Shown in pieces: positions 1 through 64,000 of a DNA stretch of 64,000 bases (position 1 is its first letter; every line of letters starts with the position of its first letter). The stretch is from contig CM034546.1 in NCBI GenBank assembly GCA_020055645.1, positions 80,538,001-80,602,000 on the forward strand, written 5' to 3'. Below the pieces are notes generated by a model. It was not told where the DNA came from and searched no databases. It worked only from the letters and a program-made list of their open reading frames with translations. Position numbers and translations under genes: made by a program. The DNA is from Tomocerus qinae. Taxonomy: Eukaryota; Arthropoda; Collembola; Entomobryomorpha; Tomoceridae.

Positions 1-169
1 AGGCAGACGATTTGCTTTACCAATAGCAAATACGCATAATTTTAAAAATACGACTTTGAAAATTTTACTGAAAATACAATTTCACTTCTGACAACAATCT
101 GAAATTTTCACATGTTGCGGATCACCTGTACAATCCAAATTATTAAACGGAGTCGAAAATATTTTTTAG

Positions 170-3021
170 GTATCTCAGAAACCCTCCTCACTTCATCGAA
201 CAGAGAGACAAAATACGATTGAACAATTTGAGGTCAAAAATAGCATCCTCAGAAGATATTGTCGAGAAAAAAGAGTTGAAATTTAATCTTTCGTCCATTT
301 TATCGGATGTGGTTCAGAAACAATTAGCGTCCCTTCAGCAGCCAGAGAACTGTTCCGGCATAAACTTAATCTGCGGTCACAATAATGGTAACATCTGCAG
401 TAGTTAGAAAGGATCTTTAATTATTACAATATATTTTACATGGCTAGAAAGGAAAAATTAGGGATTCAAAATTCAATGTATATTATGTAATATTATATTG
501 GTTTAGATTTTAATGACCTCTTTTTAGGGACCTTTACCCTTAAATTATTGCATTTATTTGAAAAAATTTTTTTATTTGGATTGATTAAACTGATTTGAAA
601 TAATTAACACATTTGCCACAATTATTGTATCCTACACAAGTATTTGTGTTTTGTTTATTAGAATGTGGACTGGGGTGTCAAATTCATCATCGAGTGGCTT
701 GTCTCATCGTCTCTTATGCTTTGGGGGTTCCACTAATTCATGATGAAAATAAATGGCCCTACAATGATACTTGGAGTTCCGCATTTTTGCCTCTGGGAAG
801 TAAATGTCAAGTGGGACCGGAAACGTACAGATTGGAATGGATATCCCATTCATATCCGGTTTTGTGTCAGTTTAAACTTAAATGTCGCATTCAAAAAAAT
901 TTCCAAAAGTTTAATTTTGCTTCCGTTTTTTTGTCAAATGAGCTATAATTAGAAATAGAATTAACGAAATTTCTATAATCTGTCGATATAACCAATTTAA
1001 ATTGACAATTGCAGGAATGGTGCATGACCTCCCATATTACAAATTTCATACCTAATCGCTTTCTCTTTTATACTTGTAATTGTTTTATTATTATTATTGT
1101 AATTGTTCCAAACACAGATAAGGAAAATAGAATGGTCTACAACGTAATACACTATGGCTCTAAGAAAGAAAAATATGTCGATCAAATGGTATATCCACTT
1201 GAAAATGGGATTCCAATTTTTAGTAAGTTAGCAGATTTTGCGGAGATCGTCCACTCGTCTCCATTTATTTGGTGGGTGGGACAATTCGTGAAATTTGCAC
1301 TGCGACTCAATCCAAAAATGGAGCAAAGAATTAAGGAGGCTAAAAAAGAAATAGACTACAAACACCCTGTTGTAGGGTAAGACAATTAATACTTACAAAG
1401 TGTAGATATCAGGTGATAATTTTTGATTTGTACCATTTTCTAATATATAACCACAGACTGAGATAAAGCAATAAATTTACCTACCTATCTATCTATATAT
1501 CTATGTCTGGTAGGAGAGCCTAGAGAACCTGCATATATTACGTAACGCAAAATCCCCTCCCCATGTGTAACGCAAGTGCTGACTGTAACAGGCATCGCCT
1601 CCTCCCATCGACTGTACACGTAATTTCTGCACGTTCCTTCAAAGCAAAAAACCGAAATGCGCATGCCCACTCCCTCCTAACGAAATGGATTGTTTCTTAT
1701 TATTACAGCATCAGAATACTTTACATAAGATGATTAAATGTGGAAATGATTAGCTAAAGAAGACATTTCCTAATGATAATTAGCATTTCAAAACTTCTAA
1801 TCCAAATTAGTTCCGCTGTATCGGCAAATTTTTTTTTACCATTTTTCAGTAGAGATGGAGTTACTTTTTACTGCCCCATTGATTTGTTTGCGCCAGTTTA
1901 GACAACTTTTTTTGAATTATTGGGAGGGGGGCACTATTAATTCTATAAAATATTTATTCGTAAGTTGTACTCACTGGATTAGTACGTTTTTCCAAAATCC
2001 TGGAATCATATTTTTCTAACCGCTGTAGAAAATAAAGTAGATTTAAATTATTGCATTTACAAAGCTAGCATAATTACCTAAGGGAAATATCGATGATTTT
2101 TTCGGAATTGTTTTTACTAATGTGATGGGTGGACCGCCGCTGAATATCTTTTGAGTGCTATGTTCGCCCCTTAATTGGGTTCACTAGTTAATAATGACAA
2201 TAATAATAAGTGATTGGATTTGATTTGAATAATTTTAGTTCATTTCCACAGGAATAATACTCCAGGTCCCCATTTTTGTTTAAAACTTGTCTTTCATTTA
2301 TGATTTTTGGCTATATTTTGCAGATTACACGTGCGTCGGACGGATAAAATAGACAAGGGCAAAAAATTGTTGTTCGACATTAAAGATTATATGAAAAAAG
2401 CGACGCAGTATTATAATAAATCGGCAAATAAAAGGCGGCAATTGAAACGCGTATTTGTAGCTTCTGATGATGCGACTGTTTTCAAGACTACTACTAAAAC
2501 GTAAAACTATAACATGTTCGAATATTGGGTATCAATAGTGTACAGTAAAATACAACTATAATATAGTTTCTAACATGCGGAAAAATCTGTTTCTTGGAAT
2601 GCAGCTACAGAAGATGGAATGTCATTGGATTCAAATCACGAAAAACATACACATTTCAAGGATTCAGAGAACATTCTTTATTTGAAATCGTCACGGACTT
2701 GTTTCTTTTGCTAGAAAGCGATTTCGTTGTTTGTGGATTTTATTCAAATGTACGTTTCTGTTTTAATTACTCCTTGACATTGACTTTATTGTATGTCATC
2801 ACCACGCGTGGTTCAATTTTCAGATATGCAGCTTGCTTTACGAAATGCGAAGTTTCGGTCGTGCCAACGGAAAAGATGATTTGGTGTCTCTGCATGGCAA
2901 ATATGACTATATATTGAAGGGACATCGTATCAAACAGAAAATTGTAAAAGTTTATAATTCTCATTTAGGTGACGGTTACAAAAAGGAAACAAATGGCAGT
3001 GTTGATCCTCTGAGTTTTTGA
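170..3021 (+). pseudogene. FUT8-like alpha-1,6-fucosyltransferase, frame-broken 3' part, 5' end incomplete
   Basis: FUT8-type enzymes (GT23) add core alpha-1,6-fucose to N-glycans in the Golgi. Recognisable exons are about 170-387, 662-~850, ~1119-1376, 2324-2500, 2546-~2755 and 2824-3021. Motifs in FUT8 order are CGLGCQIHH, WWVGQFVKF, HPVVG followed across a splice by LHVRRTDK (the GDP-fucose-binding HxRRTDK signature), KRVFVASDD, KYNYNIVSN, VSWNAA and an ENSL block. The C-terminal SH3-like region looks short and diverged, ending DPLSF. The 5' end (membrane anchor) is not visible. Between about 2500 and 2680 the homologous segments lie in three different frames. The splice 2500/2546 is one base out of phase, the frame changes again after 2574, and two extra bases (2673-2674) interrupt ENSL. 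This suggests a decayed paralogue or a poorly resolved stretch. The family call is firm; the pseudogene status is inferred. Confidence 0.75.
1485..1690. repeat. Interspersed repeat, family shared with 36.96 and 44.14 kb
   Basis: This block lies in the long intron of the FUT8-like gene (1377-2323). It contains CCTGCATATATTACGT and GTGTAACGCAAGTGCTGACTG. The same words occur in inverse orientation at 36957-37090, and the GAGAGCCTAGAGAACCTGCAT edge recurs inverted at 44138. No flanking duplication was found. It is a dispersed non-coding element, probably a MITE fragment. Confidence 0.6.
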
Positions 3022-5493
3022 GTGTTTTTCATGTTAAAATCTTCTATTCTAAGATATCATGAGAATTTACTAAAGGTACAACTTTCTAAAATTAGGACGA
3101 TACCACGTGCACTTAAGTAATTCGACCAATCTGCTTGTATTTAGAAATGTTTTAATAATATAATAATTAGTAATTTCATTATTGAAGTCAGCATATAATA
3201 AGCAACAGTACAAGCAAATAATAATGCTCAATTAACACTTTATTGTATTAACTCGACATGTATGTAAACTCTAATAAATTATGGTTTACTTTTACTCACT
3301 ATATTGGTTTACTTACTACAATTTCGTCGCCAGAAATTTTATTTCCTTGTATTTTTTAGTCGGCATAATATAAACCAGAGGTTCTTTTGGATTTTTTAAC
3401 CCTTAATTCTGACCCAACCAGTCGGTGACGATGACCATGACCTTAACCATGACCCTAGCCAAGACCCTAGTCATGACCCTAGGTATATCTATATATATTT
3501 AGGTATAAATCGAGAGTCGAGTTGATAAAGAGCCGAGTCGTTGCTTTGGTCGAGGTGAGAACGTGTGTTGTGGAGCTCCGTTCAAAACGTCATAATGGAA
3601 TTTGGACTCAAAATTTGCCCCACCTTGCAGCTGAATTATTAAGTTTGAATATGAAATATAATTACTCTTAAGACTTATAAAGAAAATTACTATGATTAAC
3701 TAATGAAATTAGTTGAAATCAATTATTTTAAAACTATTCTTTCAACACTTAAATAGTATTTAGTATTGGAATAGAAAAGGAAAGCGACCCAGTACTCACT
3801 CCAGTACTCATCCCAGTACTCCCGATTGGCAAGCCAGTCTTTTGGGTAGCCGGAGATTTTAAGAGCAGTGGGCAGTGGCATTCAGATTAAAAAATCGAGA
3901 ATAATTCTTTAAGGCCCAAGCAGCTCAAATTTTTAGAGCCATGATCTATGTACTCATTCATCCTCCTTGCATTTTCTCTGCAGCACAGCACAACCCCTAA
4001 TCTGGAAATAATTACCAATACACAATATAAATCACTCAAACAGTCGTGTCTACGCCATACAATATTGTTACAAAAAAGATTATTCTACCTGAAGAGTTAA
4101 CAGTGAATGAAGAGATATAATCGTTTAATAACTTTCTTCGAATGAAGGGGTTGTATTGTGTCCTATGCATCAGCAGATCCCATGACACTGTAATTAAATC
4201 TATCGACAAACCCAAACTTTCTTTATGGTTTGGCTTTGTCTACCATTCCCCTTAGAAGCATCTAAATGTTAAAAGAAATGCAATTTACTAAATGTTTCCA
4301 CACAAAACACCGTTGTACTATACCAAGCGGCACTCAAAAGTTATGGTCAAGATTTTGAGACATTTTACAAGTCAAGTGTTTTCCCAGGGTCAAAAGCTGT
4401 TGACATTGTTGGAAATTCACTTCCATTCATTAGTACCAATTCACTCAGCTCTGTACGTGGAATTGAGCCTAAGAATTTTCCATTACTAATTTCAGTAATT
4501 GTTAGTGACAAGAAGACTGACAAAGGGCGGTTTATGCATTCTCTCTCTATCATCACCGTCAAGGTTTTGCTTATTTGGCTTAGAGTGGGAACAAAATACA
4601 GACTTTCATTTTAGCACAGTCCGTCCGTCGTTGGGTTCGTCTATTAGCAAATTACATCTCTAACAACTAATGCGACTAATGGGTTGGTTAAATATTGCAA
4701 AAAAATCATTATGAATTGATGACGAACACAGTTGAAAATTCAAATGTTAACTTATAAGGAATTTTATGGTAACAAATTAATTTTTTTCTGCACATTTTCC
4801 ACTCACACTAATTTTAAGATTTTCCTATCCTTCCAGCTTGTGGAATAAACATTTATCTGTTTATTTATAAGTAATTATTTGCTAACTTTAAAAATCATAC
4901 GATTGTTAGCTTTAAGTGTATTAGTTTGGATAAATGTATTTCATTTTATATGCATATAATATTTGCAAACCAACGAATCAAAAGATAAGGAGTTTGATTG
5001 GTCAATTTGTAGGGTGTGTGTCAGTACCGTATTTAGAAGTCTTTTCGGAGGGGACATTGACGCAATACACCGCCAAAAATTTTGGCTTATTTTGTCTAAA
5101 ATAAGTGAAAAATAGCATTGAAATTTTTTGGTATTTTGAGAAACAATTTCCCTTTTCTTTGATTTCGGGGGGGGGAGGGGCATTTGTCCCCAATGCTCCC
5201 CCCTCAATACAGCCTTGGTGTGTGTGAACGTGAGATGATTGACTTAATATTTTCGGGTCGTTTAGAAGTAGACACTATTTTGTTTATTCAACATATTGTT
5301 ATAGCCTGTTCAATCATTCTCGCCGTCTAATATAATATTAAATTTTTATTTAATCAAACTAATCAATAAAAAGCAATAATCTACGTTAGTGTTGACGTAG
5401 AGAGCATTATTCAGATTCGGAGGGGAATTTTGGAAATGGAACACTTTATATTTACACGGAAAATTAGAGAATAATTTTATAGTCATAAAGTAA
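3022..5493. other. Intergenic, no gene seen
   Basis: AT-rich sequence without a supported coding exon. It holds a short degenerate minisatellite at 3418-3482 (variants of CATGACCCTAG) and three close copies of CCAGTACTC at 3788-3822. A G-rich stretch at 5165-5180 borders a short repeat-like segment (5020-5220). Confidence 0.6.
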
Positions 5494-7638
5494 ATGGCTG
5501 CAACAAAGATAACAGAAAGTGTAATTCCTAATTCTGTTGCTGAAGACATTTTTAAAATTTCTATGATTGAAATGAATAACAATATTAACCACAGTGAAGG
5601 GCTTCAAAAAGATCTAAAACTTGTATTATCTTTTGGGAAAATTTTGGGTCTGTTTCCATCTTTATTGGCAACTAATCGTTCACAGTTAAGAATATATGTT
5701 CACTAATACTCCTATCACTAATATCTACATATTTTAATAAAGTTCATTATCATAATAAATAATGTTCTAAATACATAATATTTCATATGTTTTTACTGAA
5801 GTATTCCTGTTTCATTTTCTTAATTCTGCATGATAGATACTATCGAATTTTAGCTTGGACATTTTCGATCGCTGCAGTTTGTTTCCCTAGTCTAGTCCAT
5901 TTAATTTTAATATTGTACCGACTTACTGTCAGACATCTCATAGCCGACATGGATACATCAACAGCTGCCAGTGTTTTTGAAGGCTGTCTATTTTTTTCAA
6001 CTGTTTTTATCTTGTAAGTTTTAACTTAAAATTCATTCACTTTTCAGTCAATATTCTTTCCATAAAAATAAGATTTAAAAAAGTAACTTTAGCTTTGGTT
6101 CATATAGCTTTGGGGTAAATAAACCACAGATGAATTTTTGTTGAATTTTCCCTAAAAGTGGATATAATAATACATTTTAATATCTTAAGCAACTGCATTA
6201 GGTTAATAAATCTTTTAAAATAAAATTGTTTTTAAAAAATTTGATTATTTCTACTTATTCTGGAATTTTTTATTTCTGGAATTATTGAAAATCTACTTCA
6301 GCAGTTCGTACATGCTGTGTCGTAGAAAATGTTTCCAATCTTTGCTGGAAAAATGGGAGACTTACAACAGCCAGTTAAAGTTCAAGGAAAAAGACAAAAC
6401 ATTACTTTTCCATGCAACTTCAATTGCTCTATTCATAACGCTTTTGGGAATCTGCGAGAATTTACTTTTTGACGCAGCCACCTTTTCTAAAAACGCCAAC
6501 AGTAAATATCTTATTTCAGTGATTTTGTTCCTAAGTTATTTGATATTTAGGACGATTTGAAAATATTTTTTCAGGGCAGAGCCATTCCAATGCAAGTGGT
6601 CTGGAACTTATTTATGTGAGGTTATATGACTACTTTGCCACGGTAATACCCTACCATTGGTTGCTGGTATCAATGGTTTACTTTACTCAAAAAATGTTTA
6701 CGTATTGTAAAAATTACATGGACATACTTATTATTGTTTTTTGTCGAGCACTATATTTCAAGTTCAAAGCATTGATACATCAAATTAATGTCCAGCGACT
6801 TTTCGATGCAGAAAATCAAAAATTTCTTAAACAGTCACCCAAGTCTTCAGGTGGTCAAGGTGCTTAAGTTCTAATGACAATGACTGACGTATGTTAATTA
6901 AAAGGAAGGAAATAAATAATTATCGTATTTGTATTTATGATCAGGAATATTGTCTTGGGACGATGTTCGTTCTGACTTTCTCATCCTTAGCGATTTGGTC
7001 GATCTTGTGAATAACTTCTTTCATCCACTCGTCTTTTTGTCTTATATCAACTCTGTCTTCAACATTTGTTTACAAGTATTCAATTACTATATTCCTTCAC
7101 TTGTTTACTTTCAAGGAATTAAAATTTCATTAATCTCCAAAGATGTTTTATGCTATGAATCAATGAATGTGATTTGTTTCTTTGTTTATTTAGCTCCATT
7201 ACTGGATTATTCCTCATGGGACTCATAATCAAATTCAAAAAATTTACATTTCAGTGTCGTTTTTTCAATTTGTTTTATTAGCTCTTCTGATAACCTACTT
7301 TGCTTCTAACGTCAATATATGGGCTCAAAAAATTGTTCGTAGTTTGCAGCATTGTCCTAATTGTGATTACACAGTTTCGGTGAGTTCATGACTTTTGTCT
7401 TAAAAGTTGTGTAAAATGTTTGGAATTTCTTTGCTATTGATATTATTTTGATGAATGGGATTTACAGGTGGCGAGATTGGAAAGGTTTATAATCGTTCAT
7501 CCGATTCAAATTCATGGAATGGGTCTATTCATTATTACCAGAAAGTTTCTACTCTCCATATTTAGTTTTATGTTTACTTTTGAAATAATTATGTTGCAGT
7601 CTATGTCTCCTGCTATTAGCACTTCTGATTGTCCCTAA
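5494..7638 (+). CDS. Gustatory receptor family protein, copy 1
   Basis: Predicted seven-transmembrane ligand-gated channel subunit of the insect chemoreceptor superfamily, expected in the sensory neuron membrane. Coding exons are 5494-5690, 5837-6013, 6302-6501, 6575-6850, 6945-7075, 7194-7379 and 7468-7638, giving 445 residues, typical for a Gr. The family is shown by the C-terminal block GMGLFIITRKFLLSIFSF followed by MFTFEIIMLQ, matching the insect TYxxxLLQ region. The conserved IPYHWL and VNNFFHPLVFLSY segments are shared with the neighbour at 11.1-13.0 kb. Exon phases equal those of that neighbour throughout, so the two arose by tandem duplication. One oddity: the donor expected after 5690 reads AA instead of GT, although joining there keeps the frame. 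The end of exon 4 is ambiguous (6850 or 6859). Confidence 0.85.
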
Positions 7639-10600
7639 AAACGTAGCAGTATCTACCTCCATTAGAATGGTTGTATTATTATTATTATAACGGTATCCCG
7701 GTTATTAACTGTATTTGGCGGATTAATAAAATTACAATAAATATTAATATGTGTGTGTACTATGTAAAATACATTGCATACTGCATGCTAAACATTTGTT
7801 GCAGCAGAATTGAATGGAGGATAACCAAGTGAGTAACTGTCAAGTTGCAGGGACATTTTAAATATTGTTTAGGGACTTTTTAAATTGTCTGCAAGGACAC
7901 CATCAAAAATGACCGTTTAAATTATTACTCAGGGACATTTTAAATTATTTCAATGTCCCATTAAATAGCATCCATTGATATTAGTTATAGTGATAATCGA
8001 ATAAATGAATGAAAAATGCTCTAACTTCCTAAATATTCAAACTGGTAGATGAAACACTGAAATATATGTGATAGTCTGGATGAGCAGGGGCGCCAGTAGA
8101 TCTAATGGCTAGTCCACAGAAGCATTGCTTTGTGGCTTAGCCATAGGAGCTATCGACTTTAGTCCGTATAGGAGCAGCCCTGATTTCTTTACAATAACAG
8201 TAAGTGGTTATTGAAATTATTGATGATATAATATGATTATATTGCATGAAAAAGCTTTAGGGTGCATTCAGAATAGTAAAATTAGAAAGTAACATCACAA
8301 AATTAAATGTGAATCCGAGTAAAGGTGATTATTCTCAATGCACATTAATAGTGCAATTATAGTATTGTCAGCATGACACTTAGTACTACAAGGTAGTTTA
8401 TAATCTATCTTGTATAAGATATATTTTTTGTGCAACCAGCTATATCTTAGTTCTAAAACTAGTCTTACATTTACAAATGGTTTGACTAGTCGTGTCTGTC
8501 TCAGTCCTAAGGTCCTAAGGTAAGTAAAGAAGGTCCTAAGTTGAATTCGTTATTCTATAGTCTTTTACAACATTGTAATTGAAGATTTGAAAATTATTAT
8601 AAATTATATATATAAATATTAAAATAATTGACTGTGAAATCATTTTAATACTAGACATTAGATTAGAGGTATCAATCAGGGTTAGACTAATTTACCTTAG
8701 GTAAAGAAATCATGGCCATGGTACCCCACTACTTGGTTTGCCTTAGGCTTTAAGTATTGTTCGTCTTGTTGTTTTCGATTGAAAAGATATCTTTTTCATT
8801 GCTGGCAACCGAGTTTCTATATTTTCTAAAGTTGAAAAGACAGAAAAAATATACTTTCTAGTACTAAATAAGTGTCCGGTTGACAATACTAATTGCACGT
8901 CGATTATTAATATTATCAGCAGAGTATAAAGCTAATTATTGATTATTGTTCGTGTTTATTCATGAGTCAATTAATTAGTTGCAAAGAAGTTAATTATTGC
9001 CCAAGTTAGAAGTTAGAGACGACGCTATCAAGACTATAGGATAAACGTAAACTGACTCATGCGCATAAAATAATGGTTGTATGCGGGTATGTTTGTGTGT
9101 ACTAATGAGCAGGCAGCCAGGGCCGCAGCCAGAAAAAAATTTCTGGGGGCACCGATTGGCTCCGATCGATTTGGCGATTTTTTTGCGATTTTATACAAAA
9201 ATTTCCTTCTTTTAGGTGCCCCCTCGCTGTGGGCTTGGAAGGCACGTTCCCACAAATTTGACCAAGAAGGGGCGCCGGGAGCAGAAATTAATGGCAAAAA
9301 CTTTCATTTTTACGATTTTTGACCTTTTAGGGAAAAAGCTTCTCTTTTTCTCTGATTTAGGTGGCTCTGGGTTCCCCCTCCCGCTCCCTATACGTGCTTG
9401 TCGTATGCTAACATATATGGTGTGTACCTCTGTCTGTCTGTCTGCATTATTAGAGTGTATTATATTATCCAAACTGTCAGTACTTAAATATTTATTTTGG
9501 TGAAGAGTAGAGGCACTTTAGCACATAAGCGGTTAATGTTAATATAAAAGGACGACACAATAGAAATGTGACCATATGGTCATGATTTAATAATTCATTG
9601 TATAAAGTGTTAGATAAGCATTCCACCTTTTTTGGGGGCTATCATTACTTATTTATTTAGTGCCACATATTCTCCATTAATAAATAACTAAATATAAATT
9701 AAGATTATTAATGCAGTAAAGTGTTTCTTGAACAGGGACTTGAACTTGTTTATTATAACAATAAGGTCAAAGAATGGCTTCTTTACTCCGACCAGCATCC
9801 ATCGAAAATGTGATCAATGAAGAACATTAACCATTCAATGGACAGTCAATCATCAGTATTAGAACCAATTAAATGTGATAGACCCAGGGCACCTTCAACT
9901 GTTAAATAAACACTACTTGAAATTGATTAGCATAAAACTTATTTATTTATATGCAGTTCATGCACTCTGTTATAACAGTAATGTTCAAAACTTCTTTTGA
10001 AGAGACAAGTCATACATAAATGATGTTATAGGATTATTTGTTTAATTTGTTAATGTAAATAAAATTAATAACCAGCCAACAGCAAACTTATACTGTCAGC
10101 TTGCCACTATGTATTTTTTTAGCTAAATAGCTACATAATTTGGTAATCATCGTTCGAAGTCGTTTACTATCCAGTTACTCAGTTAATAATAGAGCTAAAT
10201 ATGTACAAATATAATAGATATATTCTTCTACCGATACCGTCCCAATATTTGCTTAGTGAACTGCACACTGGTCGCTATTATTACACAAATACATACATTT
10301 ATTCGGTGTTATTTTTGACACTTTAAGCTTATAATAGTCAACTGAGTAAGGTGCTATCTAACCATTTGTAAACTTTAACCACTACTTATACAGAGGCCAG
10401 TCACTCGATGAAAGTTAGTGATGCTATGCCAAATATTGTCAAATGCTAATACTAGTTAATAATTTACATAACCTTGAGGTAGGTATGTTAACTTACACCT
10501 CGACATAAATGCTACTTTTCGGCCCTTATTTGTACATAATAATGCACAGTAAATAGTATTTAACAAAGAGTTACGGTATCTTGTCATTTTTTTCGAGCAG

Positions 10601-11119
10601 AATGGCTTAATAAGCACGACACAATTAGTAGTAGTACTCTAAAAACTTATTCGTCAAAATGCGCTACACATTGAGATAAATGTTACTTTGGAGAGGTAAT
10701 AGTAGAAATGAGGTTTTTAACCCGTTTTCGTTACTATTCCTTTTTGTAGTTCGTGTTCTTGTGAGTCATAATAATCTGTAGTTAAATAAATTGCTACATC
10801 AAGGTATATTTATTAGGCATGTAGGAGTTATTAAAGTTAGGTGACTATATTTCATTCCCTTTTCTGAGTTAGATAAATTACAAGTCATAGATCTGTCATA
10901 GTATTAAAGTAGAATATTGCGAAGACTACAAACACGAAGTAATTATGGCTAATGAATCTGTAAACAAAAATTAATAAACTGTTTAAAAACATTTTCTGTC
11001 TTATGACAACTACTATAAAAGTTGTGACTATAAAGCAAATAGTAAAAGAGTTTACTGCAAGCGGATTAAAAATTGATAAATATTTCGGACAGCATATTTT
11101 TGTCTTGTGACAATTTATT
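7639..11119. other. Intergenic between the two receptor genes
   Basis: No gene is supported. The interval is AT-rich and contains the repeat at 9110-9400 and many short simple-sequence runs. The rest shows no clear structure. Confidence 0.6.
9110..9400. repeat. GC-richer interspersed repeat
   Basis: This segment is less AT-rich than its surroundings. It begins GGCCGCAGCCAGAAAAAAAT and ends near CTCCCTATACGTGCTTG. The pyrimidine-rich run followed by CAGATTTAGG or TGATTTAGG recurs at 45.65 kb, and CAGCCAGAAAAAAATTT recurs at 16.56 kb. It is a dispersed non-autonomous element. Reading frames across it on both strands are accidental. Confidence 0.5.
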
Positions 11120-13011
11120 ATGAATCATGTGGCATCTAATATCGATGGGGACATTCACGCAGATTTCAAATACATACTCTACATTGGAAAAGGTTTTGGG
11201 TTGCTTCCTTCTTTGCTCGCAGAAAAGCATTCAAGGTGGGCATATTTGCTGATTTGTGTAAAGCTTGTGCAAGTTCAAACTGTTTTCAAATATTAAAATT
11301 TGTACTAATACTTATAAAATTAATATCACTCGTAAATTTAATTATTTAGGTGCTTTCGAATAATTCTGTGGACATTTTCAATAGTGGTAATGCTTTTTTG
11401 CGGCCTACATTTATTTGTAATGGCTCATCAACACTTAATACGGGACAGATGGACGGACATCTCAAAATCTGCAACTGCTTTTGAAGAGTTTTTGTTCTTT
11501 TCAACTGTTGCCATATTGTGAGTATAATGATACTAGTTACATGCACTCTAGATAACAACTTTTTACTTCAAAAATAAGAGCACTTTAAATTTTCATTACT
11601 TGATTACCAATTATGAACGTTGATACTGTAAGAATTTTGATAATTAAAATATTTTTGTTTCCTCTCATGTTAATTACCACAATTCAAATTAGCGATGTCT
11701 ACATGTTGTTACGGGGGAAATGCTTCAATTCGTTGTTATTGAAATGGAATTTATGCATCAGTCGCTTGAGATTTAAGGAACCAGATGACAAATTATTTTT
11801 GCATGCAAATATCACTGCTCTTGTTGTGATGCTGGGAGGAATCTGCGAAAATATGCTTTATAATTTAGCTGCCGTTTATCACTACATGTTAAGTACGACG
11901 AAGTGCTATACTGAAGAATAATAATGTCTATATTTTATTTAAAATTTGATTTTATATTCGACGGAATAAATTAGTTTGTTGAATTTGTTGTTCCAATAGA
12001 CAATGAAGAAAACAAAAACGCAAAATGGCTTGAACTGTTGTATTTGAGTGGATACAACCATTTTGCTGTTATAATACCCTACCATTGGCTAACTGCTTCT
12101 ATGACATGCCTTTCTGAAAAATTAATCGTCTATATATGGAATTATATGGATCTATTGATTATTGTGTTTTGTCGGGCATTATATTACAGATTCAAAGCAT
12201 TAGCTAATCGCATTAATCTACTTTATAGCGTCGAAAGGCTGTTATCTCCCAATATAACTCCCAAATCTTTAGCTTTTGATGGTATATATAAATCTATGCA
12301 CAAAGTAATTATTCAATCAACTTTTTTTAATTCGCATTTATTTCTGGTTTTAATTAGAAATGTTTTCATTGGATGATGTTCATTCAGATTTCGTAATTCT
12401 TAATAATTTGGTCGATCTAGTAAACAATTTTTTTCATCCTATTGTTTTCCTGTCGTATTCCACCAGTGTCTACAATATTTGTTTGGCGGTAAGCTATTCA
12501 CTGATGCTTTCTATGTAATATTGTATAATACTTTCTGTAAATTTACTTTACCTATTTTTTACAGCTACACTACTGGATTGTCCCACATGGCATCTCCAGT
12601 ACAGCTCAAAAATTATTTATTTCCATGTCATGTTTTCAATATGCCTCAAGAGCTCTTCTCATAACTTATTTTGCATCTAATGTCAATATCTGGGCTCATA
12701 GAGTAGTTTATAATTTACAGAATTGTCCCAATAGCCAATACACAGTTTCTGTAAGTGTTTTTTGTCATTTTATTCTTTTAAAAGGTAAATCCAAATTCGA
12801 ATATTCTATATATATATTTTAGGTTGAAAGGATGGAAAGGATGGTAATATTAAAACCCATTCAAATTCATGGAATGGGACTCTTCACCATTACAAGAAAG
12901 TTATTGCTCTCAATACTGAGTTTCATGTTTACTTTTGAAATAATTATGTTACAAACAATGTCTCCCGCTGTTGCTCCCGGTGGGGGAACATCAAAATCCA
13001 AATCCAAATAA
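11120..13011 (+). CDS. Gustatory receptor family protein, copy 2
   Basis: Second tandem member of the insect-type chemoreceptor family, 423 residues. Exons are 11120-11235, 11350-11517, 11693-11892, 12000-12281, 12358-12488, 12565-12750 and 12823-13011. All introns start GT and end AG, and the summed length is a multiple of three. Exons 3, 5 and 6 have exactly the same lengths as in copy 1 (200, 131 and 186 nt). Hydrophobic segments include LWTFSIVVMLFCGLHLFVMA, ITALVVMLGGICENMLYNLA and a final SILSFMFTFEIIMLQ, which carries the family's C-terminal signature. The N-terminus is shorter than in copy 1; ATG 11120 is the first Met after an in-frame stop at 11108. Ligand unknown. Confidence 0.9.
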
Positions 13012-13605
13012 TGCAAATCTATCATATTATGGCCATGGCTTTAAATAATATGAATACAGGTAAATAAAAATAACAAAAAATGTAAAATAACGAATACGTT
13101 ACAGGCTGTATTGAAAATTGGTGTTTTAAACCACAACAGGGAGTATTTCGTGATTTTCAAATGCTTACCAAAATCATCATTTTTAAAAAAATATATCAAA
13201 TGTGCAGTAGACAATTTTAATACGGAAAAGTTCAAAACCTCGAAAACACAAAAATCGGTCTACAATCTCTGATTGTTTCACCCACGCTTCGTATTGCCTT
13301 TATTGGTATTTATACTGTGTGTTAGTAGTTTGTTTCTGATTAAATTATCAAATGTTGACCACCCCTCTCGCTTCCCATTACACGGAAGTTTTTTTTGAAC
13401 TTAAGTTATTTTACTCAATTGAAGGTCTCTACTGTTCATTCAGGAAAATTAGATAGTCGTGTGTGGGCAATATGTTGGTCATTTTGAAATCTTGTTCATT
13501 GTAAATTTTATTTCACTGAAGACAAAAAAATAACCATGGTAACATTTAAATATGCCAAATAACCTATCAGATTTTGAAATTTCTAATTTTCCTGAACGAA
13601 CAATA

Positions 13606-13768
13606 ATTGAGGGCCGTATAAAAGAACCTGGTATCTCAAATTGACCTCAAATAACAACTAAAATTTTAAATTATTTCCGATTTAAAACATGTTGGTTACC
13701 AATAACTACCCCTTTAGTTTCAAAATTTTAGTATGGAGATACCAGGTTCTTTTATACGGCCCCTCAAT
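13606..13768. repeat. Short inverted-repeat element (MITE)
   Basis: A left arm beginning ATTGAGGGCCGTATAAAAGA is repeated inverted at the right end (TCTTTTATACGGCCCCTCAAT). The arms are about 30 bp with one extra G on the right. The element is about 163 bp with no coding capacity and lies between the receptor pair and the GT92 gene. Confidence 0.7.
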
Positions 13769-13814
13769 GGTTAATACATTAAATATTATTGTCATTTTGT
13801 CATAATATATTTAT

Positions 13815-15870
13815 TTAATAAAAATATAAACTTAAGTTACAATGTTTGTGCGTGTAGAATTGGTTTGACATTCTTGACAAAATTTCGTCCGTAAATCGTA
13901 TCCCTGAAGGTTCTGTTATCATATATTTTTTGCTTGGAATTTTCTCAATAATTTTTCTGTAATGGTGAGAATATGCCAAAGATTGATGAACGCTTATATG
14001 AGAAGTATTTCTAATACTTTTTTCAATCACATGGCCGCCAACTGAAATAACTTTGTCAGGCTTTAAAATAAACTTTGACCTGGATAAGAAATTACAAATA
14101 TTAGTGAGATTTTCTTTTGAAACAGAAAATATGCTTTTTATGCTATATTTATGTATATATTATTGTAATAGAAACAAATAACTTTTGGGAAAAATCGTCT
14201 CTGACTCGCAGTAATGTGTAGTAGTAGTAAATACACCCTTAAATAAAAAATTAAAGCATTTTTTTAACAATTGGACCAAAGTTAGTATGATTAGTATGAA
14301 AATCGTAGCAGCGAGAACGGTCAACGCTCATTCTTAGGCTCTAGGCTGCATCTCCCATGCAATGAGGGAGAAGCCAATGTTTATAATCCCCAAAACTTTC
14401 CGATCTAAAAAATTTTTTTGACATCATCAAGGTATCAGCATCATTGATATGACCCACAATGATTTTTCCCAAACGTTGTTGTTTCTATTACCATTCCCAA
14501 GAATAAAAATGTGGAATGAACTAGCATACAAAATAGAATCAATCTGAGAGGGATAGACAATTAGTAAAAATTTAATATGATGTCATTGTTACTTGCAACT
14601 TTATATAATTGCACTTACCGTACTCCGTAATCTTGGACATCCCTTGGTCTGAAAATTTTAGAGAGTTGAAGGGCGTTGAAATCTATTTTCCTTTGTAGCA
14701 TTTTATTTCGATTAATTGTCTGATCATTTATTTTTAAAGGTTTTGAATCCACAGAATCCACATTGCGAAAAAAAAATGCGTGACGAAAAACATATCCCGA
14801 TATTTTATCTGACGAATGGCCTGAATTTTTGTTCAATTTTCGAATCATTTCTGTGTAATTATTTGCAAATGACTGATATGGAACTATAAATTCATCGAAA
14901 TCCACCATGACTAAATATTTTGAGATTCCTTTGTGTCTATGAAGACAATCATGAAGAGCAATAAACATGGCCTTTGTTCGAATTTCAGTTTGCTCTAAGG
15001 ACATGTTGTAAGGGCATGTCCAAGGCAGAACTTCGATCATATCTCCGTAACTGTTAATTAAGCAAGAAGTAATTGGACCGATTGATACATTGTAGAAGGT
15101 GAATTTTTCAACTCCCATTATTTTGTAAAATTCAATGAATTCTGCAAATCTTAAAGGCTCTTCATAGTCATAAGTGGGTTTAACACAAAGACTAAAATTG
15201 TATCTTTTTAGGTTTCTATTTTTGTATATTATTGTCAACAAGTTTGTCCTTTTTGTCTCATTATAATAATATCTAATAGTCCGAGATTCGAATACGGACA
15301 CGAATTTTGGACGGTTCTGAGAAACATTGCAAGTCATGTAATATGGCCTAATAAACAAATTACATTTTACTTAGATATTTTACTACTTTACGTTTTTTAG
15401 TGAGGGTTTTTTAGATAATAGGAAAAACTGTAGGCTTACGTGTACATGTTATAGCTTCTACTATCATGTCTCAATGGTGTCAGTGTGGCTTTTACTTCGA
15501 AATAGGAAGTTTCAGAATAGTTGGAATAAAATCGGCAGGTTAGGGGTTCAGGAGAAAACATTTTTAAGCCTGAGATAATTATGACATATCCATTTGATGT
15601 ATTGCCACTACAATGAATAAATAATTATTACTCGGTAATAGACGGCTACCAAGCGGTTTTAAAAGTACTGTACCTGTATTTATAAAAATATGCAGAATAA
15701 GCGTATGTCTTGTATGCTCCATTTCCTATTTTTTGAAAACCTGGAAGTCGTTTGTCAGCACTTCTTGTTTTTGTGACTTCTGAAAGGATGAAATAAAAAC
15801 TGTAGTACCACAAATAAGCCAAGTATATTGAAATGAGTAGATAAACACCATAAAATACTTTTCTTTCCAT
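13815..15870 (-). CDS. Glycosyltransferase family 92 (DUF23) type II membrane protein
   Basis: Predicted Golgi glycosyltransferase. GT92 members include C. elegans GALT-1, which adds galactose to core fucose. Exons on the complement are 15870-15674, 15607-15440, 15347-14619 and 14079-13815, giving 452 residues. A signal anchor (GVYLLISIYLAYLWYYSFYF, residues about 7-26) is followed by a YAYSAYFYKYR motif, then by the GT92 core LCVKPTYDYEEPLRFAEFIE, then by EFYKIMGVEKFTFYNV, VLPWTC, a DCLHRHKGISKYLVMVDFDE motif with the DFDEF metal/nucleotide-sugar-binding acidic cluster, FRHAFFFRN, and a C-terminal SKFILKPDKVISVGGH block ending near YSHHYRK. Frame is continuous across all splices. Acceptor specificity cannot be read from sequence. 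A FUT8-like gene lies 11 kb away, but no functional link is implied. Confidence 0.88.
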
Positions 15871-18474
15871 CTAATGTTTTGGCATAACTTAACACAGAAA
15901 ATTGTCAGGTCAGTAGTATTAAAATTTACAGGTATGAGAAATTACTGAAATGTTGGAGTAATTAAATGCATCCTAAGTACGGAATACTTAGAAACGAAAT
16001 CATTATAATTTTGTTGGAATTAAAACAATGAACAAATATTAATGATAAATGTTCGGTTTGAACATTCAAGCAATACTTCAATTACCAGTTAGGTACTTCC
16101 GCTGTATAGCTCAAACGGTGGCTTATGGAGAAGGCTGTCTATAGCAGTGTTCCATTTTAGCCGGCTAAAAATGATTTTGACCAGCCAGCCGGCTAAATTG
16201 GCTGAAATGGCTAGTGGCCAAAATGGCCAAAAATCATGGGTTTTCAAATTTCCCGCCAAATCAAGGATGATTTTCTCAGTTCACATAGCCCCATTTGACT
16301 ATTTTTGGCCATTTTAGCCATTTTGGCCATTTTAGCCACTGGCTAAAAAGAATTTCAGCCAGCCGGCTGGCCATTTTAGCCAGCCATTTTAACCAATCAG
16401 CCGGCTGGTCATCGAACACTGGTCTATAGTCTATTCATTGTAATACAAATAATGTAAGCGTGCAGCGCGGCAAGACTAACGAGCCAAGCCTCCACACCCG
16501 CCCCACCCTTATATTACGTTAGATTATGATAAAGGTTAGATTTGTACAAATTTGATTTGCAGCCAGAAAAAAATTTTCGGGGGGGGGAGCCCGAGGCGAA
16601 AATGTTCACCGGCACGTGCCCCGGTGCCCCTCTCGCCACGGCCCTAGATTTGTAGGGTTTTAATATTCTCGTTTTTGGACACAAAAATCCATAATTGAGT
16701 TTAATTTCATATCCTAAATGCAATGGAAATAAATCTATTATTTTTTGTATACTTATATCCTGAAGTGTTAATATTTAAAACATCTTATATTTCTGCACTA
16801 CGTAGGTAGATTAAATTTTGTGTTTGTGTTTAGTTTGGCAATTTGCTTAAATAAATACAAAAGATTAGTGAACACAACAACCACACTAATCAGATATCCG
16901 ACGGATTCTGTGCTATAGTTACATTTCACTCTAGTTCGCTCTTCCCTATCAATAGAAATGTAAGATTAGAAAGGTTAAAGACATCGAATTCATTCAGTAG
17001 TGTCATTAGACTTCCATAAGAAAGAATTCAGAGTTTGAATAATGGAAATAAACTGCAGTATTATTGTTTCAACTAGGATAAGCTGTCACAAAGATAATGA
17101 AGTTCAAGAGAGTATTGAATTGTCTAATTATATTTTGCATAGGTACTGTAGAATTCTTAATTATCATTTTGTTTAAAAGCCATTAACAGAAATCCTTTAT
17201 TGCATTTGGATGTACATTCCATGCAAGGGATCTGAACATTTTAATCACTTCTAATATTGTCAATTGTCATACAAGTGTAATAATATATAAAGTCATCCAT
17301 TACTAATACTACAAATAGGATAGAAAATACATTTAGGATGCGTGCACATTCACAAGCTGCATAGTTCAACTCAACATTTATTTATTTTAGCCTACTACAG
17401 GAGAAAATTGGTGATAGTGCTTTAGAGTCATTAAAATTTCTATCTAAATACGATGTGCAACATTATTTCATTCCCTGAGTATTACTACTCCTCGGCTGCT
17501 GTAGCATTTCTGTACTATTATTATCATATGCTCAGTTGCAATGGTCTACTTATAATTTGCATATTACCATTTTTTAAACAGAAAAAGAAATAATGTCTTT
17601 GATTTTTTGCAGTGTTGTGCAGCAGAGGATGCCACGTATGTTAAATGCACCGTGTAAATATCTTGTATATAGACATAAGTATTTCCGTAGTCTGTGGTGG
17701 ACAAATTGTTGGCAGATATTCAAACCGTCTTGCCTGTATTTTTTCAATTCGTAAAGTATTTTTAGCTCTAATAGCGAACCGGACGACTTTACATATCTTA
17801 TACAAACCCATGATTACAATTCTATGTATTTCTCAGTAGTATTAAACGGGATAACGGATGATGAACTCACGTTCCTTCATCCAGTTCCAATTTACAGTCT
17901 TATTACGAATTCCCGTCTAGAACTATCTTTTGTTTTACGGTAACGAACCCATTAGATTCGTAATCATTAATTGCTCTCTATTACAAACCATTTACATTTT
18001 ATTTTCCATTCTCAAAAGTTCTCTGTCTAATTGGTATTAAATTCAACATTTTCTTAGCTCATTATAAAAATAAGCAATGTAATAATTGGACTTGTATAGA
18101 AAAGTATAAGCCTACTCACGACACAGTGATCTCATTCATAGCCCACATAACATGATTCACAAATAGTACTACCTAACGTCTTCACCCATCCATTTTTGAC
18201 AAAAACACTCGTGTTCACTTTATCTTAGTTTAATAGTGTGATTTAATAAACAACAGTAAGCAGAGGCGTAATCAACTTAAGGAGGTAGCTGAGCTGAGCT
18301 ACTTCATAATAACTGAATAGTTTACCATATTTGAGGTCGTCATCTGAAAAAGGTATGTCACAATTTTGTAGTATTCTTAATTATATTAATCGGCATATTT
18401 TAAGTAAAATACGACAGTGAAAGACAATATCACTAATTACTGATTCATTTATTTTACTTTATTTAAAACAAAAT
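15871..18474. other. Intergenic, contains two repeats
   Basis: No coding exon is supported. It holds the hAT MITE at 16145-16421 and a GC-rich repeat fragment at about 16550-16655 (CAGCCAGAAAAAAATTTTCG to CCACGGCCCT). 16.7-18.4 kb is AT-rich and featureless. Confidence 0.6.
16145..16421 (+). mobile_element. hAT-type MITE, family A, copy 1
   Basis: The element starts CAGTGTTCCATTTTAGCC and ends CGAACACTG, so the termini are inverted CAGTGTTC. It is flanked by a perfect 8-bp target-site duplication GTCTATAG (16137-16144 and 16422-16429). The inside is rich in GGCTAAAATGGCC words and has no reading frame. An 8-bp duplication with CAGTG termini is characteristic of hAT non-autonomous elements. 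A close copy in the other orientation is at 60591-60867. Confidence 0.9.
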
Positions 18475-21400
18475 ATGAGCAAGGGAATTAAATGCAATTA
18501 TTTCCAGAAAATGATGAGGCCGAACATAAACTACTATGCCTTATTGGGTGTGCCTTCAACTGCAACTCAAGAAGAAATTACTCGAGCGTACCGTAAAAAG
18601 ATCTTGGAAGTTCATCTGGATAAAATAGGCGAAGGTGAAGATACAGATTTGTGCTACAAGACAATAGAAGCATATCGAGTGATATCCAATCGGAAATTAC
18701 GTGCAAAATATGACATCCAACGAGATTCGACTTTCAAAGCGGAGGAGGTTTTTGTTCCAGCCGGATATATTTGTTATGATGTTGGGGAAAACCAAATGTC
18801 TAAACGGGTACTTCAGGACATCGCTCAATGGAAAAAGGATTTTGAGGAGATGCAAATGAACAATAATGGCTACAGTGACAATTATTTCGAATGTTTTTCA
18901 AATCTAATGGCAGGGGTGATGGATTCAAATGAATCTGGTGCTGAAGTTATTGACAAAAAGACATACTTCTGTGGTCTTTGTGATAAAAAGTTCCTGACGG
19001 AGACACATCACTGGGAAGAAATGCTTTATCCTTACGTAAAACTATTTCCGAGTGATAAATCCGGAGTGGGAGCACTGTACAATTACTTTGAAAATTTATT
19101 AGGGGCTAAATCATTCAACTGGAAACCTCGACGTCTGCCATCTCGTCTTCTGGGCATTTGGGGTTCGGAAGAATGGTTAAAGTTTACACACTGTGACAAG
19201 ATAATTTCTGATATTCTAAGTGAAATCCCATCTGATGACGATATTGGAATTGAAGAACAAATTGAGTATATTCAAGAAACATTTCTTATTAGTGAAAGTG
19301 AAATGAACGAAGCAGTGTATCCTCAATCGGCCTGTAAAACTTTCTGTTGGATGCTGGAACACCAAAATGATCAAGAGGCAGTTGTGAACAAATTAAGCGA
19401 TCATTTAATGTCGGATGAAGTGACGGAAATCATGTACATAGCTTCAGTCATGAAAAATCTTCTTGAATGTGGAGGAGATGAATGGAGGGAATTAACTACG
19501 AGCGCTTTGGAGGCAGAGCAACCGGAATTGGCAATGCTCTGGACAAAAATTGGGATTGAATTTGGAGATACCGACGAAACACAATGGTACAAATTGGGAA
19601 TGAAGCTCCGTGATGTGGATCCTGTTCTTGCTCATTTCTGCTTTCTCTCCGGGGGCTTTGAATGTGATGAAGACTGGGAAAACATAGGCAATGAATTTAT
19701 TCGGAAGAAAAATCATTTCGCGGCACTTGAATACCATTTGAAACTAGGAAATATTGATTTCATCCTGGAAAAGTCTAGGAAACTTGCAAAATCCGATGCT
19801 GAAACAGCGTCCATTTATAGAAATGTTTACCACTCTTTGAAAATCAAGACTTTGCTGGCTAATCTCCAGAAAAGGAAATCAGATGACGATTCTCATCGGT
19901 TTGATAGCGACTTAGAGAAATTAATTCAGTTTATTAAAGATTTAGCTGGGAAAAATCCTCTTGAAGGATTTGGGATCATTGCCAGCACGTGGTCAAAGAC
20001 TTTTGAAGACCCAATCTGTCACGAAATGCACCGAACAGCATTGGACATCTTGAAGCGGAAAGAAGTTACTGTAAAATCTTACAACTTAATATTAGGAGGA
20101 ATGCATATAATTCCTCCAGATGATGTCGACCTTGAAGAATTAGCGATAGAATGCGAAGATTTAGTTATCAACCAAATAGAAAAGAGTATGAAGCGCAGTG
20201 ATTTTGATTCTCTTACGGAAATCCTTCTTTATTTGTCACGTAGGTCAGTTTCTGCGGCTGTTAAAGTGCTGAGTGACATGGAGGAGGAATCCCAGCAAAT
20301 TTTAATCAGTACAAGTCCGCATTTAAAAGCCATGAAATTCCTAATTCAAGGGACAGTTAGCAAAATACAACGAAATTGGATGGGAGCCATGGGGGAGTAC
20401 CAAAACGCACTTTTGTGCAGTCCTGAATGTATGCATCGAGTGCTTCCTTGCATTTCTAAACTGAGTCAGGACATTGAATTCCACGAGGCAGTCGTGAGTG
20501 AAGTTGAAAGCGAATGTAAGGAGCTCAAAGACTATTTCGACTCGGAGGAATACCCGGAAGTTGAAAATTATGCTTCTAATAGAAATTCGCTTGTTCTTTC
20601 TGATGTCGCACCGAAAATTGACTTCGGATACAAGAATTTAATGTCTAAGCTGAAACCTGATCCGGACAAATTCGTGAATCAACCGCCCCCTCCCGAAACA
20701 GATACCGAGAGACCTGTTGAAACAAATACGCCGATGGTAACTCTAGACAAGAACGAGGAAGCTATTCAATCTGGACAAAATCTAGGAGGACCTATGGCCC
20801 AATTAAATGCAGCGCTGTCCTACATTGACCTGTTGAAAGCTTTACCTGTTCCATTTCAACCCGGACCGATTGTGATGGCAGCTTCACATTTCCTTCGTGC
20901 AATGGACGAAACAGACGACACTGGAAGTTTGTTCGCATACAGAAATGTTATATTGCAAATGGCGGAAACTCTGATTCGGATCGACGGGAAAACTCAAGCT
21001 ACGATTCAACATTGTCTTACGCATAAACACATGCTTTCTATTCTGCTAAGTGCCCATGAGAAATTATCAAAGGCCCTTGGAGGTGAAAATTCTGATGATT
21101 TGGAAGATTCTGATGATGATTTGGAAGATTCTGATGATGATTCGGAAGAAGAGTGTCGAAAATCAACAAAAGGAAGAGGGATAGATTTAATCAGCACATC
21201 CGAAGCGAATCTTATTTCTAAATTCCTAAAAAATGTGGTTAGTTTTCCAAAAATAGAGCCGTTGGCCAATATCCCAACGTTGAACTGTTCTGACTTAGTT
21301 TATGTGGAAACCCTTGGGAATAGCTTCTTGAGTCAATTCTGTTCTGGAAAAGTAGGAGAGAAATATCAGTCGCCAAAAATCCCTAAGCATTTGCATGCTT

Positions 21401-22665
21401 ACACGCATTTCGTAGAAGTTTGGAAAGGTCGCAGTTCCTTAACAGATTTCGATACAGCACGAATAAAGGCAATGGAGGAATTATTGGCTCTTCGGGGATG
21501 GACTCACGAAGATGTAGAAGAATTAATGAGATTCCCACTTCTGAATTTGACTAGCGAAGGATTTACTCTGGATTTTAGGACTGAATTAGTTTTTTCAAAC
21601 CCTTCTAAATCGTATAGGAATATCCACGGTTTCAAAATTGATTACGAACGGGGAAAGATAGAATTTCTTCTCACGAAAGATTCGCATACGGCATTTTCTC
21701 CTGGCAATCTTTTCGACACTGAGGATATTCGAGAGATATTTTCTAACGATATCGATATAAAGAAAGGGTCTTTAAGTTTAATTAGCCCTGACGTCACTTT
21801 CAAGAGCCATCCTTTCAAAGAAATTAAATTCGACCCAAGAGACAGTCAGTCGTGGGCGAGGAATTATTTGCAAACTCTAGCCCGGGCTGCTATGTTGCTT
21901 TGTTATTTTGCCAGTGGGTGGGAGATTTGTGCCAAAACACCTTTCTACATGAAGAGAACTGACGAAGGATTGTTAAATCGACTAGATGAACATTTACAAC
22001 ATCTTCTCAGACCCGTAGGAGTGAGGAAACAAGAGAATGGAAAAAGAAACAAACCTTTCAATCCCGAATCTGACATTCCCAATAGATTTTGGCTCAATAT
22101 CTCTGAAGTGTTTGAAGAGGAAGAAGAAGATGCGACGACCTTCACATACAAAGTTGGCGAGGTCAACGCACAGATTAAGGTCAACACTTTAGTCATGACA
22201 CTTAATGGCACGAAGACCAATTTGTCTGCCGAGGCTGCATTCGCAAGGGATTTCACACGACACTACGATGAAATTGGACTCTCCTTCCCCGAATTGCTGA
22301 GACTCAAGGAATTCGTCAAGATTTCTTTGATCTGCACCAAGTTGAAAGGAATTCTTCGAGAGAAAATTGCCCTGGTGAAGCAGAACGGACGGAGCAAGGA
22401 AGACATTGCCAAAATCAACAATATTTGCGAAGCCATAAGAGAACTTGGCATTTCTGGTGACACTCAAGATGAACTTCATACGTTCAAAAAGAATAGAAAT
22501 AAAGACTCGTCTGATTGTCTTTGGCTTCCGGCAACCTTCTGCAATAATTACGACATTGATCTCTACGAAGTCAGCGCTGGGGTCAATATGGTACCTGAAG
22601 TGACTTATGGTCCCGTTTGTCCTCCCAGTGATAGTCGCTATGTATCTGCTACGCAATTACTGTGA
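18475..22665 (+). CDS. Intronless 1396-residue protein with degenerate J domain
   Basis: One uninterrupted frame in a region where every other host gene is split. Residues about 19-83 form a J domain (NYYALLGVPSTATQEEITRA, YRKKILEVHLDK, EAYRVISNRKLRAKYD). The HPD tripeptide needed to stimulate Hsp70 ATPase reads HLD (residues 47-49, bases 18613-18621), so classical co-chaperone activity is doubtful. A CGLCDKKF...HHW cluster (about residues 167-181) looks like a worn zinc-finger motif. A serine/aspartate/glutamate-rich tract lies around residues 875-895, built from tandem copies of GATTCTGATGATGATTTGGAA. The C-terminal third has ARNYLQTLARAAMLLCYFAS and a charged ARDFTRHYDEIGLSFPELLR segment. 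There is no signal peptide and no clear membrane span. The start is the first Met; a second Met at residue 13 or 14 is possible. I do not recognise the protein beyond the J domain. Function unknown. Confidence 0.85.
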   Translation: MSKGIKCNYFQKMMRPNINYYALLGVPSTATQEEITRAYRKKILEVHLDKIGEGEDTDLCYKTIEAYRVISNRKLRAKYDIQRDSTFKAEEVFVPAGYICYDVGENQMSKRVLQDIAQWKKDFEEMQMNNNGYSDNYFECFSNLMAGVMDSNESGAEVIDKKTYFCGLCDKKFLTETHHWEEMLYPYVKLFPSDKSGVGALYNYFENLLGAKSFNWKPRRLPSRLLGIWGSEEWLKFTHCDKIISDILSEIPSDDDIGIEEQIEYIQETFLISESEMNEAVYPQSACKTFCWMLEHQNDQEAVVNKLSDHLMSDEVTEIMYIASVMKNLLECGGDEWRELTTSALEAEQPELAMLWTKIGIEFGDTDETQWYKLGMKLRDVDPVLAHFCFLSGGFECDEDWENIGNEFIRKKNHFAALEYHLKLGNIDFILEKSRKLAKSDAETASIYRNVYHSLKIKTLLANLQKRKSDDDSHRFDSDLEKLIQFIKDLAGKNPLEGFGIIASTWSKTFEDPICHEMHRTALDILKRKEVTVKSYNLILGGMHIIPPDDVDLEELAIECEDLVINQIEKSMKRSDFDSLTEILLYLSRRSVSAAVKVLSDMEEESQQILISTSPHLKAMKFLIQGTVSKIQRNWMGAMGEYQNALLCSPECMHRVLPCISKLSQDIEFHEAVVSEVESECKELKDYFDSEEYPEVENYASNRNSLVLSDVAPKIDFGYKNLMSKLKPDPDKFVNQPPPPETDTERPVETNTPMVTLDKNEEAIQSGQNLGGPMAQLNAALSYIDLLKALPVPFQPGPIVMAASHFLRAMDETDDTGSLFAYRNVILQMAETLIRIDGKTQATIQHCLTHKHMLSILLSAHEKLSKALGGENSDDLEDSDDDLEDSDDDSEEECRKSTKGRGIDLISTSEANLISKFLKNVVSFPKIEPLANIPTLNCSDLVYVETLGNSFLSQFCSGKVGEKYQSPKIPKHLHAYTHFVEVWKGRSSLTDFDTARIKAMEELLALRGWTHEDVEELMRFPLLNLTSEGFTLDFRTELVFSNPSKSYRNIHGFKIDYERGKIEFLLTKDSHTAFSPGNLFDTEDIREIFSNDIDIKKGSLSLISPDVTFKSHPFKEIKFDPRDSQSWARNYLQTLARAAMLLCYFASGWEICAKTPFYMKRTDEGLLNRLDEHLQHLLRPVGVRKQENGKRNKPFNPESDIPNRFWLNISEVFEEEEEDATTFTYKVGEVNAQIKVNTLVMTLNGTKTNLSAEAAFARDFTRHYDEIGLSFPELLRLKEFVKISLICTKLKGILREKIALVKQNGRSKEDIAKINNICEAIRELGISGDTQDELHTFKKNRNKDSSDCLWLPATFCNNYDIDLYEVSAGVNMVPEVTYGPVCPPSDSRYVSATQLL

Positions 22666-23997
22666 CCACAACTAGAAAATTACACTTTTGTGGACACCTA
22701 TTTACTTACATATACAGTAAAGAAAAATTGGTTATAAAGAATTGAATAGCGGGCCAAATTTTCGACTGTGAACTTATTTTCAGCCAACAAATGCAAATAA
22801 TCTTAAAATTGAAGACACAGTCAGTGAAATCAGTATCGTAAATGTTATAATAGGTATTTTAAATTTTTTCAGTAAAATAAATTTCATCTCAATCTGATCT
22901 AATCTAATGACTCTTCAATCAACGTTGTCCTTGTCAACTCATTCTTTAGAGTATTACAAACATAAAAATACATAATCACTTCCCTGAAGGACATATCTTA
23001 TGGAAGTAAGGTGATACCTTAGTCATAGTAATATGTATAAGTAACCGAATTAGTTACCGTTATGTTCAAACGATTATATATTTTGGCAAGCTGTAGTTGA
23101 TTTTACAACATTGAACACACACGATTTAATATGTTAGTTTTGGCATTAAGTAAAACGAAAATGTCAACATTTGTATCATTGCCATAAATTAGCAAGTTGC
23201 AACTCTAAAAATATGACTAATGAAGCAAAACAAAAACAGCAACAAACATTTGACCTTGTTTATTAGATTACAACACGCACGTATTATTAGCCCTTAAATA
23301 TGTATAATGCACACATAACAAGATGAAGTAGATTACAATACAGAACATGACTTGCTTTTCGTTTATATAATACACCACTCTTAAAATACAAAGTTATCTT
23401 GCATACCTATATACCTTACATACACTAATCGTGTCAAATAATTTTTTAACTAACTTACACTATAAAACACCAAGCTAAAATTATACATTAAAAATACATC
23501 AACATAATTTTATTTGGTTTAATTTACAATGTCAACATTACCAGCTTCAACTAATGCAAATAATAAATGTTATTACTGTGAAATGCAACCCCATCACTTC
23601 AACATGTCCATAATCTCACACGTTAAATTACCATAAATATCAAACTACAATTGGTGTACAAAATGTTCAAAGGCTCTGTACACACAAGCACATTTATTAG
23701 CAATTGTTAAACATGAAGTAATATTATTATTTTACATTGGAATTAATTGTATAGTGTTCCATGACAGTAATATTGGCTAATAATAATAAGACTATGGAAG
23801 TAGGAGTACGTCTACGACTATCCCAAGCTTAGTGCACCTTCTCCCTTTTATGTTCCCCTCTTTTTAAAATAAAGCTACTTCCTCTCTCAACAAGGGCAGA
23901 AGATGGGGAATTTGGATCCAACCCAAAGTCACTGCATAAAAGAAGAAGAGTTTGGATATCCGTAGTCTGCCACAATATATCCATCTGATTTAATAGA
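22666..23997. other. Intergenic, no gene seen
   Basis: AT-rich sequence between convergent genes. It presumably contains both 3' UTRs. AATAAA-like signals are frequent but cannot be assigned. Confidence 0.6.
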
Positions 23998-25532
23998 TCA
24001 ATCTCCTCGGTCAGAAGTTTCCATCGGCTGCTCTACTTCCAGAGCAACATTATCAGTTCTGCACCGTTTTATGACATGTGCAGCTGCCTCTACTGTATAA
24101 TTCATCAGGATCAGCAATTCCAATTGGTAAACTGCGTCGAAATGGACATCAGGGCCCCCGACCAATTTAATAACTTTGATATTTGTGGGCAGCATTATTT
24201 TTCCTATCAAGTTCGCATCGACCCTCGAGCCCACCAATCTATGCAATTCAAAATCTCTGAGTTTTGGGCATGCAGTGAAATTCAAAATGGGACCCAATTT
24301 TAATGAACTGCGCAAATCCAATATATGAATAGACGTCAAATTTGGGAACGGGAAAATATGTGGAGCCATTCGATGAGTAAATTCAGGTATCGAAATATTC
24401 AATTTTTCCAAAGTGGCCGGAAGGCCTTCAGTGAGACGACGACCTCTGGGTACACTCCTATCGACCACTCCTGTGCGGGATGCTAAAGGCATTCCACTAC
24501 TTGCTCTACAAGCAATTAAGTTATGGCGATAACGTTTTGTAAGCCAGCGACTATTTGCCCACCCTTGGACCATTACTCCCCCTTGTAAAACTAAATATTC
24601 CAATTTAGCATCATATTGGCTAATGTCTAATTTATAAATATCCCCACCCAGCTTCAGCTTTATCATCTTGGAGAAGTCAATGAAATCGTTCAATAAAATC
24701 CGTTCCTGTCTTCCCGGCATGGCGGGAAGAGGTAACTCTGCTCCATTGATAACGAATGAGTTACGGCCACTGAGCTGCAAATATTTCGGGGCTATTTTCC
24801 CATCTACAACTATTTTGCAGCTTTCCAAATACACATGGTCTACTGTGGCAAGTTTCGATAATGTAACGACAACCTGAACATAATCTTGCACACTGATATT
24901 TAATTTTTTTATACTTGGACTAAGATAAGTGTCAAGATCTACAGTGATCTCCTTATCAATGTCACAGTATCCAAATGGATTTCTTGAAGAGCAGGAGGTC
25001 TCCTGGTCAGCAAGAAATAATTCACTATAAAATCGCTAACCCATCCTTTCAACTCCAATGCAGATGTTTTTAGTGACTCCTCAATAAGAAATGCATCTGA
25101 AAATTTCTCGATTTCACGGAGAGCTCCAGCTTCATAATTCGGTTCTTCATCCTCCTTCTTCTGCTTTCGGACGGGAAAACTGCAAAATTCATTCACGTGC
25201 GGCCGGAAACTGTCAATGCTTTTGACTTTAAAACATATCTTCGATTTCTTCCAAAATGTACGGTCGCAAGCTGAATTCCATTTTGTGCACACGAGTCGAA
25301 ATTTCAATAAGCTTCTAAAGCTCAAATGGCCAACTATCTTGCCCAATACCTGATAAAAACAGAAAATTTATACCATATTTTACTATTTTTTCATAAATTC
25401 ATATTGAAATGGATTAGGCACTGAATATAATTATTTTTTGCACTAATATTGATGACTCACCAAATCATTCATTAGGGCGTGTCTCGGTCCACAAAATTCT
25501 TCCTCAGGATGGTCAGGATTTCTTTCTGCCAT
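23998..25532 (-). CDS. F-box protein, leucine-rich C-terminus
   Basis: Likely substrate adaptor of an SCF (Skp1-Cullin-F-box) ubiquitin ligase. Exons on the complement are 25532-25461, 25349-24943 and 24892-23998, giving 457 residues. The F-box spans the first splice: ALMNDL joined to VLGKIVGHLSFRSLLKFRLV, then CTKWNSACDRTFWKKS. The remainder is rich in irregular LRR-like strands (TLSKLATVDHVYLESCKIVV, LEYLVLQGG, LTSIHILDLRSSLKLGPILN, IKVIKLVGGPDV). The second intron is only 50 nt (24893-24942). Without it the frames of exons 2 and 3 do not match, and with it they join perfectly as RRSLVQDYV. F-box families of this sort are often large and fast-evolving in arthropods. The target cannot be inferred. 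Confidence 0.82.
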
Positions 25533-27319
25533 ATTGATAAGTATGAATTCAATTCAAAAACAGCAGGTTTCTATCTGCAAAAATTAATAACGACCAGGAT
25601 TAAATGATCAGTAACCAGTAGTAACCATTCATCAGTGCATTCTAAGATACAAACCACATCTTCAATTTATTGATCTACTTTTTAGTTCAGTAGGACTAAA
25701 CGTAAATAAATAAGTAACTAGATGTATGAACTGGACACTGTAACAATAGTAACAAATCACTAGGTTATTAAGTATCTGTATTAAGGTATACTTTAGGAAC
25801 TTGATAAATAAATACGAACGCGTTTGTCCGACTCTTAAGATTGGAAAGAGATGAATATGAGACTGTACGTAAGGACCCAAACTGGCGGATTTGGACGCAG
25901 ACATCCAAGCTAAGAAAAGGGCGTGTAACTAACTGTAAGTAAGAACCCAGATTGGCGGGGGCGGTTGGGAATAACCAAGCCAAGACAGAGACGGTAGCAG
26001 CATTACGAGAACAGAGACGGCATTATGACGCCGCCCGGGACAAAAACTCCAGTGAATTTTGTCACCAATGCATGGGTCTTTGTACTATAATACTGAGTAT
26101 AAAATATCACCTTTTATAGTCAATATCAACCAATACTAACCTGCCACTGTAAATTTTTTATTACAATTACTTTAGTTTTCTCACTGCTTCCAATTTTTAA
26201 AAAAAATCGGGTATTTAGTATTCCTATACCATTTTTGTTGTTCCCAATAATTTACTTTGAAAAAGACCGAATTTCTGTTTTCTGAAAAACAGAAAGGTTA
26301 ACGTTACTTTGAGAGTTTGAGACCTTTCTCGAAGGGCTTTAATTGCTAATAGAAATTCAACTTTACTGATGGAACTTAGAAGGGAAAATTTTCATTTCGG
26401 TGTTCTAATTAAGCCATTTCATGAAGTATACAAAACATTTGAACTAATAGCTTCAAAAAAGGATATTCCTCTTGAGTAACAATGAAACAATCCAAGGAAA
26501 ACTAGGTCAATCTATTTAGACTAAATCAGAAAATGCCAAATACCTCAGGTAGGCACGCAATAATACAGCAGGCCCAATAAAGTTAATACGTAAGCCAAAA
26601 TTTTATTGACGCAATAGTTATAAGTTCTATAATATTATTATTGTCATTAGGAGTTGGAATTGCAAATAAATAAATAAATCATGTAGTAAAATCTAAATGT
26701 TTTAGCAGAATATTGAAATTAAGGTAAGAAAAACATATTATTTAAACGCATTGGTAAACGAACAATTATCCTGAATAAATGGACCAAAGCTCAGGAAAAA
26801 AGGTGAGTGATAAACAAAAGTTCGCTACGAAATAAATAATTTCTAAAAAGAAATTCGGCAATTTTTTTCCCGTAGTGAACATTTGCCTTAGAAACAGCAA
26901 CAGCATTTGTCTAATGATTTGATTACTATATAGGCCACAGGCTATAGGATTAAAAGTAAAGAAAAATGTTTTACTGAAATTCATCAAAAATGTGTACATT
27001 TTTTAATACCGCAGGTGTAGTGAAGCAAAAGGCTTGTCATGCTGCTTTGTCTGCAAAAAGTGACTACCATGCTGAATCAAGGTAGATTGATATGGTAACT
27101 GCTCGTGCCTTACAAGATATGGAAATAATTCGAGCTGAAAACCACTCAGATCACTTACGGGGTTTTGTCCACTGCCAAAAGTGGTGCAATTATGGTATCT
27201 AAAACTACGAATTTTGGGTTAGCTGCCACTCCCTCATTAGTGGTTCAATGTGTTGATAAATCACAAATCCAATATCTATACAATATTGGCAAAGTTTATT
27301 TTAAAATGTAAATATTAAA
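25533..27319. other. Intergenic, no gene seen
   Basis: It includes the presumed promoter of the F-box gene. Repeated words around 25850-25980 (GGACCCAAACTGGCGG and GAACCCAGATTGGCGG) suggest a diverged short duplication. Nothing else is supported. Confidence 0.55.
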
Positions 27320-28468
27320 AACCTACAGCAAGCCGTAACAGAAGCTCGCCTGAGTAAGGGGGACCGTGTACACATTTTGGTAAAGTAGTAGTGAAGAAGA
27401 CTTACTTTGATTACTAAATGATTAGTAATATAAAACATATCAATACTGCTACTGAATAATAAAATCAACAGAAAATCGAAATAGATTAATGTTGACTATA
27501 AAAATCAACAGAAAATCAAAGTAGACTAATGTTGACTCTAAAAATCAACAGAAAATCAAAGAAGATCTATATTTACGATTTAAATCAACAGAAAATCAAA
27601 GTAGATTAATGTTGACATCAAAATCAACAGAAAATGAAAATTGATTAATATTAAGTGTCAAAATCAAAAGTAAATCAAAATCGAATAGTGTTGACTATCA
27701 AAATCAACAGAAAATCAAAATTGACTAATGTTGATTATCAAAATTCCTTATTGAGGCGACCTAAGACGACCAATAATGGATTAATATTGTCTACCAAATG
27801 AAATCGTCATGCTTTGTTAAACAAAAGCACATCTAAATTTTCATTTATATCTTTTGTACCCTCGTTTTTCGACAGCTGGAACCAGTTTTAACAAACAAAA
27901 AAATCGCATTATTGTTCTTACTATTGAAAAAAGTCTAATTTAGAAACACTCAAATGTTTTTATTACCATTTTTAATTTCCACTAACAGGATCAGTTTTAA
28001 GTAGAAACGTTTATTGCGACTATAAAATTACCTATTAAAAGCAAGCAGAATAAAATGGACAACTTGTAGGTTGAATATGTTAACCAACAATTTGGCAATT
28101 AATACTATATTAATCCAAGTTGTATAAGAGCAGAAATTCATGTTTGACAAGCATACAGATTTATATTGGTCTGTGTTTTACAACCATTACAAATATTTCA
28201 ACAAGTTTTCAATAAAAGCGGCATTATGGCAATCAACAGTAAAACCGAAGATTAAATAACATATTTTTTCGGCTGTTATTTGCGAACCGTTAGACATATA
28301 TTGTCAACAATCAATAGGGATCGTCACAAGCCCATAGACAACGTTTTTGCTAAGTTTGGTCCAATTCCGTCAATTCCTTCGGGAGTTATCGTGGGGACAA
28401 ACTTGGTGTACTTTCATCGCGCGGACGGACAGACTGTGCGATTCTATATAGCTCGTCAGGCGAGCTAA
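27320..28468 (+). mobile_element. Satellite-bearing element, unit A
   Basis: First of two head-to-tail units. It begins ACCTACAGCAAGCCGTAACA then GAAGCTCGCCTGAGTAA. A leader GGGACCGTGTACACATTTTGG precedes a 40-bp tandem array (27461-27745). A unique tail follows, containing GGACGGACAGACTGTGCG, and the unit ends TCAGGCGAGCTAAAA. AGCTCGCCTGA at the start and TCAGGCGAGCT at the end form short terminal inverted repeats. There is no transposase. The 62-codon frame at 28280-28468 lies in the tail and looks fortuitous. Superfamily undetermined. Confidence 0.7.
27461..27745. repeat. 40-bp tandem repeat array, unit A (about 7 copies)
   Basis: Degenerate copies of a 40-bp unit containing AAAATCAACAGAAAATCAAA and TTAATGTTGACT. 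The period was read directly from the alignment of successive copies. There are no unique spacers. Confidence 0.9.
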
Positions 28469-29436
28469 AACCTACAGCAAGCCGTAACAGAAGCTCGCCT
28501 GAGTAAATGGGACCGTGTGTACATCGGTATAATAATAGTGGAAAAGATACATTAACAAACTAATTGTTGGCTATCAAAATTACCAGAAAAATAAAATAGA
28601 TTAATGTTGGCTATCAAAATCAATAGAAAATCAAAATAGATTAATGTAGGCTATCAAAATCAACAGAAAATCAAAATAGATTAATGTTGGCTATCAAAAT
28701 CAACAGAAAATCAAAATAGATTAATGTTGATTAAAAAAATCAACAGAAAACCAAAATTGATTAATGTTGGCTGTCAAAATCAACAGAAAATCAGAATAGG
28801 TTAATGTTGGCTACCAAAATCAACAGAAAATCAAAACAGATTAATATTGACTATTAAAATCAACAGAAAATCAAAATAGATTAATATTGACTATTAAAAT
28901 CTATAGAAAATCAAATTTGATTAATGTTGGATATCAAAATCAACAGAAAATCAAAATAGATTAATGTTGATTATCAAAATCAACAGAAAACCAAAATTGA
29001 TTAATGTTGGCTATCAAAATCAACAGAAAATCAAAATAGATTAATGTTGATTATCAAAATCAACAGAAAACCAAAATTGATTAATGTTGGCGACATTCCG
29101 GTTGTAGTTGCTTTACTATGAAATTTAAAGCCCGTTAGAAGCGGTATGAAATGTTTTATACTATACGCTAACAATTAATGGGAAACGCAATTGAAATTTT
29201 TAATGCCCATTTTCTACTTTGACTATCAAAATGAAGACAAAGTGAGCGCGCGGTATCTTGGTAACCAGTGGACCAATGTGGCCTATTTTCAATAGGGGTT
29301 GTCAGTGGTCCATAGGCATTGTTTTCGCCAAGTTTGGTCAAAATCTAGTAATGCGTTCGAAAGTTATCGTGTTCACTAACGGACGAACGGACGGACTGTG
29401 CGGTTCTATAAGCTGCCTTATTCAGGCGAGCTAAAA
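28469..29436 (+). mobile_element. Satellite-bearing element, unit B
   Basis: Second tandem unit, with the same head (CCTACAGCAAGCCGTAACAG, AAGCTCGCCTGAGTAA), the same leader (GGGACCGTGTGTACATCGGT) and a longer 40-bp array (28560-29095). Its tail resembles that of unit A (CAATAGGGGTTGTCAGTGG, CGGACGGACTGTGCGGTTC) and ends ATTCAGGCGAGCTAAAA. The tails differ clearly in sequence, so the duplication is not recent or the units inserted separately. Confidence 0.7.
28560..29095. repeat. 40-bp tandem repeat array, unit B (about 13 copies)
   Basis: Consensus halves are TTAATGTTGGCTATCAAAAT and CAACAGAAAATCAAAATAGA. Several adjacent copies are identical or differ at one or two bases, and GATTAATGTTGATTATCAAA variants alternate with GGCTATCAAA variants near the end. 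That pattern suggests higher-order duplication of two units. Confidence 0.92.
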
Positions 29437-30845
29437 TTAGGTCTTCAGTGGATATTTTAAAGTACATTTTTCTGTGGGCTTTTCTCAAAAACCGAATATG
29501 AAATAGCTAAATATGACCATCTTGGATGTACCATTATCATATTTCGCAGAATTTTTGTATTTTGGAAAAATTCGCATCTATAGGTGGAATATTTCAAAAT
29601 AGTTGTCCTTTACGAGATGTCAGAGGTCAAATTTTGTTTTTTTGTCGAAACATGCTTGAGGTATAGTTTAGTGCTAAATATGGGATAAAATAAAGGCATA
29701 CATGGCAAATTGTCGTTAACATTTCCTGTTAAAAAACTCACCTAAAAACTGCTTGCTTCTAAAAATTGGGTGGAAATGTTTTGGTTTTCAAAATTTTGCG
29801 TGTGGAACCCTAAATATGAATACACTTTTAAGGCCTATATACCTGATGCAGGAAAGTATCCAGAAATTTGGTGTAGGAGGGCAGCATAACCAACCAACAA
29901 CAACAACAAAAATAGGCGATTTTTGGACATTTCCCTTTTCTGATTCCTGGGATGCCAATCCCCTCCCCCTCCCCACTGCACGCCTCTGAATACGTCATAT
30001 GTTTATATGAAATATTTTAGGACCTTCCAAAACTCAGTTACTATGGACCTAAAAATGTGCATACTACTACCTATACTTACCTACTTACTTACTGGCTGTT
30101 ATGAACTTCGATGATTCGATGGTACATTTGTAACATCTTTGACAGGGCCAGGTTTAATTTAGCTCTAGGAAGAGCAAATAATCGTAACAACCGCTTGCAT
30201 AAAATCATAACCATAACTTGATAAAATATAACAATATTTTGTCGAGTCATCTGAAATAATCAAATTCACTTGTACATCTGTAAAAAGCACAGCGCAATGT
30301 CGTTGTCTATTTCTTGCGCAAGTAAAGTAAATATTGTATTGTATCTGTTAAATGCAAACTGTAAAGGTACTCAGTATACATGCATGCAAGTGTATACTAC
30401 AGACTAAATACAAATATAATATTTATACCCATGTAATTGAATACTTACTTTCTTTACATGCAGTAGAACAAACTCGGAATCGGAAACATATTATTATTCT
30501 CTATGTCTCCCTACTCGTCTCGTCTCTTCTCATGCCTCATCCCTACCTAGCATATCATTTTCATGAATGCCTGTTTTGTAATTCTGATAAATGAATTTTT
30601 GTTAAATGATTTTATGAGTGCAAATTAAATAAAACCAAACGACATTTGCAAAGGATAATTGGTATTTATTCCGATTTTACTACTCATGCTACTAGCACAA
30701 TGCATTGACATGAAAATTAAATATTTTAAATAGTAATTACCATTTTTACAAACATTAATTACAACCAATTCTAATTTGACTTATCTATTTTAAACAATAA
30801 CACCCACTGATTCAATTATGGAAATAGATACACTATGATAATAAA
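29437..30845. other. Intergenic with a MITE fragment
   Basis: No gene is supported. 29848-29990 carries AGTATCCAGAAATTTGGTG and a C-rich right part (CCCCTCCCCCTCCCC). It resembles the hAT MITE at 45554-45712, without recognisable termini. Confidence 0.55.
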
Positions 30846-33800
30846 TTAATCCGTTCCTGCTGAGACTTTGACAGCAGTTGCAACGGCTGATGTAGCCGAC
30901 GGAGCAGCTGCTGTTCCTCTTTTCTGAGATACATTTATTTTATCCCCCAAACTTAAAGCCATTCCCTGACTTTTGGCTCTTATTCTAATGTGTCCAGTTA
31001 CAGGTGCATTAGGATTGTCGATTGGCTTCTCAATACTCAAATTGGCCAAGGCATCTTCTCCGAAGATAGATTTTGCATACAGTGTTGCCGCCATAAAACC
31101 GCAATTTCCAATCAAAGCCTGAAATAGATATTTAGAAAATAAGTTAACTTATCTCAGATTGCAGAATGCTGAAAATATGATTATAAATACCTTTTCGGGT
31201 GTAAGACATTGCATGTTTGTGGATTTAATCAGATGTTGAAGATATTGATGTAGGTCAGTAATTGCAGTGTTAACTCCAACTTTATTCTCCCATTCAAACT
31301 CGGCCCACATTGCTCGGAATTCTGCATCTGTACAGGTTGCTGGTAAAATGTAGTCCATGATGTCAATATGGATATCACTCATTACCACGACATTTCGATC
31401 TGAGGCCGCACCGCTAACGTCATATACTAAAACAAAATGGAATAATGAATACTTTGATTCAAACTTATAAAAAAGAGTCAGCCAAAAGACTACCTATGTT
31501 TCCAAAGATTACTCCATTCTCTGTTGATGCAACTTTAATGCTAGCACGAATATTAGTAAAATCTTGTGGGCCTAGGACAATAGGTTGTGGGCGTTCTACC
31601 AATTTTAAATCCCCAAGAGTTGCCAACTCTAAAGTACAGTTCTGCAGTGTATCATCTAAAAGGTAATCAAACATACAATTAATTAGTAAATCAATATAAT
31701 ATTTTTATTTGCCGATTTACTAATTCATTGGACACTTACTAGTTTGGTTAACTAAAAGTACATCCAAAACAATGTCAAATTGGTTGACATTTATATAAGC
31801 TTCGGCATAAACTGGGTCAGAAAAGCCGGTCAGCTGGGTAACTTTACTTAATTTTGATGATGAAAACTGCAATGTAATCAAGAATTACACCATTTCATTA
31901 ATATTGCCATTCACATGATTTTTTCAAATTGGTATTTCGGTACTTTACATCAGAGTCGTTTTTCTTTGTGTTGAACCCAACGGCTTGACTCAAACTGACT
32001 TCAAAAGCGTCATCGCCATTAATCATGTCGTTTCTTGACATCAACTGAAGAAACGGTATTGGATCATCAGCTTGAACTTTAATATCTTTCTTTTTCTTTG
32101 CCTTGGAATGTTGAGCTTCAAATTCAGCCTGTTCTTTTAACATATCTGCTAAAGCCATACGACAGTCTCTGGTAAATACTGAGGACAACTTCTCATTTTG
32201 GTCTGCTAGGACCCTGAGACACAGTGTAATTCTGTCGACATCATCGGCAGTTATAGCTTTTGTTGGCAAACCTGTATATCAAAAGCATCGACATTAAGTC
32301 AAACGCGATGAATTAATAACAAATCTTACTAAAATATTTGAAAAATATTACCAGATTTTCCTAAACGAAGAATAGATGTCATAATTAGCATAGCTTCAGC
32401 AACAACTTTGTGTCTTTCTGCAGATTGTGGTCCACCGTGCTGACACAATCGTCGGACCATCTTTGTAAGAGAAGCAGAAAGTCCAGCTCCGATGAAGAAA
32501 TCGCCTTCCAAAAGTAGTTTTCTCAAAGATGGGGCATCATCGGTCTGTTTTTTATAAAATGCTCCTTTTAAAACAAACATTATTCAATGAAGAAAGCATT
32601 TATAGTGCAATGTCAATGCCTGACCTTGGATTTTGTTTGCGCCATGGAAAATGCTGACTGAGTTGCATAAGTGCCATCCGACGTTACTAATCGAGATGGT
32701 TGTGACTTTTCAGTTCCCGTTTTAGAATCTTTTTCCTTATCCTCACTTTCATTTCCTGCTGCTTTCTTTAATTCTGATTCGACCAACGGTAACTAATTTA
32801 TTCAAAGACATTCAAAGTTGTTTAGAAAAATATTAAAAATAATAGAAAATAATTTTAATTTTAGCGACTACTGACCTCGCCCAAGCATGTCTTTATTTGT
32901 GATATAACTGCTTCGATGTCTTCCTTTTTTGTAGCAAACTCTCCTAGAATCCAAATTGTCGAGCGAAGGATTTTTGAAGACTTTATTTGTGGGAATATTT
33001 CTAGCAATTTTTCAGTAATGATCCCTGTTAGTCCTGGGAACTTTTGAACTGCCTCGCGCATAAATAAAAGGACGTCAGATGCAGCTAACTCGTTTGAATC
33101 AGAAAGGAATTCAGCCAAAACAGGAACAATGCTAGGAGCCACGTCAGGGAACTAAAAATTAATATTTAAAAGAATACATTTAAAATCGTTACGTTAACCA
33201 ATCCTTCGAAATTCAACCGCACACTCTTACAATTAGTGTAAATTCAACTACCTTTACACAGCACTGATGTAATGTGCGAACAAGAAGTTGACGATATTTT
33301 CCTGTGTCGTCATGTTCAACCGAATTGTGAGTTCTGCCCACCTCTTTCCGAAGAAAGAGCACCGCCTCACCAACATGACGAGATGTCAGCAACTCAAGAC
33401 CTAAATTCAGCGTTTTTCGTCTCACTTCCAAATCAGGAGCAGCAAGAATTCTCAGAATGTCCATCACCAAGTCCTCCATGACCTTCTCGCTTGCGGACAA
33501 ATCCTTTAGCAACGCAAGCCGTTCCAGGACTATTAACTTGACATTATTATCACTTTCTTTAATAATTAATTCGATGTAACATGTTGCAGCAGCCTGTTAA
33601 AAACAAAATGTTTTACAATTAAAACTTGCATTTTCGTTATACGAACTATTAAATTGGATTCTACACCCCACATTAATTTTTATGTATTTATGGTATGTCC
33701 TAGTCATAAAAATTTTTGAGTTATTTACCTTGACAGCTGATGGAGCAGTGGACAACGTAACTAATGTTCCAGCCGCTTCGTAACGAACAGCTGAACTGTT

Positions 33801-35192
33801 GGAATTCAGCAAGTTGTATATGCAACGAATAAATTTTGTTCTCTCACTAGGGTTATGATGGCACACCTGGATAAGAAATACGTATAGCAATCAAACATTT
33901 ATTATAATTATATATTTACATTTATTTATAGGCAATAGGCTGAGGAAATGCACGTAAAAAGAACTTACTTTGTATATCAATTCCACTATTACAAGCTGTA
34001 AGATATCCCCAAAGCTTCCAATCTGTTCCAGACAGGATGTTAAGTAATCCAAAGCTCTTTTCTGATCTACTTGCAGAAGCATTAGAAATGCATTTCTGCG
34101 ACAAGCCATATCTTGCTCTACTTCTAAGAAATTAGAAACGAGCTCAGGGGCATCCGGGATTAGAACGTCAAAGTTCCTAAAGTAGTATAACGCATAATTG
34201 AAAATAATTTACTAAAAATGTAGGTACTGAATTAACGAAAAACACTTATTTACTTGTAAATTGTATAGATTGCTAGCACAGCATTTCTTCGGACATAAGC
34301 ATGTCTGTGCTCCAAGCAAGTTCTTATCGCTGGCATTAAGGGCTCCAGCAGTTCTGGCTCTCTCAACTTGCACAAGAATCTTAACGTAGATCCCCTGATG
34401 AATTCATTGGGGTGTTGTAAATCCTGAAATAAATAAATTACAACAAAATATCTGCATCACATTAAATATTAAATTAAAATTAATTAAATCCAGCTGATAG
34501 ATATTATGCCACATAATTATTATTATTTATTCAACAGACCATTGACTGTTTTGAGCATTGATACAAACTTACAATGTATTGTAAGGATATGGAGATAGAC
34601 AGCTAATATTTTGTATTTGAAATGCTAAAGCGGTATTTTACCTTCCGGTATGCATCGCAAACAAGAATCATTTCGTGAAGTAATTTTCCATCTGGAGACG
34701 TCTTAGGTACAATTTCCCAATAAATTAGCAGCAGTTTCTTTATCATATGATCCTATAAACAACAAACATCGTACAATTGCGGTAATTTACTTTAAAAACA
34801 TGGTGAAAATGGTTATGATATCAAAACCTCAAATCGGAAAATGATTACTTGTAAAGGTAGACAGAATCTAATGACTGTCATTAGCAATCCAGGAAGTTTT
34901 TCTCCACTGAGTATCATAAATATGACTTTTTTCAAAGCCTCAGTTTTGACTTTCAGATCACCTTTTTCTAAATTATGACATGAGGAAATTGTGAGATTGA
35001 TTAATTCTAATATCAAAATGTGTACCAGAAGTTCGATCAATTAGAAATAATGTGAATATTAACAATCAACAAGCATTAATTACCCAGATCAGATCTCAGT
35101 TGAAGTTCACTTGGTTGCTCAGCATCTGATGGAAAATTGAGGAGAGTGTAACATGGTTGTTCTTGACTCATAAAAGCGGCACGGTCCTTCAT
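30846..35192 (-). CDS. COPB1: Coatomer subunit beta (beta-COP)
   Basis: COPI vesicle coat subunit acting in Golgi-to-ER and intra-Golgi transport; binds Arf1 and cargo. Fifteen exons on the complement: 35192-35084, 34967-34849, 34752-34642, 34423-34255, 34176-33969, 33866-33729, 33593-33252, 33151-32876, 32792-32625, 32544-32352, 32271-31949, 31866-31740, 31655-31494, 31426-31191 and 31118-30846. They encode about 984 residues when the one missing base is allowed for. The N-terminal adaptin-like helical repeats are evident ([49 protein letters not shown]). The C-terminal appendage shows [51 protein letters not shown] and [20 protein letters not shown], which are near-invariant in animals. An alternative start is the downstream Met at 35171. 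At the end of exon 4 the reading frame slips by one base (see findings). Identity is certain. Confidence 0.97.
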
Positions 35193-36956
35193 TTTGACTG
35201 TTCACTATAATATTACAAATCAAATTAAAAATATACTTTCAACTTTCGATTTTCTATTTTTACCATCAACTATACAAATGACAAATGACAAAGATTTGCT
35301 AATTCTGAATTAATTTTCAGTGAAGTCATTATTGAAGTGAAATCCAATTTAGCAAGATATTTCACGTAGAAAAATCTAAATTAAGTATTTAATTGTTTTT
35401 TATTTAATTTTTCAAATTACAATAATTTTTTCTAAAGCCGAAAGCTGACGCTGCCAACACTACACAGCTAACGGCAATCAAATGATGAATGTTGACACGT
35501 TGACAGCTGAATGTTATTTAGCTACTGGCCTTTTATGTTTTAACATTTAATAAAATGTACGCCAATAATGTACTTATTAATTTAACATTTGTCAGTACCT
35601 TCTTTAGTAAATCAGCAAGCAGGTAATTCTGAATTGAAATTCAACTTTGAATACAAACTAAAACCATAAAATGTACCGTCGTTTCACGTTTCAGCAGCAG
35701 CAGGTAGATAGAAGAGACAGTCAACAGCAACACGTCAACAGTAGTAGCAGTCAGTCACAGGATTTCTCCTGATTGTATTTGGTAGTTTGGTACTATGATT
35801 TTGTGAGTTTGTGGTGTGTGGGTATTATAAGTCTGTTGTGACTTGTTGGAAGTTTGCCACGGCAAGATAGGGTAATTAGAGATTCGAACAGATGCTACTA
35901 TTTTCCACGTGTGGTTCATGCTGACAGATTTTAGCACCCTGTATGAAGTGGAAAGACCTGTTTATAATAATATTCATAGAATACCGATGGTGGCTGTGAA
36001 GCTGGCGCTTCACTATAGAAGACCAGCTTCCATAAGAGAAATGGTCCACACTTAGAATACACGTAGGTACATACGAGAGCCAATGAGAGAGCGGCTGCGA
36101 CCGACCAATAACAAAACGGCTGCGAACTTGTAGCACACAGCAAGGAGCTCTGGGAGCTCTGATGAGAGATATACTTGGGAGACGTATAGAAGCCTAAGCT
36201 GGTCTTCCTCTTGTTCCTTGATAATATTATTATGGAGTAGGAACCGGAACAAGCCACCCGGCCCGGCCGACCGGCAGCAGTAAGTATGAATATTGTGAAA
36301 ACATCTTAATTTTAATTATTTTATTACTAGTGAACCCAACTAAGGGGTAAATCTAGCACTCAAGAGAAATTCACCAGGCCACCCAACACAGTAATAAAAA
36401 CAATTTCGAAAACATCCCATTAGGTTGTTATGTTATGTTAACTTTGTAAATGCAAAGTACATTTAAATTAATGAAAAAACTCCCACAAAGTTACCAAAAA
36501 GCTTCCTTTCAAAATCGAAATAATAAGATTCCCTCTAGGATTTTGGAAAAACGTACACACCCCATGAGTCAACTTACGAATAAATATTTTTAAAGAATAA
36601 ATAGTGGCTCCCAGTACTGTTATTTAATTCTACAAAAAGATATCCCAACTGACACAAAAGAATGAAGAGGGTAGTAAAAAGTAAACCCAGCTCTATTAAA
36701 AATGTTGAATAAATTTGTAGATATTATAGCAGAACCAATTTGAATTAGAAGTTTTGAAATGCTATTTAATGCGCACATTACGATCATTACGAAATGTTCC
36801 CTTTCGCTAATCGTTTCCATTCGATCCCCACTCACCATTCAACCTTCTTATGCAAATTTCTATTATTATTTAGATGTTATAATAATAATATGAAACAACT
36901 CATTTCGTTGGTTTAGAGGAATTGGGCTTGCGCAATTTGCTTTTTTGCTTTTAAGG

Positions 36957-37090
36957 AGCCTGCATATATTACGTGTGTAGTTGATGGGAGGAGGAGATAC
37001 CCAAAAGTGTTGCAGTCAGCACTTGCGTTACACATCGGGGTTGAAGTCTACGATTATATATAGAGATAGGTAGGTACTAGGTACTGTCTA
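36957..37090. repeat. Interspersed repeat, second copy of the 1.49-kb family
   Basis: It contains CCTGCATATATTACGTG and CAGTCAGCACTTGCGTTACA, which is the reverse complement of the core at 1560-1580. This establishes a dispersed family. Confidence 0.6.
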
Positions 37091-37590
37091 TTCTATAAGT
37101 ACGTATTATATAAATAATAGTATAATTAGTTAATATTTTTGACCTTTGAATTTTTGTAGGTTTTTTTGACTCAACATCTAGCTTGAACGAATGTGAATGG
37201 GTCATCGTGTTAGGTGATAGGTAATATGTCCTGAACTTTAAGACCATTTACCAAAAAAACGTTCCTACAAAATTCATGCGTGTGCCATACAAATTCCTCG
37301 TATTCCCTGGACCCTATATGCATATATGTATGTATGAATTTTAAGAGTTAATGTATATGTTGCATGTAATCAAAGATATTTTTTGGTTTTTAATGTTTTA
37401 ATGTTTTGTAGGGTAGCCCATATAACCTGGGGAAACAATTCTATAATGCATATAGAGTAATAGTAATAAAATTGCCCTAAAAAGTACAACTTTCTCAATG
37501 GAACGGGGGCAGAATCGGGAATGCGTCATAGATACGAGAAATAGTTCCTAGTTTTAATAGTTTTAATAGTTAATAGTTTTAATACATATA

Positions 37591-38598
37591 CCGTATTTTC
37601 CGAATTGGTTGACCAGGGTCAACCATTGTTTCAACCATGCCATTCATGCCAAAAATAAATAGATGACCCCGGGGGGTCAACTAAAACGAACAGGGTCAAT
37701 ATTTCAAGGCGAATGCTAAATGTTTTACTTTTTTACTTAATTTTTTTAAATGAATAGAAAGGGCAAAGTGCAATGTCAATTGAAGGAAATGAAGTAATAT
37801 ATATATATCTTTAGTCTATTTCCATTAGTCGTTCGAAGAACGGCACTTTCTTAGACAAATATCGATTGGGAAAAATGGAATTCGTATGGCACACACCTTA
37901 ATTTTGTATGAGGTTTTGAAAAAAAGTTTATCTAACTTTGTATGGAATTTATGAATAAGTATGGCAAAACTGAATTGGTATGGTATAGTTATGTTATTAA
38001 TTCGAAATGTCAATGTCAATATTAATTGGTTATATATAATTAGATTAATTGAGATTAACTTGTAACGAAATGCATGAAACACAAATACAGCAGACAAGAA
38101 TCACAGATAACATGCTAGCTAATTACGAGATAACGTCAGAACCTAGAGCAATGACTTCCCTTCACTTCTCTGCATAACTATGCATTCCTCCTTGTTATTA
38201 CAGTTTCTACTTGGGGCTTATTACATATTATTATTTATGTACGTCGCCCATACATATACATACTTCCATACACATCCAAACCTTCAGCTCTTTTGAATAC
38301 CAGGTAAGACTAAATGTCAATAATTCCGCCATACAGAATTAAGGTGTGTGCCATACGACTAAAAACACAAAATCGATTTACCTCCATTAATTTGGATTTC
38401 GAAATCTTATTAGTTATTAGACTTGCGAAATGTATACTAGTGTGTCATATCATCTCCCACTATACAAAATATAGGGGGGTCAATTATTTCGAGGAGAGTC
38501 AACTTATGTTTGAAGGCACATGGTATCGTGAAAATATAATAATTGACCCAGAGGGGGTCAACTATTTTGAACAGGGAGAATTAATTCGGAAAATACGG
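37591..38598. mobile_element. About 1-kb non-autonomous inverted-repeat element, TA-flanked
   Basis: The termini are CCGTATTTTCCGAATT on the left and AATTCGGAAAATACGG on the right, flanked by TA on both sides (37589-37590, 38599-38600). That fits a Tc1/mariner-like target. Further inverted blocks lie inside (GTATGGCACACACCTTAATT near 37883 and AATTAAGGTGTGTGCCATAC near 38337), as do matching GGGGGTCAA patches near each end. There is no transposase frame. Confidence 0.75.
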
Positions 38599-39108
38599 TA
38601 GTTACATATATATGAAAAGAAAGAGCAGGTTGCTTTTTTAGGCACCAAGGTTGTTAATTCATTTTTCCATCAAAGTTGCTTTCAGCTTTCTTTCTTGGAA
38701 TTTGCATGAAATCACAATTATTCATTCTCCTATATCAATTAAATTAATTTAAACCTTTTCATTAGTTATCTAACGTAACATAGCATAATCTAACCTGAAA
38801 ATAAATGTAGCACAAAGTTTAACCAAGAGTGGTCTTTTTGTCATTAAATTAAATTATTTCCAATATTATGTGTATTATAAAAATGCACATAATTGGAATT
38901 ATTTATTGGCAGCTAGTCAATTAAACATTTTTCTTTCGTTTTCTTTATTTCCAGTGGGGGGCTAGGATTTTTTCGGACGTGGGCACCAGTAAAAAAACAA
39001 ACGTTATTATTTGTTTTTTCAATAATTCCTATAATATCTAAAGTATAAAAACCTAAAATTACCCGTGGACACGGGCCCACTTGTGCCCATTACTAGCCCC
39101 GCAACTGT

Positions 39109-42100
39109 TTATTTCCTCGCATTTGAAAGTTCAGTCATGACCCTCAACACAAGTTCTTCTTTAAAAGGCTTTCCTATCAACTGTACACCGATGGGAGATC
39201 CTATCGACGCCAATGTAGTCTAGGAAAAAAAGATTCTTTATCTTCAAACAAAATTGCGTGAATTACATTAGTAGGGTATAAGGCTAATAAAAACGCTTAC
39301 GTCTCTGACCAGCCTGAGAAGAGCATCCCCTTCGGTGTTGTAATTCGCAATATTTTTTCCCGATTCCGTTCCATACCGAACAATTCCAGCGGGGAAATCG
39401 ACAAAATTCCATAGTTGTGTGTAATGCTTTGAAGCTCCTAAATTGACATTAGAAAATATTAATACTATTTATTTGAATATCTAACGAAGTAACGAACTAC
39501 CATTCTATCAAAAATTCATATGATTCAAATTTTCATTCAAGAAGTTACGAAAGTTAATAAATAAATAAATTAAAAATTAATTAAGCAAACATCAATTTTT
39601 AATACTTCCCAAAATTTACACAAAAATAGAATTATCGTATCATCGTTTCAGTTTGTTGGTTTTTAAAATAACTGCGCTAACCGCTGAATAAAATCAAAGT
39701 CAGGTGATATTTGGTGATAAACTAGCATGTGTGAGGGAGAATAGATTTTTAAATTCCTGTTAGCATATTTCTTTCCACAATTAATTATTGATTGCCAATC
39801 GGCATTTCAAACTATAGTTTGTCCATTAAAAATGTGCACTGTTTTCGTAAATTTATGTGTACTGATTTCTGAACTGTAATTTGATAGTAATTGAATTTGC
39901 TATAGAAACTGTAGAATAACTGCCACTAACAGGTAGCTTAGCAATCTAAGTGACATTTTTTTTAGCAATTTAGCCTCTCAGAATAACAAAGTGCACATTT
40001 TTTATGGACAAACATTATATACTTACCAAAAAGCATTCCGGTATCATTAAGACGACAAGCAGGGAAACCAAAAGCCGGCGCAAGTATTAAGTCAAGATTT
40101 GATTTTTCCATTCTGGTTAGTAATTTCGAAATTAATTCGCTTCTAAGATAAATCAGATCCCAGACATCCATGTCCTTGCTTTGAAATATTCCTCCTTCTG
40201 CTATTAAAGTGGTTCTGGCTGAATATGAGGGACTTCCTGGTTTTGAAATTGGATTTCTGAACAACTCCTGACGTCTTTTACAGTCTGACTGTCCACAAAC
40301 GGCTCTCAGACCCTCCAGCCCTCTCGCTTCAGGTTCATTTTTAAATTGTTGATTGAGGTAAGAATTCTTTCCAAAATCAACGTTTGTAACATCATTCATG
40401 AGTCTCACGATATCCCAATCATTTTCTATTTCAAATGGTACGAAGGTGTGTCCTAGTTTCTCCAGAGCTCGTTTTGCTTTCAATACAGTTTCTATCGTGT
40501 CTCCAATAGCAGGAATAAACGATAAAGATGTGTAAAAGCCAAGTCGCAAGGGATTTGTGGATTCAAACTCCTGATGTAAAACATTGAGAGTTGAAAATAA
40601 TTTACTATTTAACGATATTTTTAGATGGTAGCACTAAATAATTATTGAAAGTGTGTTAAAGTAAGTAAAGCAAAGTAAGTTAAACTTACTTTGTCATTCC
40701 ATGGAAGCGGCACAGCACGTGGGTCGTAATGGTTTTGTAAGCCTTTTAGTGTAAGTGATCTGAACACATACGTCACAGTGTCAACATCTTTAGCCATTAT
40801 TCCAGGAACTCCCCGAACTATTACCCAATACAGAAAACGAATAAATCCCAGCACTCTGTCAAAATGAAGTGCATATTATTGTTACCCAATAATCGATAAT
40901 TAAACTTACAGCCTATAGCTTTAGGTATGCACTGAAGAATTCCTTTGTCACTTAGACGGTTTTGTGTGGGCTTGAGTGTAGATAATCCACTGAAATGGGA
41001 AGGGATCCTCACAGATCCGGCGATATCTGTTCCAGTGCCAAAAGGAACCCCACCTGCAGCGACAAGGCACGCTGTGCCACTACTGGAACCGCCAGGTGTT
41101 AACTTAACATTCAGGGGGTTCACTGATTCCCCGTAAATAGGATTATCGCTTGAATAACTAAGTAAAGTTTGTGGGACATTTGTCTTGCAAAACGGATTGG
41201 CTCCTAAATCAATTAAGACCTGAACTAAAACGCTGTTTCTCTTTGCCGGCTTATTTAGATTTTTTCCAAGTCCCAGAGTTGTGTCCATTCCCTGAACATC
41301 GAAATCATCTTTGATACAAACCGGCAATCCATGGAGCGGTCCTTTAATCCGCACACTTCGATCCAATTCTTGAGCTCTTTCCTATCATTGTTGTTATTTT
41401 TGGTCAGTTACAACCCAGACATCTTTCGTAAAAATAACTCATGTAGTCAGTTACTGGTCAGGAGAAAATATCTTTTCATATTTAAAATTTAGAAGACCAG
41501 AGTAATGTGATTTAGTTTATCCATCTGAATCACAGCATTATTAAATAGAAATGGAAGTCATGAACCATAGAGTCGAGTGAAATAAGTTTGATGGCTATGC
41601 GGATATCAATATTACATAGAATCAATGTTTGGTTTGCATTGCATTATTCAAAGAATATCATCTTCTCTGTAAGTGAATATTGTTTCTGTCTGTGCGACTA
41701 TCTATCTGTCCTTATCCCTGTGCACGATAACTTTCGAACGGGTTGATCTATTATATTCAAATTTTCAGGGTACAATTTTAAGGTAAAAGAAAGGAAGAGT
41801 TTGTAAATGGGGAAGATCAGCCGCATCCCCTAACTGGGGGAGGATTCAAAAATAATTAAAAAGTGACATAACTTGGGTTCTGTTCATCGTACATGTAGCT
41901 AGATTGAAAGTTGGCAGATCCACGAACACTACTAAATAGGTAGCAGTTATCCCCTGACAGGGGAGTGAGCGGAAACCTTAAAAATATGTCTTCTGCCATT
42001 ATATTTCCGTTTTGCAATGGTTTATTGGGGTTGCATTTGCGTTCATTGTATAAAATTATTTGTTGATATACATGATATTGTCTAAATAAATGAAATACCG

Positions 42101-43206
42101 TTGTATAAAGTACTGACCATAGCCAATGGTATTAGTTCTGTAATGCAGTTAAAACTTTCAGTGGCTAAAATTGATTTGGCAAGATAAGCCTTCAATGCTT
42201 TAACTGAACTTAAAGTTCGGTTTTGTAGTCGGTAGATAAGTTCTTGTACGGGTAGATTGACAATATCTTCTGCTTCTTTGTCAAAAGCATACTGCAGTTT
42301 TGCTTGGGCGAAGCTATCATTCCTTTCCTTCTGCCTTTTCAGAATCATTCTTTTTATTGTACTCTATCGCGATCATAATTTTAAATGAGTTTTAAAATAA
42401 TTATTAATTTTAATTCAATTCATAATTAATTTTTAAACTTATAAACATCATTCAGTAATTAACCCTAGAAAAATTGAACATCTTTAGTTTTTATACATAC
42501 GACACACTAATTCTCATACAAAAACTATGTAATGGAATAAAATTTAAGACTCTAGAGGAAAACATTTTAAGATATTTATTCAGCTAAAAGTCAAGCTTTC
42601 GACAACTCACCGTTGTCTTCATCAGAACAATTATCTTTCAAAAAATTTAAAATTCATATTATTAATAAAAGTAACAAATGAACAATTAGAGTAATTTATC
42701 GTTAATTTATAGAGTAGCGACGTGACCACAATCGGAATAACAATATTATTATTCAATGCAATAATCAACCAGAACAATTTGTTCATTTGCTACGTTTATT
42801 CATAATGTGAGTATTAAATTTTTTGAAAGATAATTGTCCTGATGAAGACAACGGTGAGTTGTCGAAAGCTTGACTTTTAGCTGAATAAATATCTTAAAAT
42901 GTTTTCCTCGAGAGTCTTAAAATTTTATTCCATTAACAAACATCCGGGGATGAAAAAGTCTGAAAGATCATTTAACTAATAAGTATATAAACATTTGACT
43001 GGCTAAACAAAAACATTTACATTAATAATTCAATTTTGCCATTTTAAAAATGTAAATCAACAGAAAATAAAAGAAAAATTATGAGCATGATAAATGTTAT
43101 GTGGATTGAATTAACTTACATCTGGAATTTGTGAAGCCTGGCTGAAAACCTGACAAAGTAGTCCAATGTTACAGAGAAGTATCACTATTGGGATTAGCCA
43201 TCTCAT
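39109..43206 (-). CDS. Fatty-acid amide hydrolase-type amidase (amidase signature family)
   Basis: Membrane serine hydrolase expected to cleave fatty-acid amides such as N-acylethanolamines. Exons on the complement: 43206-43120, 42363-42118, 41381-40910, 40817-40690, 40570-40027, 39437-39301 and 39219-39109, giving 574 residues, close to animal FAAH. An N-terminal hydrophobic segment (WLIPIVILLCNIGLLCQVF) would be a membrane anchor or signal peptide. The Ser-Ser-Lys triad is visible as Lys in VCIKDDFDVQG (about residue 135), Ser in TPGGSSSGTA (about 211) and Ser in GTDIAGSVRIP (about 234). The C-terminal SIGSPIGVQLIGKPFKEE is also conserved. All introns are GT-AG and the frame is continuous. 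Intron 1 carries a MITE (42530-42935). FAAH2-like naming is likely, but I leave the symbol blank because family-wide amidases are hard to split by eye. Confidence 0.92.
42530..42935. mobile_element. TA-flanked MITE in amidase intron 1
   Basis: About 406 bp with inverted arms of about 120 bp. The left arm starts ATGGAATAAAATTTAAGACT and the right arm ends AGTCTTAAAATTTTATTCCA. TA flanks both sides (42530-42531, 42934-42935). The arms differ at only a few bases. Each arm contains CTGATGA, a GACAAC/GTTGTC stem and GAAA (see findings). No coding capacity. Confidence 0.85.
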
Positions 43207-44041
43207 TATCCTAATATACACTGAACGTTTTCAAATTCAAAGCCAAAATATTGGAATTATCTTAACAGTCACTTACGACCAAATGGCCACAAACACCATT
43301 ACAAAATAAAAGAACGGTTTGCCATTGCAAATTGGATTATAAATTATTAAATCTACAAGTTAAATAACGGCTTTTGCCTTTAAGACGGCGAAATTTAGAT
43401 GTACTATGAACTTTAAAAACCAAAATTTAGTTCTATTTTTTAGAACATAATAATGTATATAAAACGAATTCAAAATAAAATAATGATATATTATTGATAA
43501 GCCTAAAGCCCATTTGTGAGCAGATGGCTATTACCAGATGTGAAATCATTCTGAATAATTATTGCTAAAAAGTATAATATTATATAGGATGCAATCAAGC
43601 CTCCTCCGATCCCCTGCTTATAAAACAATCTCTATCTAATATTACTTGGCCATTACACAAACCCGGTTATGTACATCTGGAATTTGTGCAGATTGATTGA
43701 TAACGTTACAAATATTTAGTGCAACCCCGAACGTTCACCGTTAATGTCGTTAACCATCCCGTTGCTTTACCTATAGTATATTATTATTAAAATACCTAGC
43801 TACTCAATATTGTACCAGTATATTATATAGGTATGGTACATAGTATGTTCAGTGTATCATGGCTTTGCATGTGGGGTTTCAATATACAAAGTTATAGTTT
43901 GCATAGGTAAGTCAAACTTTGTGTAGATATTTATATTTACACATTAATTGCCACCAGCAAACCTGCAAGTGGTGCAACCAGGTCACAAAATACCATTTAA
44001 CACGTAGCACTTGTAAGTGGTCTTTAATGGTCATTAACATT

Positions 44042-44105
44042 TTTCACCACTAATTTTTACGCGGTTATATTTTAAAATACAACCGCGTAAAAATTAGTGG
44101 TGAAA
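44042..44105. repeat. 64-bp near-perfect palindrome
   Basis: Two 25-bp arms match exactly (left starts TTTCACCACTAATTTTTACG, right ends CGTAAAAATTAGTGGTGAAA). The 14-bp centre is itself palindromic apart from one base pair. It would extrude a cruciform or be the remains of a very small foldback element. Confidence 0.95.
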
Positions 44106-44137
44106 GGTATAATTGGTAAAATGGTAATATTAGTTAT

Positions 44138-44310
44138 GCAGGCTCCCTAGGCTCTCCGTACCACACGTACAGACATATATAGACAGGTAATTTTTTCCAA
44201 GTCTGAGATTATATTATAGATATTTAAGTTTCATACAGAATTCTATAATATAATCGTAGACTTAGATAAAATTACCTAACTATTACTATCTATGTATGTC
44301 TGGTAGGGTA
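44138..44310. repeat. Hairpin repeat related to the 1.49-kb family
   Basis: The left edge ATGCAGGCTCCCTAGGCTCT matches the inverted edge at 1517. GACAGGTAATTTT and AAGTCTGAGATTATATTATA on the left pair with TATAATATAATCGTAGACTT and AAAATTACCTAAC on the right, forming imperfect arms of about 60 bp. Confidence 0.6.
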
Positions 44311-44635
44311 AATTTGAAATTCGCTTGATCCAAGGAGGCATTGATATTAGGATATGCATTTTAGTTTTCTGAATAGACCTGGAGAACAATAAGATTGAAA
44401 GATAACAACACAATGAAAGCTCTCGCTCGACTCGGCTCACCGAGGTATATGCGTACCTAGTGAAGGAGTGCACACTGTGTCTAATCAAGTGGACTAGCGG
44501 GCATAATGGCGCAATGTATTGAGTAATGACTACGGACTAGGAGATGAACACAAGACCCGGAACTCCAGACCACATGGGGACCATTGCACATTTTGGTTCA
44601 ACAGTGGTTACTGTGCAGTTTGGTTTTGGTATTAA

Positions 44636-44796
44636 AATCAACAGGCAATCAAAATTGATTGATATCGATTATCATAATCAACAGAAAATCAAAATTGATT
44701 AATGTTGAATATAAAAATCAACCGAAAATCAAAATTGATTAATGTTGAATATAAAAATCAACCGAAAATCAAAATTGATTAATGTTGACTCTGAAA
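44636..44796. repeat. 40-bp tandem repeat array (about 4 copies)
   Basis: Same unit as the arrays at 27.5 and 28.6-29.1 kb (AATCAACAGAAAATCAAAAT, TTGATTAATGTTGA). Two adjacent copies with AACCGAAAATC are identical. Confidence 0.9.
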
Positions 44797-44801
44797 ATAT
44801 G

Positions 44802-45090
44802 TCGTTTTATGTGCCAGTTTGTCGAAGCAACTCGCACTTATACGGAAATGTCGTTTTCTGTGCGAGTTTGTCAAAGTAACTCGCACTTATACGGAAATGT
44901 GGTTTTCGGTGCGAGTTTGTCGAAGCAACTCGCACTTATACGAAAATGTCGTTTTTTGTGCAAGTTTGTCGGCGCTACTCGCATTTATACGAAAATGTCA
45001 TTTTTTGTGCGAGTTTGTCGACGCAACTCGCATTTATACGAAAATGTCGTTTTTTGTGCGAGCTTGTCGAAACAAATCGCTTTTATAATT
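44802..45090. repeat. 49-bp tandem repeat array (6 copies)
   Basis: Unit halves are GTCGTTTTTTGTGCGAGTTT and GTCGAAGCAACTCGCATTTA, each copy ending TACGAAAATG. The array stays open in more than one frame, so long translations here are a by-product of the 49-bp period. Confidence 0.9.
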
Positions 45091-45553
45091 TTTAAGACTG
45101 CTGATTTAAAAATAAATTTTAATTGTTTAATTTTTGAGTGTTTTGTGTTTTATTTATTTGTGTGCTACTTTACAATGTTTAATTCATGCTCTTCAACCAT
45201 CTCCTAGTTCTTAGTCATTACTCATTACATTGCGCCATTATGTCCGCTAGTCCACTTGGTTAGACACAGTGTGCACTCCTTCACTAGGTACGCATATACC
45301 TCGGTGAGCCGAGTCGAGCGAGAGCTTTCGTTGTGTTGTTATCCTTCAATCTTATTGTTCTCCAGGTCTATTCAGAAAACTAAAATGCATATCCTTATAC
45401 TATAATATTAATACCTTGTCGAGTCGCGCATGCTGGAGGCTACTATCTTGAATAAAATTCGTATCTGAAATTTGAAATATGTTAGTATTTGGTGATAGTT
45501 TTTAGAATTGACTCCATTACATTGCCCACGACAAGTTAGGCTAGTGATTCGAC

Positions 45554-45712
45554 CAGGCACGTATCCAGAAATTTGGTCAAGGGGGCCGCAACCAACAATA
45601 ATGACAAACAGGAGACATTCGCGCTGAGGGCGAAAAACTTTTGCAATTTTCTCTCTTTTTCTCAGATTTAGGGGGGGCGCTGCGCCCCCGCCCCCTACTG
45701 GATACGTGCTTG
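45554..45712. mobile_element. hAT-type MITE, family B
   Basis: Termini are CAGGCACGTATCCAG and CTGGATACGTGCTTG, inverted with one mismatch. A perfect 8-bp target-site duplication GATTCGAC flanks it (45546-45553, 45713-45720). The interior includes a GGGGGGGCGCTGCGCCCCCG palindrome. About 159 bp, non-coding. Confidence 0.9.
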
Positions 45713-46148
45713 GATTCGACTTCTCACCTTGGTCAAAATTCATTTTCAATTGGTGTATAATTTTTATCAATAACCAATAAAATTATAGATTTCCACGACT
45801 AAATTTTATATGCTTTCCAAAAGGCATTCCAAGGAGTATAGTTCGATCCAAAAATGCTTAGGTAGGCAGGGTAAATAAATATCTTTAATCATATAATTAT
45901 AGTAGTAACACTAATTATTTTGTTAATTCAATTCGATTTTATTAACATTTAAAAATTCTACCAGAAGAATCAGGTGTAACCAGATTCGCACAAAATGGGA
46001 AATGTCTAGCAATCGTTAATCCCCTAATTGGCATAACCTAATTGTGTTAACATGGTTAGATTATGTTAGGTTTTCCAAATCAGAGGATTAGCGATTGCCG
46101 TATGTTTAAAATTAGGGACGAGATAGGGACCACCCCCAACGTTTTACT

Positions 46149-46383
46149 TACTCGAGACATACGTCTGACGTCTACCTAGGTGTGTACGCCAGGCATCAGA
46201 AATATTTTGGAACCCGGCAATCTGGTTTATTCGAAGTGCCTTGGGGTGGAGTTAAAGTTTGGAAATCAACGAATAGGTCTGCAGTTAAATATGAACTATC
46301 GAAATCTATATGAAAGTTCCCAAAAATTTCTGGTGCCTAATGCCTGGCGTTCACATCTAGGTACATGTATGTAGTCTCGAGTG
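46149..46383. repeat. Inverted-repeat element, two nested arms
   Basis: Inner arms are ACCTAGGTGTGTACGCCAGG and CCTGGCGTTCACATCTAGGT. Outer arms are ACTCGAGAC and GTCTCGAGT. About 235 bp, no coding capacity. A short reading frame inside is not supported as a gene. Confidence 0.7.
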
Positions 46384-47096
46384 AGTATAATGTCGAAGAC
46401 GGTCGTTATCTCGTTCCATTTTTAATTCTTTTCGCTCAAGTTTAACGTATATTGAATGGCATTCGTAATAATATGTTAAATGTTATAAAATATTATTCTT
46501 AATGTTTATATATTGTCATGCGAATTTATCTAGTGCGGTGCAGAAATATTATATTTATTTTACATGAAATTATTAAAATACCAAGTGGCGCTACCTGCAT
46601 AATATAATATAGACATTCATCGGCTAGAGAGGCCAGAGGCAAGCCCTAGCCTTACTATAACGCACAGTGGATCCTTGAGGAGAAATGATCGCGAAATGGA
46701 AAGGGTTGAAAGAAAAGGGGTAGATGTGCGATGAGAGCCGACCGCATACAGTTTATCTTCCCCGACAAAAAAACAAAGAGTATTATAATAATTAATATGT
46801 GCATAAATAATTATGTAAGTATTATTATAATTACTAATTGTGCACAATTGCGAGGCCTCAGATTCCATTCACTACCTTCACCTAGTCATACTATGTCAAC
46901 CACAATAATAACACATGATAATCAGCTGATACTAATACATCCAGGCGACTATTTTGACACCTTTATTTCAATATTACTACATTTAAACATTTTGTAGCAA
47001 ATTCGTAATTTTTCGAGTAATTTTGAACAATTTTCAGTAAAATTTCCGAATGAATTCGTAACTTATTAGGTGAATTTGCTGAAAATTTTTCAGAAG

Positions 47097-47385
47097 TACT
47101 CGAAAAGTTTCGAATTATTTCGAAAAGGTTCTAATTTTCTCGAAAAGTTTCGAATTTCCTCGAAAGGTTCGAATTTTCTCAAAAAGTTTCGAATTTCCTC
47201 GAAAGGTTCGAATTTTCTCGAAAAGTTTAGAATTTCCTCGAAAGTATTCGAATTTGTTCGAAAAATTTCAAATTTGCTCAAAATGGTTCGAATTTGCTCG
47301 AAAAGTTTCAAATTTTCTCAAAAAGTTTCTTGCTCAAAAAGTTTCGAATTTTTTCGAAAAGTTTCGAATTTGCTCGAAAAGTAAA
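47097..47385. repeat. Degenerate TTCGAA-rich tandem repeat
   Basis: Many copies of a unit like CTCGAAAAGTTTCGAATTT with a period of 18-20 bp and a 36-38 bp superperiod where GAAAAG and GAAAGG alternate. Open frames on both strands are products of the repeat. Confidence 0.88.
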
Positions 47386-47694
47386 TAGCAACAGTAATAA
47401 TTTAGTAAATTCCAGGACATTTATGTAAGTAGTCACCAACTCTTATTGTAATACACACAACATAAAACACACTCATATTCAAAGTACCTACATATCTTCT
47501 GACTTTGACAAATGATGAATGAGGAGGAGGTTGGGGGTCTCATTGGCGTTAAATATGTTTTCAAACTTCTATAACTATAGCTTCGAACAACCTTGTAACT
47601 TACAGATGTAGTTAATTTGAATGCGGTGATTCCAATGATACATATATAATTGGTAGGCGATCTCGGCTGAGATCTATATCTAACTAGACTAAGT

Positions 47695-47756
47695 TGGAAA
47701 AATATAAACAGGAGTTTAAACTCCTGTTTATATTTTTCCACGTAAACTAGTTTACG
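47695..47756. repeat. Perfect 46-bp palindrome followed by a 16-bp palindrome
   Basis: 47695-47740 is exactly self-complementary (left half TGGAAAAATATAAACAGGAG plus TTT). 47741-47756, CGTAAACTAGTTTACG, is a second perfect palindrome touching it. Confidence 0.95.
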
Positions 47757-47906
47757 TGGTTAAGCTGTGAGCGGGAGGGGAAAAGTATTGAGGTTGAAAT
47801 GTCCAAGTCATAAACATTAGCCTGCGCGTAAATGTAACGGTGACGTTACAAAGTGGGAAAGTCGACGGTATAGATTTTCACAGTTGTCAGCCAAGACCAT
47901 CCAAGC

Positions 47907-50309
47907 GATTCTATCCTATTTAGGCCAATCCAATTAGGCCAATAGGCAAAACCCATTTAGGCCAAACCAAAAACTCTGAAAACCCATTTAGGCCAAAAAA
48001 AAGTGACCTTTTAGGCCAAAACTTTATTTGCGCAGGAATTAGTCACATATAGTAAATAATCAATGGAAATGTGTAAGTTATTCAACATTTTGCAATATTT
48101 AAGAACATTTTAGACAATATATAAGTAATTTTAAGCAAATAGTTTAATAATGTAGAAATACACATATAATTTGAGCTAAAATTCAATTCAAATTAATTCT
48201 TTTGGTGATATAAATTCTGGCACAGGCTCGAAGAAAGTCAATACGTGATTTGTTGTAGTATTGCATGACTTGAAAACGAATTCTCTTGTCCAATCTCAGG
48301 TAACGGGGCATTCGAGATGGGGTTTCTCCTTGTGCAAATAGTACTAGCATAATGGAGCAGTGCTTATGTTCTGATTGCAACAGTGGTATGAGTTTCCAAA
48401 TGGACGGATGAGCCTTGTCGACACGATAATTTAGTCCATTATGCCAGCCTTCTAAATTGTTTGTTGTTCTAGGCAGATCATTTAGAACTCTTGAATAAAC
48501 CGACCAAACCTCAGGAGGAAATAAAGGTTCTGAGTATCTTCCGACATAAGTTTTTTCCATGTATGCTGCAATAGGATTAAGTAGTGGAAAGTATTCTGGA
48601 TATTCTCGACGAATGTCGTCAAGGCACAATAGAGCTTGTGAAGGGGGTGCAAAAGCAATAGCCTGATACATTTTCGCAACAGTGCAAAATTTGTCGTCAT
48701 TAATGTAATTAATTAAGAATTAAATAATATAGGATTATTGTTTCGTATTTTACAGATTACATGCAATACTGTACGCATATGTATACATGTGTATGTGTAG
48801 TATTAAATTACCCCCTGGCCGCAAACAACATTTAAGGCTTTTGCATAAGTTTCCTCCTTCTTATCAGGCAACAAACAGTAAACCAAAGGTAGAATTATTC
48901 TAATGGTCTTTTTAGCTTTAGTAAGTTGGTCTTCATATTCAGAAATAAGCAGCCCATGTATTGAAAAGATTTGAGCAAATTGGTGTGGTGATGATTTGAA
49001 TGTCCCATCTACTAAAAGTGTTTTGCATAATGCTAACATCTGAAATCAAAGCCAAAAATCAGCCACAGGAAAAATTTATGCATTTCTTTAATGTACATAC
49101 AAAATATGTTTAGCAAAGCATACAGATATGTGTTCCTTTGTTGAAAATATTAACATTCGATCCATATTGCAGTGAACTGAGTGAACACCATCACGGGAGT
49201 CGTATAGCAGAAACCTTTCTTTGTTTTCCGTTGTTGTAAATTTTAGAGGGGCAGGAATAAAGAAATTTTTATCTTCTCGTTTGGGTTCCTTGTATACAGA
49301 AAACATATCATGCTTCCATCTTCTTATACATTTTTTCAAATTATTCGGTTGTCCCATTGAAATGTTCACTTCATCACTCACTAAATCTCTTACTTCATTG
49401 ACAATTTGCGAAACGCGTTTAGTAGGGTCACCAGAAGTCAAATGTTTTGCAGCCGCCATGGCTTCGTGTCGATGAACCCTATAACATATATTTTTTAAAT
49501 ATATTTTGACACTTTTTTAGTTTGTAGTTTGGAAAAAATAATATTACCAACAACTGTGCATTATTTTAGCTAAAAATTAAAATTACAATACAATTAAATT
49601 GTACTTACTGTATCGCATCCGGTGGATGATTATGACCAATTTTCCCATTTATAATGTCCCCATTCAACAAATCTTCAATCAGCGATGCTGTACATTTTCT
49701 ACTGTTTCTTTCGGTGCACCTCCAATATTTTTTATTTTTAATAACAATTTTTATTGTATAAGAAAACCCTTCACGGTGGAGTTTTTCTTGCTTAGCACGC
49801 CTACGTCCGCCATCCATGGTAAGCAAGGAAATACTAAAAGCTTACTGCTACTTATTTTTTGTGAATGTTTTGTTTATCGTTCACTGATTATCATTATGAC
49901 GGTGTAATTTCCATATTTCTTTCACTTTGGATATACATATGAATCAATAACATCGTAAGTATGTGTAAAAAATATAGAAAGAGAGATACCAAGCACCAAA
50001 CGTCATAAACGTAATCAATTTACACACAGGCAACGAATTTTAGCTCAAATTATATGTGTATTTCTACATTATTAAACTATTTGCTTAAAATTACTTATAT
50101 ATTGTCTAAAATGTTCTTAAATATTGCAAAATGTTGAATACCTTACACATTTCCATTGATTATTTACTATGTGTGACTAATTCATGCGCAAATAAAGTTT
50201 TGGCCTAAAAGGTCACTTTTTTTTGGCCTAAATGGGTTTTCAGAGTTTTTGGTTTGGCCTAAATGGGTTTTGCCTATTGGCCTAATTGGATTGGCCTAAA
50301 TAGGCGTAC
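47907..50309 (-). mobile_element. Mutator-like element (MULE) with long TIRs and 11-bp flanking repeat
   Basis: Inverted repeats 47915-48184 and 50035-50304 are each 270 bp, and I count about three mismatches. They contain repeated TTAGGCCAA words. ACCATCCAAGC flanks the element directly on both sides (47896-47906 and 50310-50320). The 9-11 bp size fits Mutator target duplications. The few bases between the duplication and the matching arms (GATTCTAT on the left, GTACG read inward on the right) do not pair well. The element carries one minus-strand transposase gene, whose stop lies inside the left repeat. The right repeat would supply the promoter. Confidence 0.93.
48183..49817 (-). pseudogene. 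FLYWCH-MULE transposase with internal deletion
   Basis: Cut-and-paste transposase of the MULE (MULE_transposase domain) type. Exons on the complement are 49817-49609 (FLYWCH zinc finger: HREGFSYTIKIVIKNKKYWR, CTERNSRKCTA, GHNHPPD), 49478-49097 (linker to FAKHILY) and 49039-48812 (VDGTFKSSPHQFAQIFSIHG, with the first catalytic Asp, and VYCLLPDKKEETYAKAL). A C-terminal block lies at about 48716-48183 (DDKFCTVAKMYQAIAFAPPS, NNLEGWHNGLN). The stretch that normally lies between, with the second catalytic Asp (TDFE-like) and the Cys/His motif (GCxFHxxQ), is missing. The roughly 100-nt gap has stops and no usable splice acceptor for the last block. The protein should be inactive unless complemented. 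The start is the Met after an in-frame TTG. Confidence 0.88.
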
Positions 50310-50595
50310 ACCATCCAAGCAGGGTTGCGGTGCCAAGAATAGAATGGACAAAGTGGACAAAACTAATTTCTTCCAGGACAAAATTAGTTTCGTCTATGAT
50401 AAAAAGTGGACATATACTGTCGTTAGGACACCATAAAACCGTCTGCATAACAAGATTTTCGTTTTGTGACAGGGCTTTTGAAAAAATTAATAACAAAGCC
50501 TATCCAACGGCTGGATTCCAGCCATGTGGTTTAGTTGTGTATCAAGATACACAAGAAATATACATATTATGTCTATATTTATTTACCTTTTGAAT

Positions 50596-52183
50596 TCACA
50601 CATTAATTGCTACCAGTAAGTCAGCCGTGTAACCAATGAGGACATCAAAGTATTCAAACGTTGTGCTCTGAGAAAAATAGAAGAAAGGTCCAATGTTTAG
50701 CCTCAATGGTCTAAATGCTTTACACGCCAATCCCATGTAGTTGTCCCCCAAATTCGACCATATCTTGGAAACTTCATTCGACAAGATATTCATTTTTGCT
50801 CCTAGGGGAAAGAATCCCATTTCCAATGCGGTTATGATGGCGACGCCCATTGGAAATGCCAAGTATATCTCCAGAGGCAAGACATCGTACAACGCTAAGG
50901 TTGCGTAGTTGAAAATGACACCCAAAGCTAAGACCATGCCCAAAAAGGTGGGGCACATCAGACTAATGGTGTAATTGTTAGTGGTATTCAAGAATCGTAG
51001 TCCTTGAAACCATTGGACAACTGATCTTTGAACCTTACCCATCTCAGAGACATTATTTGCCTGCTTCATTCGCTTGTAATACTCTGGCACAACTGTCATA
51101 AGTTGTGTCACCTCAAAATTGATCGATCTAAAGTGCAAAATTCCAGTAAGGCAGACAAACCCTATTTGAAACAATGCAAATACTGTGAAAAAGAAGACGG
51201 AAATGAAGGCCACCAGTTTGAACAGAATGTGATGTGCCACCCAGTCGGGGAGTATTTCAGATGCAGCATGACGAACCTGACCCAGTTTGAAGAACACTGC
51301 GAAAACGGCAGCTGTGAAGGCCATGAACGGCAGGATCAGTGGAAAGTAGCAGAAGGCCCACCCTACTGGATCCAGTATTGGTCGACGTAATTTCTGCTTT
51401 ATCAGCTTCTTCATTGACACTAGATAAACAGAACAGTGTTTTAATTTGGCTGGTTAAAATGGTAAAATAATGCGTTATAAAATTTATTATTTTACGCAAC
51501 TTGTTATATTCATAATGTATAGTTAAAATTTGTGTATAATGAGTTCTATAATTTTTTCCCCTTGGCTCAAATCTCAAAATTATTATTTTCCTTCATAAGC
51601 TACTTTGGCTATTTTGGCTAGGTGACCGAAATCATTTTTAGCCGGCTAAAATTAAAATGGAATACTGAATGAAAATAAACATTGGGATTTTTATGGTTTA
51701 TTAATTCTCGAGGTTATTTGTATTCAATGCAAATTAAATTACGCGATTAGGTGCTACATAATTACGTAAACTGAAATATTTTATATGTGCAATATAAATT
51801 GTGTTACCTGTACCTCTGAATATTTTCTCAGTTTGTATAATGCGGGTAGACAAAATACACGATTCTTCGAGCATCAGGTAGTTTGTCAGGTTTAACACAG
51901 AAATCCCGACGAATATTAACCAGGCAAAGATGTAGAACAATTTTTGAATTGGAGGCTCAATATTTTTGCTGGGAAAGAACATACCCAGAAGGAGCCTTGT
52001 TGAGAGATACAGGGTGACAAATAAAGTGGCCCCTTGCATGACTGGCCGAACTATTTTCTTGATTTTATCTTTCGTGGGAGAGAACGAATGGGTTTTAGGA
52101 TTGTAGTCCAGAGCAATGCATTTAGTTATATCATTCAATCCAAAAAACAGTTTGAATGCCATTTCGAAACTTTTGGTAAACAT
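50596..52183 (-). CDS. Multi-pass membrane protein, possible chemoreceptor-like
   Basis: Two exons on the complement, 52183-51808 and 51419-50596, give 399 residues with canonical splice sites. About seven hydrophobic segments are visible. They include ATLFVTLYLSTRLLLGMFF, FYIFAWLIFVGISVLNL, GWAFCYFPLILPFMAFTAAV, LVAFISVFFFTVFALFQIGF, PTFLGMVLALGVIFNYATLA and a last span near FDVLIGYTADLLVAI. The segment before the last span (CKAFRPLRLNIGPFFYF) is strongly patterned, as in receptor families. The length and topology fit an arthropod Gr/Or-like receptor, but the TYxxxLLQ signature present in the 5-13 kb receptors is absent. The chemoreceptor label is therefore an inference; it could be another 7TM family. 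Confidence 0.75.
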
Positions 52184-53137
52184 TTTTGCAAAAAGTAACT
52201 GCCTTGTTGTAATATTTTTACTTTGAATTTAGCTATGTAATAGGAGCCACTATATAAATCTATCACTCTAGCTTTTAGTGACCCTAAGAACCTTTTCTTA
52301 GAAAATTTGATTCTTTAATTAATATAACATTTTTACTTTTGTAGACTCGACTTTTTTGTTTTTATATCCAAAATTTCCAAAATGTCACTGCCCGAGAAAC
52401 ATTTCTCTATAAATTAGATCTCGATTCGACATCGAATGGGAACCTCGAAATCGATGCTGGTAGTCAAGAGTAGTAATGATTTAGTCATCGTTTCGAAAGC
52501 TGGATGTCCGGCTGCTGGGCCTCGATTCGATGTCGATATTCGATGTCGGAAATCGCTACGATTAGTTGCGAAATTAGTTGCCTTCCATGCTTTGCGTATA
52601 TGCGCGCTCTTATTCAAACAAATTAAATATTTTCGGAATAATTGCAGGAAAATTAATTAAAAGTTTATTTCAACTAAAATACTAGTTTATTTCAAAAAAA
52701 TAACATTCAACAAACTACATATTATTTATTGCTGAGTAAATATTATCATAAATCGAAATATTCTTAACTAATCATTAATTATGGCATTTTTAACAATTTT
52801 ATCCATGCAAATGTTACATGTACTGCTTACAAATATTTATATTTTAAGATTTTATTATTTGATAATATGAATACAATTATAAACTAACAAAAATAGTAGA
52901 ACAAAAATTGATTTCAACTTTCTGCCAGTTTGAATTTATTTTTGTCAGCTGTTCATGTCACACACCAACAAATTCCCTAGGCATCCCAATGGAATGGCAC
53001 TTGGCACATTTCCACTTAATGGGGAATGCATAGGGAATTTGTCATTACAGCTAAAACAATAAAAAAATTCAATGAGCCTAATAGGAATGACATCAAAAAA
53101 TTAATATTCCACTAAGCGAATAGTTTGCAGGGACGGT
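52184..53137. other. Intergenic, short repeats
   Basis: Repeated TCGATTCGACATCGAAT and CTCGATTCGATGTCGATATT words lie at 52420-52550. An imperfect hairpin at 52968-53042 pairs CAAATTCCCTAGGCATCCC with its near complement. No gene is supported. Confidence 0.6.
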
Positions 53138-54771
53138 TTATGAGTCCTGGTCTTGGTGAATATGGTAGTTGTCTCCCCGTCCTTGTGTACCAGTAGTTGC
53201 AAGAATCGTTGATGCTGATTTTCTGAAAATTAAAGAATAATGAATCTTAGGAAAATCGAAAATTAGAAAATCATAATTTCCTAATTAGTTTTAATGAAAG
53301 TGTTTAAGTTGGATACAATAATTAAATTAAGTTTACCTTTTTCTTTGATAGACCCTGTCGGATGTATTTTTTATCACAATTGCAAGACCTTTTTTTACAG
53401 CAACCCAATTTGCAGTTGCTGACGTAAGAGCACTGTGTTTTAAAGCACCTAATATTAAAAAAATAACAATTAATATATTACATCTCCAAATTCTCTACGA
53501 CATACCAAAGATATTCAAAAAAGTTCAAAAAGTTATGCTTACTGAATATGACTTGATTAACAGATTTGAGGGAGGAGAATTCCAATTTCCTTTTCATTCC
53601 TAAAAGACTGTATTGACATAGTACTTCATCTGCTATTATTTGAGCCATCATGAATGCTAACGATTTTTCAATGTTAGGTGTGACGAAATCCATCAGAAAG
53701 AGCTCCTGTTAATATAAAACAAAAGATTGTTGTTGAATATTATAGGCTTTAGACTAATAATCAAAATTTTTAAATTATATAGTAATAGGCAATTTTAACA
53801 CTTGGTATTTAATATATTAGGTATTCAATAGTGCTAGACTTACCAGCTTTTGAAAATCTTCTACAGAATTAGACAAAAGCGATTCCATGTCATTTAGCGA
53901 CTCAATGGATGTTACAGGAATAGGATAAGAGAATGGCGTTTTCTTCTTTGACATTTCCAAGCTTTGAATGTCAAGGTGTTCAACTATTTTTGTCAATAGT
54001 TCCGTTTGAGTCTTCTGTGACCTTCCGATTTGCTTAAGCTTACGGACCACATATTGTTTGAATTCTGAAAATAATTATAAAATAATTATTGAATAGTCAT
54101 TTTAAACAGACACCGATAAAATAATATGAGAAAGTGGCAGAAAAAGCTATTATTATGTCTATATAGAAAACAAGTAAACAAAGTCGAACCAAAATCAGAC
54201 TGTGTCGTATTTTCTTCTTGGGATTGATCCAAAACAGATAGTTCCTCTCTCTCCTTTTCAAGCACATCGTCAATTTCTTCATTAGTAAAAATAATTTCTC
54301 CATGAGATATCTCAGAGGGTTTATAAATGTAAGTGATGGGTACTGGAGGAAGTACGTTGGTGCGAGTGGTACTAGTTTGATTTTTTCCTCTTGGAGGGGT
54401 TGCTGTTTCACCTAAGTCAGATGTGTATTGCGCCTTTGGGAGATTTTTAGAAGCCTCCTCGTATGTTTCTGAAATACATATTAAAAGTATTACTATTTAT
54501 TGGAAAACCAAGAACCGATAACTAGTCATCCTTTTAATGGCAATGTTAGACGCAATTTCTCACCGTATTCCCAAAGTACTCTTGCATTGTATAAACTCCA
54601 TGTTTCAGGATCTGGAACGTGCAGTTGTTTCACAGCTTTTTTAGTCTTCTTAGGGGGCCAGTAGCATTTATCATTGGTCATCCAAAACAAAGGCGCAACA
54701 GCGATAGTTTCAATGAGTTCACCTTTTTTATCTGTTTCCGTGTATTCCACAATTCCGTAAACTGGACTCAT
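53138..54771 (-). CDS. DUF4806 domain protein, companion of a transposase-like gene
   Basis: Six exons on the complement: 54771-54564, 54468-54190, 54064-53844, 53705-53543, 53448-53337 and 53222-53138, giving 355 residues. The frame is kept throughout; one donor (GTTCGA after 54190) is weak. The N-terminal part has FWMTNDKCYWPP and PDPETWSLYNARVLWEYG. The middle is acidic and Ser/Thr/Pro-rich (EEIDDVLEKEREELSVLDQS). The C-terminal DUF4806-like region has YPIPVTSIESLNDMESLL, IIADEVLCQYSLLGMKRKLE and FSSLKSVNQVIFSALKHSAL. DUF4806 has no known biochemical role and is common beside mobile-element proteins in animal genomes. The start ATG overlaps the stop of the upstream transposase-like gene, which suggests one shared transcript or element. 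Confidence 0.75.
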
Positions 54772-56906
54772 TGTTCTAAATGGATAAGGGGAAACACAAC
54801 AAATTTAGTTTGCTTTTTAGGAATTAGCACGCATTTCGTTTTAATTAGCGACAGTTTCCACGGCTTTACTCTTGACATTTGACTGGAATCTACTTCAAAA
54901 ATATTCAATAACGACGAATCACATGGTGTATTGAAAAATGGCTTTGGGTTATTAAATTTTTTGCCAACGATTACAAGTTCATTGTCCTTATAACAAATGT
55001 TAGAAAATTGTATGAATGTATTTTCCCCCAAGAAGCAGACGTTGTCACCAATTTGACATTTAAGGGTAAATTTCTTGTTTGAGTAAATTTTTAACTGTGG
55101 ATTATGGCAGCCGATAGGTAGTGGAAATGCTTCTTTGCGTATTTTGCTGACAAACTTTTGTTGTGCATCTTCATTATTGTGAATCAATAAATCTTGTTCG
55201 GAAAGTCGATTGTAGACTTGTTGCAATGGTTTGTTGGAAGATCTTATTAGTTTTTTAAGTTTTCCTAAATAATTCTCAAATCTAAATGCGCTAAAAGAAT
55301 TTAAAGGTCCAAACTTTCTTACATCATTGGCTAAATGGGTCAAAGCGTGAATATTAAAAGACATATGAGTTTTTCCAAGGAGTGACTTAAACTGGTCAAC
55401 AAAATATGTAAGCAAAGACTCGGCATAATTAATTAATTCTAGGGACACTTTAGGACTATCTAAAATTCTGATAGCAACACTAAGAACCAGAAAAAGTTCA
55501 TATTGTTTAACATCTAGTACATTATGTAAACACACAGGACCTGTGTACATCAAAAATTGACGAAATTCAGTAGCTTTCCAACGATCGACGTCACGTAGAG
55601 ATCTTGGTTTTCTAACAAAATCAAGGGGAATGTATTTTCGAAAAGATGTTAGCTTGTCAGAAATTATATCAATCATAGAAGAAGATAGCCGATAATGTGA
55701 TGGACTTCCTCGCATCCATAATATCAGTAGTTTTTTTACTACTCCTAGACAAATGACGTGCATATAGTCTAACGGGAAGCATTTAATCATGTCAATGTTT
55801 AAACTTTCCAAAATTGACGTTCCTGTGTGATGACTTGGATGTTGTTTACTTCTAAAAGTTGAATCGGTACGTAAATCACATGAAGTCTTTGTAAACACTA
55901 CACGGTTTTCCACGTACTTTCCTTTAATAATACACTTATTGCAACTGCTATAACCGCTATGACTTTTAATACAACAGATATATGCTTTTGCCGGAGCATC
56001 ACAAACGAAGCATTGAATAACACATTTCACAATTTTTCCATTGTATAATATTCCTTCCCCTGTGATTTTAACTGCTTCTTCAATAAACTGGGACAAATAC
56101 TGATTGACGTCTTTTGGTTTTTCTTGTCCGCAATATATTCCTATAGTAAACGGAATCGGACTATTTTGAAAGTAACCCAGAATTGGCCAAAATTGTTCTT
56201 TGCTGCTTTTGAATATTGGAAGACCGTCGATATTAATTTGCACTTTCACTTCTGGTGGCACGCAGCTTAATGCTTTTAGTCTATTTATAACACCATATTC
56301 CAAACCAAGGTGCACATAATTACCCGGAATAACTGTTGTGGTCGGGACCAATTTGGGCGTTTTTAACAGTGTTCTACCGTCCGAAGGCAGGTGGGCAAAG
56401 CATTCGTGTTTTTTCAATAGTTTTAGTAGGTCAGTCACCGCAGTTACGTTAACTTTATGACTAATGGCCCACTGTGAAATGTCGGTAGTTATACTAAACA
56501 CATGACCTTCACCGTTTGCAATTTCATTGTCACTATCCGAAGAACTACTGTAGACAATAGCGGTTGTTTGTAATGCTGGCGATGGAATTACAGAATTTGA
56601 TGACAAAATCAAATTACCTGAATGAATATTCACGCACGCACTAGTTGTATTTGCAGGTGTCAGTGGTGTATCTGGAGTAGGTAATTCCAAAATGTCACTT
56701 GTTAACTGCTGGCTTCTTCCTTGGTTACTTCTGTTAGGTACTCTATCAAAAAATTTCAAAATTAAATCACTTTTTTTCTTCAATATTCGCCTTCTATGAC
56801 GAGCAGAAATTGTCGGTTGATGAATTGCTTTCGGCATTCTTACCAAACTGCCACGAGGAAGAAATTTTGCGTCCAGTATGGCGGTTGAAACGATATTCGT
56901 TGTCAA
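54768..56906 (-). CDS. Transposase-domain protein, tentatively CACTA/EnSpm (TNP2)-like
   Basis: Intronless 712-codon frame. Blocks in order: a basic N-terminus (RHRRRILKKKSDLILKF), LPSDGRTLLKTPK, INIDGLPIFKSSKEQFWPIL, FVCDAPAKAYICCIKSHSGY joined to SSCNKCIIKGKY (Cys/His zinc-binding-like), a FRSKQHPSHHTG segment, FPLDYMHVICLGVVKKLLIL, RWKATEFRQFLMYTGPVCLH, FNIHALTHLANDVRKFGPLN and FSAFRFENYLGKLKKLIRSS. This block order is the one I know from many animal transposon proteins, usually assigned to CACTA/EnSpm-like elements. The acidic residues in DGLP, CDAP, LDYMH and FENYLG are candidate catalytic or structural positions. The frame is intact, so it may be active or domesticated. I found no convincing terminal inverted repeats at either side. 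The superfamily label is less certain than the transposase label. Confidence 0.75.
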   Translation of the reverse strand: MTTNIVSTAILDAKFLPRGSLVRMPKAIHQPTISARHRRRILKKKSDLILKFFDRVPNRSNQGRSQQLTSDILELPTPDTPLTPANTTSACVNIHSGNLILSSNSVIPSPALQTTAIVYSSSSDSDNEIANGEGHVFSITTDISQWAISHKVNVTAVTDLLKLLKKHECFAHLPSDGRTLLKTPKLVPTTTVIPGNYVHLGLEYGVINRLKALSCVPPEVKVQINIDGLPIFKSSKEQFWPILGYFQNSPIPFTIGIYCGQEKPKDVNQYLSQFIEEAVKITGEGILYNGKIVKCVIQCFVCDAPAKAYICCIKSHSGYSSCNKCIIKGKYVENRVVFTKTSCDLRTDSTFRSKQHPSHHTGTSILESLNIDMIKCFPLDYMHVICLGVVKKLLILWMRGSPSHYRLSSSMIDIISDKLTSFRKYIPLDFVRKPRSLRDVDRWKATEFRQFLMYTGPVCLHNVLDVKQYELFLVLSVAIRILDSPKVSLELINYAESLLTYFVDQFKSLLGKTHMSFNIHALTHLANDVRKFGPLNSFSAFRFENYLGKLKKLIRSSNKPLQQVYNRLSEQDLLIHNNEDAQQKFVSKIRKEAFPLPIGCHNPQLKIYSNKKFTLKCQIGDNVCFLGENTFIQFSNICYKDNELVIVGKKFNNPKPFFNTPCDSSLLNIFEVDSSQMSRVKPWKLSLIKTKCVLIPKKQTKFVVFPLIHLEQ

Positions 56907-59900
56907 TTCTCAATATCTTCGTTATTCGTCATGAGTATTGAATAGACTCTTGGTTATATTACAGCGCATGCGGTTGCATCTCGAAATAAGTTGGCATTTC
57001 TTAGTTTAATACCTTGAGCACGAACAGATAGACACTCCATTTGGCTGCGATATGAATGGACTGCTATCACTAGTGACTAGTTCTCTACGATGTTAGGCAT
57101 AAAATCGTTTGTGCCTTTTATTCGTTGTAAACATATGCAATTTAGTTACGATTTCTGCACAATAAATCGTTGTGTGCAGGAATCTCAAAGATCGTAGCGA
57201 TTTCGTCTAATTATAATGTTATGTGGGTGTCAAATATTATGTATTGGATGGAACAATTGCCTCCCAGTCATTTGAGTGAGTTATCAGTTACTGTTCAACT
57301 AGTTCAGCCAAGAACCTTGCATATTTGGTGGTATTGCAAATGAATATTGTTATACCTTGAGGGAGGTTTCACATACTGAAATAGGAAAACATTATTTTTG
57401 CCACTCTCAAGAAATAAAAATGATGGCCAAATCGCAGTTTTTGCTGTATAAATGCATATTATAGAGATTTTGTGCAGAAGATAAGAAGCCTGCATAATAA
57501 TTTTATTGGACTGTTAAGACGTTGGTATATCATCATTATGCACCATTTCCTGTTCAACCTAGCACACAGTGGCGGCAGAAGAAAATTGAGGCCCGTATAA
57601 GATTTAAGTTGTAACATTAAACAAATTGAAGAATTTCGAGTGTAGTCAGAGAATCGATTACTGTGGTCATAATACCCTACTACCTTAAAGTTTCTAAAAA
57701 CCCCTCTTTGGGTTCAAACTTAAGGTCTAGAGAACCTGAGTTTATCAAAGATCCTGAGTGGTATCCAAATAAACCAAATTTACCCCCTGGGTTTATTGGG
57801 AACGATATGTTTATTAGGAATCTGAATTTATTGGGAAATTTACGGTATTTTATAGAACTGTATGCAATTACTGTAGCTACTGCGTCGTAAGAATTGTCTT
57901 ATCTGATGCAAAAAGCAGAACATGTTATTTCTACACAAACTTAATGGCTTAATTTTCAACTCTGCAGTAAATACCTAATAATTTGAGGTATCCACGAGTA
58001 GCGTTGCAGTGAGTGACACACTAAAGTTCTGTAGCGTGACAAAATAACATATGATTGGGAAAATCTTTCCAATATTCAGTCGAAAACTAAAATTACTATA
58101 ATTAATAATAATATGCAGTGCAGTAGTTGAACTTATATATAAACGATAATTAACGATACCCATTTGAACTTGGAGCACAATTAGAGGTTAAAATGGAAAA
58201 TACCTTTATCACCCAATTTACAATCAGCTTTAATTTCTTTAATACTCAGGAACATGCTCCGGGCGTAAGATTCTCACTTGATATTCGATTCACTCCCTTG
58301 TCAATACTAAACCGCCAAATGCCAAAAAAAAAACTTTGTGGTCAATCACACTTTGATTTTTGTCAACACCCAGTTTTATTTATTTCTGCCTCAGGTTGTG
58401 GTAGTGGAATTGACTTATATACTTATAAATGAATAGTCATGAACTTGGAGAATCTGTCTTTGCTTTGCAATATATTCGTTATTTGCATTGATTTTTATAT
58501 AGATCTTTATAAATAATATCACTATCTAATCTATCCTTCAACTGCCCGTAGTTCTCTTGGTCTTTTGAGTTTAAGGTTAACCTTTTATTACTATTTATTA
58601 GTGATATATACTGGACTAAGGAGCACATACGGAGATATGTGGGAAGTTGTGACGACTGTCTCAACTAATGTGATCTAATGTAATAATTTATTTTTCGTTT
58701 TAGAAGTAAATAACTTAACTCATAACTAGTGCCGTTACGTGTTCTATTTAAAGACAATGTGTTGACAAAAAGGGAGTTTTAGGTGTTGACAGAAAAGGGA
58801 TTTCGAAAAAAATTTGTTGACAAAAAGGTGTTGAAAATTAAGTGCTCCTCCTGATATTTATATAATTGTAACACTCCACCAATTCTACTGCAGCGAAATA
58901 ATAATTAGATAGGTTTGCTAATGACAGTTTGATAGGAGGCTAGAGATTTTCACCCAAGGTGACATTCAGTCAATTTAAAACGTTTAGGTTGTCTGAGTGA
59001 GACATGAATCGTTTACTAAAAGTAGAAATAACTTTTAGTACCAAAAAGTAACAAAATTAAACGTTTAACGTTAACAGATTAGCTACAATTCATTGGACAA
59101 ATCTTTTGTATTGAAGTAGGTATATTATTATCTGTAGATGTTTGTGTTTATGGCTAATGTTAGTCTAAGATATTGATATTTTCTATTGCATATTGTATCC
59201 TTAACGAGATGATCATTCCATTTGTTTCCGTAAGGGATGAGCACTTTCTTGTCAGTTCCTTTTTGTCAACAAGTATCAACACATTGCATTTAACCCTGGG
59301 ACCCAAAAAGTGGCGATAATTATCGCCCTTTGAGGAAAATGTTTTCCTATTAAGGCTATAGTAATATGATTTTTCGTATTAGCTTAGAAATATGCCACTC
59401 TACATAATGCGTATAGGTTATATATATAAAATATATTATAGTTATTTATATAAAAACTAGCCGCTCACATGACCTAGGTCCTGTTATAATAAAGCTAGTG
59501 AGTATTATGGAGCAAATTTCAATGTAAATGGCCAAATTTTAAATTTTCCCGCGCATGAAATAATAGGAACCTTAAAAGCACACTGAAAGCTGGAAATATT
59601 TGCATACGGAATGCATGAACTGCTTTGTTATGAAATATACGGACTTGTTGAGATATCCCACATTTAAGTAAAGTTTCAGATTAGCTGGGTTATGAGAGCG
59701 CCGAGCGGCAAATTATCACACGATGGTACATACATACCGACATAATATACATACATACCAACATACCGAATTTCACTGCGCAACTCGGACAATTAGTGGT
59801 AGGAATCTCCAGTAAAGAAGGCGAAAATTATGGCAGTGGTAATAAAGTACAATAATAATTGATGACCACTTAAAAGTACCCTGAATAATTGGCCCCTTTA

Positions 59901-60067
59901 AGTGAAAGAAAGTTCGCAAAGTTTCTCATTAATGTTTATATTAGATTTATTCATTGAATTTTCTTTTTGGAACTGGAACAAATTTTAGTATGTTCTATTG
60001 GCTTGGTTTGTTTGAATTACCTATGATTTTGCATACACATTTTTTGAAAAATTTAATGATGCATATT
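56907..60067. other. Intergenic, no gene seen
   Basis: The start includes the presumed promoter of the transposase-like gene. TCACTAGTGA lies at 57068-57077. Repeated GTTGACAAAAAG / GTGTTGACAGAAAAG words lie at 58755-58840. A short palindrome GGCGATAATTATCGCC occurs at 59313-59328. No coding region is supported. Confidence 0.55.
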
Positions 60068-60385
60068 CAGACATGGCACTTGAAATATTTCGCTTGAAAT
60101 AAATAGGTGAAATTTTTGAAATATTTCGCGAAATATTTCACTTACGCTTTCCTTGAAAAATGAAATATTTGAAATAAATGAAATAAATAGGGTACATGGC
60201 ATTTATTTCAATTTATTTCAATTTATTTCAAGTGAAATAAATTAACTGCGCATGTCTATACACATGCGCGTTTAATTTATTTCATTTATTTCAAAAATTT
60301 CATTTATTTCATTTTTCGCGAAATATTTCAAATATTTCACTTTTCAAGAAATATTTCCTGAAAAATGAAATAAATGCCATGTCTG
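60068..60385. mobile_element. hAT-type MITE, family C (GAAATAAAT/GAAATATTTC-rich)
   Basis: Termini are CAGACATGGCA and TGCCATGTCTG. A perfect 8-bp duplication TGCATATT flanks it (60060-60067, 60386-60393). The interior is almost entirely GAAATATTTC and GAAATAAAT words arranged as a long imperfect hairpin. No coding capacity. Confidence 0.9.
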
Positions 60386-60590
60386 TGCATATTGTTAACT
60401 AATTAAACTAAAGTTTTCTAATTGAAATAAGTTTAACTATAAACGTATGTGTCTTTAGTAATGGCAAAGTCAAATACTCACTATATAACAAAGTTGTGGA
60501 GCAGAAATCAAAAATGAATTTTAATGAAAGAGCAAGGTTAGTTTGCTTTACTTTCATCATGTTTATACAGATTGTCAAGTACGTTCGTGC

Positions 60591-60867
60591 CAGTGTTCGA
60601 TGACCAGCCGGCTGGTTGGTTAAAATGGCTGGCTAAAATTGCCGGCCGGCTGGTTGAAATTCTTTTTAGCCAGTAACTAAAATGGCCAGAATGGCTAAAA
60701 TGGCCAAAAATAGTCAACTGGGGCTATGTGAACTGAGAAAATCATCCTTGATTTGGCGGGAAATTTGAAAACCCATGATTTTTGGCCATTTTGGCCACTA
60801 GCCATTTCAGCCAATTTAGCCGGCTGGCTGGTCAAAATCATTTTTAGTCGGCTAAAATGGAACACTG
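60591..60867 (-). mobile_element. hAT-type MITE, family A, copy 2
   Basis: Reverse-complement copy of 16145-16421, the same length (277 bp) and easily alignable throughout. The 8-bp duplication GTTCGTGC is perfect (60583-60590, 60868-60875). Termini are CAGTGTTCG and GGAACACTG. Confidence 0.92.
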
Positions 60868-61724
60868 GTTCGTGCATTATTATATATATTTGTTGACCTT
60901 GGAATTCATTCAGTATATAGATAAAAAGAACGAAGTCCAAATTGTTCTTTCCAAGCATACATAGCGATACAATGTTATACATAGCTGCACGATATAAATA
61001 ATTTGTATTTGACAGTGTTAGGCATAATACAGATATGTTCTCAACTGAACATTTGATCCATCATATATAGTAATAATGAATTTTTAATGCAAACTTACGA
61101 CGCAATACATCCAGAACCTCAACGCAAACAAGAGATGGGCAAAAAACACATACAGAGTTTGTCCTTCTTCGTAATTATTAATCATGCAACATGGGATTCT
61201 GCCTTTACTTACCGAATTGCATGTTTGTCCGTTATATTGATCTACTTTTATTAAACATGATAAATTTTCTTTGGTTATCGTTTTAATGTGAAAAATTATT
61301 AAGGTTTACATAATGATTAAGGTCCATATTTTTAATGACTCGTCTCACGCACTTTTACCCACTTTTTCGAGAGTGAAAGCTATCTCAATACGTACCTTCA
61401 TAGTAACCGTGACATGATGAAAATTAATATCTTCGGTTATATGATTGATAAAAAAAGTTTCTAGCCATAATAGTGAGAAGGTGATGCAAGGACGTATTGA
61501 GGAGGGGTCTTTACGCGCTTAAGCCTCCCAGAAATCCAAGAAAAAAATTTTCTCAAATTAGCAATAAATTATGCGTTCCGGGCGATTATTATTTTTAGGC
61601 CATTTTTGACTCAGTTTCTTCCAAAAATGCCAATAATTTTCGCGCAATTATAAATCTTTATAATATGTATATGAAATATTAGCTCCATCCGAAACTCAGT
61701 TCTGTATATGTTAGCGGCAATAAG

Positions 61725-61865
61725 TGAATTCAGGCATTAGGCCTAATGCCTAAAAATGCCAGGCATTAGGCCTAAAGACTAGTCTTTAAGCTTAAAGCCT
61801 AGGCATTAAGACTAATGCCTGAATTTTGCTCGGCATTAGGCTTAATTCCTGGTCTTATTGCCTGA
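61725..61865. repeat. AGGCATTAGGCCTAATGCC-type inverted repeat cluster
   Basis: Multiple direct and inverted copies of AGGCATTAGGCCTAATGCCT and its variants. The outermost pair is GAATTCAGGCATTAG and CTAATGCCTGAATT. Probably a small foldback element. Confidence 0.75.
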
Positions 61866-62344
61866 TTTGGATGGAAATGAAAGTAAACAACAATAAACTT
61901 AAGGCTATTCCGTTCATACACTTGTTGGCTTCTTATCCAGGTGTCGCATTTAAAAATCAAAAGCTTGAGCTTTTGAGATTTGAGCTTCCTCAAGAAGTTT
62001 GTTAATTTCTCACATAGGCGCATGGGGTCAAATGAGTTTGAAGTCTTTCCAAACCTTTCCAACTGCTCCGGAGCTGTTGGCGTTGGAACTGTTGGAGCTC
62101 TGGAGCTGTTGGAGCTCCGGAGCTGTTGGGAGCTCAGGCGTCGTCACCCCTCCACCGCCACTTCACCTCTTAGTATATGTTACCTTTACCAGACCACTAC
62201 AACGCATTAGTTGTTATATGTTGATTGTTGATAATAATATTGATATTGATACAAGGCCCTCCTCAGCTCCATCGTCTTGTTACACATTACACGCATTTTA
62301 GTTGATGTTGTTACTCTTCATATAATATTATTATACTAGTTTTC

Positions 62345-62892
62345 GGTGACCAGCCGGATAATGGCCGGTCGGTTGAAATTCTTTGTTAACCAGTGGCTAA
62401 ATTGCCTTAAATGGCTGGCTTAAATGGCCGGCCGGTTGAAATTCTTTGTTAATCAGTGGCTAAATTGGCTAAAATGGCCGGCCATTAAATTGGTAAACTT
62501 AAATGGAGATTGACCAGTGTTTAGAGACCGGCCATTTTAACCACCCGACCGGCTAAAATGGCTAGCCGGCTGGTCAAAAAGCTTTTTAGCCGGCTAAAAT
62601 GGAACACTGAGATTGACCAATGTGATCTGTTTTTCATACCCCTATGGAAACAGCCTAGAGACGATATCCAAAATGACTTTCTCACAGGGCAGGACTTTGA
62701 CTGCGGTACTGTCAGCTTTCAACTTTTACATTTCTATCCGCAAGTTGCTTCCACAGACCAAGGGGGTTTTCTCAGCTCACATAGCCCCATTTTTGGCCAT
62801 TTAAGCCACTGGCTAACAAAGAATTTCAACCAACCGGCCGGCCAATTTAGCCAGCCATTTTAGCCGACCAGTCGGCTGGTCACTGACCACTG
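62345..62892. mobile_element. Family-A-related composite MITE
   Basis: A diverged relative of family A with ends CGGTGACCAGCCGG and CCGACCAGTCGGCTGGTCAC. It has an internal duplication (GGTTGAAATTCTTTGTTAA twice) and is interrupted by the nested copy at 62515-62609. The conserved TCTCAGCTCACATAGCCCCA matches the TCTCAGTTCACATAGCCCCA of copy 1. The outer target duplication is not clear. Confidence 0.75.
62515..62609. mobile_element. Nested 95-bp hAT MITE, family A, short form
   Basis: Begins CAGTGTTTAGAG and ends GGAACACTG. A perfect 8-bp duplication AGATTGAC flanks it (62507-62514, 62610-62617). It is inserted inside a related older element, so it is the younger of the two. Confidence 0.9.
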
Positions 62893-64000
62893 GTTTCGAA
62901 CCCAGGAATATGAATACCAAGAATGCAAAATGCAGCAAGCAAGCAAAGGTATTATTAGCTACTAGCTGATGTTTGTTATGCAATGCATATCAGAAGTTCA
63001 GCTATTTTATCGTCAATCTAAGAGTTAAGATTTTACACCATGGGATAGACAGGCTAAATCTTCATAAAAATCAGGTATGCCCCATGGCGGTTCGAATACA
63101 TTCGTCGAGTCCAGGAATACCGTGAGTGAATGAATGTAGCAAGTAAAGGTATAAGCTCTAACAGCTGGTGATGTAGAGGTGCAATGCACAATGCACATGG
63201 AAGCCTAGCTAGCCCACCTCCTACACCTACACACCAACGCTCGCACTTCTAAGGCCATCTCATTTCATAAGATCCATATTTTTATTTAGTCTAGTTATGG
63301 GGTCATCATTGTGACCTTTTGTGACCGTCCACAGGCTGAACTAAAACAGCTACTAAGTCAAATAAGAGCTCGTTGGAAATGTCGGATGACAACTTGGTTA
63401 GTGAAGTTCAGCTATGTATTATATCTGTATCCTGATTCCCCATAAGAGGGGATATGTGGTTAATGCAATTAAAATTGCGACCTTGTGAACCTTTACGAAC
63501 CAAGTCATTTCTTTAGCTTTTCAACGAGGTATTTTTCGACTCTGTAGCTGTTGTAGAACGGCCGGATTTTGGAATCTAAGTTGACAAGTTTTCCATTCAA
63601 GCTAAAAGACCCACCTTAAGTCTAATATACACAATCGCTGTGTAATCATGTAAAATATAAATTTATAATATGTGCATATTGGTAGGTAATACTAATGTGC
63701 ACATGTAGAACATGAAAATGGTTGGAAAAAATAAGGATAGTGCAGCATGCGAACAAACATTATCGACTATTTCAAAACATCACTAAAGAAATTGAACTCA
63801 CTTATTTTTATTTCTGAAAATTTAAGTATAACATCTTGTCAGAAGAATAATGAGAAAATAAAAAAGTTTTTAATGAGATCGGCTATAAAGTGTGAACAAT
63901 GAGAATTAAAGAGAACAAGAGTTTCCAAATCAATAGTGGTGTAACCAAATGTATAAATGTTTTATGAACTGCCTGGTCGCAATGAAAAAAATGCAATTTT
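62893..64000. other. Terminal intergenic stretch, no gene seen
   Basis: Words such as GAATACCGTGAGTGAATGAA (63116) and GGAATATGAATACCAAGAATG (62906) suggest a degenerate short duplication. Otherwise featureless to the window end. Confidence 0.5.

Follow-up and report, generated by a model that had tools for sequence, protein, structure and literature searches.

What kind of gene is a reading frame of more than a thousand codons that opens with a J domain, carries HLD where J domains carry HPD, and has no intron in its coding sequence? The frame lies at 18475..22665 (+ strand) of the window, by which we mean the whole 64,000-nucleotide stretch of Tomocerus qinae DNA analysed here, and it raises the question of where such a gene came from and what its J domain may still do.

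The reading frame and its J domain

From ATG to TGA the frame runs uninterrupted for 1396 codons (1414 from stop to stop), corresponding to a product of about 159 kDa. The longest stop-free runs in 20 first-order Markov simulations of the window (64 kb each) averaged 138 codons, with a maximum of 177. When blocks of 100 codons were scored against the codon usage of the relatives described below, frame 1 scored highest of the three frames in 13 of 13 blocks, one of which was close to zero; codons 1301-1396 fell outside this scoring. No intron was seen in the coding frame, to which this statement applies, the 5'-UTR lying outside it. An AATAAA hexamer resembling a poly(A) signal, by consensus match only, lies 211 bases past the stop (22876..22881, + strand). 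The intronless 1396-codon frame described in the initial annotation is thus borne out by the ATG-TGA frame, the codon usage and the simulations; it constitutes a genuine, large gene of an animal.

The J domain spans residues 19-80 (18529..18714, + strand) and matches Pfam PF00226 with 44.5 bits (E=1.7e-11; model positions 1-63/63, all 63 covered), against a DnaJ cut-off of 27.8 bits. HLD replaces HPD at residues 47-49, encoded by CAT CTG GAT (18613..18621, + strand). The Pfam DnaJ profile search that the initial annotation had proposed therefore confirms its claim of a genuine J domain with HLD at these residues. Among the best 30 of the 56 J-domain matches in the genome, 28 have HPD and one has HPG, at a site adjoining the end of its reading frame; HLD occurs once in this set, in the window gene itself. 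The two relatives have CAC CCT GAC (L009) and CAC CCG GAC (L010) at the motif, and these HPD-bearing domains score 45.0 and 50.8 bits. Since the J fold of the window gene is full length and its score is near those of the HPD relatives, it appears that the motif alone has gone and that the domain has been kept. Its basic helix II (RAYRKK) is intact.

Beyond the J domain, a CxxC...H element at residues 166-179 (18970..19011, + strand) has C166, C169 and H179 as invariant alignment columns, kept in both relatives, and is a possible zinc-binding turn; zf-met matches in the relatives are under the cut-off. The middle of the protein, residues 337-699 (19483..20571, + strand), is 25-27% identical to relative L009 and is probably TPR-like, as judged from the alignment, a helical model and weak fold matches. 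A single-sequence AlphaFold model of residues 300-712 is all-helical (pLDDT 48), a fold search with it returned weak resemblances to TPR folds (best E 1e-3, TM 0.26), and structure comparison gave weak matches to designed TPR proteins. TPR profile models did not match the window protein, and in relative P0003 TPR_2 reached 17.4 bits against a cut-off of 27. A conserved C-terminal region, residues 777-1286 (20803..22332, + strand), is 26-32% identical to the relatives, with no significant model match; an acidic short repeat of DSDDDLED type (21085..21138, + strand; repeat families D1 and D3) also lies within the frame, and alignment leaves a tail of about 43 residues (22534..22662, + strand) that is not found in the relatives. 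The model of residues 905-1396 has a pLDDT of 35. For residues 200-1396, searches with the Pfam, NCBIfam, PHROGs and PADLOC models gave no significant match, the best being an unnamed PHROG at E 0.026, and the weak TPR likeness apart they resembled no solved structure, so the earlier description of the C-terminal two thirds as unrecognised still holds.

Broken relatives with a nuclease exon

Two further loci on the same contig, 61-64 Mb away, encode relatives that are 25-35% identical by piece to the window gene, with homology over most of its length. Judged by this similarity, the window gene is a member of a small gene family and not an orphan. The search for intron-containing relatives that had been proposed earlier was thus successful. 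Both relatives have HPD and, behind the J-domain exon, a predicted GT-AG intron. They are, however, distant paralogues lying elsewhere on the contig and not orthologues at the window locus.

Read from their sequences, the relatives consist of a J domain with HPD, a TPR-like helical region and the conserved C-terminal region, followed by a short exon of hydrophobic character and a nuclease exon of URI/GIY-YIG type. They diverge from the window gene at the position of its tail, where they have a predicted splice to the hydrophobic exon and the nuclease exon. This last exon matches Tox-URI2 (PF15653) with 27.6 and 28.8 bits against a curated cut-off of 20, an assignment that comes from the Pfam model alone; a GIY-YIG model stays under threshold (13.7 against 22.6). 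By our own residue assignment, the exon has Y, KxG and E. The protein search gave both nuclease exons, and a whole-genome search with PF15653 gave one of the two. Both genes are broken. In six piecewise comparisons of relative with relative, dN/dS was 0.15-0.38, with 0.15 for the HPD-bearing J exon, which shows that purifying selection acted on them for a long time. Among the family members found in this genome only the window copy is intact, and no intact nuclease-bearing relative was found.

Neither of the relatives' two 3' exons has a match anywhere in the window (tblastn, E up to 1), so that no hidden downstream nuclease exon was found there, and Tox-URI2 was found neither in the window protein nor elsewhere in the window. 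In bacteria, Tox-URI2 serves as a nuclease domain in polymorphic toxins; the ends of the relatives share it with those toxins, and the window copy is without it. The nuclease exon had no relative in plasmids, viral contigs or genome contigs (the contigs being scanned with short peptide seeds) that would point to a bacterial source, and no solved structure was found to match it. The window gene had no relatives beyond J domains in prokaryotic, phage, plasmid and viral collections: J domains alone accounted for 8 of 8 phage matches, and likewise for the plasmid matches (20 of 35 listed). As eukaryote genomes as such are not part of these collections, and the contigs were scanned with a few short peptide seeds, the result does not imply that other animals or bacteria are without relatives. 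Among the literature matches listed, none dealt with this protein, with HLD J domains or with a fusion of J domain and Tox-URI2. The table of a 2012 survey lists Tox-URI2 for bacteria only (PMC3482391); if the assignment made here is true, an animal Tox-URI2 in a gene with predicted introns would be an addition to that table.

What the HLD protein may do

We give an even chance to the reading that the window gene encodes a type IV (HPD-less) J protein serving as a non-catalytic scaffold. The window copy keeps the J fold, has leucine in place of the HPD proline and is without the nuclease exons. Its product would be a large, presumably cytosolic adaptor that binds partners through its helical and C-terminal regions, and its J domain would dock or dimerise without driving ATP hydrolysis by Hsp70; the role in binding or targeting that the initial annotation gave this domain is likewise an inference. 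Models of the middle and C-terminus (pLDDT 48 and 35) are too poor to back a scaffold directly. The type IV proteins described in PMC13254874 (section 7) include DnaJB13 (HPL) and Pam16, and the window gene resembles them in having a recognisable J domain with a non-conservative replacement of HPD. It differs in the replacement itself, the examples in that section having HPL, DKE and DKS, and they are not said there to have nuclease-bearing relatives. With its J domain and TPR-like helices in one chain (a weak fold match), the window protein is also reminiscent of class C J proteins with TPR repeats such as P58(IPK)/DNAJC3, although no sequence kinship was found beyond the repeats. P58(IPK) carries its J domain, which has HPD, at the C-terminal end.

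Loss of Hsp70 stimulation through HLD is likewise our reading of the motif. In simulations, the proline of HPD interrupts helix II and thereby turns His and Asp towards Hsp70, and P34A lengthens the helix (PMC13012618). The gene lacks the intact HPD of a canonical class C protein; it may nevertheless be a working one, in which HLD is tolerated, helices II and III recruit Hsp70, and stimulation is reduced or altered. The intact J fold and basic helix II would suit this, and HPD/AAA does not wholly abolish activation in some systems (PMC13012618), so HLD may keep some activity. However, the orienting role of the proline argues against it, as does the statement that only HPE is apparently tolerated among deviations from HPD (PMC13254874, section 7), and we consider it improbable. 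Decay, with the window gene losing its function as the relatives did and HLD being either a private allele or a recent single transition from CCG to CTG, seems to us just as doubtful. Relatives are broken at both other loci, and the L010 codon CCG is one transition from CTG. However, 1396 codons are open with coding-frame bias in every scored block, and synonymous sites are saturated in comparison with the relatives (dS 2.3 and infinite); one would not expect an unselected frame to remain open for so long.

In a further rival reading, the window gene encodes a nuclease-free regulator that would pair with its nuclease-bearing relatives through shared regions and restrain them, as Pam16 does with Pam18 (PMC13254874, section 7). 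The shared core, the missing nuclease and the inactive-looking J motif fit this proposal, which we regard as very unlikely; with no intact nuclease-bearing relative found, there is possibly nothing left to regulate. Hardly more probable is a broader history in which J-domain/TPR-like proteins with a terminal URI nuclease of bacterial type arose within an animal lineage. The window gene would then be what survives of them, a form free of the nuclease and uncoupled from Hsp70, which formerly held its nuclease-bearing siblings in check or took their place. If true, an animal family of effectors and inhibitors would have grown from a scaffold of chaperone type combined with an acquired toxin domain.

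Whether deviations from HPD are accidents or were selected has been called enigmatic (PMC13254874, section 7). Here the J fold is kept while the motif has changed, beside relatives with a selected HPD exon and a toxin-type nuclease exon; should HLD prove to be fixed in orthologues, the family would allow a direct test of accident against selection.

Origin of the intronless copy

Nothing supports an origin of the window gene in bacteria or a symbiont, given the 140-Mb contig, the relatives with predicted introns and the neighbouring Adaptin_N, Amidase and glycosyltransferase-92 genes. The Adaptin_N match (264-371/524 at 33213-33596) and the Amidase match (31-181/445 at 40821-41381) each lie in a single frame, and such partial frames fit intron-bearing genes; for these two neighbours this agrees with the earlier statement that all of them have introns. 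In the counterpart of the window frame in L011 (stretch 2645-5408), there is no intron over 2.7 kb, and one stop. The comparable difference is therefore a single predicted intron, and the lack of introns in the window gene weighs less than the initial annotation held.

That annotation called the gene retrocopied or transferred, which is not supported as stated: the relatives' 3' exons are absent, there is no A-run of 8 or more behind the gene, and beyond J domains no relative was found in the prokaryotic, phage, plasmid and viral collections. That the window gene is a retrocopy, made from a family mRNA that was spliced and then reverse-transcribed, is unlikely, though we would not dismiss it. 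The copy is without the predicted intron that both relatives carry after the J-domain exon and is many megabases from them (61-64 Mb), and direct repeats of 17 and 16 nt, each 88%, flank the frame (18395-18411/22863-22879 and 18141-18156/23309-23324). However, a whole spliced mRNA of the parent would have brought the hydrophobic and nuclease exons along, positions 22661-24000 contain no run of 8 or more A, and the relatives may equally well have gained the intron. The two repeats, found among the 20 listed of 28 repeat families, are AT-rich and imperfect, of a kind that often arises by chance, and we take them as such. An old retrocopy event would have erased its poly-A tract and target-site repeats.

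The HLD-bearing J protein of the window

The frame at 18475-22665 (+) extends from ATG to TGA over 1396 codons, far above chance: none of 20 simulated windows had a stop-free stretch of more than 177 codons. When scored with the codon usage of the relatives, frame 1 was top-scoring in 13 of the 13 blocks, which stop short of codons 1301-1396. The encoded protein has a full-length Pfam J domain at residues 19-80 (E=1.7e-11), with HLD at residues 47-49 (codons CAT CTG GAT). These results uphold the initial annotation of a single long frame whose J domain carries HLD in place of HPD. All 13 NCBIfam matches were to J-domain models, each under its own cut-off, and Pfam at E up to 1 matched nothing besides the J domain.

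A PF00226 search of the genome, which comprises 334 Mb in 115 contigs, gave 56 matches, and we read the motif at the best 30 of them, taken as loci. HPD was present in 28 of these 30, including the J exons of both relatives; the window copy has HLD, and L054, another J-domain locus, has HPG adjoining the end of its frame. A single transition separates the CCG of the relative L010 from the CTG of HLD.

The C-terminal region, part of the two thirds previously described as unrecognised, likewise gave nothing significant against Pfam, PHROGs, PADLOC or solved structures, and its structure model was unusable. Residues 300-712 are all helical, with weak TPR-like matches, in a poor single-sequence model. 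Since the window protein also matches designed TPR proteins weakly, and P0003, the protein of a relative, has a TPR_2 match under the cut-off, the middle region may be called TPR-like, but not TPR.

Relatives on the same contig

Searching the genome with the window protein gave 15 matches, 7 of them confined to the J-domain stretch; the remaining 8 fall on one contig (C1) in three places, the window (1), 16.33 Mb (3; L009 and L017) and 19.14 Mb (4; L010 and L011). Queries with the relatives' own pieces found no locus beyond the known ones, and these locus counts are lower bounds. The exons at 16.33 Mb (J, long and the two 3' ones) are collinear. At 19.14 Mb, ~10 kb separates the J exon (L010) from the 3' part (L011), and L010 and L011 each include the start of the long exon; this locus is therefore rearranged or duplicated in part, and the J exon there may belong to a different gene from the 3' exons.

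The J exons of both relatives end in FALLR, after which we infer a GT-AG intron of 145 bases (L010) or 389 bases (L009), and the long exon 3' of it begins S(A/T)LG; every intron here was deduced from sequence. The window frame is uninterrupted at this position and has ~90 extra residues shortly after it. The initial annotation had proposed to seek an intron-containing parent; the relatives have HPD and a putative intron, but they occupy other loci of C1 and are only 25-35% identical to the window pieces.

In L011 a GT donor (5409) closes the long exon; next come a hydrophobic exon of 75 residues (5562-5787) and a last exon whose 107 residues run up to the stop (5862-6184). This last exon matches Tox-URI2 (PF15653), a nuclease domain of bacterial polymorphic toxins, at 27.6 bits, and its L017 counterpart (4891-5211) does so at 28.8 bits (cut-off 20 for both). 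In the translated exon (P0007), Y18, K31-V-G33 and E76 or E81 would fit the features Y, KxG and [EQ] that PMC3482391 gives for Tox-URI2. The table there places the domain in bacteria only, whereas here it occurs in relatives within an animal genome. Neither a bacterial relative of the exon, which was sought, nor a match among solved structures was found, so the Tox-URI2 call rests on the Pfam model. The exon is open in L011 and L017 though both genes have decayed, and it lies behind putative introns of a J-domain gene. Searched with either 3' exon at E up to 1, the window gave no match.

A reverse-transcriptase element (RVT_1 E=8.5e-32) splits the gene at L009 at about 4410-6430; the gene also has an in-frame TAG and a frameshifted hydrophobic exon. 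From L009 8449 to L017 4320 there is an insertion of ~4.3 kb, hAT-like by eye; its ends are CAGGGCCGG, and the target duplication is 8 bases long. This one decayed relative (C1:16.335-16.344 Mb) therefore holds two mobile-element insertions. Stops and deletions are present in L010 and L011. In six piece comparisons between the relatives, dN/dS was 0.149 (J exon), 0.382, 0.292, 0.274, 0.215 and 0.194 (nuclease exon) at dS of 0.25-0.52, some pieces coming from decayed stretches that would push the ratio up. Such values show that purifying selection acted on the relatives, nuclease exon included, over much of the time since they separated; their decay is probably recent. The window copy is the sole intact member among those found.

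Origin and possible role of the window gene

The initial annotation also proposed a retrocopied or transferred gene. The window frame does lack the relatives' intron, but a copy of the complete spliced mRNA should have included their 3' exons, which are missing, and we consider a retrocopy rather unlikely. The frame is flanked by two direct repeats (17 and 16 nt, 88%; among the 20 of 28 repeat families listed), both imperfect and AT-rich, and since no poly-A tract lies beside them, we take them to be chance.

According to PMC13012618, helix II is broken by the HPD proline, which turns His and Asp towards Hsp70, and the helix runs on in a simulated P34A mutant. Type IV J proteins, which lack HPD, are presumed unable to stimulate Hsp70; those in section 7 of PMC13254874 have other motif changes, whereas the window protein has HLD. 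Because the J fold is kept and the motif lost, we favor, at about even chances, a scaffold or adaptor that would be uncoupled from Hsp70. A J protein that works despite HLD is unlikely. We give similarly little credence to HLD being an accident en route to decay. A regulator of the nuclease-bearing relatives seems very improbable.

The neighboring genes (Adaptin_N, Amidase and glycosyltransferase 92) are compatible with an animal nuclear genome. Elsewhere in the window, a 713-codon frame (54768-56909, -), unmatched in Pfam at E 0.01, resembles a mobile-element gene by eye, and two overlapping frames (23998-25367, -) look F-box/leucine-rich-repeat-like by eye, although 23998-25035 (-) is likewise unmatched in Pfam at E 0.01. 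Finally, four J-domain matches in two pairs ~100 kb apart, with open frames of at most 346 codons, lie at C1:23505170-23605708 of the same genome (G000) and are possibly a separate local J-protein cluster.
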